Source: Gracilaria domingensis (taxonomy: Eukaryota > Rhodophyta > Florideophyceae > Gracilariales > Gracilariaceae). From it: a DNA stretch of 64,000 nt. The position numbers and the translations under genes were made by a program. Under the pieces are notes generated by a model. That model searched no databases and had not been told where the DNA came from. It saw only the letters and a program-made list of their open reading frames with translations. Every line of letters begins with the position of its first letter. Positions within the stretch are counted from its first letter, which is position 1. The stretch is taken from contig VCMS01000085.1 in NCBI GenBank assembly GCA_022539475.1, positions 62,001 through 126,000 of the forward strand, given 5' to 3'. Shown piece after piece: positions 1-64,000 of this stretch.

Positions 1-3000
1 TCGTGTCCGGACTCCCCCGCTACTTGCATCAGATGTGGTGTAACGGAGTCCGGTCGACTGTACTGGAATAGCGTCTCAAAGTACTGCAGGGCTTTAAGGT
101 TTTAGGGGAACCTGCCACGTCACCTGAGTACTACTAGATGTCAGGTAGACAGCCGTAGGGCCGTGTATCTGCTCCGAAATTGCTATCACAAACCTTTTCT
201 GTGTGATTTTGGCAACCCAAAAGAAAAAGGACCAAGTTGTAAGTTACTAAGTACAACAGTTTCTGTCAGATACCCTCGACTACTTGGTAACACCACCTCA
301 CCTCAGCGTCACCATCCGTCACTCTTCTTCGCAGCTGGCAACCGCTCAACAGGAAGAAACTCCTCATAAGAGCAAATGCGTTCTTCACGGCTGTGCGAAG
401 ACCACAAATAGTTCTAAATTCTCGTGCAATTGCCATCCACAAGAAAACACCTCGCATTGTCATGCTGCGTACACAGAAGCTGTTCACTCCCGCGACTGTC
501 ACCGTTCAAATCCAGCTCCCCAAATCTGCTCGATACTCTCGAAGAAAACAGTCCTTTCTTCTAGCGTCTTCTCTTCGAAACTATTCAGCTCGAGGTTTTT
601 CAACTGCCCGTCGAGCACTCGAGACAAGATTTCGGCAAGAATTGACTCCATCATTTTGGTAACGGCTCTCCACATTTTAAGCTTCGGGACCGAGCGAGCT
701 CTTGTTTTGGAAAACTGAAAGGCTACGAGTGTCCTGATGTATTGCGAGACAGCGAAACTCCCTTTATTCTGTTTCTATGCATTAAACACACGTTTGCGGG
801 CACAAAAAAAACAATTTGTTGAAACTGGCGTCCAAACTCGATTTCGCCTACCGTCGGTACACTTGGTAATTCTTTCTCAAAAGCCCTCGTAATTCACTTC
901 GAACCCGAAGTCAGGATTGAGTTCCACCGCGATCTTCTCCAATTTATCGTTTCACGCTTCTTAGGACTTTACAGAAAGTGCAGCGATCTTATCAGTTCTT
1001 GCCAAGGTTATCCTTGAAGCGCAGATTTTTACAATCATTATCGATCGGAGATGTGGTGAATGGTGTTGAAAGCAATGCACTAGAAATCTTGCTTGGAGTG
1101 AAACTTAACCGGAAACTTCCACCTTATCCTGCGCCACGTACTTGGTAAGCAGTGTTCCAATTCACGTAGATTTTCCTGAAATCTTGCTCCGTGTGATTAA
1201 ACTTAGTAGGTGCTAACCATAGTGGTTTTGGCTAAAGCCATTCATCTTTAAATATTGATTAACCTAAGACACTTTTCTCATGGACACGTCGTCGTTAAGA
1301 CTTAAAAAGAACTGACAGGAGTGTTTCTTCCATCTCATTCACCCATCCTCAGTCCCAAGCCGTCTCTCGAGCCTCTCAAGGTTTCAGTCCGAAGGCATCT
1401 TCCCAATGAGATAGAATTTCCGCCTTCCCGAAACATCTTTTTAGCCCCTACCCGCGTCCCACGCCAAATAGAAGCCCTCTCTCATTTTCGACACTTTTTC
1501 GTAACCTAAAAGGCGAAGCTGTCTCGATCCTAGTACACATTGAGCAGCACTTCCTCTTCCAGATTCCCCCCCCAGGTTCCCCCCCTGGGGGAAACCTGGA
1601 GTAAGTGCTGCAGTTAACTGCGTATCTGCAGCATAGTCTAGATTTAAAGGTAGCATAGCAAGAAGGAGCAAGCCTACTGGCCTCCTGTGGTTCCGAAAGT
1701 TCTAATGAGAGGAAGAGCCCTGTCAAATATATATATATATATATATATATTTATGCAATGCCATAACACGAAGCGCAGCTCACCTTGTAGACTCCTTTTA
1801 GCAGGGGCGCAGGGAACCTCTTTAAGAAAAAAAGAGAACGTCAGAAACACGTGCCTGAGATACATGATCTCTCTCTGTTTAATTCCGGCATACTACAGTA
1901 CTACTGAGCGTTTCTGTTGAAAGAAACGTTCTCTCACCAGGAAGGCCAAAACCTAAAAGTTCCGGCCTCCGTTGGAGACCCGACCGCAGATCCGTTTTGC
2001 TTCCCGAAGGAAGACAGGCTCACCAACGTGAAGGCGGATCGCATGAGCCCGATACATGATTAACACCTGGGAACAACTGGGTGCACGTACTCTCTCTCTC
2101 GTTCTTTAGAGAAACGGTGAAGCTGGTTACGCTGCTATGTTCTTACATTGCAGCCCAGAAGGTAGCCGTTAGAACCAATTATACTCGAAAAAAAGAAAGT
2201 ATCCGCGAGAGTTTGAGAGCTCAAAAAGTCTTGATGATGCTCTCATTTTGTGCGATGAAGTTATCAGTCATTAGCAGAACTGAAGACTGCAGGAGAAGGA
2301 AGTTTGGCGCATAAAGGCGTATGGAAAGCTTTCGAAGAACGAAGTTTCGCGGTGGTGCGATTTGCAGAGTGATGAAGATCGCTACAGGAGAAAAGAAAAT
2401 GACATGTGTGCCAGGAAACAATTGTATGAAGGGTGCGATTTGGAACGAAGCATGAGGATCAGTGTGTTGGCTTCGATACTAGTGGAAATTTAGTGACTGC
2501 ATGTCGAAGCTACGACACTGGGGCGTCACAAAAAGCACATACGGGCATAAATGGATGATGACCAGGTACTGTGATGGATCATAGGCACAGTTCGAAAAGA
2601 ATGGGATGACGAGAAATGGGGGGCTCTTGCAAAGATAGTTTTTGTGCAAAGCCGGGAGGGTAAACTGTAGAGTTGAGTTGGTCAACAGACTCATTATCTT
2701 ATATATGACCGCCTCTTCTTCCTTCAGCATCAGGAGAGAAATCGGTAGCAAACATGGGATGGAGCGACAGGAAGCGGAGAAGAAACGAGAGTGCTACCGA
2801 GACAAGAAGACTTGTTTGTTAAACTTCTCTCTCGCCACTAGACAGGGGCATTTGGGTAGAGATGGCGGAGTTGTGTTGTTGAGTAGCAGTCGGAGGCTGG
2901 TATTGGTATTCGATGATTATATAAGCTACTGGAATGGATTCGTTGATGCAAAATATGGCAACTAGAAACGAACAATAGGATTGATGATGTATTACACTGT

Positions 3001-3788
3001 CGAAGAACGTATCGAGACGGTCTAGAGCAGTGTAGCTTTTAGTATTACAAAAAGTGGAAAAGAAGCTCATAATATAGTGCATCACTGCTCTTCAGAGGGC
3101 AGTTGCTTCCACAATGACAGGCATCGTTGACGGGAATGATTGTGCGCACAAGATGAAAACAGAGGCCGACTCTGCAGACTCGCGGCAAGCGCATTGACTA
3201 GGTGAGTGACCGGGAACTGGAAGAGCATTGTTTTCACAGCTGAAGACGACCAACTGTGGTCAAACGTGGACGTATGAGAGGGAGGAAGGGCAGCAGGCGA
3301 ATTTGGATGATTGTGCGCGGAGCGAGATGTCGATATACTAGCGTAGGAGGCGGGTATGAGCGCGACAGCTTTCAACGGCACGCTGTAGAGTGTCTTGTGG
3401 CGAGCTGGTGATGCGACACCGTATGAGCTTTTGAACTCTTTATCGCGCAGCAATGATGATTGCTGCAAGCGCGCTAGCTGCTCAGGGCGGTGGACGGCGG
3501 GTGATAGTTGTCGGGTGGGGTGATGGGCGACGAGGGGAAGCTGGTAGTAGGTTTCGAGCGATGGTGGGTTGAGCGGAGGGATGGCATTTTGATTGCGGCG
3601 GGGTGGCTGGCGACCAAGAAAAGGCGCTGCGGCGGGAAAGCGAAGCGAGCGGAGGGCGCATGTCTTTTTGGCAGCGGCACGCGCGAGGCACGCGCGAGGC
3701 ACGCGCCGGCGCGTTAGCTGTCAGTGACGACGCAAGGCTGACGGCAACGTCAGTGCGGCCACGCGCGTGCTCCACCACGCGCATCAGA
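1..3788. other. Gene-poor leading segment
   Basis: I see no gene I can support here. Both strands hold short overlapping frames without recognisable domains. A minus frame of about 200 codons (3082-3702) is rich in Ala, Ser and Pro but overlaps the promoter of the next gene, so I do not call it. The only clear structure is an (AT)n run near 1727-1752. The last few hundred bases become GC-rich as they approach the zinc-finger gene. Confidence 0.5.
1727..1752. repeat. (AT)n microsatellite
   Basis: About 12 uninterrupted AT units, read directly from the sequence. Confidence 0.95.
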
Positions 3789-3796
3789 TATATAAG
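3789..3796 (+). promoter_or_regulatory. TATA box of the zinc-finger gene
   Basis: TATATAAG lies 50 bp upstream of the ATG at 3846, in GC-rich surroundings where such a motif stands out. Transcription starting about 25-30 bp downstream would leave a leader of about 25-30 nt. This favours the ATG at 3846 over any upstream in-frame start. Confidence 0.6.
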
Positions 3797-3845
3797 CGTG
3801 CGCGCTCGCGTGCGCAGTGAAGCGGACGGCGGCAGTTCCGCGCGG

Positions 3846-5027
3846 ATGTCGCGCCCGCCCCTGCCGCGCCCGCCGCACGCCTCCACCTCCGCCTCCGCCT
3901 CCGCCTCCGCCTCCGCCTCCGCCTCCGCCTCCGCCTCCGCCTTCGCCGCCGCCTCCGCCGCGCCCGCGCCCGCGCCCGCGCTCGCGCACATGTCCGCCGC
4001 CGCGCGCGCCTCCGCCGATTACCCGCTGCTGGAGCTGCCGCCGTCGGCGCTGGAGCCCAAGCTGGAGCCCGACGCGCCCGACGCGCCGCCGCACGACGAC
4101 GCCGCCGCGCTGTACAACGCGCCGCTAGCGCTGCAGTCGCTGCCGCTGCCCACGCCTGCGTCGTCCGCGTTGTTGTACGCGCCGCCGCACCACGTGCCGC
4201 CCACCGCCGCCGCAGCGCCATGGAACGCTCCTCCGCCCGGCGTTCCTCCGCCGCCGCCGCCGCCGTTCCAGCCGTCGCGTCTTCCGCACTCCACCGACAC
4301 GCGTCGCGGCAAGGAGCGCGTGCAGCGTCGCTGTCCCAACTGCGGCACCATGAACCACATCCGCAAGAACAACTGCGCCGTGTGTGACGCGCCGAAACAG
4401 CCCGCCAAGAAGCGCACAAAGCGCCCCCGCAAGCGCCCCGCCCCACCCCGTGCAATATCCGATGCGCGTTTGTTCCACCCGCGAATGCTTATACCGCCCG
4501 CCCATACCCCCCCCACCGTTGGTTCGCACTCGCCGCGAATCGCCTTCTCCCACTCGCCCGTCACGTCATCCACCATCTCCCACCACGACGCCACTTCTGC
4601 AAGCCCGCATCTGCGACACCACGCCCACCAATCGTTGCCGCACTCGCAGCCGCAGCCGCAGTCACATCTCCAACATCCGGCTGCACTCCCGCCGCAAGTT
4701 CTGCAGCCACATTCTTCTTCGTTTCACCAGCAGACGTCCTTCCAACCCCATACCGCTCTCCAACAACCCGCTTTGCAGCAACCGCCCCTGCACCCGCATC
4801 ACCACGTCATGTTGCAACCGCACCAGCAGCAGCACCATCCGCTCTCGCAGCATCCCCTCCCGGCTCAACACTCCCCGCCCTCTTTGTTGCATCATCTTCC
4901 CCAGCATTCCTCTACTCCCACCCTGACCCCCACCACTACCTCATCGAATCCTCAACCTTTCGACTCGTCCACCGCGTCTTCATCCCATCCGCATCAATCC
5001 TACCATTTACCTGATGCTGCGCCTTGA
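3846..5027 (+). CDS. Low-complexity nuclear protein with a RanBP2-like zinc finger
   Basis: Intact single-exon frame of 393 codons. The N-terminal third is Ser-Ala, Pro and Ala rich because of a GCCTCC hexanucleotide run. Residues 163-180 hold a C-x2-C-x10-C-x2-C finger (CPNCG...CAVC) with an Asn four residues after the second Cys, the RanBP2 spacing, but no Trp before the first Cys as typical RanBP2 fingers have. A basic stretch at about 184-198 (KKRTKRPRKRP) looks like a nuclear localisation signal. The C-terminal half is Pro, His, Gln and Ser rich without a recognised fold. A role as a transcription or RNA-associated regulator is plausible from composition but is inference. I chose the 3846 start because of the TATA box. 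A second Met near 3990 is the alternative. GC content is far above the neighbouring DNA. This is the only host gene in the window that looks functional. Confidence 0.8.
   Translation: MSRPPLPRPPHASTSASASASASASASASASAFAAASAAPAPAPALAHMSAAARASADYPLLELPPSALEPKLEPDAPDAPPHDDAAALYNAPLALQSLPLPTPASSALLYAPPHHVPPTAAAAPWNAPPPGVPPPPPPPFQPSRLPHSTDTRRGKERVQRRCPNCGTMNHIRKNNCAVCDAPKQPAKKRTKRPRKRPAPPRAISDARLFHPRMLIPPAHTPPTVGSHSPRIAFSHSPVTSSTISHHDATSASPHLRHHAHQSLPHSQPQPQSHLQHPAALPPQVLQPHSSSFHQQTSFQPHTALQQPALQQPPLHPHHHVMLQPHQQQHHPLSQHPLPAQHSPPSLLHHLPQHSSTPTLTPTTTSSNPQPFDSSTASSSHPHQSYHLPDAAP
3879..3961 (+). repeat. GCCTCC hexanucleotide repeat inside the coding region
   Basis: About a dozen near-perfect GCCTCC units encode an alternating Ser-Ala tract near the N terminus of the zinc-finger protein. 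Length changes would keep the frame. Confidence 0.9.
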
Positions 5028-8000
5028 GTTTTGAATCGCTCTTGAGAGCCATCTATTTATGTAATGTATATAGTTCGTCTCTACTGGCATATAGTCACAG
5101 CTCTTAAACTGTCAGCGGCCAAGCAGTAAATCATCAGATTCGGTTTCCACACCCTCATCCTTCCCATGCTGACCCCCCTCCATCAGCTCTTGCTTCATTA
5201 TGCCCTGAAATGAATACGCATTGTAAGATAGATGTCGATAAAGCCCCGATCACTAAGCTGAACACGTTGCTGAGTTACTACGGTATCAGAACACGTATGT
5301 GATGTAACTTCTGTTGTTCGCTTCATTCTACGTGCTCCGTGGTCGACCTAAATATACTTTACTCTCATCACCTCCGTATTCAGGGCTCAACAAGCAAAGC
5401 TTGTTGCCCACGATACCAACCCCCGTTGTTACATGTCAGACACAAGCATGCTCTGAACTGTTTTTAGAAACATGTCCACAGCTTCATCTCGCTGCTTTTA
5501 ATTATATCGCCAATCATCCGCGGAGCGCGAGATTAACAATTCAGAGCAATAATGGCGCGGGAGAAGCATCTCAAGTTTCCTGGACCGCAGCGGATGTACG
5601 TATAGCATTCAGACATACCTTATGCGCGCTGCATGGGCGTGATGCAGCACGTTAAGCACACTGCCTGCAAATTTGAATGGTTGGCAAAGTGATCTTGAGC
5701 CGTTTTTGGTTGAAGGCATCTGCCCATGAACGCGTCTTTGACGGTGGGCTGCATTCGCCAAAAGTTACGCGATCAAGTGAAACACCCCAACCGTCGCACG
5801 TAAGAGTCTGCAAATTAAATTCAAAAGGAGCATGCACCACGTTAACGTCGCAACGTCCCGAAGACTGTATGAGCAACACTCCATTTGATTTGGGAGCGTC
5901 GAAAAACATACAAACTTGCAACGCATCCATCCGAAACACATCTGCTTGGGTCACCAATAGATGAGATGCCCTTGGATGCCAAAGCGCCCCAGGCCATTGC
6001 GTTCTTATCCACACTGTTGGCTTCCTCTTCTTTCTTTGTATCTGTACGCGAATATTTGCTGTAGATCATGTATTAAGAATCTTAGCTACTCAGTGAGTAA
6101 CACGAAAGCGCCTGAAGTCGAATCAATATAGTTAGGAAGTCGTGAGTTGGAGTGGATTAACGTTGCAGTGCGTCCATAGCCCAAGCAACGATACAATATT
6201 TTATTGTCTCTTCACTGTTCGCCCCTTTGATTATTGATGTTCTTCTTTATTTCGGACATCGACCTCTAATTCCTAGGTTGAAGTAGAACATTCGTTAGAG
6301 AGATATTCTCTCTCTTCAAGAAGGCCAGCAACTTGTGTGGGTGTTGTCTAACCAAGATTTTGAAGACTATTTGATGTTGTTCTTTCTCTCCCACAAGATT
6401 AGTGTTTAAGGCACAGGAGGTCAGTTTCAACGTACTGTGCAATCTTTTGTTCAACCGACTTCCTGTCAAGAGTTAGAGGGCACCTCAGTCACATTGTTGT
6501 TGAAATATAGACCGAACGGAGTGGTGGATATCACCCTGCAGCATTGTCTCTGCCAATTCCGCAGCCCCTCAGTACCCAGAGGAAACCATCAGTGCAACAA
6601 AAACGGCCCATCTCACAAAACTAATGAATACCTCACACATAGACCCCCACTTTGCGACAAACCTTTAGTTCAGGAATTCCCTTTAGAGATTCCGTTCACC
6701 GAAAGCAGGAAGCTGTGCTCTCAGGGTTCTTATCTGCGGTTCGACAGCAAAAGCTTTTAATTCCTATAGCCGCTTGAGCTATGGAGCTGTGAAACATGGT
6801 GGGATACTATTCCCTATTGCTCATCTCTGACCTGTTCGACAGATTCTTCCTCTGACTGACACGGAAGCCTGAAAGCGATGAAACTAGATCCCATGCAGGC
6901 TTTCTTCACGCATTCTGAAAGAGATCAGAAGTAACCAAAACGGTTGAAGAATACGCTTAATTGTTCATGGTTTGTGGTTTGACGTTTTGGTTCTGATGCT
7001 TAGAGGCTGCACTCAAAACAGATATTAAGCAATTGCCTAATCGGTTTGTCGCCATAAGCTCTTGAAGGATGTTAGAATCAGGTCTCAGAATTTGATGCCA
7101 GACCTCGATCAGCCCGCAAAATACTTCAGTCTTCTAACTCGGGTCATGTCATGTCTTTATGTAGTTTCAGCGAGCTACAGATCGAAGATATCATAAGTGC
7201 CTCAACACTTCCAGCGATGTGCCTTGGGCAAGCACAGGAGCGGCCGCAGCTCAGCTGATAAGCACTGTTAGTACTTCTTCCTGGAATGCGTAGCACAGGT
7301 TCATGTCCTCACACGGCAGTTCCTTCCAATTCACAGGAGGGATCACGATATTGTGCTGGGTTTAGAAGTGCCGTACACGGTATAGTGCTAACCAAATTGG
7401 CAGCACGACTTGTAGAAAGCGTACCTTGATTAGTCACTCTATACTGCCAAGTTCCAAATAGTGCCACCTGGTTTGCCGTGGCGAGGGGTAGCACTAAAGC
7501 GTAGACCGCACTTGTATATGCGTCGTTCTGCCTCACCGTCTTCTTCTCTTGACTTCAGACCTTACAGATATGCCCGGTCTCGAGGCCCTTTGGTACAGAC
7601 GGATAATTGCTCCATGGTAAGAGATCTAGAGGGGTACTAGTACTAAATCACTCTCTCATCCAGAGCACTTTTCCTCAGCCAAAAAACTTCACCCAGACAA
7701 GGAACACACCATTTCACACCCCCAGATCCGGGGACAGAGAAGTTGGTTGATTCGTCTTCGGTCTTGCCGGGAACTATGTTCGTATTCTGTTGCGATCGAA
7801 GATCACTGCTCAAAATTCGTTCATAAACGCAACAATATCTAAGCTCACCAACCGATAAAAGGTTGCAAGCAAACACCAAGCAAACAGGTGCCCTTGGTAG
7901 AAATCGAGGTCCACAAGGCAGCAAAGGCAGGTCGATTTTGATCTCTGAAATCACGAAAATTACCGTTCCAACATGTATGATACGTGTACTTTTTTCGAGG

Positions 8001-11000
8001 CAGTGCCATCCTGACGAATGTCAGTCAGTTCGCACTTCCTCGTTCTGAAAGATACTATTCTCATTAGAAAGCTGTTGCAACGTATTTTTAGTATATGCTT
8101 TAATCGTATGGACCACGTTTGCCGAGGCCGCAAAAGAATGACCTGTGGCAGACACTTCGTGCTTCATAATGAGAGGCTTAGGAAGCTTTTGTCATGATAA
8201 GAACAGCACCCCATTTGAACACAATAACCAACACAGCTGCAAGTCGAGGAAGTTTCTGAGTGCGTCGAACGAGCTGGAAGCTAAATCGGAAGTACATGTA
8301 GAAGCAAGTTAATTCATCAACTTTTCTCTACGAAATATGGAATGCTGTTCCAAGAAAGTTCCTTTCTTGAGCAACAGCTCCAACAATTAGAACTGGTTTT
8401 GGCATGGTTGAAGACTAAATTCTCCAAAACTGTTGGATCACAAGTTCTTCTGCTGAATTTAACCTCTTTGAAACTTTTTCCTAATTTAGTGTGTTCATAA
8501 TATTTGCTTCTTTTTGAAAGACTCCGTGTCTGACATTTCTTCAACAGTCCATAGGATGCTTTGTTCTGTACCCTTCCCACACAGATAACTTTTTAACTAC
8601 TTGTGCAGAAAAGTCACACTTCTAATCAACTTCTCTTCGACATTCAGGCAGTTGAAACATACCAGTAGCTCAGGTTCAAATCGCAGCGGTTGCTGTTGCA
8701 CACTGGCAGAATGCAATCGTCGTTTAGGTTAACGAGGAAGAGGAACATTGTCGTACGGAATTGACCAAAACCATTACTGCTGATAATCCATTTCTGGGTA
8801 CAGGTGCTCCAATGACTGCGGTCCTAGTACTGATGATCTACTGACTTATGATAAACCAACAAATTGGACTTTTACTTGGAAATTTGTGAAGTGCAGAGGT
8901 TGACTTCACCTGGTAAATGTACTACCACCTGCATGTTGGGCCTGGATTCGGTCCATCCGATTTTTATCCGAGAGGTGATGCGCCGAATACATGATTTGAC
9001 TTTCGGAAGAGTTAAGGCAAAGCCGGCTGCTTCGATGCTTCGGTTCTTTCTCTCTTCGAGCCTTCGTAAATCATACCACGTACTTACAATTGACAAGTTT
9101 TTATGAGCAGATAACGGCCAGATACAGGACGTACTGTACTCCATCTGGCAGTTCAAAAATTGGGGCCAATAGATCAAGATTAACTTAAATTGTCACGGAT
9201 AACATTCAGTTCACTAATATCGATATCTTTTAATTCTATAAACCGTCATATACGGGGAATTGTTAGTTGTCCTGTTCACCGGTACCGTACTTGTATGTTA
9301 TAGTAGTGTCATGAACGTTCCTTTGTAATACATGTACAGCAAATATTATTTGATGTTGCATCTTCGATGTCAGGTGTAATATACTTAGTAAGGTTCGAAC
9401 TATTTGTTCATTCTACTGAGAAGATTGAAGCAACCTTCAGGCTGCTACAAGAAAGACAAGGCAGGCATGATCGGCTACTACATTAAAATGACTGAATTCT
9501 CGTTTTCGGCAGATGTTGGATAGTTTAGGAATTTGTGTTTTATCATAATACTGTACACAACATTGGAAAGGACTAGCTGCTCTCAAATTGCGAGAGAGCA
9601 AAACATTGATATGCACTTCTGAACAGTGTAATGGCTCGAAAACGTTGTCCACCGAGACCACGTCGGTTGAGACGGATAGCATCATTTGGGAGCATCAAGA
9701 CGAAGTGTAACCTTTCCTTACGTGGGAATCCGGGAAACAAACTTCATTTCATCGACATATCTTTAAACTCTGTCGATAGATTTGAAAGCATGGTTCTACA
9801 TGGTTCCCATGGCGGAGCCCGTACCCTCAACATCAAACCGTCGAAAGTTCGCAAAGCGGTGGCTAAAGTTTCCGACAGGTGTTCGTGTGCAAGTCTAACT
9901 CAAGCTTTGTATGCATGTGCATCCAATGTTGCTGCGTGGTTAAGGTTGGATGATCCGCGAGCCTCCAGGATCGCGCAAGGCTGAGCTGTGCTTGGCGGGG
10001 CCGAAGGCTGCGAATTCGATACCACGCAAAAGACGTGATCGTATGGGGCCAGTACGAGGCAAGCGTACCGCACACGAATTCAGCTCGTGGCCCGAGGCTG
10101 AGCGTCGTCTTGACGTAGTAACTTGGACGGTACACGAAGAGAGAAGACGCCGTGTCAGCTTGTACGTCACGACGTCAGCTGACATTGTACCATTGAAAGG
10201 GTTGCCCCGCTGAACACGTTAAGCATATATGCGTCCGCCACGGCGCATACCGAAGTCGGCAGCTCCTCGGATGGGTTCTATGCACGACTTGTGCCGGGCG
10301 CGTGTGAAGCTTAGTCAAAAGCTTGGAACGCGCGACGGACCAATCGGCGCATGTGGCGTGTGCGCTTCCGCTACACGAGCATCGCATGGGTGCAGCGAGC
10401 ACGTGAGACATGCCTTGCATCCGGTTCCAAAAAGTCAAGGAAGAAAATCCGAGCCGAGTCCTTTGCGCCGCATTCAAGTATTAGTTACGGAACTATCAAG
10501 AGTTCAACAAAACATGCGAACAAGAACTCCGAGGAAGCTCTCAACTTCCGCCGTCGATGAAGTTCACAGAAGATGATACAAGTTTGTTTTTCTTCTGTAC
10601 CCAAAGGGAATAATTTTTGATCCTCCCATGAAATATTTTTAGTTTTCCAGTATTTTAATGTCTGTCTGGGTAAGAAATCGCCATTTTATCGCCCCACCCC
10701 TTAGCCATTCACAATAAATTCCACTTTTGGCATTCTCGGACAAACAAAGCGATCTATCATTCGTTTGATATTTGCATCACTCAATCTGAAGAAAATAAAC
10801 ATTATTACAAATCCCGTTTGTAAACCTCACATTATAGCATCGTAATAATATTACACGCAAATTTCTTTGCATATTATGCAATAAATTCTTATGTTAATGT
10901 TTCTTAAGTTTGTGTTAGCTTTCTTTGCTGCGTTAGTAAAATTTTTGTTGACGTTCAAGATAAGTTTTTTGTTTTACAGGTACTGAATGAGAGCAATTTT

Positions 11001-12054
11001 TTGTTCTGGTTCTTTTGTTGTTCTTTGACTATTAACCACTAATGCTTTACAAAAACCATGCTTGTATGCTTATACTTAAGAGTATCAAAACAAAGTAATT
11101 TAAAAATTACTTTGTTTTCATACTCTTCGCCACGTGTGCAGAGTGCGAAATCGGACTGTGCGCGGTGCGTTGCAGCATTAGAAGGCCACTTTTGCAGCTT
11201 CTGCTCCTCATGTACACCTACCTAGTAAATGGGGAGCTCTACCGCTCTATAGTAACTTCTCGCAAAGTAAGACCTGCAAATAGACCACGCCAAACAACTA
11301 CTATTTCCTCGAGCCGCTTACACTCAGCGCGCATCACTCAAAAGCGCCTCACGTACCCAAGCGCCCATTTTCTTTACAACTGCCAAATACTGGCATTATT
11401 TTTCTTGCCCGACACTTAACAACCGGTTGCACATTTTTCTCTATAATTTCTTTGCCTTTAGTCGCAATTACAAATTAAATGCCTTTCCAGCCTGTTACAC
11501 GTACAGCTTTTACCATTTGTGATTTGTAAATTATTAAGAAACACCTTTTTTGAACAAGCCGCGTTTTTTTGCTTGATTTCATTTTTTAAATTTAAAATTT
11601 TTCTCAAGCATAATCGGAACCTTCCATGCATGTTTGCTCACTAACCTCATACATTTATTTGAATGAAAAAGGTAGGTCGTTAAAGGGACAAAATATCTTT
11701 GGGGTCTGTAAAGTCAGCATATAATCACTTGCAGCCTTGGTCATCAACCTTGCTCTCCAGCAGATGCGCTTTTTGCTGACAGACACGTCCTGTAGATTAA
11801 AGATTTCCAACGGCGCTTGCTACTCATTTACTGAACGCTCATGTGCGCTAGCGTTGTGTGGCACTTGAGTGCGGAGCTCTGTGTAGGGTCAACAAGGCGG
11901 CGGGATGCAACGCGTAAAACTTTAAACCTTGGAAGCATCTACCGTTGCCTAAAGTGCACGGTGATCAAGTCGCACATACGTCTGCACTGATGTGTGACAG
12001 GCAAATATAAACCGCAATTTTAGCAAAATTAACAAGAAAAAATATTACTTATTG
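5028..12054. other. Seven kilobases without a supportable gene
   Basis: Moderate to low GC DNA with only short frames on both strands (for example 5314-5655, 6437-6760, 9631-9984, 10229-10576). None has a recognisable motif, and several overlap each other on opposite strands. It may be intergenic DNA, UTR or old transposon remains. The one clear structure is a long hairpin at 11078-11127. Confidence 0.5.
11078..11127. repeat. 50-bp near-perfect palindrome
   Basis: Two 24-base arms match as reverse complements except for one position, separated by two bases. The left arm begins AAGAGTATC and the right arm ends ATACTCTT. No gene ends immediately beside it, so a terminator role is not obvious. 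It may be a terminus or relic of a small element. Confidence 0.85.
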
Positions 12055-12440
12055 AATACTGACTGCAAAACCAAACTAGCTTCTAACGAGTCTTTCCGGT
12101 GCTTAGAATTACCATTTGGTGTTAAAGGTTGGCGACTAGCTCGTCTAGTACCCCCAAGCACATCTTGAGCTCTGACGGATCTTGTGCTACGTGATAGACC
12201 GAGTGTCGCACTTGCGATGCGTCACCACAGTACATATCTATACTACCTAACAAAACTTAATTCTAAGTTATTGAAAATGATCTCAATAGTCCTTTACTTG
12301 CGTGGACGTACGCGTTTCACGTGTAACAGTAAACACACGTGCCCAAACACGGGTAAAGTCACCAATTGGTCGCGTAGAGCTTCCATCGATCTTGCGTACT
12401 ATACTTTACGTTGCAGGCATATGATGCGCCCCGTTATCCC
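12055..12440 (+). repeat. Dispersed repeat, copy 1
   Basis: Diverged but collinear with 50655-51050. Shared blocks include an ACATATCTA-ACTAC segment followed by a TTAATTCT stretch, and a later TAGAGCT...GATC...TA-TATACT segment in the same order. There is no coding content. It may be part of an LTR or a non-autonomous element, but I cannot define its ends. Confidence 0.5.
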
Positions 12441-13720
12441 GCGGCACGGCGATCATTGTAGCACATTTTCTTTCTACTATTTCCTTCTAGCGCCTACAGT
12501 TGACCCCCGTGGGCCTTCTGGAAGCATTCAATAGTCCTGTCAGGTCTGCGCATGTTGCGAGCTCGTCTGAACTGGTTCTCTGTGTGGTGATCTTCTAGGT
12601 AGAGCGACTCGGTGAAGTTGTGTGCCTTAGGACGCGTTGATATTTGCTATATCCGAATTCGTCAGCTCCCTACGACTCGCGCAGATGCCCCTACCTGGGA
12701 GCTCCAACCTTATTTTTTGTCGAGTCTTTGGCGCTCCCGGCGTCCCTTGCAGGTTTCGCCATTGCACAGTGGTGACTTCGTCGCATCTTGGTTTTCCGCG
12801 GCTTTCAGCTTACTCCATTTTATCCTAAACGGTTCCATTTGGTTAGACCATCTAGTTCGGTTTTTCCGCATAGGTCAGTGTGGTCCAATTTCGTTGTTTC
12901 TTTGTCTCCCCCAGTCGTCTCGTGGTTCTCCACGGTCTTTGGACGCGGAGAAACGCGTTTTGCGGAACTTTGGCGCTTATGCGATGGATGCTAATCGCTC
13001 GGATACGGATGTGAGATATAGCTCTTTATGAGTTGCACGTGATTTGCCAATTACTTGGAAATGGTCACAATAGAATGTGGTCACGGTCGTGTACGCAGCC
13101 TTGCTGGATTCTTCACAAACATGTAGTGCATGCCAGAACCATTCGTAGGGAAACTTAGTATTATTTCTAATATTCTAGATAGTTAAAATATTTTAATAAT
13201 TTTCATCCTGACAGTGGGGTCGGCCACCCTACCGAGGTACATGAGCTCGACCCACACTGGGCAATTAAACGCACCAAGCATGTGTTGGCTCCCTCTCAGA
13301 AACCCCTGGTGTGTGACAGTCTCCTCTTGGAGAGTCACCACCTGGTGAGAGACTAGTCATCCACATTGTGGGGCTTTCTACCACTACTATGTGTATTTTT
13401 TCGTTTTTCTCTTTTGTTTTTGTCACTGTTTAACTGGTACTCATTACTCGTGTACCGGTGTCTCTTTTGATCCCGTCTCTCTGCGCTCGTGACTCGCTGC
13501 CCTCGTCGCAACTCGTGCCCAATCACTGTGTGTGCCTCTGTCTCGTGACAGATCACGCCTGGCATGGCCGTTGTCTAAACAACCCCGCCGACTTTTTTGC
13601 CCACCCTTTTGAGCTCTCTATTCCCGTCGTGACTGTCGACAATTTGGTCTCGTTTGCACCCGAATCGATGCACCACTCCTAGGAGAGCTCTCTTTGCCGT
13701 GTTTACCTCGTCGAAGGAAG
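12441..13720. other. Left flank of the LTR retrotransposon
   Basis: Short frames such as 12612-13031 have no recognisable domain. The DNA directly left of the insertion (13580-13725) and directly right of it (from 26021) would have been contiguous before the insertion. I could not identify a gene spanning that junction. Confidence 0.4.
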
Positions 13721-13725
13721 GTTCC
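13721..13725. repeat. Target-site duplication GTTCC (left)
   Basis: GTTCC directly precedes the TG of the left LTR and is repeated at 26016-26020 directly after the CA of the right LTR. This is the 5-bp duplication expected for retrotransposon integration. Confidence 0.95.
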
Positions 13726-14718
13726 TGTAGAGCAAAACCCTGCGCTAGGCGCGATGGGGAATCTCCACTAGGATGTCCGAGTCCTACTCCCTGGATGGGA
13801 TAGAAACAGCGGTAGAACCCTCTGTCCGTGCTCGAGTCGCGAGACAAGCCGGGTGTAAGACCGGAGACGGTGACTGGATATACCTACAGAGGTGAGATGC
13901 AAAGAACGGTGTAGATCCAGAGGTTAAGTGTGATCCGAACCTGGAGAGATGGAGAAAAAGGGGACCGTGTCAACGGGGGGGGGGAAATCTCACGGTGCAA
14001 TCCACCGGAGCGAAGCCATGGACCCTGCCAACCGGCGGGAACAGGTCCGATAGAGGAGCGACGCACAAAGGCGTGCCAAAAATATACCCAATACTGGGGC
14101 GGAAGCAATACCTGAACCAGGTGAACGGGTGACAACAACAGTCACGAAAGTAAACAACAAAATACAATGACAACGACAATGGGCCGATACAACGGTAGAT
14201 ATAACAAATGTTCCAGGGATTGCAAGATGCAAGCTTCCTAAGTGACCCTGAGGGGTAGTAGCGCCGAAACCAATCGTGGTTACTCTCCGAGGGGAGTGGT
14301 AAACCTACGTAGGCAGCTGTCTACTATAGCCCGATCCTCAACAGGACGCGACTCAGTTTTCCATTTACTTGGAGGCTCCATGGTGAGATCACCCGAGCAT
14401 ATATACTATTACTACTACGGTATCTACAATGCACACCTCCCGAGTGTCATACACGTGGACGAACCACTGTCAGGGTGCAGGGTATTCCCCAACGGGCGTG
14501 GCACAAATATCTAACTAGCCAGCTCCACCACGTGGCCTACTATCACACCCACTAGGCACTCCCCATGCAGGGTCCACCTATTAAGGTTCCAACCAAACCA
14601 TCCCAACAATACCCAAAATTAAAGGGAGTTTTCATAACTTAGCCACGTCACCGGCCATCGGTACCATCTCATTATGAGAACCGTGATGCATCCGATAGAG
14701 GAAAGCCGCTGCTCCACA
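13726..14718 (-). repeat. 3' LTR of the retrotransposon
   Basis: 993 bp, TGTAG...CCACA on the plus strand, nearly identical to 25024-26015. It is the 3' LTR because the polypurine tract adjoins its inner edge on the minus strand. Confidence 0.95.
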
Positions 14719-14731
14719 TCTCCCCCTTCTT
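14719..14731 (-). promoter_or_regulatory. Polypurine tract
   Basis: On the minus strand AAGAAGGGGGAGA directly abuts the TGTGG start of the 3' LTR. This is the position and composition of the plus-strand DNA synthesis primer and confirms the minus orientation of the element. Confidence 0.85.
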
Positions 14732-14787
14732 AGGTTCGAGCGCAAGCGCGAGCGCGACGGCGAAGTACCGACATCGGGAGTATAAAT

Positions 14788-16839
14788 ATGACGTCCCTTC
14801 AGGGTTCTACCGACCACTTGGTTCTTCTACGCAAGCGGCTTTCGCCTCCGACTTCGGATATAACTCCTCCTTCTCCTCCGATACCTCGGCGTTCGCTACC
14901 AGCGTCAACTGCTCCTTCTCCTCCTTTGACAGGAATGAACCCGTTCCATACAAACCCGCTCCCGGAGAACTCGTCGTCAGCTCCGCAAGCGGCGTCTGAG
15001 GTGCCCTCGGGCAGTGCGTCGCAACAAGGACATCCTCCTCAAGGCCCCTCCCAATACTTTGGTGGGTTTCAGTCAGCTCCTCTCCCTCAAGGGGATCCGT
15101 ACGGTGGTCCGTTCAATCCACCCTACGCGGGGTACAACCATCTCGGGTTCTTCCCTTCTCAGGCGCAAGCTCCGGTCCCGCAAGCGGTGGCTCCTTTCAG
15201 CTTCTACGAGGCGTATCCCCATCCGGGTGCTCCTCTTCCGATGCCTCCGGCTCCTCCAGTTGCCCCTACCCAGCAGGCTTTCGATCCTAACGCAATTGCT
15301 TGGAATGCCGAGCAGGCTGTCCCGTTGACGGTGAACCCCCGTGGGTGGATTAGTCGTGAGTCCCTCGTGAATCGGGATATACGCCGCGAGGGCCTTATCT
15401 TCTCCCGCGCGCCGTGGTTCCACCCGACAGCGGTTGCCGATGATGCTCTCATCGATTCTTACGCCGTGAACGGAATACTCCCAGGTGGGATCCCCCGAGA
15501 TGCAGTACGCTCCCGCGAGTGGCGAACCCGCATTGCGGTGGAACCTCACTTGCTCCGATGTGAACGTGGAGAGTCTCTTGACCAAGCGCGTGGGGAGATG
15601 GCTCGTTTGGCTTACTCCAGGGTTGGAAGGTTGCGATATGATCATCCGATTCCGGCAGAATTCGACTTCGACGTGTCGCACTACCGTACTTACGGGGAGG
15701 TTTCATATGGCAACGCGTTGGCTGAGTTTTTGGAAGCGGAGCATAGGTATCACTTTGGTGAAGTGGATCCTGATATCCTCCTGTGGAGTCGTCCCTTGCT
15801 GAGGGCAGAGTTCTGATACCTGTCACGGAGTAGGCGTCACAACCGTGATCTCTATGATTTCGAGAGGAGGGTCCGGTTCGAGCGGAATGCGCGCTCCCGT
15901 CGGGGACTTCTGATTCCGTATCTAAATTTGGAGGTTGATCGTTTGCTCTTCGATGCCTTACCGTCCCGATACGTGGGCCTTCCATCGTGGTGGAGTCGGG
16001 TAGAGGTCCCTGCGGGGTGTTTTGCTGAACTCCCGCCGAGCATCTACTATATCGGCTCGCGGCTGATAGACAATCCCGACTCGGGCTATTGGTCGTTGGT
16101 ACTCGCCGAGTGGGGTGCCCGCGTCGCGGTTCACCTCCTGTGGGATGTCTATGATCACTACCGCTTGTGGTATCTCCCTCCAAATTTGAGGTGGCTCCTT
16201 CGAAGGATTGATCTCGTTACCCCCTTGGGTTCCGAGGCTAACCAGGAAGAGGTTGGGGAGTTGTTGGATGTAATCGACAGGGTCGATTGGGACCGAGTTC
16301 CGGTAGCTTGGCAGCCTGACAGGCGACAGCGTTTCCGCGACGGATCACCGGGGCGAATTTCCACCCGTTCCGGGGTCTGGGTGTACTACGACCCATGGGA
16401 GCGACAGTTCGTCTCCGAGGAGCAAGCGACTGCAATGGCGGCTGTGCCCCGCGCAATGCCGGTCGGTCACCCAGTAGGGTTCGTGTTCCCCGAGGATTAC
16501 GCCGTTCCGTCGGATGCACCTGATCCAATGTTGGACAATGATGAGATTGCCACCGTAGCCGGGCCAACACAGCTGACAGGAGTTCCGAACTCGGATCCTA
16601 ACGCGGCAGCGGTCCCAACAGAGGGCGTTCAAGCTCCTGCGGGATGGTCCTTGATCGCTCCCACTACTCAGCCTGCCAATTGGGCTGGGAGTGTGGCTTC
16701 CCTTCGTGCTGACCTCCAGGCTCATGGCATTCCGATCCCCCCGGGAGTGAACACCGTTGCGGGGCTCGCGGCTCTCGCGAGCCAGTACTTCGCGCAGAAT
16801 TCCAACACGGGAAGCGGTGCTCCCTCCACTGGCGGTTAG
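14788..16839 (+). pseudogene. Antisense open reading frame carried by the retrotransposon
   Basis: One continuous reading phase of 684 codons runs opposite to gag-pol, beginning 69 bp inside the 3' LTR. A single TGA at 15814-15816 interrupts it after codon 342. Both sides look coding: the first 170 residues are Pro, Ser and Gln rich, the middle is a mixed region with many charged and aromatic residues (motifs such as WYLPPNLRWLLRR), and the C terminus is again Pro, Ala and Ser rich. TATAAATATG overlaps the start codon. I recognise no domain family. Antisense frames at the same place, between integrase and the 3' LTR, are known in some plant Ty3/gypsy lineages. Whether this one is related is unknown. 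It could encode a regulator or structural protein of the element, or be a captured gene. Confidence 0.7.
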
Positions 16840-17233
16840 CCCCTCATGAGGTCTTCCTCCAATCTTAGAGTGTCTTGTGATAGTTTCCAATTAAAGCCAG
16901 CTAGTGGCAAATTTTCCCTTACCCTCGTCGAGGTATGCTTCTCGGCGACGAGCTTCTTCTTCTTCCTTCTTCCTCAACAGGGTCTGTCCTCTTCCACTTC
17001 TCTTCCAGTTCCTGGCCACGTAGTGCAGATGTCTTCATTCCTTTTTTTAAGGCAGTTTCTACTTCTCCGTAATACGGAAGTTTCCCGATAATTCGATAAT
17101 TCTACTACATCTCTCCTATGATACAGAGGATCTCTTCCTACTTCTTTCTCTTCTTCTTCTCTTCTGAGCATCCTTCTTCGGACTTCTTACCGCACCTCTG
17201 GCATGAGTACTGTAAAGCACACCGGTAAGCGGG
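16840..17233. other. Pyrimidine-rich spacer in the retrotransposon
   Basis: It lies between the antisense frame and the chromodomain frame. Strongly T/C-rich on plus, hence purine-rich in the element's sense direction. It could hold the 3' ends of both converging transcripts. I see no coding sequence. Confidence 0.4.
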
Positions 17234-17481
17234 CTACCCGACCATCGCGTTATCCAATGTTGGAGGCAATGGCGTCCGAGTACGGCGATGATACGACATC
17301 ACCTTGGACCTGGGGAGGTGTTCAATTGGCTCCCAAGTGTCCTCGTCAGGGGATAGCCGTACCAACGGACTCTATAGAGTAGTTTCCCTTCGGGGCTTTC
17401 CTCGTGTTCCACGATACGATCTACCACGAATTCTTGTGGGTATACGCCATCTTCGGCTTCTTCCTTGTTCTTTCCCGACAT
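17234..17481 (-). pseudogene. Chromodomain frame of the retrotransposon
   Basis: Reading starts at an ATG (17481-17479) and gives MSGKNKEE, then an acidic stretch and a chromodomain: FVVDRIVEHE, then YRVRWYGYP with the aromatic cage positions, after which the phase shifts by one base. The new phase continues with DEDTWEPIEHLP and a basic tail to a stop at 17236-17234. Chromodomains of chromoviruses bind histone marks and steer integration, usually as the C-terminal tail of integrase. Here it is about 1 kb beyond the recognisable integrase and has its own ATG. It is either a separate small protein or the end of a long broken integrase tail. The one-base shift should inactivate this copy. Confidence 0.8.
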
Positions 17482-17489
17482 CGTGGAGT

Positions 17490-17531
17490 GACAATTAGCA
17501 AAACCCAAGCGACAATTAGCAAAACCCAAGC
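17490..17531. repeat. 21-bp tandem duplication
   Basis: Two perfect adjacent 21-bp units (GACAATTAGC...CCAAGC) just upstream of the chromodomain ATG. On minus they read twice as LGFANC. Confidence 0.95.
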
Positions 17532-17655
17532 GGGGTAGTAGTTCCTTCGGGCTCTGAACCGGTTCTCGGGGCGGGGGACGGGTGAACTGTCGTGTCCTCC
17601 AGTCGTCGCGACGGAGTGCGCTAACTCCCGACACGGGCGTCCAATTGCCTCCCAA

Positions 17656-18525
17656 GTGAGCTCAATTGAGAGCTCTCGATCTCCGGATTCCGGCAAACTC
17701 TTTTCTATCCCAGACGGGCGACTAACCGACAAACGGTACCTGCAGCGTCCGTCCTGCGGAGCTACTTTTACTTTGGCCGTGGAGGAGCCGTTGGGGCGGA
17801 GAAGCGGTGCACAGCACTCCCTGTGCAGGGCGGCGGAACGTCGGGCCACGGCGCGTGACCTGCCGTGCACTCCATTTTCATTGGATAGTAGAGCGCGCGC
17901 GTGCACGCGTGTGCGCCACACGTCCCGTGAACGGTATCTACAGTGTCAGACCCCGGCCGACGGTTGCCAAGCGGCGTGCACGACTCTCCAGCAATGGCGC
18001 TCGATTACAGCGTGTAATCTCAAATCTCCCGCCAGCGGGCTGCGCATGCACACTATCGGCAGTGCCGTTTACCGTGATTACGGATCCCACGCGTGGGAGC
18101 GTTCCGTGTTCTTCATTACGCTCTCAAGGGGGACTTCTCCACTTCCTTCTTCAGGCTTTCCAGGGTAATCCGCAAGGATTCTTCTCTTTTTTCTCCTCCC
18201 GCTACGGGCTGTTTCCAGGTGGGCTATGCATCGCTCTCCGTGTCGCTTCGTCCCACAAAGGGGTCGGCGGAGACTGTGCGTTTGCGCGAGCGAGATGCGG
18301 CACGCTCCAACGACTTGGACTGCAACCCAATGGGGCTACTAACTTTCTTAGCAACAGCACTCCCAGCAAGGGATTCTTCACTTCTTCTGACGTCCTTCCT
18401 CGCCGAGCTCTCGGATTGGCGTAAATCAGCACCAACGCGACCACTCCCAGCGAGGGATTCCGTCTCATTCTGAGATTCAGCACCTCGGTCAGGTCCAGCG
18501 GATGCCGGAGCAACCGGAGCGCGAT
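17656..18525 (-). pseudogene. Broken C-terminal tail of pol
   Basis: Directly after the integrase stop, a one-base change of phase yields a low-complexity, Ser, Glu and Arg-rich reading (ESLAGSGRVGADLRQSES and similar, with ESLAGS recurring) to about 18215. It continues past a TAG in the same phase through KREESLRITLESLKKE to about 18090. Below 18090 the DNA is GC-rich and no phase is clean. I read this as an old linker between integrase and chromodomain. It is weakly supported and could partly be non-coding. Confidence 0.4.
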
Positions 18526-20010
18526 TTACACTGTCCTCCCCTCCTTAGGGTGCGATTCGGCTTCCGCATTTCGCGCCAATACCGTAGACGGGGGGTGAAT
18601 CTCATGCAACTCAGTAGAGGGTGTAGGTGTAACCCGTGAGAGTCCGGGGTTATCCTTGAGCAACTCTGTTGTTTCAGGCAAGTCAGCGAGACCGCGCTGC
18701 GGGTGGGGCAAAACTGATGAACGGTTTGCTACAGTACCCGACTGTTCGGTAACTTGATGCGACGATGGACCGTTTCCGGTATTCGGCGCTGCGATAACTT
18801 CCTGTAAAGGGCTCGGTGCGCGATATACGCGATCTCGCGATACCCGCTCGTGCTGATTATCGATATCAAGCACGATGGTAGTCTCCTGTACGGATACAAC
18901 CCGATAGGGGCCACTGGCGATTGTAGAGAGCTTATGACGCTTCTCCTTCTCAGGATTGTAGTACTCCTTCCTGAGGAACACATAATCACCAACCCGCAGC
19001 TGCGGTAGCGGCCTACGGATTCGGCTATCGAAATTGCGCTTGTAGGCGAGTTGAGCTTTCTCCATAGAGCGCTTAGCAATAGGCACCATCCTGGTTAACC
19101 ATTTCTTCCACGCTTCGCGGTGTAGCCTCGGTGTCGAGTACTCGGCCATGGTTGGCTGTGCCTCAATGGCGAGAGGAGGTGGTCTCCTTGACAGGACTAA
19201 CTCGAAAGGGAACAACGACGTTACCCGATGTACCTGGGTGTTGTATGCGTATGTAATGGCATCTGTGTACAAATCCCAAGTCTTGAGGTGTTCCGCAACG
19301 TAGGATCTCAATGCACCAAGAATGATTCGATTAAATCTCTCTGCCTGACCATTAGTTTGGGGGTGATACGTTGTTGTAAACAGATTCCTAATGTCGAGGA
19401 TGCGACAAACGTCTTGGAAGAATTTCGACGTGAACTGGGAGCCGTTGTCGGAGAGCAAGTGTACCGGTGGTCCATAGACAAAGACCCAGTGGGTAACAAA
19501 CGCCTGAGCCACAGCGGCAGCAGTTATCCGCTTGAGCGGCACAGTCCGTACCAGCTTTGAGAAGCGATCGGTGATCACCAAGAGGTATTGATTCCCTTGC
19601 GAGGTTTTGATCAATTCGCCAAGAATGTCAATGGCGACAGACTCTAGCGGCGCCCTTGCAGGGAACAGCTTCAACTTCTTTGAATGCTTCCTCAGCTTGA
19701 TGTCGTTCTTGGCACATTCCTGACAGGATCGACGTACTGCATAGCAGTCGAATGCCATTGCAGGCCAGTAAAAATCCTTTCTCAATGTGAGATACAACTT
19801 TCTTCCTCCCGGATGGGCTCCCAACTTCACATAGTGAGAGAGGTGAAGAACTCGACTCTGTAAGGAGTGCGGCACCACTATTTGTGGGTTCGTTGACACC
19901 TTTCTTATTAGGTAGCCTTGATTATTCACCTGAAAGGGCAAGTGGTATCCACCGTTCAGACGGGCTCGTACCTGTGTACAGAAGGGATCCATCTGCTGTT
20001 CCCGTATCAT
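18526..20010 (-). CDS. Integrase of the Ty3/gypsy element
   Basis: This 494-codon frame has the three integrase parts. An N-terminal zinc-binding region carries His residues at about 56-67 and CQEC at 96-99. The catalytic core has D128 (VAIDILGE), D188 (LLSDNGSQF) and E224 (GQAERFN), with the 35-residue spacing between the second D and the E typical of retroviral-type integrases. A C-terminal region includes a GPYRVV segment typical of gypsy integrases. It inserts the cDNA into host chromatin. The frame overlaps the end of the RT frame by 4 bp in another phase. The text before its first Met (ITPEE) also reads as coding, so the separation from RT is probably a one-base lesion, not a true start. 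The frame itself is intact. Confidence 0.93.
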   Translation of the reverse strand: MIREQQMDPFCTQVRARLNGGYHLPFQVNNQGYLIRKVSTNPQIVVPHSLQSRVLHLSHYVKLGAHPGGRKLYLTLRKDFYWPAMAFDCYAVRRSCQECAKNDIKLRKHSKKLKLFPARAPLESVAIDILGELIKTSQGNQYLLVITDRFSKLVRTVPLKRITAAAVAQAFVTHWVFVYGPPVHLLSDNGSQFTSKFFQDVCRILDIRNLFTTTYHPQTNGQAERFNRIILGALRSYVAEHLKTWDLYTDAITYAYNTQVHRVTSLFPFELVLSRRPPPLAIEAQPTMAEYSTPRLHREAWKKWLTRMVPIAKRSMEKAQLAYKRNFDSRIRRPLPQLRVGDYVFLRKEYYNPEKEKRHKLSTIASGPYRVVSVQETTIVLDIDNQHERVSRDRVYRAPSPLQEVIAAPNTGNGPSSHQVTEQSGTVANRSSVLPHPQRGLADLPETTELLKDNPGLSRVTPTPSTELHEIHPPSTVLARNAEAESHPKEGRTV

Positions 20011-22121
20011 CTCCTCGGGCGTGATGGGTGTAAATGACCCGGTACCCGGTTCAGTGGATCACGTGTGACGATTATATCGTCACAAACGTCATCCGTCACA
20101 ATTTCCATACTCCCTTCGATGTTACCAACCATAAAACATGGGATGTCGGCGTCCTCGGTAGGCTCGGCTTCAGCTGCTGTGTCCAAACGGGATAGGGCGT
20201 CCGCCTGGAGCTTAAGGGAGCCTTTCTTGTACACTACTTCGAAGTCGAATTCCGACAGTCGGAGTCTCCTACGCATCAGGCGTCCCGATGGTTCGGTGAT
20301 TTCCATCAGCCAGCGAAGGCACTTCTGGTCGGTGTGTACACGAAAGTGGGTTCCGATCAAATATGGTCTGAGTGTCGACAATGCCCAGACTACGGCAAGG
20401 CATTCCTTCTCGGAAACTGAGTAATTCCGCTCATGGACGTTTAGCGATCTCGACCAGTACCCAATAGGGTGTCGTTCCCCGGTCTCATCGGTTTGAAACA
20501 AAGCGCACCCAACCTGGTTTGCGTTAGCGTCAGTGTCGACCTCATAGGGTAACCCAGGTTTGGGGAGAGCCAGAATTGGCGGAGACGTCACGGCTTCAAC
20601 CAATGCCGCGAACGCGGAGGCCTCTTCGCCTCCAAAGGGGTCCAATTCAACAGGTTTTCCTTTCGTAAGGAGCTTGTTCAACGGTGCAGCAATGTCCGCA
20701 AAGTTCGGAACGAAACGTCGGTATACGTTACACAGTTCTAAGGAGGATCGCAGCTCTTTTTGAGTTCTCGGGTGTTTCGCCTCTTTCAAGGATTTGACCC
20801 GCACTTCATCGACTGAAAGCTTTCCGGGACGGATTATGTGACCCAGATACTTGACCGATTCGGTGAAGAACTCGAACTTCTTGAGTTTCAATGTTATCCC
20901 TGCGTCGCGCAGTACTCTCATAACGTCCCGCACATGGGCCAGATGATCATCCAGATTGTTGGAAAAAACGACGATATCGTCCAGATACACCAAACATGTG
21001 GTCCACTTAAATCGCGCCAGTAGGATATCGACCGCACGCTGGAATGTAGCGGGTGCATTAGTTAACCCAAAGGGCATTCTCCGGAAACGGTATAGGCCTT
21101 GATGGCGTACGAACGCCGTCTTATCCCGGTCTTCCTCCGTGATGGGAACCTGCCAGTATCCCCAGTTAGCGTCAAGGGTGGTGAACACGTTCGCGCTCCC
21201 AAGAGAATCGATATATTCGTCCATCCGGGGTATCGGATATACATCTTCCACTGTCACCGCATTCAACTTTCGGTAATCGATACAAAATCTCCAAGATCCA
21301 TCCGGTTTCGGAACTAGCACTACTGGTGACGCCCAAGGGGATTGAGCGGCCTCAATAACGCCAGCCCGCAACATCTTCTCAACTTGAGACTTCTCTTCCT
21401 CCCGAGCCTTCGGTCCAGCCCGATAGTGGTGTTGCGCAATCGGCCGAGTATTCGGAAGCAAGTCAATGCAATGCTCAGTTACTCCAATCGTTCCTAGAGT
21501 TCCGTCCCACATGGGAGTGAATTCCCGCAGCATCTCGCGAAGCTTCTCCCGATGGGATTCCGGTACATGCTCCAAATCAAGCTTCATCAATTCCTCAACA
21601 GGATCCTTCAAATCACTGCCAGGTGGCACAGGACTAACCTCTAGAGGTCTCGGATTGTCTGAACCCGAGTCTTCTTGGGCTTCTTCCGTATCCACGGCTT
21701 CAACGACTTGCGATTCGGCGCTCTCTTCCACCCCCTTAGGGTCAGACACTCCGAGAACCCTGGCGATAGGTATCTTCGTCGGAACGACCGCAGTCGGGTG
21801 TGGCAGCACAGTACCAATCACTTGGTTCCTTACCAGCCACTGAGTGGATTTTCCAAAGTTGGCGACCATGACCTTGAAGGGTTGATCTGGTTGGATAGTG
21901 ACCACTCCATTAGCGAGAGCGATTTGGCGCTGTTCATATAAAGCCGGTAACGGTTGTATCGTGTGGAGGCCCCATTGTTTGGTGTTGACGTCGACCCATA
22001 CCTGGGACTCTGGTGGCAACTGCACGGACTTCGTGACGTGTAGTTTTGTCGACACCATGCCATCGTTGGAGGCTTGTTGCGCGGCCGGCAGCGGTACGTG
22101 CTTCCGCGTAGCGGCTCGCAA
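20007..22121 (-). CDS. Reverse transcriptase and RNase H of the Ty3/gypsy element
   Basis: 704-codon frame. Reverse transcriptase motifs run in order: WRFCIDYRKLN at about 277, TTLDANWGYWQVP with the first catalytic Asp near 317, FGLTNAPATFQ at about 351, and the catalytic YLDD box at 379-382. Connection and RNase H follow, with EVDTDANANQVG, the EKECLAVVWAL segment and HFRVHTDQKCL supplying the acidic residues. The frame converts element RNA to cDNA inside virus-like particles. The first 180 residues are the protease-RT linker. The phase differs from that of the protease upstream, a one-base difference near 22140-22160. It could be a lesion or, less likely, a programmed shift. Confidence 0.95.
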   Translation of the reverse strand: MRAATRKHVPLPAAQQASNDGMVSTKLHVTKSVQLPPESQVWVDVNTKQWGLHTIQPLPALYEQRQIALANGVVTIQPDQPFKVMVANFGKSTQWLVRNQVIGTVLPHPTAVVPTKIPIARVLGVSDPKGVEESAESQVVEAVDTEEAQEDSGSDNPRPLEVSPVPPGSDLKDPVEELMKLDLEHVPESHREKLREMLREFTPMWDGTLGTIGVTEHCIDLLPNTRPIAQHHYRAGPKAREEEKSQVEKMLRAGVIEAAQSPWASPVVLVPKPDGSWRFCIDYRKLNAVTVEDVYPIPRMDEYIDSLGSANVFTTLDANWGYWQVPITEEDRDKTAFVRHQGLYRFRRMPFGLTNAPATFQRAVDILLARFKWTTCLVYLDDIVVFSNNLDDHLAHVRDVMRVLRDAGITLKLKKFEFFTESVKYLGHIIRPGKLSVDEVRVKSLKEAKHPRTQKELRSSLELCNVYRRFVPNFADIAAPLNKLLTKGKPVELDPFGGEEASAFAALVEAVTSPPILALPKPGLPYEVDTDANANQVGCALFQTDETGERHPIGYWSRSLNVHERNYSVSEKECLAVVWALSTLRPYLIGTHFRVHTDQKCLRWLMEITEPSGRLMRRRLRLSEFDFEVVYKKGSLKLQADALSRLDTAAEAEPTEDADIPCFMVGNIEGSMEIVTDDVCDDIIVTRDPLNRVPGHLHPSRPRR

Positions 22122-22144
22122 CGGTTTCCGAACAATCGGCAGTA

Positions 22145-22699
22145 TCGACCCGTCTCCATTTCCACTTGGCGTTTCCGCGGACGGATTGCTTCCACGAACC
22201 GATCGCAGAAGTCACAACCGAAAATAATCGGGGCAGCCAATGAGTCACAGACGACAAAATCAAGTTGTACCAAACAAGTTCCTAATCGTACAAGGAGTGT
22301 AATATAACCAGCCGTTCTCAACGGATTATTGTTCGCATCGGCGAGATTTAGAGCAGGGCCGAAACGGATTGTCTCCCGAAGAGTGGGCGGGATTAGCTTC
22401 TTGTTGATCAAGTTGGGGGCAGCTCCTGTATCCAGGACAGCTAATTGCCTAACCATGAATTGGGTGGACAGGCCAAGGTCGGCATACACCTTGTAGTTCC
22501 TCTTGGCCATTACCAGGATTCTATCCGGAGCACGGAAATTTCGGGACCGTACCCACGGGCGACGAAGAACACCACAGTGTTCCGAATCCACGTCAGTGGC
22601 AGCCATCTTCCTTGTTAGGATTCTAACAGCCGGGGAGTGAAGCGGAGGCGTCTTCAGCTTCGGCTCAGAAGACGCCCCTGCCGTTGGGGAGACTCCCAA
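22145..22699 (-). CDS. Aspartic protease region of pol
   Basis: The frame follows the gag stop in a different phase. It contains LAVLDTGAAPNLI, the retropepsin DTGA active site, followed by a flap-like region and IIFGCDFCDRF, which matches the ILG-D segment of retropepsins. It would process Gag and Pol. After about 22150 this phase loses homology and the RT phase takes over. No ATG is obvious at the start, so translation would need frameshift or readthrough from gag. Confidence 0.85.
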
Positions 22700-22701
22700 G
22701 T

Positions 22702-23499
22702 CTAGTTTTTCGGAGCAGGACCAGCCTGTCGGGGCCGATTCCCGTCCTGGGCACCAATTTGATGACCGTTCGCGGGTTCAACTCTTCCTTCCATATTCTG
22801 GGCTACCACAGGAGCGGCTTGATTCGCCATAGATCCACCACTCAAATGGACTGCCATTGCGTGCTTTGCGCCTTCGTAGAAAGTTCTCGGCACACGAGCT
22901 TGGTTCTCTGGGGAGAGAGATTCGAACTGAGCAATGATTTTCGACCTTTCCCGCGAAAGGAGCGTACACTGCGTTGAGATATGCCCATATTGGTAACATT
23001 CGTAACAGATAACTGGGGTCGAATAGTCCTGTGGACCTCTATCCACACGACTCTGCGGGGTGTTATCCCTCCATCTTGGGCGAGTAAACCTCGTGCCACG
23101 ACCTCCATAGAGAATTGGCGCTGCCGGAACCCGGTGTCCTTGCGCATAGAATGCGGGATCCGTTCCCGAAGACGGGACAGAGGTGGACGGGAGGTCAGAA
23201 GTACCCATAGAGTCGGGGTTGCTACCCACGAGGTTAACGTTATCGTGATCCAGATTGGAACCATTCCCATCAACATGGGCAGAAGAATAATCCGATTCTT
23301 CGTCGAAGAGTACCATACGAGGTTGGGTCCTAGAGGGACGCCTAGCTCGGAGCGTGTCACCTTCGGCTTGGGCATACTGTACTAATTCCAGGTAGATCAT
23401 CTTCCTATTATTCTCCCGATGTCGGGCGACAACAGCCCGTATTTTGGGGATCCAGCCCATCCACGAACAGGGAACATCTCTCTCCAGAGGAATGTACAT
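22702..23499 (-). CDS. Gag C-terminal part with nucleocapsid zinc knuckle
   Basis: This phase carries on from the capsid frame after one extra C in a CCCC run near 23445, where GLDP is followed by KIRAVVARHREN. It contains a CCHC knuckle, C-YE-C-YQYG-H-ISTQ-C, of the form Cx2Cx4Hx4C used to package retroelement RNA. It ends with a TAG at 22704-22702. The C-terminal region is Gln, Ala and Pro rich. Without the one-base shift the gag protein would run from about 25.0 kb to here. Confidence 0.85.
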   Translation of the reverse strand: MYIPLERDVPCSWMGWIPKIRAVVARHRENNRKMIYLELVQYAQAEGDTLRARRPSRTQPRMVLFDEESDYSSAHVDGNGSNLDHDNVNLVGSNPDSMGTSDLPSTSVPSSGTDPAFYAQGHRVPAAPILYGGRGTRFTRPRWRDNTPQSRVDRGPQDYSTPVICYECYQYGHISTQCTLLSRERSKIIAQFESLSPENQARVPRTFYEGAKHAMAVHLSGGSMANQAAPVVAQNMEGRVEPANGHQIGAQDGNRPRQAGPAPKN

Positions 23500-25023
23500 T
23501 ACCGCAGCGGTGGAAAGCCTTATTCAGGCGCGTTGAATAAGCTGTTTCCGTTTCTCCCGGACGTTGCTTCGTATCCCTTAAGGCGGAGGTCGCCTTTTGG
23601 ATGGCATGACCAGTAGCGTATGACCTTAGAAGGTAGTGTACCGCTTCGGGACAACATGTAACTCCCCCTTCCGAGGCTCTCGACGATCCGCGGACGGAAT
23701 TAAACTGATCTTCTGCCAAACCTTCGAGGTAATACGGGAGGGCTACATACGCCTGGCCCTCGCTCATTCCGAGTATATCGGCTTCTTGAACAAACCTTGC
23801 GAGGAAGTCCAGGACCAGAATAGGGTCCTCTCCTGCAAACTCTCTCTTATTCAGAGTAACGCCGAGTTTTTGGATGTAGTCCCGGACATTTCCGGTTCCC
23901 CTTGAGGTCCGAACTTCGGAGGTATCCTTAAGTCGATAATAGCGATATGAAAGCAGCTTTTGATACAGCGGATTAGATGGCTTCAACTCCTTCAAGCCAG
24001 GGTGCTTCTTCCCCTCCTTCCGGGTGCGGATTGCTCCCTGAGAGGTAAAAGTAGCCTTGGACCGTGACTTCGATGAACGGGGACGCCGGCGTCGGCTATC
24101 ATCCGAAGAGTCGGAGGACGACGATGAGGGCGAACTGTCCGAACTACTTCCGGAGTCGGAGTCAGACACATCCGAGTAATTACGGGAATCCTTCATGGAC
24201 CTACGACGGCTTCTCCTAGTGGATTGGCGAACTGAACTTTCGTCCTCCGAACGATTCCGCTCGGCGGCTTCTGCTTCCTCGTCCATCCGAATGGTGGCTT
24301 CGAGGGTGTCCAAGCGTGCGTGGATCCGTTCCACGGCGGCTTGAGTATCCTCTCGTACGAGGCGGTTTTCCTCCACATAAGCCCTTGGGGAGCCGAAGCA
24401 CTCCATGAGTGAATTCATCTCCTGCCTCAGGATACGCACCTCTCCTGAGACGTCCTTATCTAGGAGTTTATAAACCTGTCGACGGAGTTCCTCGACTGAC
24501 TCAATGAGGGATATGTGGGCAGCGTTAGCAATACTAAGGCGAGTGCCCAGATTACTGTACTCCTGAGAGTCAAGTCTTTCCGGCGGTGCGGCAGAGGGTG
24601 TCTCCACGACTGGAACTTCCTCTTCAGGTTGTGGTACTGCCTGCGGAGGGAGTTCTATAATCTCCTGTCCATCAACTGATGCATTCCGGTTCTCGGAGTT
24701 GTCGCGATTACTTCCCGATCCAGGGACTGATACTCTCGAGCGGGTACCACCTGACCGCGCAGGGGCATTCGAGGTAACCGATCTTCCTTTCGAGGATGTA
24801 GCTCGGCGTGGCCCACTGCAGCTTGCCAATCGAACTCGGGGGTTATTACGCGAACAAGTGCGAGACTTCCAAACTGCACCCAAAAGGGGTGAGAGATCTT
24901 GTGTCACGACCCGGTGAACGGGGCCGCGACCTTCAATCTCCCAAAAAGGGAATTCCAAGTGTCCAGATTCCAACCAGCAAACCCAGTTATGGTCCTCCAC
25001 CGTTCTAGGTCGGGAGACCAAAA
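23408..25023 (-). CDS. Gag, N-terminal and capsid part
   Basis: An open phase begins at the LTR border with no convincing ATG for several hundred bases, so the real start is uncertain. A low-complexity acidic/Ser region with an Arg-Ser cluster (RRSRRRSMKDS and a run of D and S) precedes a retrotransposon capsid domain: LDFLARFVQEADI and AYVALPYYLEGLAEDQF, then SYATGHAIQKATSALRD and ETETAYSTRLNKAFHRCG. It forms the virus-like particle. The phase breaks by one base at about 23445 and resumes as the zinc-knuckle frame. Confidence 0.85.
25006..25023 (-). promoter_or_regulatory. Candidate primer-binding site
   Basis: Three bases after the 5' LTR, reading on minus, the sequence TGGTCTCCCGACC begins with TGG, complementary to a tRNA CCA end. 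Position and start fit a primer-binding site. I cannot name the tRNA. Confidence 0.55.
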
Positions 25024-26015
25024 TGTAGAGCAAAACCCTGCGCTAGGCGCGATGGGGAATCTCCACTAGGATGTCCGAGTCCTACTCCCTGGATGGGATA
25101 GAAACAGCGGTAGAACTCTCTGTCCGTGCTCGAGTAGCGAGACAAGCCGGGTGTAAGACCGGAGACGGTGACTGGATATACCTACAGAGGTGAGATGCAA
25201 AGAACGGTGTAGATCCAGAGGTTAAGTGTGATCCGAACCTGGAGAGATGGAGAAAAAGGGGACCGTGTCAACGGGGGGGGGAAAGCTCACGGTGCAATCC
25301 ACCGGAGTGAAGCCACGGACCCTGCCAACCGGCGGGAACAGGTCCGATAGCGGAGCGACGCACAAAGGCGTGCCAAAAATATACCCAATACTGGGGCGGA
25401 AGCAATACCTGAACCAGGTGAACGGGTGACAACAACAGTCACGAAAGTAAACAACAAAATACAATGACAACAACAATGGGCCGATGCAACGGTAGATATA
25501 ACAAATGTTCCAGAGATGGCAAGATGCAAGCTTCCTAAGTGACCCTGAGGGGTAGTAGCGCCGAAACCAATCGTGGTTACTCTCCGAGGGGAGTGGTAAA
25601 CCTACGTAGACAGCTGTCTACTATAGCCCGATCCTCAACAGGACGCGACTCAGTTGTCCATTTACTTGGAGGCTCCATGGTGAGATCACCCGAGCATATA
25701 TACTATTACTACTACGGTATCTACAATGCACACCTCCCGAGTGTCATACACGTGGACGAACCACTGTCAGGGTGCAGGGTATTCCCCAACGGGCGTGGCA
25801 CAAATATCTAATTAGCCAGCTCCACCACGTGGCCTACTATCACACCCACTAGGCACTCCCCATGCAGGGTCCACCTATTAGGGGTCCAACCAAACCATCC
25901 CAACAATACCCAAAATTAAAGGGAGTTTTCATAACTTAGCCACGTCACCGGCCATCGGTACCATCTCATTATGAGAACCGTGATGCATCCGATAGCGGAA
26001 AGCTGTTGCTCCACA
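25024..26015 (-). repeat. 5' LTR of the retrotransposon
   Basis: 992 bp, TG...CA ends, about 98% identical by eye to the left LTR. In the element's direction it lies upstream of gag. Confidence 0.95.
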
Positions 26016-26020
26016 GTTCC
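26016..26020. repeat. Target-site duplication GTTCC (right)
   Basis: Perfect match to 13721-13725. Confidence 0.95.
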
Positions 26021-27042
26021 GAACGCCTTTCGTTTCTTCTCTTCCCTTTTCAGGGTTCTGCATTACTCCTGACCTACTGTGCGTTGAGGCACGCGCACAG
26101 CCACGGTCGTCTTGGCCTTATCAGTGTGCTCCAGACCAGATGCAGTGAGGAAACGGACGCCTCTCGCGGCGGTTCTCTCTGACTTTTGAAGTTCCGGACT
26201 CGTGCCCACTTCGTAATTGCCTACTCCTGGGTTTGTCCATCTAGTCTTTTTTCGCGCTTCTCCTCGTAATCCTAATCCTCCACGTCGCCTTTCTACTTCG
26301 TCTCAGTTCTGGCTGATGCCATGGGTGAGCGGCCTGCCTCCCCAAAGGGGGGGGGGCAATATCTTTGAGTGCCGCAAGAACGATGTCGAGGAGCAGATCG
26401 CTTCCGCTCCTACCCATGTGGTGCGTCATAGGGAAGGTAGTGCGCTATATGCCCCCAGTTATCACGTGGTTGAGTAGTCGTAGCAATATCTTCCATCCCA
26501 AACTGTTACGCTTGTATCAATTTCGTCAGGTGCCCAGACTTTTGAAGCAGAAGTCCAAGTGGTGCACTATGACCCTGTAAAGAACTATTTCACCTCTGAG
26601 GTCTCTCTGTCGCCGGAGACTGCCCGTTCAGTTTGCGACGTTCTCGCTTCGTCGAGGATGTCTCGAAAGACCCCTGGTGCAGCTCGAGACCGAGGCTGCG
26701 GCATCTTCAAACTGACCACTAGGGCTAGCTCTCGCGCACGGCGAGATCCATATGGTCGCGGCGGCTATGATCCGTATGCCGCCTCCGCTGGACCCAGTAA
26801 CGTCAAGCCCTTATCGGTCGCCTCTACGGTAGAGTCTCAGAAGCTAAACGCTCATAACCTTAACAGAACCCATGGGCCGCCGCACGCCCACTATGGAGCC
26901 TGGTTTGCTGACATGTCCGCCGAAATGGTTGAGCTGGGAAACTGGCCATTCCACATCAGCTGCTCCCTCTGTTCCTTGAGGTTCCGCCATATGGCGCTCC
27001 AGCAGTATAGCGCAACCTCCCGCTGGTATTTTCGCCTATTAG
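26021..27042 (+). other. Right flank of the retrotransposon with an unrecognised frame
   Basis: A plus frame at about 26559-27047 is compositionally protein-like (SLSPETARSVCDVL, then an Arg/Gly/Tyr-rich stretch). Preceding text in other phases also looks coding, so a decayed gag-like gene is possible. I recognise no domain. The frame runs into an LTR-like start at 27043. Confidence 0.3.
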
Positions 27043-27540
27043 TGTAGAGCAAACCCTCCTCAGTGATACCGGTTCGGTAGTGGTATTCATAACTTATTGA
27101 GAAGCCCATCGATGGGGAACTCGAGGTTATGAGTCACACGATGACGTGGATCCGGACCGGGAATGTTTACATGTGTAACTCTATTTGGTTGTTTAGATGG
27201 GGCGAATCTTTTCATAAGTTTTAGAATTACTCCCTTGCTTTTGGTCCGACAGTGTCAGTACTGCCCGGGATGGGAGGTGCACATGAGTTGCTTAGATTAA
27301 CTTATTATTTATATGTTTCTGATAACCCTCTACTCGGCCGTTAATTCTACTACCTAGGTGATGGCTCACCGGCACCACCAAACTAATAGCAGTAACCGGG
27401 TGTGCGGCTCTAAATATTTCGCCTGCGCGACGACTCCAACTCTTTGCAGAGCGAGTTACAGCAGTACGGTCTAGTTATCCCCCGGCTCCAACCAGGAGAG
27501 TACACGCAGTGAATACCATCTTTGGTCTTGTTTTTCTTTT
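27043..27540. repeat. LTR-like remnant starting TGTAGAGCAAACCC
   Basis: The first 14 bases match the outer end of the 13.7-26 kb element's LTR (TGTAGAGCAAAACCC) apart from one A. The rest is not clearly alignable by eye. I take it as a related LTR family, with the right end undefined. Confidence 0.4.
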
Positions 27541-27624
27541 GCTTTTCGTTTGACTCGTGGAATGCCCAATTCTTTTTTTACCGACAGGTACTATCTCTCC
27601 GCCACCGAGCTTAGGGTTTTCGTT

Positions 27625-28327
27625 CTTATTTCTTTCTTCTTTTACCATTGGTTTTGTTCATCACCGCCTATTATTACTTGGTTGTTCCATCTCCCTATAA
27701 GAAATTTTTGCGGTTTTGCACCCATTGCAGATATTAATTGGAGGCTTTTTCAAAAAGTGGAGAGCGCTTGGTAGTGAAATGGATTAATAAAGTCGCGTCA
27801 TGCCGCCCCATCTAGGGTGTCACAAGGAAAGAGGAGAAGAATATGAAAGGAGTCTTGAAGGATAGTGTTGATGGTACATGAAACTCACATCAGCGCAACG
27901 TGCAACGAGAACAGCCAAACCCTCCAATGAAACTCACGAAATGGAAAAAATTGAAAATTTAATATGCACCTTGTCAAAAAAGAGGTCGCGTGGGAGGCTA
28001 AACGAGTGTAATTTGAGGGTCTGGCATATCCAAATTCCTTTATGTTACGTTCGAAAAATTGAAAAATTTTTCTTATAGGGTTTCTGGATGCCTATATTGG
28101 CTACTCGTTCCATCGCTGGTTACGGACATCTCTATACCACTGTGTCACCTTTTCTGGTTTTCTCTCCCGGATCATTCTTTCTCAACATTGTAGTATAGCC
28201 TGAAGTTCTCGTGGATTTACACCCACACCAGAGGATGCGGGGTGGGCTGTCGCAGTGCGAAGCTCTCTTGAGACCCAGGATCCAAACGGCCTCGGTGGCT
28301 TTTCCGTTTCTGGGATTGCCGCACAAT
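27625..28327 (+). repeat. Dispersed repeat, copy interrupted by a small transposon
   Basis: 27625-27692 plus 28081-28327 are collinear with the reverse complement of 57283-57590. Shared landmarks are TTTACCATTGG, GTTCATCACCGCCTAT, TTCTCGTGGATTTACA and CCTCGGTGGCTTTTCCGTTT. The function of the repeat is unknown; it may be an LTR. Confidence 0.75.
27693..28080. mobile_element. 388-bp inverted-repeat (MITE-like) insertion
   Basis: The ends are inverted copies: CCCTATAAGAAATTTTT at left, and the reverse complement of the right end is CCCTATAAGAAAAATTTTT. The copy of the surrounding repeat at 57.5 kb lacks this segment and shows the unbroken site (CCATCTCTGGAT). There is no coding capacity. I cannot assign the superfamily because a clean target duplication is not visible. 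Confidence 0.8.
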
Positions 28328-28329
28328 TG

Positions 28330-29457
28330 GGTACCGTGCCGATAGCACCGTCACCACCTCGCAATGGAGAGAAGCGCAACCAGTTTAATCGTCCATAGTG
28401 TTTCGTGCACGCGCGGCAGCGGCACACGAAGTTCCTGTACTAGGGACTTAAGCGGACAAATATTATCCAACAAGGCCTGGTAATAGTTCCGAGAATCTGT
28501 CGATTACAGAAAAACACCGCCACAGAGAAACATGAAAGCAAAGTTGCAGACCAAAATAAAGGTAAGTTCTTCAAATATTCCAAACTCTGTCTTCGCTTGA
28601 TAAAATTCTCTTGAACAATACCAAAAGGAAAACTTGCTTTTCCACACATTACTACATATTTATAATCAAAGTACATTTCTAATATGAGCCATCTAAACGA
28701 AGCCAAATGGCAATGCCTTTCATTCAATAGAATCTAGATAATGAAAAATAACATGCCACTCAAATATAGTCGAACCCAAACACTATTGCAAATCGGATAT
28801 TAGCGGATTGGGATTTCTTCGGATTTACGTACACTACTGTCATGAGCGCCTAACTGTCCATGAATCCCCCATTGGCGTGTGACCGTTTGGCCGGGTGGGT
28901 AAGGGGAGACCGGGGGTTGGGCGGGCGCCCCCGCGGAGTCTTCAAGATCCATCCCACTATACCACTTTTTTGGTTGCCCTAACTCAAACTTCTCCAAATT
29001 AAATTCTTAAATAGACTCATACATACCAAAACTGGTTTAAAATAAATCACATTATCTGGGAAACAAGCAGGGCAGTACGATCTGTCATTGGCAGCACAAT
29101 TTAATGCGTAATGCATTGGAACTTTATCTCTTCCACCAAACTAGCCACAAGTGATCGTCGGTAGCCCAGGCGGAAAATCTGGAGTGCGTCTGTCATTAAG
29201 ATATCATTCATGCTTCGAGAAGAATTCTTTAGGTTCTCTGATAATTGATTAGAACAGGATTTTATTGTATTTTTATTGAAAGATGGCAAGCCAAAAAATT
29301 TGACTGGAAATTGGCATTGGAAAGATATTGGAATATAACGAAAATATAGCTACTTATAGGAACCTGATTGAAAAGCTAATGACATAAAGTTCCGCCTGGG
29401 TAGCCCTCAAACAAAATCATCTCACTCTGCCGTTGATCTCGCCGCCTTCCCTGCACG
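28330..29457. other. AT-rich stretch without a recognised gene
   Basis: Short minus frames (28440-28727, 29101-29289) have no identifiable domain. The composition resembles the decayed DNA-transposon tracts elsewhere in the window. Confidence 0.4.
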
Positions 29458-31000
29458 ATGCGCGTCGCCTTCGCGCCTTCACTGGCACCGGCCAAGTGCT
29501 TCGCCCGTCGTGATTGCGGTGCGTCCGAGCCTTCGTTCGCGTCCCCGCCTTTTCATCTCGTTGCTCGTCGACTGTCGCGCCCACCAGTTCGTTGTACCGA
29601 CTCGTCTTCTGCACCGCCGTTCGTGCCCGATGCGCCTGTTGGCGCACGTATGTCTTTGCGACGCATTTTTAGCCTCTTTCCCACGAGAAGCAACCCCAGG
29701 CAAAACTCGTTAAGGGAAAACCTAAAGGGTGATTCAATTACAATGAGTTTTGCTAGGGAACATCAGCGCCTTCCAAGCGCCAGCCTTGTTCCTGCTGACC
29801 GCACCATTATGCTTACCACAGAGTTCATGGTGCCGTTCAAGCCTTTTCATTGTGCTTGCCCCTCGTCAGTATCCCCGTGCCACCACCTCGCAGAAATGCA
29901 TTCACAAGAATGAACCGACACCGTTGGCCCTACCAAGTGCAATCACACTTTCTTTGCGATGCTGGGCAAATTTTCGTTTATCGACCACTTCAAGAGTGAT
30001 GCTATTCAGTGGGCGTGGCAGCTACTCACTCAGATGTACCAAGTCTCCCCGGAGAGGCTTGCAGTGAGCGTTTCCGAAAGTGACGACGAGGCCTTGCGCA
30101 TCTAGCGCGATGTGGTTGGCGTTCGGGAGAGCAGAATTCAGCGGCTTGGTGCGGAAGACAATTTTTGGGCGTCGGTTCCTACCGCCCGTTGCGGTCCTTG
30201 TAGTGAGTTGTACTTCGATTTCGACCGCTTTTGGATTTGCCCGTAGAGCTTCAGGACGATGAACATTTTATCGAGCTGTACGATCTTGTATTCATGCAGT
30301 ATCAACGGCACAAGCACGGTATTCTTACAGCTCTTGTTGCTGAGAACATCGATACTGGTATGGGGCTAGAGCGCGTGGCACTGGTTTTGCAACAGATGGA
30401 CAACAATTACGAGACTGATCTTATCCAACCTAAAATTGGTGTGGTTGCCGATCAAACTGACATTGCGTACGGAAGCGCAAGAGATATCCTTCAAGGTTGT
30501 TGGCTATCATCTTCATGCAGTGTCTCACCTTGTGGCTGATACCTTACGTCCGAGCAACGTCGAAAGAGGTTATATTGTGCGACGCCTTCTTTGCTTAATA
30601 GTTCGTCACGCACGTCTGTTGGGAATCGAAAACGTCTTTCTTGCAGATGTCGTACCGACAATTACCCAGCTCGCAAGGGAACCCGGATGTGCAGCACTGG
30701 ATTTATTAATTAAGTCCTTTCTAAAGGCATTTACAATCCATTCCACTATCTGGAGTGGTGAAAGTTCTACCATCTTCGAATGCCATGGGACTCTTGTGTC
30801 GCTTCACATCGTACGACCCCTCGTGAAAAGCAGCTCTATGAGGAGCATCATGGAAGCTTTATCCATCTTGGGAGAAAGAAATCAAATTCGAGTGAGCAGA
30901 ATCACAGGTCTCGCAATGAGCGATATGGTTCTCACTTTCTAACTAGAACGGGTTCTTTTGGTATTGGAGGCGCTAAGACACGTCTGACTGGCGCCCACCA
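29458..31000 (+). pseudogene. Alanyl-tRNA synthetase pseudogene with organelle-type presequence
   Basis: The first 75 residues from the ATG at 29458 are rich in Ala, Arg, Ser and Pro and lack acidic residues at the start, like a plastid or mitochondrial targeting peptide. Class II alanyl-tRNA synthetase segments follow in order but scattered over three phases: HQRLPSASLVPAD, RATTSQKCI (motif 2 region), [71 protein letters not shown] and RGYIVRRLL. The enzyme charges tRNA-Ala. Several frameshifts and a TAG within the DDEALRI-RDVVG segment break it. Homology fades by about 31 kb, so the editing and C-terminal domains are missing. A short MITE remnant sits in the presequence region. Confidence 0.88.
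29701..29754 (+). mobile_element. Internally deleted MITE copy inside the AlaRS pseudogene
   Basis: Begins CAAAACTCGTTAAGGGAAAA and ends GATTCAATTACAATGAG followed by TTTTGCT. These are the two ends of the roughly 240-bp element at 62390-62628 and 51655-51892, with the middle missing. It is flanked by AGG on both sides and is 54 bp, a multiple of three, so it reads through in the presequence phase. Confidence 0.8.
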
Positions 31001-32080
31001 GCGCTGTAAGCCAACTTTTCACCTCGTTCAAGTGGTCGTTCTACGCTTTCCTACACCGTGATCATTCTCTTTTTCGAGTCGGCGCTGACCACATGACCAC
31101 ATCAGTCTCAAAATTCCAGTCCAAGTCGCGAAAGTTGTAAAACGTATCGCCGCGCAGAACAAAGTATCGGTTCACCAGCCGTCACGTAAGCCACGTCCTC
31201 TTCCTCAGCACGCCCGCCATCGTCGGTTGAGACGAGCTGCCACTGGGCGTGCAGCAATGAGCGCACCGTGGACTACGACGAAAACGACGTCATGAACGAG
31301 CACGTGTACTTGATGCCGATCCTACACACTCGTGAATTTGTTAAGTAGTCTACCTTCTGACAGAGAAGAATATATATACCCTACAGCATGAATTCATCTT
31401 CAATAAAGAAAGATCGAGTCGTCTTGGATAGCGCAAACTCTCGGCTTTACCATTATTACTTCACAGTTCTCTGTGTTAAAAAAAACATCCCTTGCGTCAG
31501 TTTCTTCTACTCGAAGACGGTAGACTGTTCGAGATAACGACTCTGACAAGATGGAATGATGCAAGGAGCCAAAAAGAGATTGTGCTTTGCAACAGGCCGA
31601 AAGGTGGTCGACAACGAATGTCAACTTGTCTCCCAACGCCCGAAGTAGGTATGGTGCGAGATGCACTTTTTCTGTAGAGTATCAAATGAAGACTGTTCTG
31701 AAACATAGTGTCGGTGTTTGATCATAGATCGCTGCTCCGTGACGAAGGTAGACATGTTGGGCATCCATGCAGTACGACGATCATCGTGGTTCATAGAAAT
31801 AGCTCATATCTAGAAAAATGTACTCCGTTTGAAGTCCAAACTCTCCTGACGTCTCGATTATGATAAACTTTATTCAAATGGTCTCTCTAAAGAGTTATGT
31901 TGTTCAAAATACCACCAGTTTGAAAACCTCGTCAACAAAGTGTTAGTCAGGTTGCATCAAACTAAAAAGCGTCATTCGTGAGACAATACCCTGCAAAAGC
32001 TCCAATCTGTTGTTTTAGCTTCAAAAGTCTAAGTTCCAAAGAGCAATCGATTTTACATTACATGGAACGAAGATACAGCA
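31001..32080. other. Region between AlaRS and hAT remnants
   Basis: No supportable gene. The plus text around 31250-31350 (DYDENDVMNEHVYLMP) reads like a gene end and is followed by an AATAAA at about 31400. It could be a 3' exon of a decayed gene. Confidence 0.35.
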
Positions 32081-32085
32081 TATCT

Positions 32086-34177
32086 TCAGCTATATTGCTT
32101 CTCGAGTCTGGAGCGATCTGCAGTTATCATGCGATTAACAGCACTAAAATTGCGTTCAGAACTTGATGAAGAAACCGAGGTCTCGTATGTACGGAGAGCT
32201 ACTTTCGTGAGTTCTGGACAGCCTGCTTCCTGACTCAACCAAAATTTGATTACGTTTGTACCATGATCATCTTCGGAACAAATCGATTTTAACTGCTTCA
32301 ACGTTTAAAGGGGAAACTTTCGAATCATATACTCGTCATATGCGTCAACTTGGCCATCATTGCTTTCAGCAATGTCAAACATTTCAAAAAGACAGAAACT
32401 TTGTGCTCCGAGGCCTTTGGGAGCAACAGAATCGTTGAAAGTAGGAGTCTCAACATCCTTAGCCTTATCTGTCTCGACATAATTTCGCAACAGACGTTTT
32501 ACCGGAACAAATCCTTTGTTCTTGGATGCATTACGTTTTGAGCTGTTTTTAAAAAATCCCAGTGACCGCATTCGAGGATGCAATAAACTGCCTGCGATCC
32601 AAAGGCTATGTGCTTCAATTTTCGAAAGAAACGAAATCACAACCTTCGTAAACTGTTGACTAAGAATTTGTGGTACTTCGTAGTCTGGTGTTTTTGCCAT
32701 TCCGCCACCAATTTGACGCAGTTGACTCTCTAACTATCTAGAATCGGTAATATGAGATGCATCGTAGGCTTCTTGTGCGCTTCCAATTATTTCTGTATAC
32801 GAAAAACTGGACGAAATCCGAATACTATTGCTTCCAAAGCTGGATGAACTACATCTCTTTCACCATTTGTCTTTGTTGTGAGCGCATCAAAATACGCTTC
32901 TGCTGCTTCAGAATCCTTGGAAGCAAGTATAGATGCAACATATTTGCATGATTTCAGAAATCTCTCAACCACGGCCATTGTAGTTCCGAATCTTGTCTCT
33001 ACTTCCCGAATCAATGCGAACCCGTTTGGGAGGGAACCATTCCAATTTCCTTGCTTAAAACAGAACCGACGCAGTTGCAGGTTTCCATGATACTCGTCGT
33101 TCTATGGCGTCACACCATACTGAAGCACGGTGCTTCAATACGGTATTAAGCTGATGAGAGATGCAACCCATCCATTTCTCCCGGAATGGAACACGTTGAC
33201 TGGAGGATGATGCGCCTAAAATACATGGCATTGTCGAAGCGCAGTCGGTGACGAATATGAAGTTCTTCATAAATTCATCCAGCTCGCATCATATTCTCGA
33301 TACCAGCGCAAGATCAAACGATGATCTTAGAGCATTTGCAGACTCCGCATCTTTGTGTTCTATCCAGAAAATATTGTTGCTAACAAGTTCGAAACTCCGC
33401 ACCCCAGTAAGAAAATGTGGTGCTCCAACCCGAAAGTAGTGGGCAGTAAAATCATAGAACTTTTGTTCCACTAACTTCATTCTTAAGACCATCGCTTTTC
33501 ACATCTCCTCTCAAGGAGAAAACTGACGGCACTTCAAGTGTCCAGTAGAAGTCTCGTTCTTTCGCTGTTATTTGCGATATTCCATCTCTTACAGCATTAC
33601 CGAAAGGAAGCATATCGTGAATATCTATTTCAGCAGATACTGGAACAGATCTACCAGCATTACAAATTGCTTTGGAGAATTGTTCGATTTCTTTGTCTTG
33701 ATAAGCAAAAGATAACCGTAGTATCCCAGAACAGACCGCACGTATAGCTGCTTGGATGAAGTTCTGCTTTTGTGTCCTGCTTACTTTGACAATCTCAATA
33801 CCGCGGTTACTTGCTTTGGTTTCACTATGGAGCTTCGTACGGTTCTTCAACACATTAGTGCCCTGCTCAGGATCAAACCCTTTTACAGCAGCATGTAGAG
33901 AACATTGTTTGCTGAACAAACATGAGCATACTAGCCACCGTGTCTCTTTACGGTTGTTGATATGACAAAGAAGCGCAAAGTTGTTGCAATTTTCAGGTGT
34001 CATCTTGCTTATGAGAGGCATATCTCTCCACGTAACCCACTCATACTATGTTGTCTCTCCTGCCAGTAGTTTGCGGACAACTTCCACAACGGATTCTTTG
34101 ATTTTAAAGCGCAAGGCAGATTTGGGACCCGTTTTGCTTCTTTCAGTAGTAGTTCTTCGGATTCGAGTTTCTTCCAT
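32086..34177 (-). pseudogene. hAT-family transposase, decayed
   Basis: Reading leftward on minus, segments come in the hAT order. An N-terminal basic region and a possible BED-like zinc-finger segment (RWLVCSCLFSKQC...H) is at 33.9-34.2 kb. A core segment is at 33.45-33.75 kb. VTDCASTMPCILG lies near the catalytic Asp position, followed by HQLNTVLKHR. Then EVETRFGTTMAVVERFLKS at 32.8-33.0 kb. The C-terminal dimerisation motif ends in SSSSERNFSAVNRMI with downstream Arg-Leu (32.1-32.3 kb). Phase changes and stops between segments show it is inactive. hAT transposases cut and paste with 8-bp target duplications. The upstream side is cut short by the Plavaka-type element at 34341. Confidence 0.8.
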
Positions 34178-34574
34178 TGTTTCTCTAGTTTGGAATGAGC
34201 GGACTGTGTAGATGTTTGCGGTTTGGATCTCAGAAGTTGTGAGTGGATTTTGACGGACCGATTGCACGTCTCAGATTTGCACGGTGGCGGTTATCGGATC
34301 AAGCAACAGAAATTGATTTCGGAGATGGTTGAATATAATCTGCCCAGTGAAGTAAAATGATGCGTTAAAGATGTGCAATAGATGCCCCAATTTACGGCGT
34401 TATTTGGTGGTAGTGGGATACATATTTGATGCGCAGCTGATGTGCTTTAGATGCTCATAGGATGTGCCCTAAAGACGTGCGTTAGATGCACAAAAGATAC
34501 CCTTCAAATACACATTGGATATCCAATAATATATCCCATAGATGCGCGGAGTATACCGTCACGCGTTACAAAAA

Positions 34575-34782
34575 GATGCGCGGTAGATGATCAATTGATG
34601 CTTATTGGATACATTCGGACAGCCAATGGGATCGGTTGTAACTGATGCGCGGTAGATAATCAATTGATGCCTACTGGATACATTCGGACAGCCAATGGGA
34701 TCGGTTGTAACTGATGCACGATAGATAATCAATTGATGTCTACTGGGTACATTGGGCCAGCCAATGGCATGGGTTAAAGTTG
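34575..34782. repeat. Three tandem 69-bp units
   Basis: Units start at 34575, 34644 and 34713 with the same sequence (GATGC.CG, then ATCAATTGATG, GGATACATT and AGCCAATGG). The first two are almost identical and the third is more diverged. They lie in the left subterminal region of the Plavaka-type element. Confidence 0.95.
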
Positions 34783-35494
34783 ACGTGTTCCCCAATGACG
34801 CCCAAATTATAGCGTGAGATTTACTTACAGTGCATTACAATAGATGCACGAATGGTCAATGTCATCGCATAGGCTACTATAGCCTTCCCTTCAGCTTCAT
34901 GCCTATCTGGGTTCTCAGTTCCGGCTGAAACGGATCCATGAAGTGCCTACGGCCGTCATGGTCTAGGAATCCAATGAGCCGGTTCACAGACGCAACATCT
35001 TCTACGGACCTCGTCTTATCTCTGAGAGATCCTCTGCGAGCACCGTTGTCAAGGCGTACGGATGGAACGCCCGTCAGGTTGTTAACTGCCAGTCCATACT
35101 GCCAATCAACTCTGACCACAGAGATCTTCTTCCAATGCTTCACTTGCTCCCCTGGCCGCCTGAACTGCACTGTGATTTCTCAGATCTCATTAACACAACC
35201 GTAATAGACAGAGCAGGTACTCTGATTTTCAGCCGCAGCGACATCTTCACCCTCCGAAAAATGAGCCGCTACCCAGCACCTTTGCCTCGCCCTGTACGCT
35301 CCATGCTGCTCTCTTTTTCGCACTTCAGCCAGCGTCTCGATCTTGAAGCTTTCGTTCTCCAATCGTATCTCAGCATTCCGAAAAGTTTTGAGACTTTTCA
35401 GCTCAATATCGTACGCCGTAATTGGAAGAATTCCATGTGCAAAGGCCAATGCTTGCGAACGTCTACCCTGCCCTCCAACCACGACTTCTCCTCT

Positions 35495-37690
35495 TCAAGA
35501 CAGATTAACGTTCATCTGTTCATTATGACAGTCTTCCGTGTCCCACCCGTCATCAACCTCGTCGTTTTCGTTACCTTCTCGACCTGATTTGTCTATGACC
35601 ATATCTGGTTTTGTGTCTTTGTACTTCGGTATGCCCATGCCACTGTTGAGAAGTCTAAGAGAGAATAACTTCATGCTCTTATGATACAGATTTGACTCCG
35701 GACGAACGCGTGACTGGACCATGTCTGATACTTCCCCTGCGACTCTCTCCGTGATAAACTGTGAAACATTACGTAAAGGACCACATTCACGCATCAATCT
35801 AGGAAAGTGAAGGATTGCGTGAGTTGTAGGAGTAAAGCAGGATAGGTGACCTAGAGAACCATTGAAACAATCGTCAAACAGCTCATGTAACTGCTGTATC
35901 ATGTTCTCCAACCTTGCGGCATCAGAATTTGCGAATGAAGTTGTGAAAATGACGTGAGTCACATATGATGTCATGGCCCAAAGTTTCGTCATCTTCGACG
36001 GCACACCACCTCCACTGAATACCACTGGGCCAAAAAATAGCGCTAGGCCCTTGAAATTCTCAGCCTTATACGGCCCCAAGTGTTGAAAGGATTGTGGCGC
36101 CCTACCCCACTCTGACGGAATACCAAACGTGCCATTTTCCAGTGATATGTTGATTTGGTCAAGAACTGCTCCAGAGATGGACACACTAGGGCTCTGACTG
36201 CTGTATGTTGGATGAGTACCGTTACACAATGCGCATAAGTGCTTCAACCAGCCAAGGAGCCACTGGTGCATTGCATCATATGGAGAACGTTTCACAACAT
36301 CCAAAGATAGCTTTGCAATCTAGGGCTTTCTCTTGATGCCGTTCTTCTTCATAATGTCTTCGATTGCAGAGTGATTGGTGCCACGACTGGCTTGGCGCAG
36401 CTGCATCCATACTTGGCTCATCTGATGCTGGGTTCTAACTCCCACGCACTCTCGTTCAATGAGTTCACTCTTGCCATTGACCATAATTCCTCTCTTTGCA
36501 AGCCTTCGTTCTCTCTCCTCAAATACTGGCGTCATGTACAGTTTCGAATTAATCCACTTACTCGGCTGGACGTCTTGTGACACTTTCGGCATCCATGAAG
36601 CGCATTGTGGCCCTTAAAGCCAAGCAGTTTGATTGCCGCCGTCCAGTCCGCGGTTACAAATACCACGAACGCATATAACGTCTGCTTTGCCCCATCCGCG
36701 CACTGCACGGGTATTCCTCTCTCTAACAATATCAAATCGTCAATAATGGGCTTTAGAAAGGCATCAAAAGCTTCACTGTCGTGAGAGCCAGGAACGATGG
36801 CCGTCAGTAGCGCATTAAATGCTTTGAATCGTTTTTCTGGTTGTAGATTGAGAATAACAAAAATTAATGGCCACACTGACCTGTTGCTTAAACCACTTCT
36901 GAAGACTTCAATTCCATCGGAAGAGAAGATAAGAAACAGAACCATGTCTGATTCAGTTCGCCAGAATCTCATCTCGTCTCCATAAGTGCCACGAAAGTAC
37001 GAACCCTCGTAATACTCAGAAAGAGTGTGCGGTGTTGGTTCCATACTGCTCTTCTGTGCAGCGCAAAACCCGTTCATGAGAGCATTGAAGCTTTCCGACT
37101 CTCCGCATAAAGCGATGAGCTGCTCAGAGACATAAGTGTACCAGAAACGAATGCCTTGCATGACGCTTTCTGAACATGAGCCACAAGGACACAAAACCGT
37201 TGACTTTCTCTCCGTGGTTCTAGGGACACAAGCATGGCCGAAATGACACATAAGTCCATATCGCTTTGTTGTTAAAGAACGTTTCCACAAATAACGCCTA
37301 AAGATTTCGTAACTGTACCTTGAGCGAACTACATCCGTTCGAAGCAGAGCGGTAATGTTTCTCTGTAATAACCCCCCTAACTCACAAACTTGCAGCACCT
37401 CCAAAATTCGCCTGGTCTCAATCTCCTTCGCATCCAGTACTTCTTGATTGGCTGCTTCGGAAGAACAAGTACTACTTTGCGAAGTCAAATCTGCGTACAG
37501 CTCATTTGTCTCTACCAAATCCTGGTACACTGCTAATTCGTCGCTGGCTACGTTCTGATGTACCACTGGTGATGCTGGCATATGGGCGTCATCTGCACTT
37601 GGGATTGTATCCATTTGAACTGAATGTTCTGTTTCTCTTCGTAGGGATCGATCTGATGCAAGCTGTCTTCGCAACGCAGTAAGGAACGGG
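35495..37690 (-). pseudogene. Plavaka/Tnp2 transposase
   Basis: About 730 codons in two main blocks. The upstream block contains the Tnp2/Plavaka core: FRGTYGDEMRFWRTESD, LFLIFSSDGIEVFRSG, SVWPLIFVILNLQPEKRFK, IVPGSHDSEAFDAFLKP, and KLLGFKGHNALHGCRKC with its Cys pair. The downstream block begins VVKRSPYDAMHQWLLGWLKHL and ends with TTHAILHFPRLMRECGPL and ITERVAGEVSD, the usual C-terminal region. Between them the phase changes once (about 36550), and a TAG at 36322-36320 stands in otherwise continuous text (KRKP, stop, IAKLS). The family catalyses cut-and-paste transposition. This copy is dead by the shift and stop. Confidence 0.88.
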
Positions 37691-37819
37691 ATGTATGACG
37701 TGATTCAAGACCGCGAGATGAATGCTCGGTTGTGTCTACTTGAAGATTTCCTGTCTGAAAGCGAGGAAGACTAGCAGATGGAGGACCGCGACGCCTTCGT
37801 TTCGTCCGAGGTTAATCAG

Positions 37820-38230
37820 TTACATCCCAGGGAAACACTTTGATATCCGATTGATTTTCCCCAGATATGCTTTAGGTATTCGAGTGATTTCTCGGATATC
37901 CATCTGATTTTCGAAGTTGGATATACGGGCGATGTACATAGGATACACGAAAATTCTCACAATATCCATACCAATGATATTCGTCTGATTTCTGGATGTC
38001 CGCATGATGTCCTGGCAATTCCAAGAGAAGCAACTTTGGTTTTCGAAATCATTCGTCATATCTACTGTTATATCTTTCAAAGCAGTTGATGCATGTCTCA
38101 AGGGCATCAAAAGAGTATCATTTCGTACATCTTCTGTCATATCTACTGGATGTCACAGGGATATCATGGATATGCATAAGATATCCAGATGATATCCGAA
38201 AGACATCCGGATTTCAAATCTACGGGGTAT
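37820..38230. repeat. Subterminal GATATCC-type repeats
   Basis: More than a dozen degenerate motifs such as GATATCC, GGATATCCATCTGAT and GATGTCC at irregular spacing within about 400 bp next to the right terminus. Confidence 0.7.
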
Positions 38231-38260
38231 CATTCGAGCATCTGTATACTTCTCTGGGCA

Positions 38261-38838
38261 TGCATCGAGCTGCTGCTTTCGTTGTAAATAGATTCACAAA
38301 TATCTGCAGTGTAATCGGGAGACATATTGACAGGCAGTGGTTCGTTTGATGCGCAGCATACTGCGTCTTGATCTTCATTTCGTTGAGCGGCAAGCGCTAG
38401 CGCTGTGGTCAAAATCCGGTTTCTTCGACGCATGACAAAGAACTTACCTATGTTCCCAAATGTCGGGGCGAAGTAGTTGCTGAAGTGTTCCGTAATCTGT
38501 GAAATTGGATAATGCATTGAGTCAGTCTGACTTGCTTTCACAATAGAAAGAAGCTGGCGATGTTAGGGAAATCATGCCATTGCGGCGATAAGCGACAAGG
38601 TATCCTTATTTCTTCGCTCGCTTCGCAAAGTTTGCCGCCTTTTTGACGCGAAGCGAAACTGTAATCTACTTGGGCGTAGAACCTAGTTAAGAGGGCCATG
38701 GTTGATTTCATGTGGTTTTTCTGTCCTGCTCTCCTCCCTCTCTATTTTTTTTCTTGCAGCACAACACCTCGTTCCCATTTTCCAAGTCACAAGGGAGAGG
38801 TAAAACTTACCTCTAATCTATAACGTCTTTAAACGATC
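38261..38838. other. Spacer between the two Plavaka-type regions
   Basis: A minus frame at 38541-38262 (with FGNIGKFFVMRRRNRI and LPVNMSPDYTADICESI) reads like real protein and stops at the transposon border. It could be the displaced 5' part of the gene the element entered, perhaps the hAT gene. An inverted GC-rich motif (CGCTTCGC / GCGAAGCG) lies at about 38610-38660. Confidence 0.35.
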
Positions 38839-39711
38839 ATGTCTGAGTCTGAAGGTCTCGCTGAGCCGCAGTCAGCGACGGAAGTGGCTAAGGAACGTAT
38901 CCTAAGCATACCTACGAGGTGCGAGTCGAGCCGCAAGGATAAGCATGGAGCTGAAGGTAAAGGGTCACAGTATCGCATGCGTCACATTTTCAATGTCAAG
39001 ATGGCTGCTCTTGAGAACCGTGGTAATGACAACAACAATCCAATAACTGCAGAGTTTGTATTCTCCGTTCTATGAAGTATTCGAGATTACGTCTATGATG
39101 TTCGCAAAGTCAAAGATGATGGCAGTGTCACCTATCGATCGCTTCAGAAAAACCATCCAACGGTTGTTATGGAGCTTTGCGCTAAGATAAAGAAACCTTA
39201 TACTATCCTCAAGCTTTCTGAACGCCAATGAGCCGTGAATCTTCTTATTCAAGAGGCGTTCAGGCGTGATCGAAAGTACAAGAGCTCAAGAGCTCTTCAG
39301 ACTCATGGAATTGATACTGTTCCAGGCAGTACTGAAGCTGTGATAGCGCTGGAGACTTTCGAGTATAGAAGGAGCGATACTGTTCCCAATCTAGATGCTG
39401 GTGTATGTGCACAATCTGTCATTGGTACTTATTAACCAGTGCAATCTGGTGATGCAGCTGTTCTTGAAAATGACGAGAACAATGTCAATGGTAATTCTTG
39501 TGGTGCTGGTAACAGTCGCAACGACTCTGGCGGAGGGAGGAACCCAACTACGACTGTCATTCAGGATGAGGTTGATGGAAGCTCTTCTGCCACCATGATT
39601 AACGTGGCGAATTCAATTGGGAGAAAGGGAACCTTAGTGAATCGTCGAGATGGAATCCGTTCAACCAACCGTGTGCGCCGACCGAGCGAAAACTTCTTCA
39701 ATCAAGTTTAA
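38839..39711 (+). pseudogene. Unrecognised accessory protein with three in-frame stops
   Basis: One phase of 291 codons starts at ATG 38839 (MSESEGLAEPQSATEVAK). It contains stops at 39073 (TGA), 39229 (TGA) and 39433 (TAA) but no frameshift: coding-like text continues on both sides of each. It is a mostly hydrophilic protein with a charged middle (SIRDYVYDVRKVKDDGS, RRDRKYKSSRALQTHG) and a Gly, Asn and Ser-rich C-terminal part with basic residues (RIRSTNRVRRPSE-like). I recognise no family. It is the first of a run of plus-strand frames leading to the methyltransferase. Its function is unknown; nuclear or DNA-associated would fit the charge pattern but is only inference. Confidence 0.6.
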
Positions 39712-40148
39712 TTCGAATATCATAGGATTTTTATTTTTCCGTCAATTTTCATTAAGTCAAGTCGTGCGTCATTATGGTCTCATTGTACCAAAGCCAACTG
39801 AGATTCTACTGAAAGCAATTTTTTCAAAAAAATTGAGACATTGAGAATGAATTAAACATCTACAAAAAAAGTGCTTAAATACAGAAAAGTAAATGAATAT
39901 TCAGTGGAAAGTTTTATCTGGGTGAACCATGGAGCAGGGCCGTCCAGCTGCCTTGCACTTCCCCCAACGTCTTATTCTCTCCATTCTACTAGCTTGCCGC
40001 ACTTCTTCCATCCACCCACTGTTGCCGCAAACGCCATGCCGATGGTTACTGGCGGCATCCAGTAAGGCCTGCTGCTTCTACTCCGTTACTTAGGATTGGT
40101 GCACCGTCGAGCACAGCTAATAGCGGAGGAGGTAGCTCCGCCGGGTTC

Positions 40149-40331
40149 ATGTCGGTTTCCTATGGCCATGGCGATTCCGCGTCGTCTGGCGGTACCTCCC
40201 GCGGTCGTGGCCGAGGTCGCGGGACCTGTCGTGGTCGCGGACGTAGACACGGCTCTTTGTGGTTACCTCTTGTGGGCTTCTCTCGACCTATAGAGTATGT
40301 TGTCTTTTCGTCTTCTGTGTTTTCCTGCTAG
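40149..40331 (+). CDS. Short RG-rich frame
   Basis: ATG at 40149, then GHGDSASSGGTSRGRGRGRG and CRGRGRRHG, an RGG-box-like nucleic-acid-binding composition. The 60-codon frame ends at 40331. Upstream in-phase text (about 40070-40148) is Ser and Gly rich and compatible, so the ATG may not be the true start. It lies about 400 bp before the methyltransferase frame and might be the ruined N-terminal part of that protein or a separate gene. Confidence 0.35.
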   Translation: MSVSYGHGDSASSGGTSRGRGRGRGTCRGRGRRHGSLWLPLVGFSRPIEYVVFSSSVFSC

Positions 40332-40719
40332 GTAGGGTAGTTCTATTTCCGGGTGTTCCCAGATGGTTCCATTGAATCGTCTTAAAGCTAGCATCCGTAC
40401 CAGCGCACTCTGTAGCACATACCTTGTGTGGTGTGTTTATGACCTACAATGCTGTTCAACGCACACTCTTCAGGGCGTACCTGAGGATTCGAATGTTTCG
40501 ACTGGTATTGGGGAGTTTGAATCCTCGTATGTAACGTGAACTATTTGTTTTGCTGTTCGGAGTTGCTATGGAAACCGATACAGGATATGCGTCATGGGGC
40601 AGGGTTCAATGTGAGCATTAACGCGAAACCCGATATTGAACTGACGAATCCTCCTAAACCTTCCGGTCATGCTGAACCTTTTTTGACCAACTCTGCCCCA
40701 CCCCCCTCGTCGAAAGTAT

Positions 40720-42609
40720 ATGGACCTTGTGAGCTCCGATAGCGACGACTTCGAGAAGCCGGTGATTCGTGCGAAACATGAATCTCGGGTTGCCGGGTAC
40801 AACATCCAAAAGACTGGTATTGAGCCGCCCATGAAGGAGATATCCAGTCTCCTTCGACTGAATATGGACAAGGTGTGGAAGGGGATTAGAAAGTCGCACT
40901 TTGTAGCGTACAACTGTGACATGAAGGACCTGATACACACAGATGAAACGTTTGTGAATCAGAGTGAGATTTTATGGGGTGAGGCACAGCTTTTCCTAAC
41001 AGACCCTCCGTTTAACACTCGAAAGAAGAGGAGCAAACGGAATGGTGCTCACGATGTCTCCGGTGAGGATAACATGATCAGTACCGCAGACTTAATAAGT
41101 TCGGCGCTTCGGTCAGGTGGGCACTTCATTATATTCTGTGCCATGGCACAGTTTCATGTTTGGCAAAGGATACTCTCGGAAACGGCCAGTACGAGAGATG
41201 ACATTGGAAGCGAAGGTAAGCCAGAACTCAGGCCTTCGTTTAAAGTGGATGGGAATCCACTGGTGTTCATCCGGGATCGAAGTAATCTTGGCGGGAATCT
41301 ACGCAAGTTTAGGATACAGCCCGTAACGGAGTACGCCGTTCATGGGCTGAAGCGTGGATTGCGACCATCGGAGAAAGCCAGTCTTACTCCATTTGAGGAG
41401 AACAGTTTTATTCCTTCTACTTTCCGGGCAAACAGGAATGTAATTGACCGGGTGCCGAAACCGAGAGCGGGGGAGTGGTTGACATGGAAGATAAATGAGC
41501 CAGGTAGTTCAGTACCAAGTGCACACTACATAAGACCGGAGCAGAAGTCCAGGGAGTTGATGAAAGAGTTGATATGTCGGTTCACAAGACCGGGTGATCT
41601 TGTCATGGACATGTTCGGAGGAACGTTTTCTACGGGTATGGCGTGCCTATCGCTGACAAGGCATAGGAAGTTCTTGGGCTGCGAGAACAATAGGCCATGT
41701 TTCACTCATGCGAAGCACCATATAAAGACTCTCATGGCCGAAGTTCTTCGCCGGGGCAAGAATGATATCGTGGTTGAACAGGAGGAGGTGGATGCTGCTT
41801 CAACGACTTATGAACGGGTTCCCCATCGGGACCGAGGTCGGGTTGAATGGGAAGCTCCATTTGGATACCCCCAGTACCAAGTAATGCCTGCACATATTAC
41901 TCAGTTCCTAGGAAGATACTGGAAGGACTGGGAGTTTGTCGACAAGTGTGGACAGCATACTGTAGATCTTTGGGACGAGAAGTACCGAGGAGCTCTGAAT
42001 TTAATGGATATACATATGCTGTTGACTGTTGAATCCAATCGGTATTGCTTACATGTAGCATCTTCTAAGATTTGACATCCCCGTGCTCGTATGGGGGTGT
42101 TCACGGAACATAAGATATTGGCTGGGGAAACTATCTGTCATTTTTGTGGAACTTTGGTATACATGGTTCTGACGAACTGGAAGGAAAGACAGTTAAAGTA
42201 CGGAACTGGCTGTCTCGGAGCAACTCTTGTGCGGTACAAGTTGTTTTCTCTGATGGTCACTGTGACTGGTTCGGAGTTTCTGCACCTGAGGAACAGACCA
42301 GGACACGCTCAGGATAGAAAGGAGAGCGAAGTCTAAATTGTCCCGCCGCCTTTTTGTATCGGGGGCTACGTTAACGACGCCGGATATCATACCGAGGATC
42401 CCGATTTATCGCAGCCACGGTCGAACTGGACTCGAAGTCCCAATGTGCAGATGGTGAAAGCAAAGTCCGTGATACAGTTTAAGTCCGACCTTTCTAACTA
42501 TGCTCTACTTCGTTGTAGAGCAGTAAGAGATATTGAGAGGGACGAAAAGTTGTATTTCAAATACGGAGAGCAGTACGCCTGGGACTGGGCCCCGACATTG
42601 GAGCAATAG
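40720..42609 (+). pseudogene. Beta-class DNA methyltransferase fused to a SET domain, two in-frame stops
   Basis: A single phase of 630 codons from ATG 40720 to TAG 42609. Residues 88-98 give the target-base motif AQLFLTDPPFN, followed by SGGHFIIFCAMAQF. IRPEQKSRELMKELI at about 271 and DLVMDMFGGTFSTGMACL at 293-310 form the AdoMet pocket. Catalytic motif before AdoMet motif is the beta-class order of amino-methyltransferases. DPPF favours N6-adenine over N4-cytosine, but not decisively. A TGA at 42073 follows codon 451, and a SET domain continues in phase: RARMGVFTEHKILAGETICH and FCGTLVY, then a TAA at 42334, then GGYVNDA and RAVRDIERDEKLYFKYG. SET domains methylate histone lysines. Text at 40536-40719 in another phase may be an older N terminus. 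An AATAAA follows at 42666. The fusion would write DNA and histone marks together. This copy is interrupted. Confidence 0.82.
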
Positions 42610-42665
42610 GTGAGTGCAGTACCGAATAGAAAGTAACTATGCTTGTGAATGTAGCAGCTGCCTGC

Positions 42666-42671
42666 AATAAA
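42666..42671 (+). terminator. Candidate polyadenylation signal
   Basis: AATAAA lies 57 bp after the TAG that closes the methyltransferase-SET phase and before the next gene's ATG at 42849. Confidence 0.4.
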
Positions 42672-42848
42672 CGTTGTACATGTACACTAGAGCTCTTCAT
42701 TTATTTGTAACGGCGATATTTGCGACCAATTGCGCACCTCGAATTCCAAAAAAGCAGGAACTACGGAGTCTCCCGGAATATCTGAACCATGCACTCTCCC
42801 CCTGGATCCCCAAATATTTCACTTCTTTACCCCATTTATCTCCACAAC

Positions 42849-45242
42849 ATGAGTATAACGCCGAGAAAGCGAAATAGTAAGCAGCAGAATAAAAGTAGAC
42901 AGAAGAAGAGATGAGCATCGGGTGATACAAATCAGGCTACAGGCACCGCACTTCCTAAACGGAAGTCGTCTACCACGAAGGAGACAGTCAGCGGGCGTCC
43001 TTTTACAGTACTCTCTCGCCCATCTCGCAGCAGAGTGTCATCCGGGATTGCGTCAAGAATTCGTGGATCAGCAAACGATGTCGTGCCGTCAACTGCCGAT
43101 AATGTAAATCGTGCATCTGTGTCTGCTCCCCAAGAAGAAAAGGCAACTCGGCCCAGCAGGTCAGGACAGGAGGGCATCACAACTGGAACTAAAGAGGTTC
43201 GTATGACACCAAAACCTTCATGTCCCCCGCCGATATCGAAGACCGGAGCTACTGTGGCGCGGGTTACGCCGCCCAGTGGATCTGGACAACAAGGGACAAT
43301 GACGAGAAGTCGTGAGAACCCTAATATATTAAGATCGTCACGTCCCTCCCTGTCTTCTAGAACTGGGGCCGCTATGAATCGTATTATGCTTCGCAATGGG
43401 TGCGGACAAGGGAGAAAGACAATAAGAAATCGAGAGACGACTGATAGGCGAGTTACTCCTCCACCTTTCCCTCTTTCCAGAACAGGAGCCGTTGCAGCTC
43501 GTACGAGGCCCAATTCATCTGATGTACGATGCCATGGAGGAGGACAGACACGGGAGTTGCAGCTGAGAGCTGTGTCGAGGGAGGACACAGAAAGCCTGCA
43601 GCCTCTCGCGGCTAAGGGTGTGGCACATGAGGATAGTTCCGATAACGAAATAGCACCGAATCCTGCGACATTACCGGGGCCTTTCGCCGAAAAGGTTCGG
43701 GAAATACCGGAAATGATCCACACTGGTGTGCATTCAACCTCTATGAACAGACGTGATCTTTTAAATGAACTGAATTGCTTGAAAGAAAATTTTGAGACGT
43801 CACGAGAGGACTTGATGGCTCGGGATATACTAGTGAAAGTAGCCCAAGAGCACAGTACGGCTTTGAAAAAGAGGCTTTTGGAGAAGGATCTAGTCATTGA
43901 AGGGATAAGGGTGGCACTGAAACAGGAGGGGGATAGGAGTACACGTGCTGGTGAACCTGGGCAGACAGGTCGAAAGAAGCATAAATTGAGGTGTGCGACG
44001 AGTTTCGAGGGGTTGCTCGAGCAGTGTATCACAACATACTGACGTGGGCAAGGAGAGAAACAAGTGAGCTATGGCCCGAAGGTGAGTCGCTCAGCGGAAA
44101 TTGGGGTAACCGTGCCGACAAGGTGGAAGACGCAACTAAGAGTGGGAAAGGGCTTATTGAGCCGCAGGAAGGTGGTTCATACATGGTTCCTGGAAACCCC
44201 GTGGAGCTCTTGGGCAGTTTTGGCATGTTCACACCGTCGGTAGAGCGGGGACAGATGCTTTGCGAAGAAAGTGGTTGAAAACGAGTTGAAGTAGTTGAGC
44301 TGGGAAGGTATTAGAAAACCGTCTCTTACCGACAGGTGTATACTGGAACTTTGTTCAGATATGTGCCTTAGGCAGAGAATGCGGCAGACTATGAGCGACA
44401 TCGTGGGCGTTTGGAAGAGATATACGAGGGATAAACTATTTCCGCTCCTGGGCTACGATCTGATTTGGAAAAGAACGAAGCTGGTAGAAGAGAATGCTGA
44501 CGAACTCAAAATGCAGTTGAAGGAAGCGCAGGAGAACATATTGCGTCTTGAAGAAAATGGTGTACCGAACACTTCATGGTAGAGAAAAGCCCCATTTGTT
44601 CGTCTAAAGTACTCCAATGCGGACAATGTGGAGGATATGCAGACAGAAGATCAAGACTTGTTCTTCCGAAACCGTGTTCGGCTACAAGTACTGAAGGAGT
44701 TTATTGGCTTTGATGTGGAAGACAAAGATACGGGCACCTTTGTAGATGGCATAATACTGTTGCTCGCACGTTTGGACGCTTGGGTGTTGACGCTTGTGAG
44801 CCTTCTAAGTACGGATGTATCAAGCGGTGGCCAGAGACAGAAACTTTTTACAAAGAAGTTTGCCCAAATGCTACCTCTGTGTTTAAAGAATGTTCTGTGG
44901 GATGTTAGGCAACACGTCTTGAGGACCAATTCCAGCGAGTTTCATATTTATGGAACGACAACGGAAGATTGGCATAAGATTCTTTGTAATGACATGAGAG
45001 AGGCTACATTTGGATATCGAATGCCATCGAACGGAAGACTTTACCTCACTGTGAAAGAAAAACCTTTTATTGACAGTGTGAGCCAAAGATTGGGGTCTAT
45101 TAGCGATTGTTTTGTTGGTGAATGCGAGGAAGGAAATATTGAGTTCAAGGAAATGGACATAAACGATTTCAGAAGTAGCACAGGATCACAAGAAAAGGCA
45201 CCACAAGGTGAACATGTAGAGAATGGAGCCCTTAATGTTTGA
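42849..45242 (+). pseudogene. Repeat-bearing coiled-coil protein of the candidate element
   Basis: Starts at ATG 42849 with a very basic N terminus (MSITPRKRNSKQQNKSRQKKR) and hits a TGA at 42912, then continues in the same phase. A Ser/Thr/Arg-rich region contains three repeats with a period of exactly 40 residues (SRSGQEG, SGSGQQG and NGCGQGR, each ending TGA..xR). A helical, charged region follows (NELNCLKENFETSRED to LKKRLLEKDLVIEGI). Near 43990 the phase changes and returns near 44270. A heptad-like segment (KLVEENADELKMQLKEAQEN) and a roughly 200-codon C-terminal part (44628-45242) follow, with TAG stops at 44292 and 44580 inside otherwise continuous text. No known family. The protein could be a DNA-binding or scaffold partner of the neighbouring enzyme, which is inference. 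It ends 84 bp from the stop of the opposing transposase. Confidence 0.6.
43164..43523 (+). repeat. Three 120-bp coding repeats
   Basis: The protein motif GQ-x-G...RTGA-x-x-x-R recurs with GQ at residues 44, 84 and 124 counted from the codon at 43035, an exact 40-residue step. The DNA units have diverged but keep the period, pointing to old duplication and selection on length. Confidence 0.8.
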
Positions 45243-45325
45243 GGCTGTACAAAATCAACGTGCTCAGTTGGTCCTTCATCTGAATCATGATAGAATCGAT
45301 TGATGTAGAATCGGTGTTGAAACGA

Positions 45326-48300
45326 TTAAAGTGGAGGACAAAAAGGTGGAGCAGGGTAGTTTGAGCGAACAACATGGACAGTTACCTGTAGTGCAGAAGC
45401 CAGAACCATCCCGTACCAAGGAGTTACCTCTACGATACTCTCCGCTTTGGAATGACGAGGGAACGGAAGAGTGTGGTTCTTTTCATCGTTTGTATGCCAG
45501 CGTAAAGATATGCATTTCAATTTGTGGTCGATGTTTGTTGCGGGGGGTAAAACCTCAAAATGCCGCACGAATGCCACCACTGCTGCGGTAAGTGCAGAAT
45601 CAAGGAGAAATATTCGAATCAGAGCGACTACCTGGGCTACCCAAGTCTCTGAATCTTCTCCGCTTACCAATACAGTGGAATACTTTGGCTTTCTACTGGA
45701 ACCAAATGCTGGAGAAGCGAAGACTCGTTGGATGATGGGGTACTTGGGTCGTCCCAGCTTAAGTGCCTTAGAAGACGAATCGAAGTGTTCAAGAGTCGGA
45801 ACGAAACCGCCTTTCACGAGGTCCGAATTCACCAGAGTTATCCTTGTCTTTTCTGGGAAGTATGTAATAGAGTGTTCATCCAGTTTTTCTTTCACGAGCC
45901 TGAGGAAAGGAGGAAGGGCCTGTTCACCAATTTGGTCAAGAATCGACATTGTGTCAGTCCTTGAGAACATCTCTCTAACAGCAGTCCATGATTTTGAACT
46001 CGACATACTTGAAACACGATGTTGGAGAGCTCGCATAGTGAAAGAACGCCCTCTCATTGCAAATCGGGGGAGCTGTGTGGAAGTTCCTGGTAAACCTGGA
46101 TTACGCTGGTGAGGAGTACTGCCATTCCATTGCTTTCTAACATGTTCGTGCTCAATGGAGCAAATAGTCTCCTCCACAGCCGTCGCTGTTCTTCTGGACG
46201 TCTTTTTTTAGTGTCTCTTAAATAGCAGGTGTGCATGTTCGTATATGCCTGCGTCGTAGTACTTGATACTTCCCAGACGGCAAATATCGTCCACGAGATG
46301 ATCGAGAAGATGTAACTTCATAGTTCCCAGTCTGGAGGGATGAAGATCCGCCAGAGTCATTGTTGCGAAACGCTTGAAGGCTTCAATCTCCGAACTAAGA
46401 CACAGGAGAGAGCTCTCAGTCCAATACGGGTCACGATTGTATCTGAATAAAGTCGAAAGCAAGTTCGAGTACAGAGAAGATGGTTGTGATTGGAGCAACG
46501 TCCTGTTTTCCACAGTATATGTCAAAGAATGCTCCTATGAAGGGGAAGACCATGTCAAGAGCTTTGTAGTTTTTGGCCTCCAGCATTCCATGGAGACCGT
46601 CTTTCGTGAAGATATCATTCAAAGATTTGCCTTTCTCCTGCGTGGAGAAATCGATATGTAAACCTTTGGCAAGAGAATCGCGTTCTATGGCAGCTAGAAT
46701 TGCGTTTGCATGGTTGAGGAGTTGGGTGTGTATCGTTTGAAGTGAACGCGATGCAGATGTTTTTATTGTAGTGCACAGGGTGTCTGACTGTAGTCCCTCG
46801 ATTGTAGCCGTTTTTATTAGCTTCGAGATGCCGAGATGCAAGTTGTGTAACGGTTCGAATGAGAACAAACTGTATGGAGACAATCCCGGGATCATTCCAA
46901 CGCTTACGGGAGTTTCGAGAAATGAAGGAATAAGAGATATGGAATTTGAACGCATCAGAGTATCCGCCTGAGATCTTCTCTCCCTCGCACGACGTGGACG
47001 TGTTTCCGCCTCGTCTTTTTGTGCATGTTGTAAGATAGCTGTGTATGTCTTTCGGATTCTTTTCGTGTGATTTTGAGAACGTCCGTTGAATGAGCTGGAA
47101 ACATGACTGCATAAAGATGGGCGAGGGGCTTTGCATCTATGACACAGGCTTTCCGTCTTGGTCCCATGAAGAATAGACAGAATGTCCTTAGCCTCAGGAA
47201 TATCCGCACAATGACTTGCAAGCAGAGGATGGCACACTCGAATTAGTTTGTCTTCGCCGATGAACTGAAAACCTTTCTGCGTGAGATTTAGAATGGGCTC
47301 CAGGACTTGACGAAGAGATTCTTGAAGGATTTGCATCCTGGACTCGCGTAGAAACTTGCTAGAAACGAATGGAATTGCGTTTACTTCAGATGCGGAGCCT
47401 TCAATTAGTGTGGTAGGGAAGTATGCCCTACTGTGAGGTCATCACGGATGCACTTACGACGTAGCTCGTTGGAAAAGTTGAGAAATATGAGGTGAAGAGG
47501 ATAGGCAGTAACCGATGTTTGCTTTCGAGTTGTTGAAGACTTATCGGTGTATACCTGCAGAAGACCTACAAAAGAGTCACTGTAACTTATTTCTTGGGAT
47601 TAACACATTATTTTACTATCCAAAGAGCCCATGACAATTTCCTTAAGTTTTGAGATGGCGTCTCTTGCGAGAGAGCCGGACATGGGGTGAGATATTTTCG
47701 TGGAGTGGGTTTGAGGTATAGGGTGGAAGATTGTGTTTTCGTTGTTAGCCAACTGGAGCTGTTTCATAAATGTGTGAACGGGGTCTCTCGTGTAGAGGGT
47801 GGCGCTGAACTTACATCCTTCTGGCAAGACAGTTCTTCGATTCAAACCGTCTTTTGAGGCGTATCATTCGAAAATGGCGTTCTTCAGTTCTGTACAGCGC
47901 TTAGAACTTGTTATGGTCTCGTTGAATCGCTTTTGCCAGAATCACGGGTTCTGAAGTAACCCAATTAGCTCGTCCACCTCCAGATGACCGAGATTGGAAG
48001 CTACTGAAGCCAGAATAACCGTGAGATAATCCATATGCAAATCACCGAGGGCCTCCTCAGAAGGCACTAGGCGGGAACTGCTTCCGTGTTCTCGCTCTAA
48101 TGACGCGGGACCTGGGGAAGAAGAAACACAATGCGACCGGAGTGGGGTCAACGATGTCCTCGGACACCGGAAGCTCGGGAAAGCGACAAGGGGGAGTGAC
48201 CATTTCGGAAGATGCGGGCGCGGGCGCAGAAAGCTTGAGACGCTTTCTTCTTCGTATGAGCCGCCTATTGACGTCTTCCAGCGCAGCTTTCAGGCCAAAT

Positions 48301-48392
48301 GGGCAATGGTTAACATGCTGTCGAAGAGATAACACTCCTCGGCGAGTAACGAACGGGCACCCACGCTTCTTATGTGTACAGTAGTAGACCAT
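45326..48392 (-). pseudogene. Plavaka-like transposase of the candidate element
   Basis: Starts at an ATG on minus (48392-48390) with a possible zinc finger (YCTHKKRGCPF and LRQHVNHC). Then come segments in the family order: YSDSFVGLLQVYTDKSSTTR followed by YPLHLIFLNFSNELRRK; VCHPLLASHCADIPEAKDIL and SLCHRCKAPRPSL; PYSLFSFEPLHNLHLGISKL; and the C-terminal KLHLLDHLVDDICRLGS, YYDAGIYEHAHLLFKR and TAVEETI. This is distinct from the transposase at 35.5-37.7 kb. At least three phase changes (one near 46480) and stops (TAA at 46210-46208) inactivate it. It converges with the plus-strand accessory genes. Confidence 0.78.
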
Positions 48393-49146
48393 GGGAAGAA
48401 GAAATGAACGAGAAACGAAGACAAAGACTGCAAGGGAAGGTCGTCCGAAGGGAGAAGGAGGTCGAGCGACAGTCAAGATCGATGTCAGGCTGAGAACGGA
48501 GAATATATTTTGAGTTAAAATCACGTGCTTTCGTTCAAAAAGGAACGTAGGTACACGTCGACCTCAACACAAGGGTGTACTTCTCGTATTATCTACCACT
48601 GGTTATAAACCTGTGGTTTTGCAACGTTGTACGCTGTACACCTGTCCAATCTCGCCCACAAAAATGAATCTCTTCCCTTCGCCGCCGCCACCGCCCGTCC
48701 GACGTCCGACCTTCTGTTACCGTCGTGATCCGTGCCATCCACATTCTCGAGTTCTACTCCGCTCCGTCGTACTTTTTTCCGCCCTCGCACTCGCTACGAA
48801 GTAGCGTGCTGAGAAAGAGAATGAAGTACGCTTCATCTCTGCTTAATGGATTCCATTAAACGGACATGAAGCGTACCTCATTCTCTTTCTCCGCCCTCGT
48901 CGGACGCCTCCATAAAGCGGATATCATCCGTATCTCACGGATGTATTCCGTGCAATCTTTTTGTACGTTCTTCCATATCCTTCTATGTATCTTTGCTCTA
49001 AACTAACCCATCCTCACCACGTTTTTTCGCGCTATGCGACATGTTAACGGCAGAAATTAAGCTTTGGGTTACCGGGTTCCTGTTTTCACCCTCCAACTCG
49101 TTCCATTTGTTCAACTACGTTCTGTTCACGATATTTTCATCTTGTT
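48393..49146. other. Upstream region of the Plavaka-like transposase
   Basis: Presumed promoter side of the minus transposase gene. It holds a large hairpin at 48810-48891 and short frames without motifs. A plus frame at 48613-48804 is not convincing. Confidence 0.35.
48810..48891. repeat. Long hairpin with 26-bp arms
   Basis: TGAGAAAGAGAATGAAGTAC at left faces GTACCTCATTCTCTTTCTC at right, one mismatch, with a 30-bp loop that itself holds the palindrome TAATGGATTCCATTA. CCGCCCTCG occurs as a direct repeat on both sides (about 48779 and 48891), and a smaller hairpin CGCTAC-GAA-GTAGCG sits just before. This looks like a terminus or a small foldback element. Confidence 0.85.
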
Positions 49147-49794
49147 CTACGTCTCGCTACTCATATTGACTTGGTTGAAGGTAACCACTCTTTGAAGTGC
49201 GTCCCTTGTATTTCTTCCGACATCCACGACGACTGTAAGTACGCGACAAGTTTCATTTCGTTTCTCAAAATCGATCTCTGACTGTTCGTGTAACCTATCA
49301 CGCTGTATTGCCGATCTCGGTTCACTTTGTTGCACCATAGGCACTTCTAGCTTCTCGCGTCTTGCGCTACTTTAGGTTTGCTGGCGATCTTGGTTGACTT
49401 GGTTGCGCCATTGAATCTTCTCTCTTCTCGCATCTTGCGCTACATTTGATGTATTGGCGATATTGGTTGATATTGGTTGACTGCCTTGGGCGATAGGTTC
49501 ATCATTGGCGATCTTCTTTGACTAGGTTGCGCCATAGGATGATCTCTCTCTTCTAGCACCTTGCGTTACTTTTGGTGCATTGGCGATATGGTTTGACTTG
49601 GTTGCCTCATAGGCTCGCCTCCCTTCTCGCTCCTTACGTTGATCTTCCTGTTTTGGCGAGCTTGGTTGAGTGGCTTGCGGGATATTCTGGTACTTGGTTG
49701 CGACATAGGCTGCTCTCTCGCTTATCGGATCTTGCGGTATTTTTGCTGCATGGGCAATCTTGATGTCCCTGCTTGTGAGTTCTCGCTTCGTCAT
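49147..49794 (-). pseudogene. Degenerate repeat-protein frame
   Basis: On minus, a roughly 28-30 residue unit recurs four to five times: IANAPKVTQGARRERSSYGA, then ATKSN/ATQSKK, with variants KIPQDPISERAAYVATK, NIPQATQPSSPKQEDQRKER and NTSNVAQDARREK. The DNA shows the same as imperfect 80-90 bp tandem units between 49340 and 49770. A TAG at 49524-49522 and a one-base shift near 49400 break it, and a non-repeat C-terminal part follows (IDFEKRNETCRVLTVVVDV). No known family. It reads in the same direction as the transposase and lies upstream of it, so it may be another gene of the same element. Confidence 0.5.
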
Positions 49795-50654
49795 CTTTCG
49801 CAGTTTACGAAGAACGGATTGTTGCTAATTTAACCCATCCCTTTCCTTATTCTTCTTCCTTATGCGATTTACTAGGTGTCTCGACTTTTCTAGCGCAACG
49901 TTTCTGTTTTGCTTTATCAATGGTACGTTCCATCGTATTTGAAATGTATCGAATGGAGCATTGGCTAACTTATGGATACTTTGTGCTTGCATATACAGGT
50001 AAATAACTTCTGATGCGCACGTAGCTCACGAGTTATAGGTGAATTGAACGTGCAACGCGTATGTATCTGGGCATGGTTCCCTACTTGACGAACCGAGACG
50101 ATGAGGCGCTTCGCGCCTCATCCTCTTGGTTCCTCAAGTAAGGATATGTGTTCTAGCGATACCGAACTTTGGTGCAGGTGCAGGTTGCGGCAGCTGCCGC
50201 AGATTGCGCCCACTCCCGCTCCATCATGGGGAAATGGTACATGTAATATAGCGAAATAGTGATTAGCAAAAGCGGTTGATAGGGGGATGGATACGAAAAA
50301 AACGGTATGATTTCACAATGGACATCATCTGTACTAGCACCACGATTCCATGCGTTGCAGGGTATCATTCCGCAGAAGGTATCGTGTAATGTGCACCTTA
50401 ATGGAAACTGAACCTAGACTTCGCGAAATACCTTTCAGGTAGCCCTCGACTAAAGGAGTAGCACGAGTGGAAAACCCACCAGTATTTACAGCACAGCGAT
50501 TCGGGACGACCCCAAGCATTTATCTCCAAATTTTGAAATAATTGATCTCGATATTTTTTCAAAAAATTTAGTGGACGACCCTCGCCAAAAACTAGCATCT
50601 GCAAGAGACAGAAGCTATTACGTCGATAGCGTGCTCAGCTTTACCTTTCGCCCT
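49795..50654. other. Gap with a terminal-looking hairpin
   Basis: No gene seen. The hairpin at 50080-50143 is the main structure and could mark the right edge of the candidate element. Confidence 0.35.
50080..50143. repeat. 64-bp foldback
   Basis: CCTACTTGACGAACCGAGAC and GATGAGGCGC pair with the following GCGCCTCATC and CTCTTGGTTCCTCAAGTAAGG across a 3-base loop, with about four mismatches. Confidence 0.85.
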
Positions 50655-51050
50655 GACTACTAGACTTACCAATTGGTGACTGTCGAACCAAACTGGTGTC
50701 TCTTTAGCCTAGTTGGTGCTTGCCTTTACTATTTGGTGTGGGAGGATCGAGTCTCAGGGGTCTAGTGTCCCCGAGCGCCACTCCGGCTCTAACCGGCCTA
50801 GCGCCACATGAGTCACTGGGAGGTGCACTTGTGGTGCATCGCCGCGGCCACATATCTACACTACTTAGCAAATATTAATTCTGAAATAATGGGAATACAC
50901 ACATTAGTCTCATCCGCACATTAGCACTGGAACCCGACGTGGTAGAGTACACGCACGTGCGTTAGAGCCTGTGATGTCAGCACTTGGTAATGTAGAGCTC
51001 CCACTGATCGGGCGTAGTATACTACATCCCTGAACCAATTCTTGCATCCA
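50655..51050 (+). repeat. Dispersed repeat, copy 2
   Basis: Collinear with 12055-12440 over about 390 bp at moderate identity. No coding content. Confidence 0.5.
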
Positions 51051-51180
51051 CTGCACAGGTATCCACAAACGTCTTCCAAAAATTAACCAAAAAATGGGGT
51101 GCCATTCATAGTGTGCGCCTCGTCACCCAAGCGGTTCAGTGCTCATTATGAGATGCGTCAGCCGCCGATTACCATAGAGT

Positions 51181-52156
51181 ATGTGCTTCACACTGAGAAT
51201 TAGGACGATGATAAAGGACAATGTTCACAAGATATCCGGAAGGGATCCAAATATCTATAACATTGCCCGCAAGATTCTGGTTATTCTGAGCCAGTGCACG
51301 AGATTCATCACAGCCAGATGTCGAACGGATTCGACAATACTGGGATACAACAGACTTAATAGTTGCAAAGAAGGCGTTCAAGAAGTACATGGACCAAACG
51401 TTAGAGACCAAAGAGCGATTAGAAGTTTTACATGACTCCAAGTGAGGAGAAAATATAAATACGGCGGGAACTTTAAGGAGATCATACAGGAAGCAATCTC
51501 GCGAACTGTTTCAGCGGGAAAGAACGGGAACTTGAGTAACATGGGTGTGAGATTGGTTTCAGAAAGAGGAAGAAAGCCTTTAAAAATCATCTCAATTTCA
51601 TCTCTGCGAGCAGCAATGAGAGCGATCGGTCATTCTGAGTCACCATTAACCCCTAGCAAAACTCATTTTCATTGAATCATCATGCGGCGGTAAATGAAAT
51701 TGATGCTTTTCAATTAGATGTAAGGGCCCTTTCGAGGGATTTCATTTTTTCGAAAAATCACACTCATGGGAATGTCAGTGAAGCAAAAACTTACTTTTTT
51801 TTCAATTTCGTTGGTCATATTACCTTACTTTACCAGTCATCTTGTCTGAAATTCTACTGAAAACCCTTTTAGATTTCCCTTCACAAGTTTTGCCCCTGAA
51901 CGGTATAAATGGAGATAGTACAGACGGTAGAATCGCGGAGCTGCTGACCAAGCTCGGTGGTAAATTCAACGATAGTAACTGGGCGTTTGTGGAGATCGTA
52001 TTTCGCAGACTTCTGCAAATAGATAGTCGAAGACATTTTGAATGTACTGCAAGTGACCTGCACAAGCTTTTACTACGTCAAACGTGTGCGAGACAGAATT
52101 TTCGTGTAACCGCCACCATATTTAGAGCGTTGTGCTTTATGCAATCAAAGAAGTGA
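51181..52156 (+). pseudogene. Decayed unrecognised gene split by a MITE
   Basis: Plus-strand text in changing phases looks protein-coding: AFKKYMDQTLETKERLEVLH near 51370, NFKEIIQEAISRTVSAGKNG and ISSLRAAMRAIGHSESPLTP just left of the MITE, and NGINGDSTDGRIAELLTKLG and FVEIVFRRLLQIDSRRH just right of it. I recognise no family. The MITE insertion and phase changes make it a pseudogene. Two helical blocks suggest an ordinary soluble protein or a transposase-associated ORF. Confidence 0.4.
51655..51892 (-). mobile_element. MITE, full copy (238 bp)
   Basis: Reverse-complement match to 62390-62628 along its whole length. Ends are CAAAAC... and ...GTTTTGCT on minus, giving short inverted termini. 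It is flanked by CCCCT on both sides (51650-51654 and 51893-51897), a likely target duplication. No coding capacity. Confidence 0.88.
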
Positions 52157-54394
52157 TAAAGTTGTAGGTCTGGTGGGAGCGTCTCTTTGATACCAGACTT
52201 TCGTTTACTTTCAATAAAGAAATCTAACCAAATTTCTATCTGCTCCCATTTCATCGCCGCGGCACGCGGGCTTAGACTTGATCTGCTCTAGTGTGGCTCA
52301 GAGATTTTGCTGTCTGTGAGTTTCTCTTGAGCCCCAACGATGCGTTCATCCAGCGAGAACTGCAGCAAAGGCAGCTTAACAGTTTGCATTTTCACGCTGC
52401 AAGCGAGTGATAAGTACGAGTGCGCAGATTGAGATCGTAATCTTATGCAAGCATTTCGGCATGACGTCAGATATGCATAGCAGGCTTGTAGTTGAATGTA
52501 GAGTTTCTATTGGGGAGAACAAATGTTCAATAAGAGCTCTATTAATTGGGCGTAGTAAGAAGCGATTGAAATCGCAGCCAATGACACAGGATCTGTTAGA
52601 GTCTATTGAGATAGACTGGAGCACACCGAAGAAGTGGTGTTCTGACATCAAATGAGTTTTTGCGGTTCTCAATAGAACTGAACGCTTAAATTTATCTAAT
52701 CAGTGTATATGGGACTTGCTCCTTGGCCTCATATAAGGTAGCCTTGGACTCATATGAGGCCACGGAGGCGAAGTAGATTTTCATAAAATTTGTTTATTTA
52801 GCCGCACGATTCAAAACTTCAGTTGTTCAAACAGCAGTTTGAAATGACATTTTGAACTTTACATTCAAATAATCGAACGTCACTCAGATGCAGTCACTCG
52901 AAATGTGCGTGAGCGGTCAATAGTTCACAAAAGAGCATAATCCAAGTTCAAACTACGCTGAATTTAATTCAAACTCAAAGAATACTTCGGCAGCTCGACT
53001 TATTAAAAATCGCTTTACTTTATGAAGGCATAAGTTCCGACCTTACCGGCAGACGGAACAAGGTGACTTTTTTCAAGGAGATAGTTTCTTCAGAGATTAA
53101 AAGTGCATCTTGACAGTCAAAAGAAATCGCGAAAAGAATACGTAGAAGGCTTTATGATATCGAACTTTTGCTTCATATACTTTAATAACCTTCATATATT
53201 AACTCTAATCGAATGTTCACATCCTCCTACTTAGCTTGTTGACCAACTAATGTCAGCAATACAGTGACAGTCACGCAAATGGTATAGAAAACAGGTCCGA
53301 CCAGTCTAACTCTGCCATAAATAGGTAGATATACCTCGATCTGAAAGACATCCAGAGCACAAAAACTTCGATTTATTGTTGCTCTTGCAAATTTTGCACC
53401 TTCCTTGATAGACCGCAGCTGTCAAAGTGCCATACTTCTTTATTCTTTTTCGAGAAGTCTGTGCCAGATACATACCAGTCTCAGCCACTGGCAAGCTCGA
53501 ATCCACCTTTTCCTCAGAATCTCTTCTGATCCGGACATTAGAATTTCAGTTGTTACCGATAAGCTGGTCTGCCAGTTTACAATATAATGAATGCGGTGAT
53601 AAGTACTTAAGATTTCTAGTTGAACCTTTGTAGAGATTCCACGCATCAACAGCACATATAACGAATGGAGTTGTATTAACTCGAAACGACCATTACTTAA
53701 CTGCCAATTTGCTCTACAATTTGAGGTCATCCTGTGTGCAACGATTGTGAGCGTCGATTTTGGAGCACACATGGGAATACTTTACGAAATCATCTGGGAT
53801 AGATATAGGAAAATAAATCAGTTCAGCCGTTCCGTGGGCGTTTCTCTAGCGGGTGAGATTGATTGGACTGCCAGGAGTGGTCGAACCATAGGTGCTGATG
53901 AAATATCGTCTCTCCCGATCTACCGTCCAAGAAAGGTTAATTCCAAAACCAGTTTAAATCCGGAAGCCGTTCATGTTCTATAGATAACGAGAGCTACAGC
54001 AATCGGTTTCGATATTTTTTGAGCGAAGAAGAATCTACTCGGCGAGACAAAGCTATGGACACCAAAAATGGCGCCATATTAAAATGAGAAGTAGCAACAA
54101 TGTAACATGTTTTACAATGAAAGGGTAAATCAATACAGTTCTTTGCGTTCACGACCTTGTTTGTAACAGACACGGACTGCTCCAGCGCATTTTCGACTAC
54201 TGCCGTTCTCGAAATGATTCTGCCAACTCGCAGACAGACGTTGAGAGTTCGAAATGGTCGCGCTGTTGCGCGGAAGCGATGCTAACGCAAATCAAAAGCT
54301 GTGCAAATGACTAAGGCCCATCAGTAGATTGCGATTCGAACCATTGCAGAAAACACTGATTCGAGCAAGTCTATCATTTTTGAACTGAAACGTC
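52157..54394. other. AT-rich stretch without a convincing gene
   Basis: Short frames only (for example plus 52407-52655 ending LLESIEIDWSTPKKWC, and 53747-53983). None has a recognised motif. It is probably decayed transposon sequence. Confidence 0.4.
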
Positions 54395-56565
54395 TTGTCC
54401 CAAATAAAGATGACAATATCATACAAGCTTAAACTAGTTAGAATGTTAATGTCCCATGTCGGTCGACGACCTATATTAAAACAAGATGAAGAAAAGCTGA
54501 TCGTCGCGCTGGTAATGAGAGCAGCAGAACGAGGATTGGCTGTCTACAATGAAACTCTCAAGCTCGTGATGGCTTCTGTGGCTGGTGATGGCATCGCGGG
54601 GTGGAAGCAGGTAGTTCTATCTAAAGATGCAATAAGATCTTTCGAAGCCGACACTGCGATGATCTTTGCGTCCAGAAATTTCATCCGAAACACAATGCCA
54701 AGCTGAAGGGCGAAGACGTCGAGTATGTTCATACGTTCTTGGACGTAGTAACAAAACTTGGAACGGAACATCCCCGGTTGCTGCAGAACCCCGACAGAGC
54801 CTGAAATATGGACGAGACGGCTGTTCAATCTACGTGGATAAAGCAAAGAAAGCATACGGTACAAAGAAGTCAAAGCATTGCGGTTGCCGTTTTCCCCTCG
54901 TGATCATTTGGATGGTGTGTGTACTGCCTGTGCCTGGTGAAGGGGCTCAAGTGCTTACTATATGTTTGATTCGAACCGTAATCCAATATATGCCGTATCT
55001 TTGTGGCATCTAAACCGTGGATATGGTTGGTTTATGCATAATGTTCGCACACAACAGGCACAGGGCCAACCTAAAAAAATTGCGTGTTTTTATTTCGTTA
55101 CATTTGTCATCATCAGACATGTCTTAGACCGTCATATCACACATTTTCGACATATATATGACTTATATATGACATTGTGCCAAACCAGACATATCGTAGT
55201 CACATGGATCTCTTTGTCAGAGATAAAGTGTACATATACTGCTCAAATGTTCACCTGGGTTCAGAAAAAGACGAGCGGTATAAACAAGCATAATACGGCA
55301 GTCATGGTTTACTCTGCTTCGTGTTTGAAAGCACCTCTATTCTCTATCGTGGCTGGTAAAACGCCGATGTCCGGATGGATAGAGCACCTCTCGAAAGTGT
55401 AATATAACAGTCCCGCAGAGTTTGAGAAGTATTGCAACCCAGATTAGATGCGAAAAGGAGCCGCTATCAAAGTCATTGGAAAGGGCTCCATGTATCTTGA
55501 AACCCTTTACGCTTTCATAAAACACGTAACCAAACTTGTTCGACAGAACGTGCCGAAGTCAGAATTGTGTTTGCTGAAAATGAACGGACATTAGTCAAGA
55601 GAGTGAATTAAATGGATTGATGAGTGTGAGAAGTAGTACTGTTTACCGGTTATCAAGCCAGCTGACACGTCACATTTTCCACAGCCATGTGACAGAAGAA
55701 TTAGCAAATCATTCAAGCAGTCTATGCGGTTCTTGAGGGATCAGTTCTTCAAGGTACTCATTCCAGATACAGGCACCCCGCAATTTAATCTTTTATGTGC
55801 GGCATATGCCCATGAGTGCATAGCAATCTTGCAGATTAGGGTATCCTTTGCCGTCACCGGAGTTCTTCCGTTCAAGCGGTATTTCGCTGACCAATTCAAA
55901 ACGATTGGGAGCCCAGAAACCGCAGTAGATGTGAAAGAGAGGAGAACGATAGCATCGAGGGTGAATACTGTAAGACTACGGCATACAGGTGAGAGTGTTG
56001 TCGCGAAAGTAACCAAAATTTTAGAAGCGACAAGCAGTCCTACCTTGAAAGTGAAGCACCTTAGAAACCTTATGTCTAACGCTTAGACAGCATACAACAT
56101 AATTGTGATGGCCATTCATCCTGTATAGACAGAGAAAGAGTTGGAATCAGAGAATGGAAATAAGAAGCAAGAAACGTCCGTTAGTCAGATTGTGGGGCTC
56201 CTGTTGTGCACAAAACTGTAGCGAAAATGATTCATGAAAGGAAGGGAAAAGCCCTACAGAAGAAATAGGTGGAAATCGGTGCAAAAGAGGCGGTAGTATT
56301 GAAGCAACTTCGCATAGTAGAGAAAAAGAAACACCGAGAGAAGGCATCGAAGGAAGAGAATGAGCTGCGTCTGAAGGAGCGACGAAGTGAGGAGCGAAAT
56401 GAGTTTGCTTCCCGAATTGCAGAGCAGTATGTGCGCAAACAGTTTCACATGTCGAAGAAGAAACTTCGTCAATTGTTGGGCAATAGAAGAAGAGATTATG
56501 AATTTGATATTAAGGCTTCATGTGTCTTGATAATCCAAGAGCTCTGTGCAGCAGTTGGCTTTTAG
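54395..56565 (+). pseudogene. pogo/Tigger-type (DDE_1) transposase, decayed
   Basis: The N-terminal part has the CENP-B-like helix-turn-helix context (HVGRRPILKQDEEKLIV, then AERGLAVYNETLKLVM). A stop at 54802 precedes NMDETAVQ, the NMDE motif bearing the first catalytic Asp. Later come fragments of the core (FDSNRNPIYAVSLWH), ADTSHFPQPCDRRISKSFKQ at about 55660-55720, and AYAHECIAILQIRVSFAVTG with VLPFKRYF. The C-terminal end is a Lys/Glu-rich helix (KKKHREKASKEENELRLKER). Many phase changes and stops. pogo elements insert at TA. It overlaps the end of the opposing piggyBac remnant. Confidence 0.75.
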
Positions 56566-56629
56566 TAGATTCCTGTATTGACCACGATGGACACTGTCCG
56601 GATTCAATGAACGTTGTTGCCTTTCGTGA

Positions 56630-57223
56630 TGCCTGAGGCTGTTCATAAGTTCGGGAAGGGCATGTTGACACTGATACAGATAGAACTAATGGCGATGATA
56701 TATTTGCACTCAGTCTTGAGAGCCAGAAACAAACCGTTTCTGAGATATTTAAAATATTGTTGAAGATTGTCCAAATTTTGACTTTTGTGAATGGTACCCA
56801 AAGAACAGTCATCAGTTCATTCTCAATTTCATTTTGCTTCGAAACCATTTTAATGTACTCCCCACGAATAGGCATAGTCAGTTCTGACAGTTTGTTCATC
56901 CGAAACCGTCTTGTAGCGTACTTTATAACAGCAATAAATCGCATTCTTTTTCTTAAAAGAGCTTCTGCAGCTTTGACTGAAGCGAAAAAGGAATCGGCGC
57001 ATACCAGGCGATTGATTCCAAACCAACCTTGAACCAGTCGTGAGAGGACAGATGTGCCATTTCGAAACTCATCAGAATATTTCATTGACTCCGTGGAAGT
57101 ACTGCCCATTGTAATTTCGATTTTGCGAAGTATACCGCTCTGATCACAACAAACAGTTATCAGTTCACAGCCGATTTCCGGACTCCGGTCCAGAGCAATG
57201 TAGTTCGGAAGTTCATTGTTCAA
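56630..57223 (-). pseudogene. piggyBac-type (DDE_Tnp_1_7) transposase fragment
   Basis: Minus frame with NYIALDRSPEIGCELITVCC, SRLVQGWFGINRLVCADSFF (the VCADSFFASV motif holds a catalytic Asp), KRMRFIAVIKYATRRF, and MPIRGEY. These match the middle and later part of piggyBac-like transposases. N- and C-terminal regions are missing. After about 56640 the text no longer matches the family. Confidence 0.78.
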
Positions 57224-57282
57224 ATAATGTTAACCAAGCCCATATCCGCGTGACATACTTTCGTCCGCACACAACGAGCTCG

Positions 57283-57590
57283 ATGTGGAGCAATCCCAAA
57301 AACGGAAAAGCCACCGAGGCAGTTCGAATCCTCTCTCGAGAGAGAGGTTCGCACAGCGACAGCGCACCGTTTATCCTCCGGTGTGGATGTAAATCCACGA
57401 GAACTTAAGGCGATACCACAGGGTTGAGCAAGAATGCTCCGGACGGGAGAACCAAGCAAAGGTAACAAAGTATTGTAGGGATATCCGTGACCAGCGATGG
57501 TAGCTGTATTCAATGTAGATATCCAGAGATGGAACAACGAAATAATTATAGGCGGTGATGAACAAAGCCAATGGTAAAGGACGAAGAAGA
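57283..57590 (-). repeat. Dispersed repeat, uninterrupted copy
   Basis: Reverse complement is collinear with 27625-27692 plus 28081-28327 and shows the empty site of the 388-bp insertion. Confidence 0.75.
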
Positions 57591-57639
57591 AGATGCAATG
57601 CCCCCTCTTTTCCACTGTTCTGATTTTCGGGGGGGTGGC

Positions 57640-58291
57640 TATCACAGAGTATGGCGAAGAATGAGGAACTCTCGGAGATGGTTATATGACTACTTTTTGA
57701 ATGCTGAAGTAAGGCTCTCGCCGACCTGGACATCTATTTTTAGCGTCTCCCCTGATTTTTTGCACGCTTGTGGCAGCAGTTCGTTTGACGGCATCGGAGA
57801 AGCGAAGGAGTAGATGGCGAAAACCACTGGCTCTCGAACCTCCGGTGGCGTCGTTTGTTATGTACGTGGGTGGCAGCACGTGCAAAAGAGTTGCCACAAC
57901 ATTGGGAATAGGGAGAAGCACGGTGGGCGACTCAGTGCGATATGTATCTGACATAATTTGTTCGGCATTTTGTGATGAGGTTAATTCTCCTGCGACAGAG
58001 AAAGAGCTTGCGCAGGTAATGGATCGATTTGAAGGGCAATCTGGACTCCCGTAGTTCGTGGGCGCAATCGATGGCACTCATATTCGTTGGCCGACATGTC
58101 TACAGGATCAGTACTATGAATATCGCTGTTATAAGGGCTTTACTAGCGTAATAATTTTCGCAGTATGCGACGCGTCAAGGAGGATAATATACGGGGACTT
58201 CAGTCGCCCAGGGGTGTTGGGCGACAGTACAGATAACCCTCGGTATATTAATGCGGAGCATAGAAACAGAAAATATTCTACAAAGCAGTAA
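57640..58291 (+). pseudogene. PIF/Harbinger transposase, 5' part
   Basis: After a phase change near 57765, the text gives KRVATTLGIGRSTVGDSVRY, a helix-turn-helix region, then a TAG at 58052 and directly FVGAIDGTHIRWP with the catalytic Asp, YYEYRCYKGFTSVIIFAVCD with the conserved KGFTSV, and RPGVLGDSTDN corresponding to the PGSVHDS region with the second Asp. The text ends at 58291. The remaining part of the gene lies at 61454-61640, separated by about 3.1 kb containing other elements. PIF/Harbinger elements insert at TWA sites and use a second Myb-like protein, which I do not see. Confidence 0.82.
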
Positions 58292-59159
58292 ATTAGTACA
58301 ACGCGGATCCTTAACAGAAATCTCTGAACTAGCTATGTATCCGCAAAAGACTCAAGAAGACAGGGAAAAGGAGAAATATCGGTCTGCGTCATAATTCTGA
58401 CACGCTGACTGCGCAGCACACGCTGAGTTCTTCGTAGAGCAGCGATAACTGCGCTGCTCATATCGTTTTGCGCTTCCAAAATAAGCAACAATACAGCAAT
58501 ATAAGACAGCTTTTCATCAATTAGAAAGCTCTTTTATAAGAGATGTATCCTCGTTTTCTCTCGCAGACTCCTTCTCAACGTGTTCAGTCTCATTTCTCGC
58601 ATCATTAACAATGTCTTCCAGAGATGTTACACAAGTTATTTCTTCATTTTCGCCTTCCGCATTAAGTAAAGACTCCGCATTAATGCGCCCACGTAGGGCG
58701 ATCGGGACCAACTGCCTTGCATGATCTTCCACTTCAGTGTCAACGCTGGAATCCCCATTTTCTCGATTCTCTTAACTCCTTGTTTCTGACATAAGTTTCT
58801 GTAGAGCAAACGCGGTAACGCGCTATCAGCGAAGTTGATACTCATAACTCGTGCAGCGAGGTTTGATCCTAGGAAAGGAAAGTATGAAACTTGGCCCAAA
58901 ACTGGGATATTTTGAGGTGGTTGGGTGTCGGAGTGTCCGCTGGACTGGCCATGGTGTGGCACGTGGTATTGAGTGGTCGTGGGTACACGTGGTCTGATTT
59001 GGGTCTATTCACAGAGGAATAGCTTCGACAGTCGAATTATTTACTGGCCGCTGACGCGGGCTGGTCACGTACACCACGTGTGTGGCTTTGCAAAAGCGTG
59101 CACTAGATTATTTAATTTAGTTTAACTAATTTACCGGTTACGGTATAAGGGGTGAGTTC
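58292..59159. other. Interruption within the Harbinger remnant
   Basis: No gene identified. TGTAGAGCAAACGCGG at 58799 resembles the start of the LTR family seen elsewhere. A minus frame (58517-58732) is acidic and helical without a known domain. Confidence 0.35.
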
Positions 59160-59755
59160 GCGGTCACCTCCACCTTCAGAAAAAGGTAACCGGGTTGGGC
59201 TCTGGACTAGTTTCACCTGCGCGAAGTGCACCACTCCTCCCGGAGAGTCACCGCGTACGGTACGTTCTAGCTCCATCCCTCGGGATCTTTCAGAAAATTC
59301 TGATCATTTGTGGCCATTGCCCTCGGGCTAATTCCGTCTTCGGACAGCTTAAATCGTGCAGATACCGCTTACTAACAAGTGGTAGAACTACCAACTCTGT
59401 ATAGAGATCTTTGCCGCGTGGGCTGAATACACGTCTCCGTCACCCGCTGCCGGGTCTGTTGCCGCTTTCCGCACGCCCCGCCGGGGGTTTCCTCTGGGGT
59501 TTTCCCTCTTTTCTCCTTTTTGCCTAGGGGTTCCACTGCCGGCTGGTGCGGCCCATCACTGTGGTCTTCGTTTTGGGATCTTTGCGTAGCCTGTTCCCCG
59601 TCAACCTCCGAGGTATATCCCGAGGCACGGGCGGTCTTAAGCCCGCCATTTTCCCTGCACAGAGGGCTCTTTCCCTGAGTCTACCTCCCTGAGGGAGCAA
59701 GGACTCGAACGCCTTGAGTGTCTCTCCCGCCCCCGGGTTTGCACTACAGTTTCTT
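59160..59755 (+). repeat. LTR remnant, inverted relative to the others
   Basis: The reverse complement begins TGTAGTGCAAACCCGG and continues with GAGTCCTTGCTCCCTCAGGG and CCTCTGTGCAG. It aligns with the outer part of the 13.7-kb LTR (GAGTCCTACTCCCTGGATGG and CCTCTGTCCGTG) but is clearly another subfamily. The far boundary is uncertain. Confidence 0.55.
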
Positions 59756-59797
59756 GTGCAACCTAGAGTTATAAAACACATTGTTTGGAATACATTC

Positions 59798-61050
59798 TCA
59801 AATAGCTTGGACCTTCTTCATAGCCGACAGTTGATCAATCTTGTAAATATTCTGTACTTCTTTTTCCATGTGATCTAGCGCTCTCTGGTAACGATAGCAA
59901 CTGTATCGTTTCTTCAACCAAGCAATATTTCTCGCATCCATTGGTTGTAATTTTGAAGTCGTGTTGGCAGGAAGGAACAAAACTTCGACGTTATCCACTA
60001 CAGGAAGAACAGCATTGCTTCCATGTACACTGGCATTATCAAGCAGCAGCAAAACCTTTCATGAAGGGGACTCCGAACTTATGTGGTCCGAAAACCTTTG
60101 GAGCCAGTCTACAAAAATGTCGGATTTCATCCACGCCTCTTTATTCCAATGGTAGTCAGAGCCAAGTTCAGCTCCTGTCTTCTTACGAAAGCAATGCGGT
60201 CTGCATGCGTTACCAATGACTAAAAGCGGGATGTGGTCTGAGCCATCAGTATTCGCACAGGAAAGAAACCGTCAATCTAACCTTTTCCTTCTTCCTCCCT
60301 GGAAGTCTTTCTTGCGCAAAGGTTTGATCAGGTGCCATTCTATAGAACTATCCAAACTTGTCTGCGTTAAAGCGGTCCTGGAGACTTTATTTAGAGACAT
60401 TTTTTCTAAGAGTCTCGATATTGGCTGCAATGGCATCATCATCAGCATCCCCACTTTCTCCATAAAATGGAAAAGATTTTAGACCTTTACGCTTTTGAAA
60501 ATTTTATAACCATCCGTTGCTGAGAGTTAATTTAATTCTCTTCTCATTGTCAATGCCCTTGTTCATTTCCTCTATGATTCTCCTGCCAACCTCTATCACC
60601 ATTCCTCCAATTATCGCTCTTCTTGCTCCAAACTGATTCATTATCCAATTTCACAAGGCCTTTTCAAACTCTGGATACTGTCCATCGCGTCGACGAAAAC
60701 GGTTTCAAGCAGGGTTTTGGTCGTCTTCTGCGCTCAAAATATGAGAAATGGTAGCTTGAGCTAGGCATTTAGACAGCTTAAACCTTTTCCGAGCCCATTC
60801 TGCTAAATCCTGTTGGTCTCTGGATAAAGATTCGTTTCTTCTTCGTTTACACTCATTTCGAATTTGTTCTTTTTGCTTCAGTGTTAATTTTCTTCCGCTG
60901 GATATTGTTTCAATTGCTTGAGGTATGCACTGCTGATTACAAGAAGGTGAGTGCTTGAGCGATAATCTAGCTTTTAAAAGGGCGATCTTGCCTTTTTGTT
61001 TCGTTCTATTGGCTACATGGCTTTGTTTAGGTGATCTGAAGCAGCGGCTA
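59798..61050 (-). pseudogene. Tigger/pogo-type transposase, second family
   Basis: Reading leftward: GRKLTLKQKEQIRNECKRR, a psq-type helix-turn-helix; DLAEWARKRFKLSKCL; YPEFEKAL and a Tc5-type HTH region ending in LSNGWL; LKSFPFYGESGDADDDA; RFNADKFG with the first catalytic Asp and FYRMAPDQTFAQERL; KEKVRLTVSFLCEY; then LLLDNASVHGS (second Asp) and VLFLPANTTSKLQPMDARNI with the third Asp at the PMD. Stops interrupt it (for example in GWL-stop-NF and SK-stop-SLQD), and the phase changes. It lies inside the split Harbinger gene, so it probably inserted there. Confidence 0.85.
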
Positions 61051-61098
61051 TTGGCAACAGAATAGATTGTAGGTGGCAGTTTAAGTAACGTTTGGATT

Positions 61099-61401
61099 AT
61101 GTTTTACTTGGCTCCCAAAGATTTTATCTACAGTGTGAACAGTGAAGAGAACGGTATTCTTGTATCAAGAGTGACTTGTTACATAGAGAGCATCACTTAT
61201 GAAACATTTGATTTTTACATACAGAAATCTATTACTATATCTGTATTCTGGAAAGTATTGATTGTGAAGCTTGAAGAGGGGTCTGACCGTTATCGACAGG
61301 TCCCAAATTCTTATACAGTGGATATTCATCTTGCGCGTTGTTTTTATATTGAGGGATGTCTGTGCAATCTATGGCAGGTCTGCGCTGAAGCGCAACATTG
61401 A
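61099..61401 (+). other. Unrecognised frame
   Basis: A 100-codon frame with no known motif and a hydrophobic/aromatic-rich composition. It lies between the Tigger remnant and the Harbinger 3' part. Coding status is doubtful. Confidence 0.2.
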
Positions 61402-61453
61402 GAGTAGGAAATGAATTGGTCCTACATTTATCAAGGACTCGTCAAATGCAGGT

Positions 61454-61640
61454 GTGGGGGTGAGACCTTACCTAATGGGCGACTTCGCATTTACACTTGA
61501 ACTAAACATGATGAAATCGAGCTCAGAGGCCGAGGTGAGAGCTAGCTCAGTGCTGCGCGTATGGGACGGGTTAGCGTCGAAAACAAGGAAGCCAATTGAA
61601 TGTGCTTTTGGTTTATTAAATAACCGTTTCCCTTTGCTTC
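61454..61640 (+). pseudogene. PIF/Harbinger transposase, 3' part
   Basis: VRPYLMGDFAFTLELNMMK corresponds to the YLLGDSGYPL region, and TRKPIECAFGLLNNRFPLL to the conserved VE-AFG-LK-RF region with the third acidic residue. It continues the gene broken at 58291. The text ends at an LTR-like start at 61641. Confidence 0.8.
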
Positions 61641-62389
61641 TGGGATTCAAGCCCGGAAACGGGAAACACGCACAAAACGTCCGAGATCCTGCTCCCTGTT
61701 GGGATGGAAGCTCGGCTGCAGAGCCTCTGTTGCCGCCGAGAACCTGGGTGTAAAGACAGTAGTCGGCTGAGATAGAACTTACAGAGGTGAAATAGAGAAG
61801 CCAGAAAGGTAGGAAAAACCCAGAAAAAATGGGAAAAGGGTAGAGAAACTCGAGAGAGTGGACTGTAGATCCCAGAGGAGGCGTAGCTCGATAAGGGAAA
61901 GAGAAAGAAAAGATGCAGAAAACTAGTTAATGGTCCTGCGCAAGCAGGCAACAGGCCCGAAAGACGCGGAAAAACAAATGAGAAACAACGAAAGAACCCA
62001 ATACTGGGACGGAAATCTGTCCTGCACTCAGGAATAAGAAGCAAACAAAAGGTCAACTCGCACTGGGTATTCAGAGATCCTCAGGCTTCCCCAGGGGAGT
62101 TTGCGCACTGATACCACTTGTGGTGACCCTCCGTGTGGAGTTGTGCACCGGCAAGGGCAGCGACGACAAGGGCCCACACTCAAGAGATGAATCTCAAGTG
62201 TTCTTACTTTCGAGTGGCAGTTCTCAAAGGCGAGACTTGGTTGACTTTACTAAGTGCTCGCGACGGTGACCACGCGTTTACCTAAGTAGGTCTAACTACA
62301 CATTAAACTAACAGTATTAAGTAAAGTAGTGCAGATTCCATGAGGTCCATACACGTGGATCACCCAGTGTTAGGGTGCCTCATCCGAGG
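61641..62389 (-). repeat. LTR remnant inserted in Harbinger 3' end
   Basis: Starts TGGGATTCAAGCCCGG and shares blocks in order with the retrotransposon LTR: CTCCCTGTTGGGATGG, then GGTGTAAAGAC..., CTTACAGAGGTGA, CCCAATACTGGGACGGAA and ACACGTGGATCACCCAGTG. Same orientation as the 13.7-26 kb element, more diverged. No internal region is attached, so it behaves like a solo LTR. A MITE sits at its right end. Confidence 0.7.
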
Positions 62390-62628
62390 CAAAACGCGTT
62401 AAGGGAAAACTAAAAGCGTTTTCAGTGGACTTGCAGACAAGGTGACTGGTATAGTAAGGTAATATGACCAACGTTATTGAAAAATAAGTAAGTTTTTCTT
62501 TCACTGGCATTTCCCTGAGTGTGATTTTTTGAAAAAATTAAAATTCCTCGAAAGTGCCCTTATATTTTATAGAAAGACATCAATTTTATTTACCACCGCA
62601 TGATGATTCAATGACAATGGGTTTTGCT
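62390..62628 (+). mobile_element. MITE, full copy (239 bp)
   Basis: Starts CAAAACGCGTTAAGGGAAAA and ends GATGATTCAATGACAATGGG followed by TTTTGCT, with AGG on both flanks. It matches 51655-51892 in reverse complement over the whole length at roughly 80-85% by eye. Confidence 0.88.
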
Positions 62629-63280
62629 AGGGTTGTCCAACACCATACAATGGTTCTAAATCCATTCCACCTGTGAAGGCCAGTGCAAAACCAAGAGATC
62701 ATTTCTCCCATGATAGGATCACATCCATGACTTACGTACACCTTCATCACTCAGGTACGAATCCTTAAAGAAGTTAACAAAACTAAGAGACCCCAAAGGG
62801 TTTGCTCCACAGCTTCCAACAGGGGTCTACTTGCAGCACGAAGACACAATCTCACTAATGCTGATGGCATGTAAAATTGTTCACAACATGTCATAAAATG
62901 GCTGTCACTTGTATGATATGAAACAACATGAAGACACGGAGGAAGACAGAAATGCGGTTACACGAGGGACAGCACAGGGCCGTGCACAACGTCACAAAGT
63001 AATGAATTGCTTTATTATGTCATTAATAAATGACCACAACGTCAAATGTCATTACATCTTTTCAATAAACCTCTCAAGCAACATGCGCATCATGAAACGG
63101 TCATCATTTCTACGTTTCAGTTCACTAACGATCTGCACATGACGTTCCGACTGCTCATTTGACTACTGTTCAAGAAAACCGTTTCCTAAAGTCTTCGCGC
63201 ATTTTCTGCTACTAGATAACTCAGTGTCCTGCAATGTGTCTGCTGTGCTCAGAACATCCGGTGGTTCATGGTGTGCCTTG
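62629..63280. other. Spacer
   Basis: No gene or clear repeat. It may include the right part of the LTR that the MITE entered. Confidence 0.35.
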
Positions 63281-63560
63281 TGCGGTGCAAACCCACGTGC
63301 GGGCAAACAACAGCCCTGTCGCGGAAAAAACACCGGCAAGGTGTTCACGTCCTGCACTTTATAAGGGTAGAGACAGTGGTAGAACCCTCCGATAAGGCTG
63401 AAACGAGCCTGATGTAAATCAGAGCAGCACCGTCCCGGGCGTTCAGTGAGAAGTAGGGGTGGGTAGAATCGGCGTAGGATCTGGATGATCTTGGAGAGGT
63501 ACAGCGAGTGAAAATATCCATGCCAATGGTGTTGGACAAAACGAATAACAAAAAATTTCA
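63281..63560 (-). repeat. LTR remnant
   Basis: TGCGGTGCAAACCC start, then TCCTGCACTTTATAAGGG, GTGGTAGAACCCTCCGATAAGG and GTGAGAAG blocks in the same order as the other LTRs of this group. The right end is not defined. Confidence 0.5.
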
Positions 63561-64000
63561 CTTAGCGATGCACTGACATGCGAGATCGAGAAATATTCCT
63601 AGAATATGTGAGCCAAACCTGTTCAACAGAGCAGAGTAACAAGAGCCACATTACGGAAATAATAATAGTAAAACAAAGAAAAGCTGCCGTAAAGACTCTC
63701 TCGGACTTCTCAGTGGTACAGATCGGATGACTATCTCAGAGTTGCGGCGGTTTTGCGGTTAAGAATGAAGAACTTTCGCAACCGGCAAGAATGTCGAGCT
63801 AAAAGCCTTCTTGAAGTTCACGTCCCGTTCAGTGGCGGCAGATGCTCCTAATTATACATGGCACTTGATCATACCAACTAAAATATCCAACTATTCGGCG
63901 CTCTCGGTCAACGATCTACACGTGTGCAAACATGGCAGGCGTGCAACGGCGCACCATGCCGCGGGCCATCTTAAGTCCACGTGGGCTAGAACAGAACTCT
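63561..64000. other. Trailing segment
   Basis: I see no gene or recognisable repeat. It could be the rest of the LTR or flanking DNA. Confidence 0.3.

Follow-up and report, generated by a model that had tools for sequence, protein, structure and literature searches.

A predicted DNA amino-methyltransferase fused to a SET domain, carried by a Plavaka-type transposon of the red alga Gracilaria domingensis

The window considered here, the whole stretch of 64,000 nucleotides analysed in contig VCMS01000085.1 of Gracilaria domingensis, contains the remains of a gene in which a DNA amino-methyltransferase (MTase) domain is followed by a SET domain (Table 1). A first-pass annotation, made from the letters alone, had read a DPPF motif, a later DMFGG motif and the two halves of a SET domain in a single phase, and this is borne out. 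All of them lie in frame 1 of 40720-42609, where TGA at 42073 closes the MTase part, TAA at 42334 separates the SET halves and TAG at 42607 ends the second. DPPF is upstream of DMFGGTF, as the beta order has it. A profile search places the MTase in PF01555 (N6_N4_Mtase) at 1.3e-14, with 55.1 bits against a Pfam curated cut-off of 26.7, while each SET half, scored singly against PF00856, falls below cut-off.

Table 1. Coordinates of the gene remnant and of the element that carries it (positions in the window).
Feature	Position	Strand	Evidence
Window copy of the Plavaka-type element, left-truncated, in MTase-SET sense	40556..50612	+	identity to copies on contigs C171 and C257; common right end
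Remains of the MTase-SET gene (residues 372-1055, numbered on the 1,055-codon frame)	40557..42609	+	tblastn
Open frame with beta-order DNA amino-methyltransferase domain	40720..42072	+	DPPF 41002-41013, then DMFGGTF 41608-41628
SET domain, first half	42091..42237	+	PF00856 profile 2-37, 0.039 alone; complete in L014, 1.5e-07
SET domain, second half	42424..42567	+	PF00856 profile 66-105, 0.1 alone
Remnant of 832-aa companion ORF	42765..45239	+	75% identity to C171 ORF
Plavaka transposase remnant, five pieces with frame changes	45523..48515	-	86-89% identity to 999-aa C171 frame
Right-end motif, 21 bases	50590..50610	+	554 genome occurrences at <=1 mismatch; reversed control 0

This copy of the gene is a pseudogene. 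Its N-terminal third is missing, homology to the uninterrupted frame known from other copies beginning only at residue 372 (tblastn identity 69% over residues 372-426 and 85% over residues 417-1055). With a frameshift near 40.7 kb, two in-frame stops (42073 and 42334) and a broken transposase besides, it must be considered dead.

Elsewhere the frame survives. In the genome that holds the window (77.9 Mb in 680 contigs), 94 copies of MTase-SET were scored among 682 candidates, and nine of the 94 keep the 1,055-codon frame without stops; the uninterrupted copies that the first-pass annotation had proposed to look for in the host are thus present. Two open frames were scanned with Pfam for both domains, and both carry them above the Pfam cut-offs: L014, 1,055 codons in one open frame (MTase 7.9e-15; SET 1.5e-07, with 32.2 bits against a curated cut-off of 22.4 for PF00856), and L005, 989 open codons past a single stop at residue 66 (MTase 1e-14; SET 1.8e-07). 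Eight database homologues of 843-1,058 residues, 32-46% identical, belong with them. Six have both Pfam labels, and the alignment runs through SET in seven, the eighth (P0008) ending before it, so that the two domains are not always encoded by separate genes. Nor does the C-terminal part fall outside the SET family: profile searches give SET, and a fold search on 42076-42606 lists SET/PR domains, the fold model being of low confidence. The fusion of MTase and SET in one reading frame is real. A chance reading is ruled out by the profile scores, the repeated copies and the homologues; separate neighbouring genes, by the two scanned open frames that read through both domains; assembly error or bacterial contamination, by the recurrence of the gene on many contigs beside a Plavaka transposase.

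Judged from its alignment, MTase-SET forms a single family of proteins, about 1,000 residues long, because the N-terminal part is likewise common to the homologues. Homologue searches seeded from the first 500 residues, the divergent N-terminal part, gave none at 1e-3, the other search having given the eight. The MTase domain is assigned a methyltransferase fold, and the order of DPPF before the AdoMet motif is kept in the 9 rows of the alignment (A1); we take DPPF to be catalytic motif IV and DxFxGT to be AdoMet motif I. As to the target base, the sequence leans to N6 of adenine over N4 of cytosine, given its DPPF motif and given that its closest relatives of solved structure are adenine enzymes. 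On the SET side, N978 is invariant in the alignment, and EELxxxY is present in all eight SET-bearing rows (GEEL in seven, NEEL in P0001). These are presumably the asparagine of the SET NH motif and the C-terminal SET tyrosine motif. The His of the NH motif is replaced, by Asp in seven of the eight rows and by Gly in P0004. At the EELxxxY site the window copy reads DEKLYFKY.

Further domains and wider relatives were also looked for. The D12 (Dam-type) profile reaches only 0.045-0.062, below cut-off, in two homologues, and Pfam reports no chromodomain family in L014, P0001, P0003, P0004 or P0008. A plasmid search with MTase-SET gave no match. Scans of contigs and phage records, made with short patterns or by close similarity, showed no prokaryotic or phage fusion: genome contigs scanned with the alignment yielded 47 pattern matches, three of them confirmed and all partial methyltransferase; viral contigs yielded 61, two of them confirmed, again partial methyltransferase; and of 66 phage records with a match none reaches 80% coverage of the query, the eight listed covering the methyltransferase part alone.

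The first-pass annotation had placed the gene beside transposases. A transposase is indeed near, and it is not merely adjacent: both are parts of the same repeated element, a large Plavaka DNA transposon of which the genome has hundreds of copies. Over alignments of 8.6-9.6 kb, the window element is 91.6-91.7% identical in nucleotide sequence to its counterparts on contigs C171 and C257. The Plavaka transposase profile (PF18759) is matched at 5.8e-10 in the window and at 1.6e-18 in C171, where the 711-aa part that was scanned matches Plavaka only and is not assigned to the Harbinger transposases. The order in C171 is a 1,087-aa ORF (-), MTase-SET (+), the 832-aa companion ORF (+), for which the C171 copy shows no Pfam family, and the 999-aa Plavaka transposase (-).

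Homology between the window and C171 continues beyond the transposase, to a right end common to other copies; the end motif itself was not seen in C171. This right end closes in ACA, then GA. GA follows 10 of 10 printed right ends, and GACG nine of them (window 50611): the terminus may be longer, or a target preferred. No left end was found in the copies read, and in the C34 copy the sequence in common extends over at least about 21.7 kb. Position 464 of C378, where 38 of 40 matches start (one starts at 467), was rejected as a left end because four other copies read share sequence further left; it is a truncation of C378. Position 110527 of C42 was likewise rejected, being the right end of an inverted neighbour.

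At no more than three mismatches the whole genome has 201 MTase, 228 SET and 341 transposase tags, with all reversed controls at 0. Linkage was read from those exact tags that are listed for contigs C1-C115 (54 MTase, 59 SET and 100 transposase). A SET tag lies 1.0-1.2 kb downstream of 42 of the 54 listed MTase tags, and a transposase tag 2.0-5.2 kb downstream of 37 of them, with one more at 0.9 kb (chance about 1.2%). Such a count of copies next to Plavaka-type transposases had been suggested at the outset, and the linkage upholds the view that a mobile element carries one protein in which a beta-order amino-methyltransferase is joined to a SET domain. An exact MTase tag is upstream of only 37 of the 100 listed transposase tags; therefore some elements are without MTase, or have diverged. 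Among the 20 fetched copies, chosen mostly for open frames, transposase homology appears in 18, in one of them weakly (L021, a weak protein match alone, at 39-42%), and none was seen within the fetched pieces of L013 and L019. C171 also holds a second Plavaka element, whose transposase is 47% identical and which includes an ORF related to the companion ORF; no MTase-SET is seen in the 8.8 kb read, which reach only about 1.9 kb upstream of that related ORF.

Other frames and repeats surround the gene. The 1,087-aa ORF, opposite to MTase-SET, is found at L014:1-2014 and at L029:8753-10000 (minus strand). The pieces of it that were searched against Pfam, NCBIfam and PDB match nothing at better than 0.2, and we take some of its strings, by eye, to be ParB-like and dioxygenase-like; if the latter reading is true, the element could hold a writer and an eraser together. 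The left part of the repeat holds, ahead of MTase-SET, HAD-like hydrolase ORFs (L036:2883-3950, 1.3e-12; L031:3788-4744, 2.3e-05), with an ORF beside them that has no Pfam match and is presumably dehydrogenase-like; these are possibly metabolic genes that a very large element carries along. A ribulose-phosphate 3-epimerase ORF (L035:5437-5940, 2.5e-40), close to the left portion of the copy on C69, may be either host flank or cargo. The window itself holds a second DNA transposon remnant at 35495-37704 (-), with Transposase_21 (tnp2 type) at 36532-37704 (7.8e-15) and DUF4218 below cut-off at 35495-36319; a retrotransposon at 18526-25042 (-), which we take to be of the Ty3/gypsy type, with a reverse transcriptase (6.3e-37) and RNase H at 20007-22211; and a PiggyBac-like transposase fragment at 56510-57229 (DDE_Tnp_1_7, 4.1e-09).

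Selection was read from 24 gene copies, 20 of them fetched and four from the genome scan; four further loci, representing the same places, were left out. Among substitutions confined to a single copy, those in SET (N:S 83:28, 1.11 of expectation), the N-terminal part (1.04) and the middle (1.31) are near neutral; those in MTase are not (107:59, 0.62). Substitutions present in at least two copies include no stops, and in each of the four parts of the gene they change the amino acid less often than expected: SET 6:10 (0.22), MTase 23:24 (0.33), middle 0.37 and N-terminal part 0.49. Shared descent makes the counts less independent than is assumed by the binomial test on shared substitutions (p = 0.003 for SET, 0.00015 for MTase) and by the Fisher test of shared against single ones (0.006 and 0.063). 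Because of this depletion, both domains appear to have been kept in the lineages that spread. Pooled over the copies, pairwise omega comes to 0.34 (MTase) and 0.49 (SET); between the window copy and L014 it is 0.49 and 0.95. Decay of the RIP type or at CpG was considered; there is no CpG excess, C-to-T at CpG not being raised (0.92 single, 1.19 shared). In the 24 copies C-to-T is commonest at C before C (0.286 per site versus 0.145-0.195 in other contexts).

What of the host? Searched by exon, its genome gives 0 matches to the C5-cytosine methylase family, which is detected in 10 of 14 control genomes. An absence of C5 methylation should not be generalized to red algae, because Gracilariopsis chorda, another red seaweed, is reported with about 8% methylation in the accessible text of PMC8566409. 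The accessible part of PMC6338049 reports methylase-bearing retrotransposons in Rhodophyta. Both reports count against the reading of the element proposed below. A search for MT-A70 found nothing, yet the control genomes are silent too, and it carries no information on presence. Ten of 12 phycobilisome-family matches are on a single contig, C680, a clustering which we infer to be as in a red algal plastid.

How might such a protein serve its element? Tentatively, and with rather less than even confidence, we suggest that the fused protein of this Plavaka-type element, a predicted MTase of bacterial type with a predicted histone-methylating SET, marks the DNA and nucleosomes of the element itself, so that copies escape host silencing. 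An SV40-like PKKKRKV string in the N-terminal part would bring the protein to the nucleus, where a largely helical N-terminal region of about 450 residues might steer it to the element or to its transposase. The MTase would then make N6-methyladenine rather than N4-methylcytosine, and the predicted SET activity would methylate a histone lysine on the same nucleosomes. The least certain step is the last: the combined mark would be permissive, that is anti-silencing, rather than repressive. It is the likeliest sense of the mark because selection keeps the gene in an element that is spreading, which suggests a gain for the element; selection on a gene within an element fits a benefit to the transposon better than self-silencing. 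In other eukaryotes, according to the available text of PMC12695648, 6mA is associated with permissive chromatin, though via another enzyme class.

The main rivals to self-marking are a role in transposition itself and self-restraint. The MTase might mark ends or new insertions while SET loosens or tags target chromatin, timing or directing the transposase, with which the gene travels in a fixed layout. Dam methylation likewise sets the timing of some bacterial transposons. In the accessible passages of PMC3627910 and PMC5890265, methylases borne by transposons are proposed to act during transposition. A histone writer is not needed for such a task, however, and we find this role unlikely, while deserving serious attention. 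Self-restraint, in line with the self-silencing device put forward in the first-pass annotation, would have the fused writer silence the element's own copies, through a DNA mark and a repressive histone mark, and so limit copy number and damage to the host, in a manner that resembles the reinforcement loops of plants or bdelloids. Indeed, bdelloid N4CMT puts 4mC on transposons with silent chromatin marks, in animals without C5 methylases (PMC8885841, as far as its available text goes), and the present host has no match to the C5 methylase family. Yet selection within a transposon favours spread unless the cost to the host is high, and hundreds of copies do not suggest tight restraint; we hold this account to be rather unlikely.

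The absence of a C5 methylase family match in the host would also suit control of competitors, the protein marking other mobile or foreign DNA for silencing and the element being tolerated as genome-defence cargo; defence roles are speculated for transposon-borne methylases in the accessible part of PMC6338049. Targets outside the element are without support, however, which leaves this account improbable. Finally, accessory ORFs are common in large elements, and the full 1,055-codon frame is free of stops in only nine of the 94 scored copies, but constraint on shared substitutions in both domains, together with homologues at 32-46% identity of which seven in eight keep both domains, makes it very improbable that MTase-SET is a captured passenger, functionless in the element and multiplied by hitchhiking.

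If self-marking by the element is the right reading, MTase-SET would provide a natural two-writer module for chromatin research, and a concrete 6mA/4mC prediction for a red alga. One may go further, to a view that we think possible and on the whole doubtful: a second epigenetic code of transposon origin, where one enzyme writes adenine (or N4-cytosine) and histone marks, conferring a self-propagating, heritable chromatin identity on hundreds of copies in a genome without detectable C5-cytosine methylation machinery. It would be the first single polypeptide to write on both DNA and histones.

Several known systems approach this arrangement. In SETMAR a SET domain is likewise tied to a transposon protein, there the mariner transposase; we take it to be a SET domain joined to a transposase, with an intact copy in the primate lineage and no DNA methyltransferase. 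The bdelloid rotifer N4CMT resembles MTase-SET as a bacterial amino-methyltransferase fused to a chromatin domain, in that case a chromodomain. It is, however, a host gene with SPPY and a histone-reading chromodomain, whereas MTase-SET is transposon-borne, with DPPF and a SET domain predicted to write on histones (PMC8885841, accessible text). HarbingerS and MuDR of Phytophthora are also DNA transposons with a SET methyltransferase gene, but they have other transposase families than Plavaka, and a fused DNA methyltransferase is not mentioned in the introduction of PMC12730594, which describes them. Those fungal transposons, Plavaka among them, that have a TET/JBP dioxygenase again carry a DNA-modification enzyme, proposed to act against silencing; they oxidize methylcytosine, and the same partial text mentions no SET fusion, while MTase-SET is predicted to write amino-methyl marks (PMC12730594). 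DNA methylases in retrotransposons have already been described (PMC5890265, PMC6338049, both in their accessible parts). DIRS elements with Dam-like methylases and the retrotransposon DNMTs of dinoflagellates and charophytes are mobile elements with their own DNA methyltransferase, those of dinoflagellates mostly under purifying selection; they are retrotransposons with Dam-type or C5 enzymes, and no SET fusion is mentioned in the available text (PMC5890265). DIRS joins a reverse transcriptase to a D12 methylase, whereas here the methylase is of the PF01555 family and its partner a Plavaka transposase. Among the top matches listed in searches of open-licence full-text literature, no fusion of an amino-methyltransferase with SET appears. 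The first-pass annotation did not recognize such a device from described transposons, and this holds for the fusion; transposons with a DNA methylase, a SET or a TET gene are known. Within the parts of that literature available, each known mark-editing transposon acts either on DNA or on histones, and none does both through one protein. A transposon protein able to write both, in a genome without a detected C5 methylase, would make the coupling of DNA and histone marks directly testable. Transposon-borne epigenetic enzymes being already known, the new part is the fusion itself.
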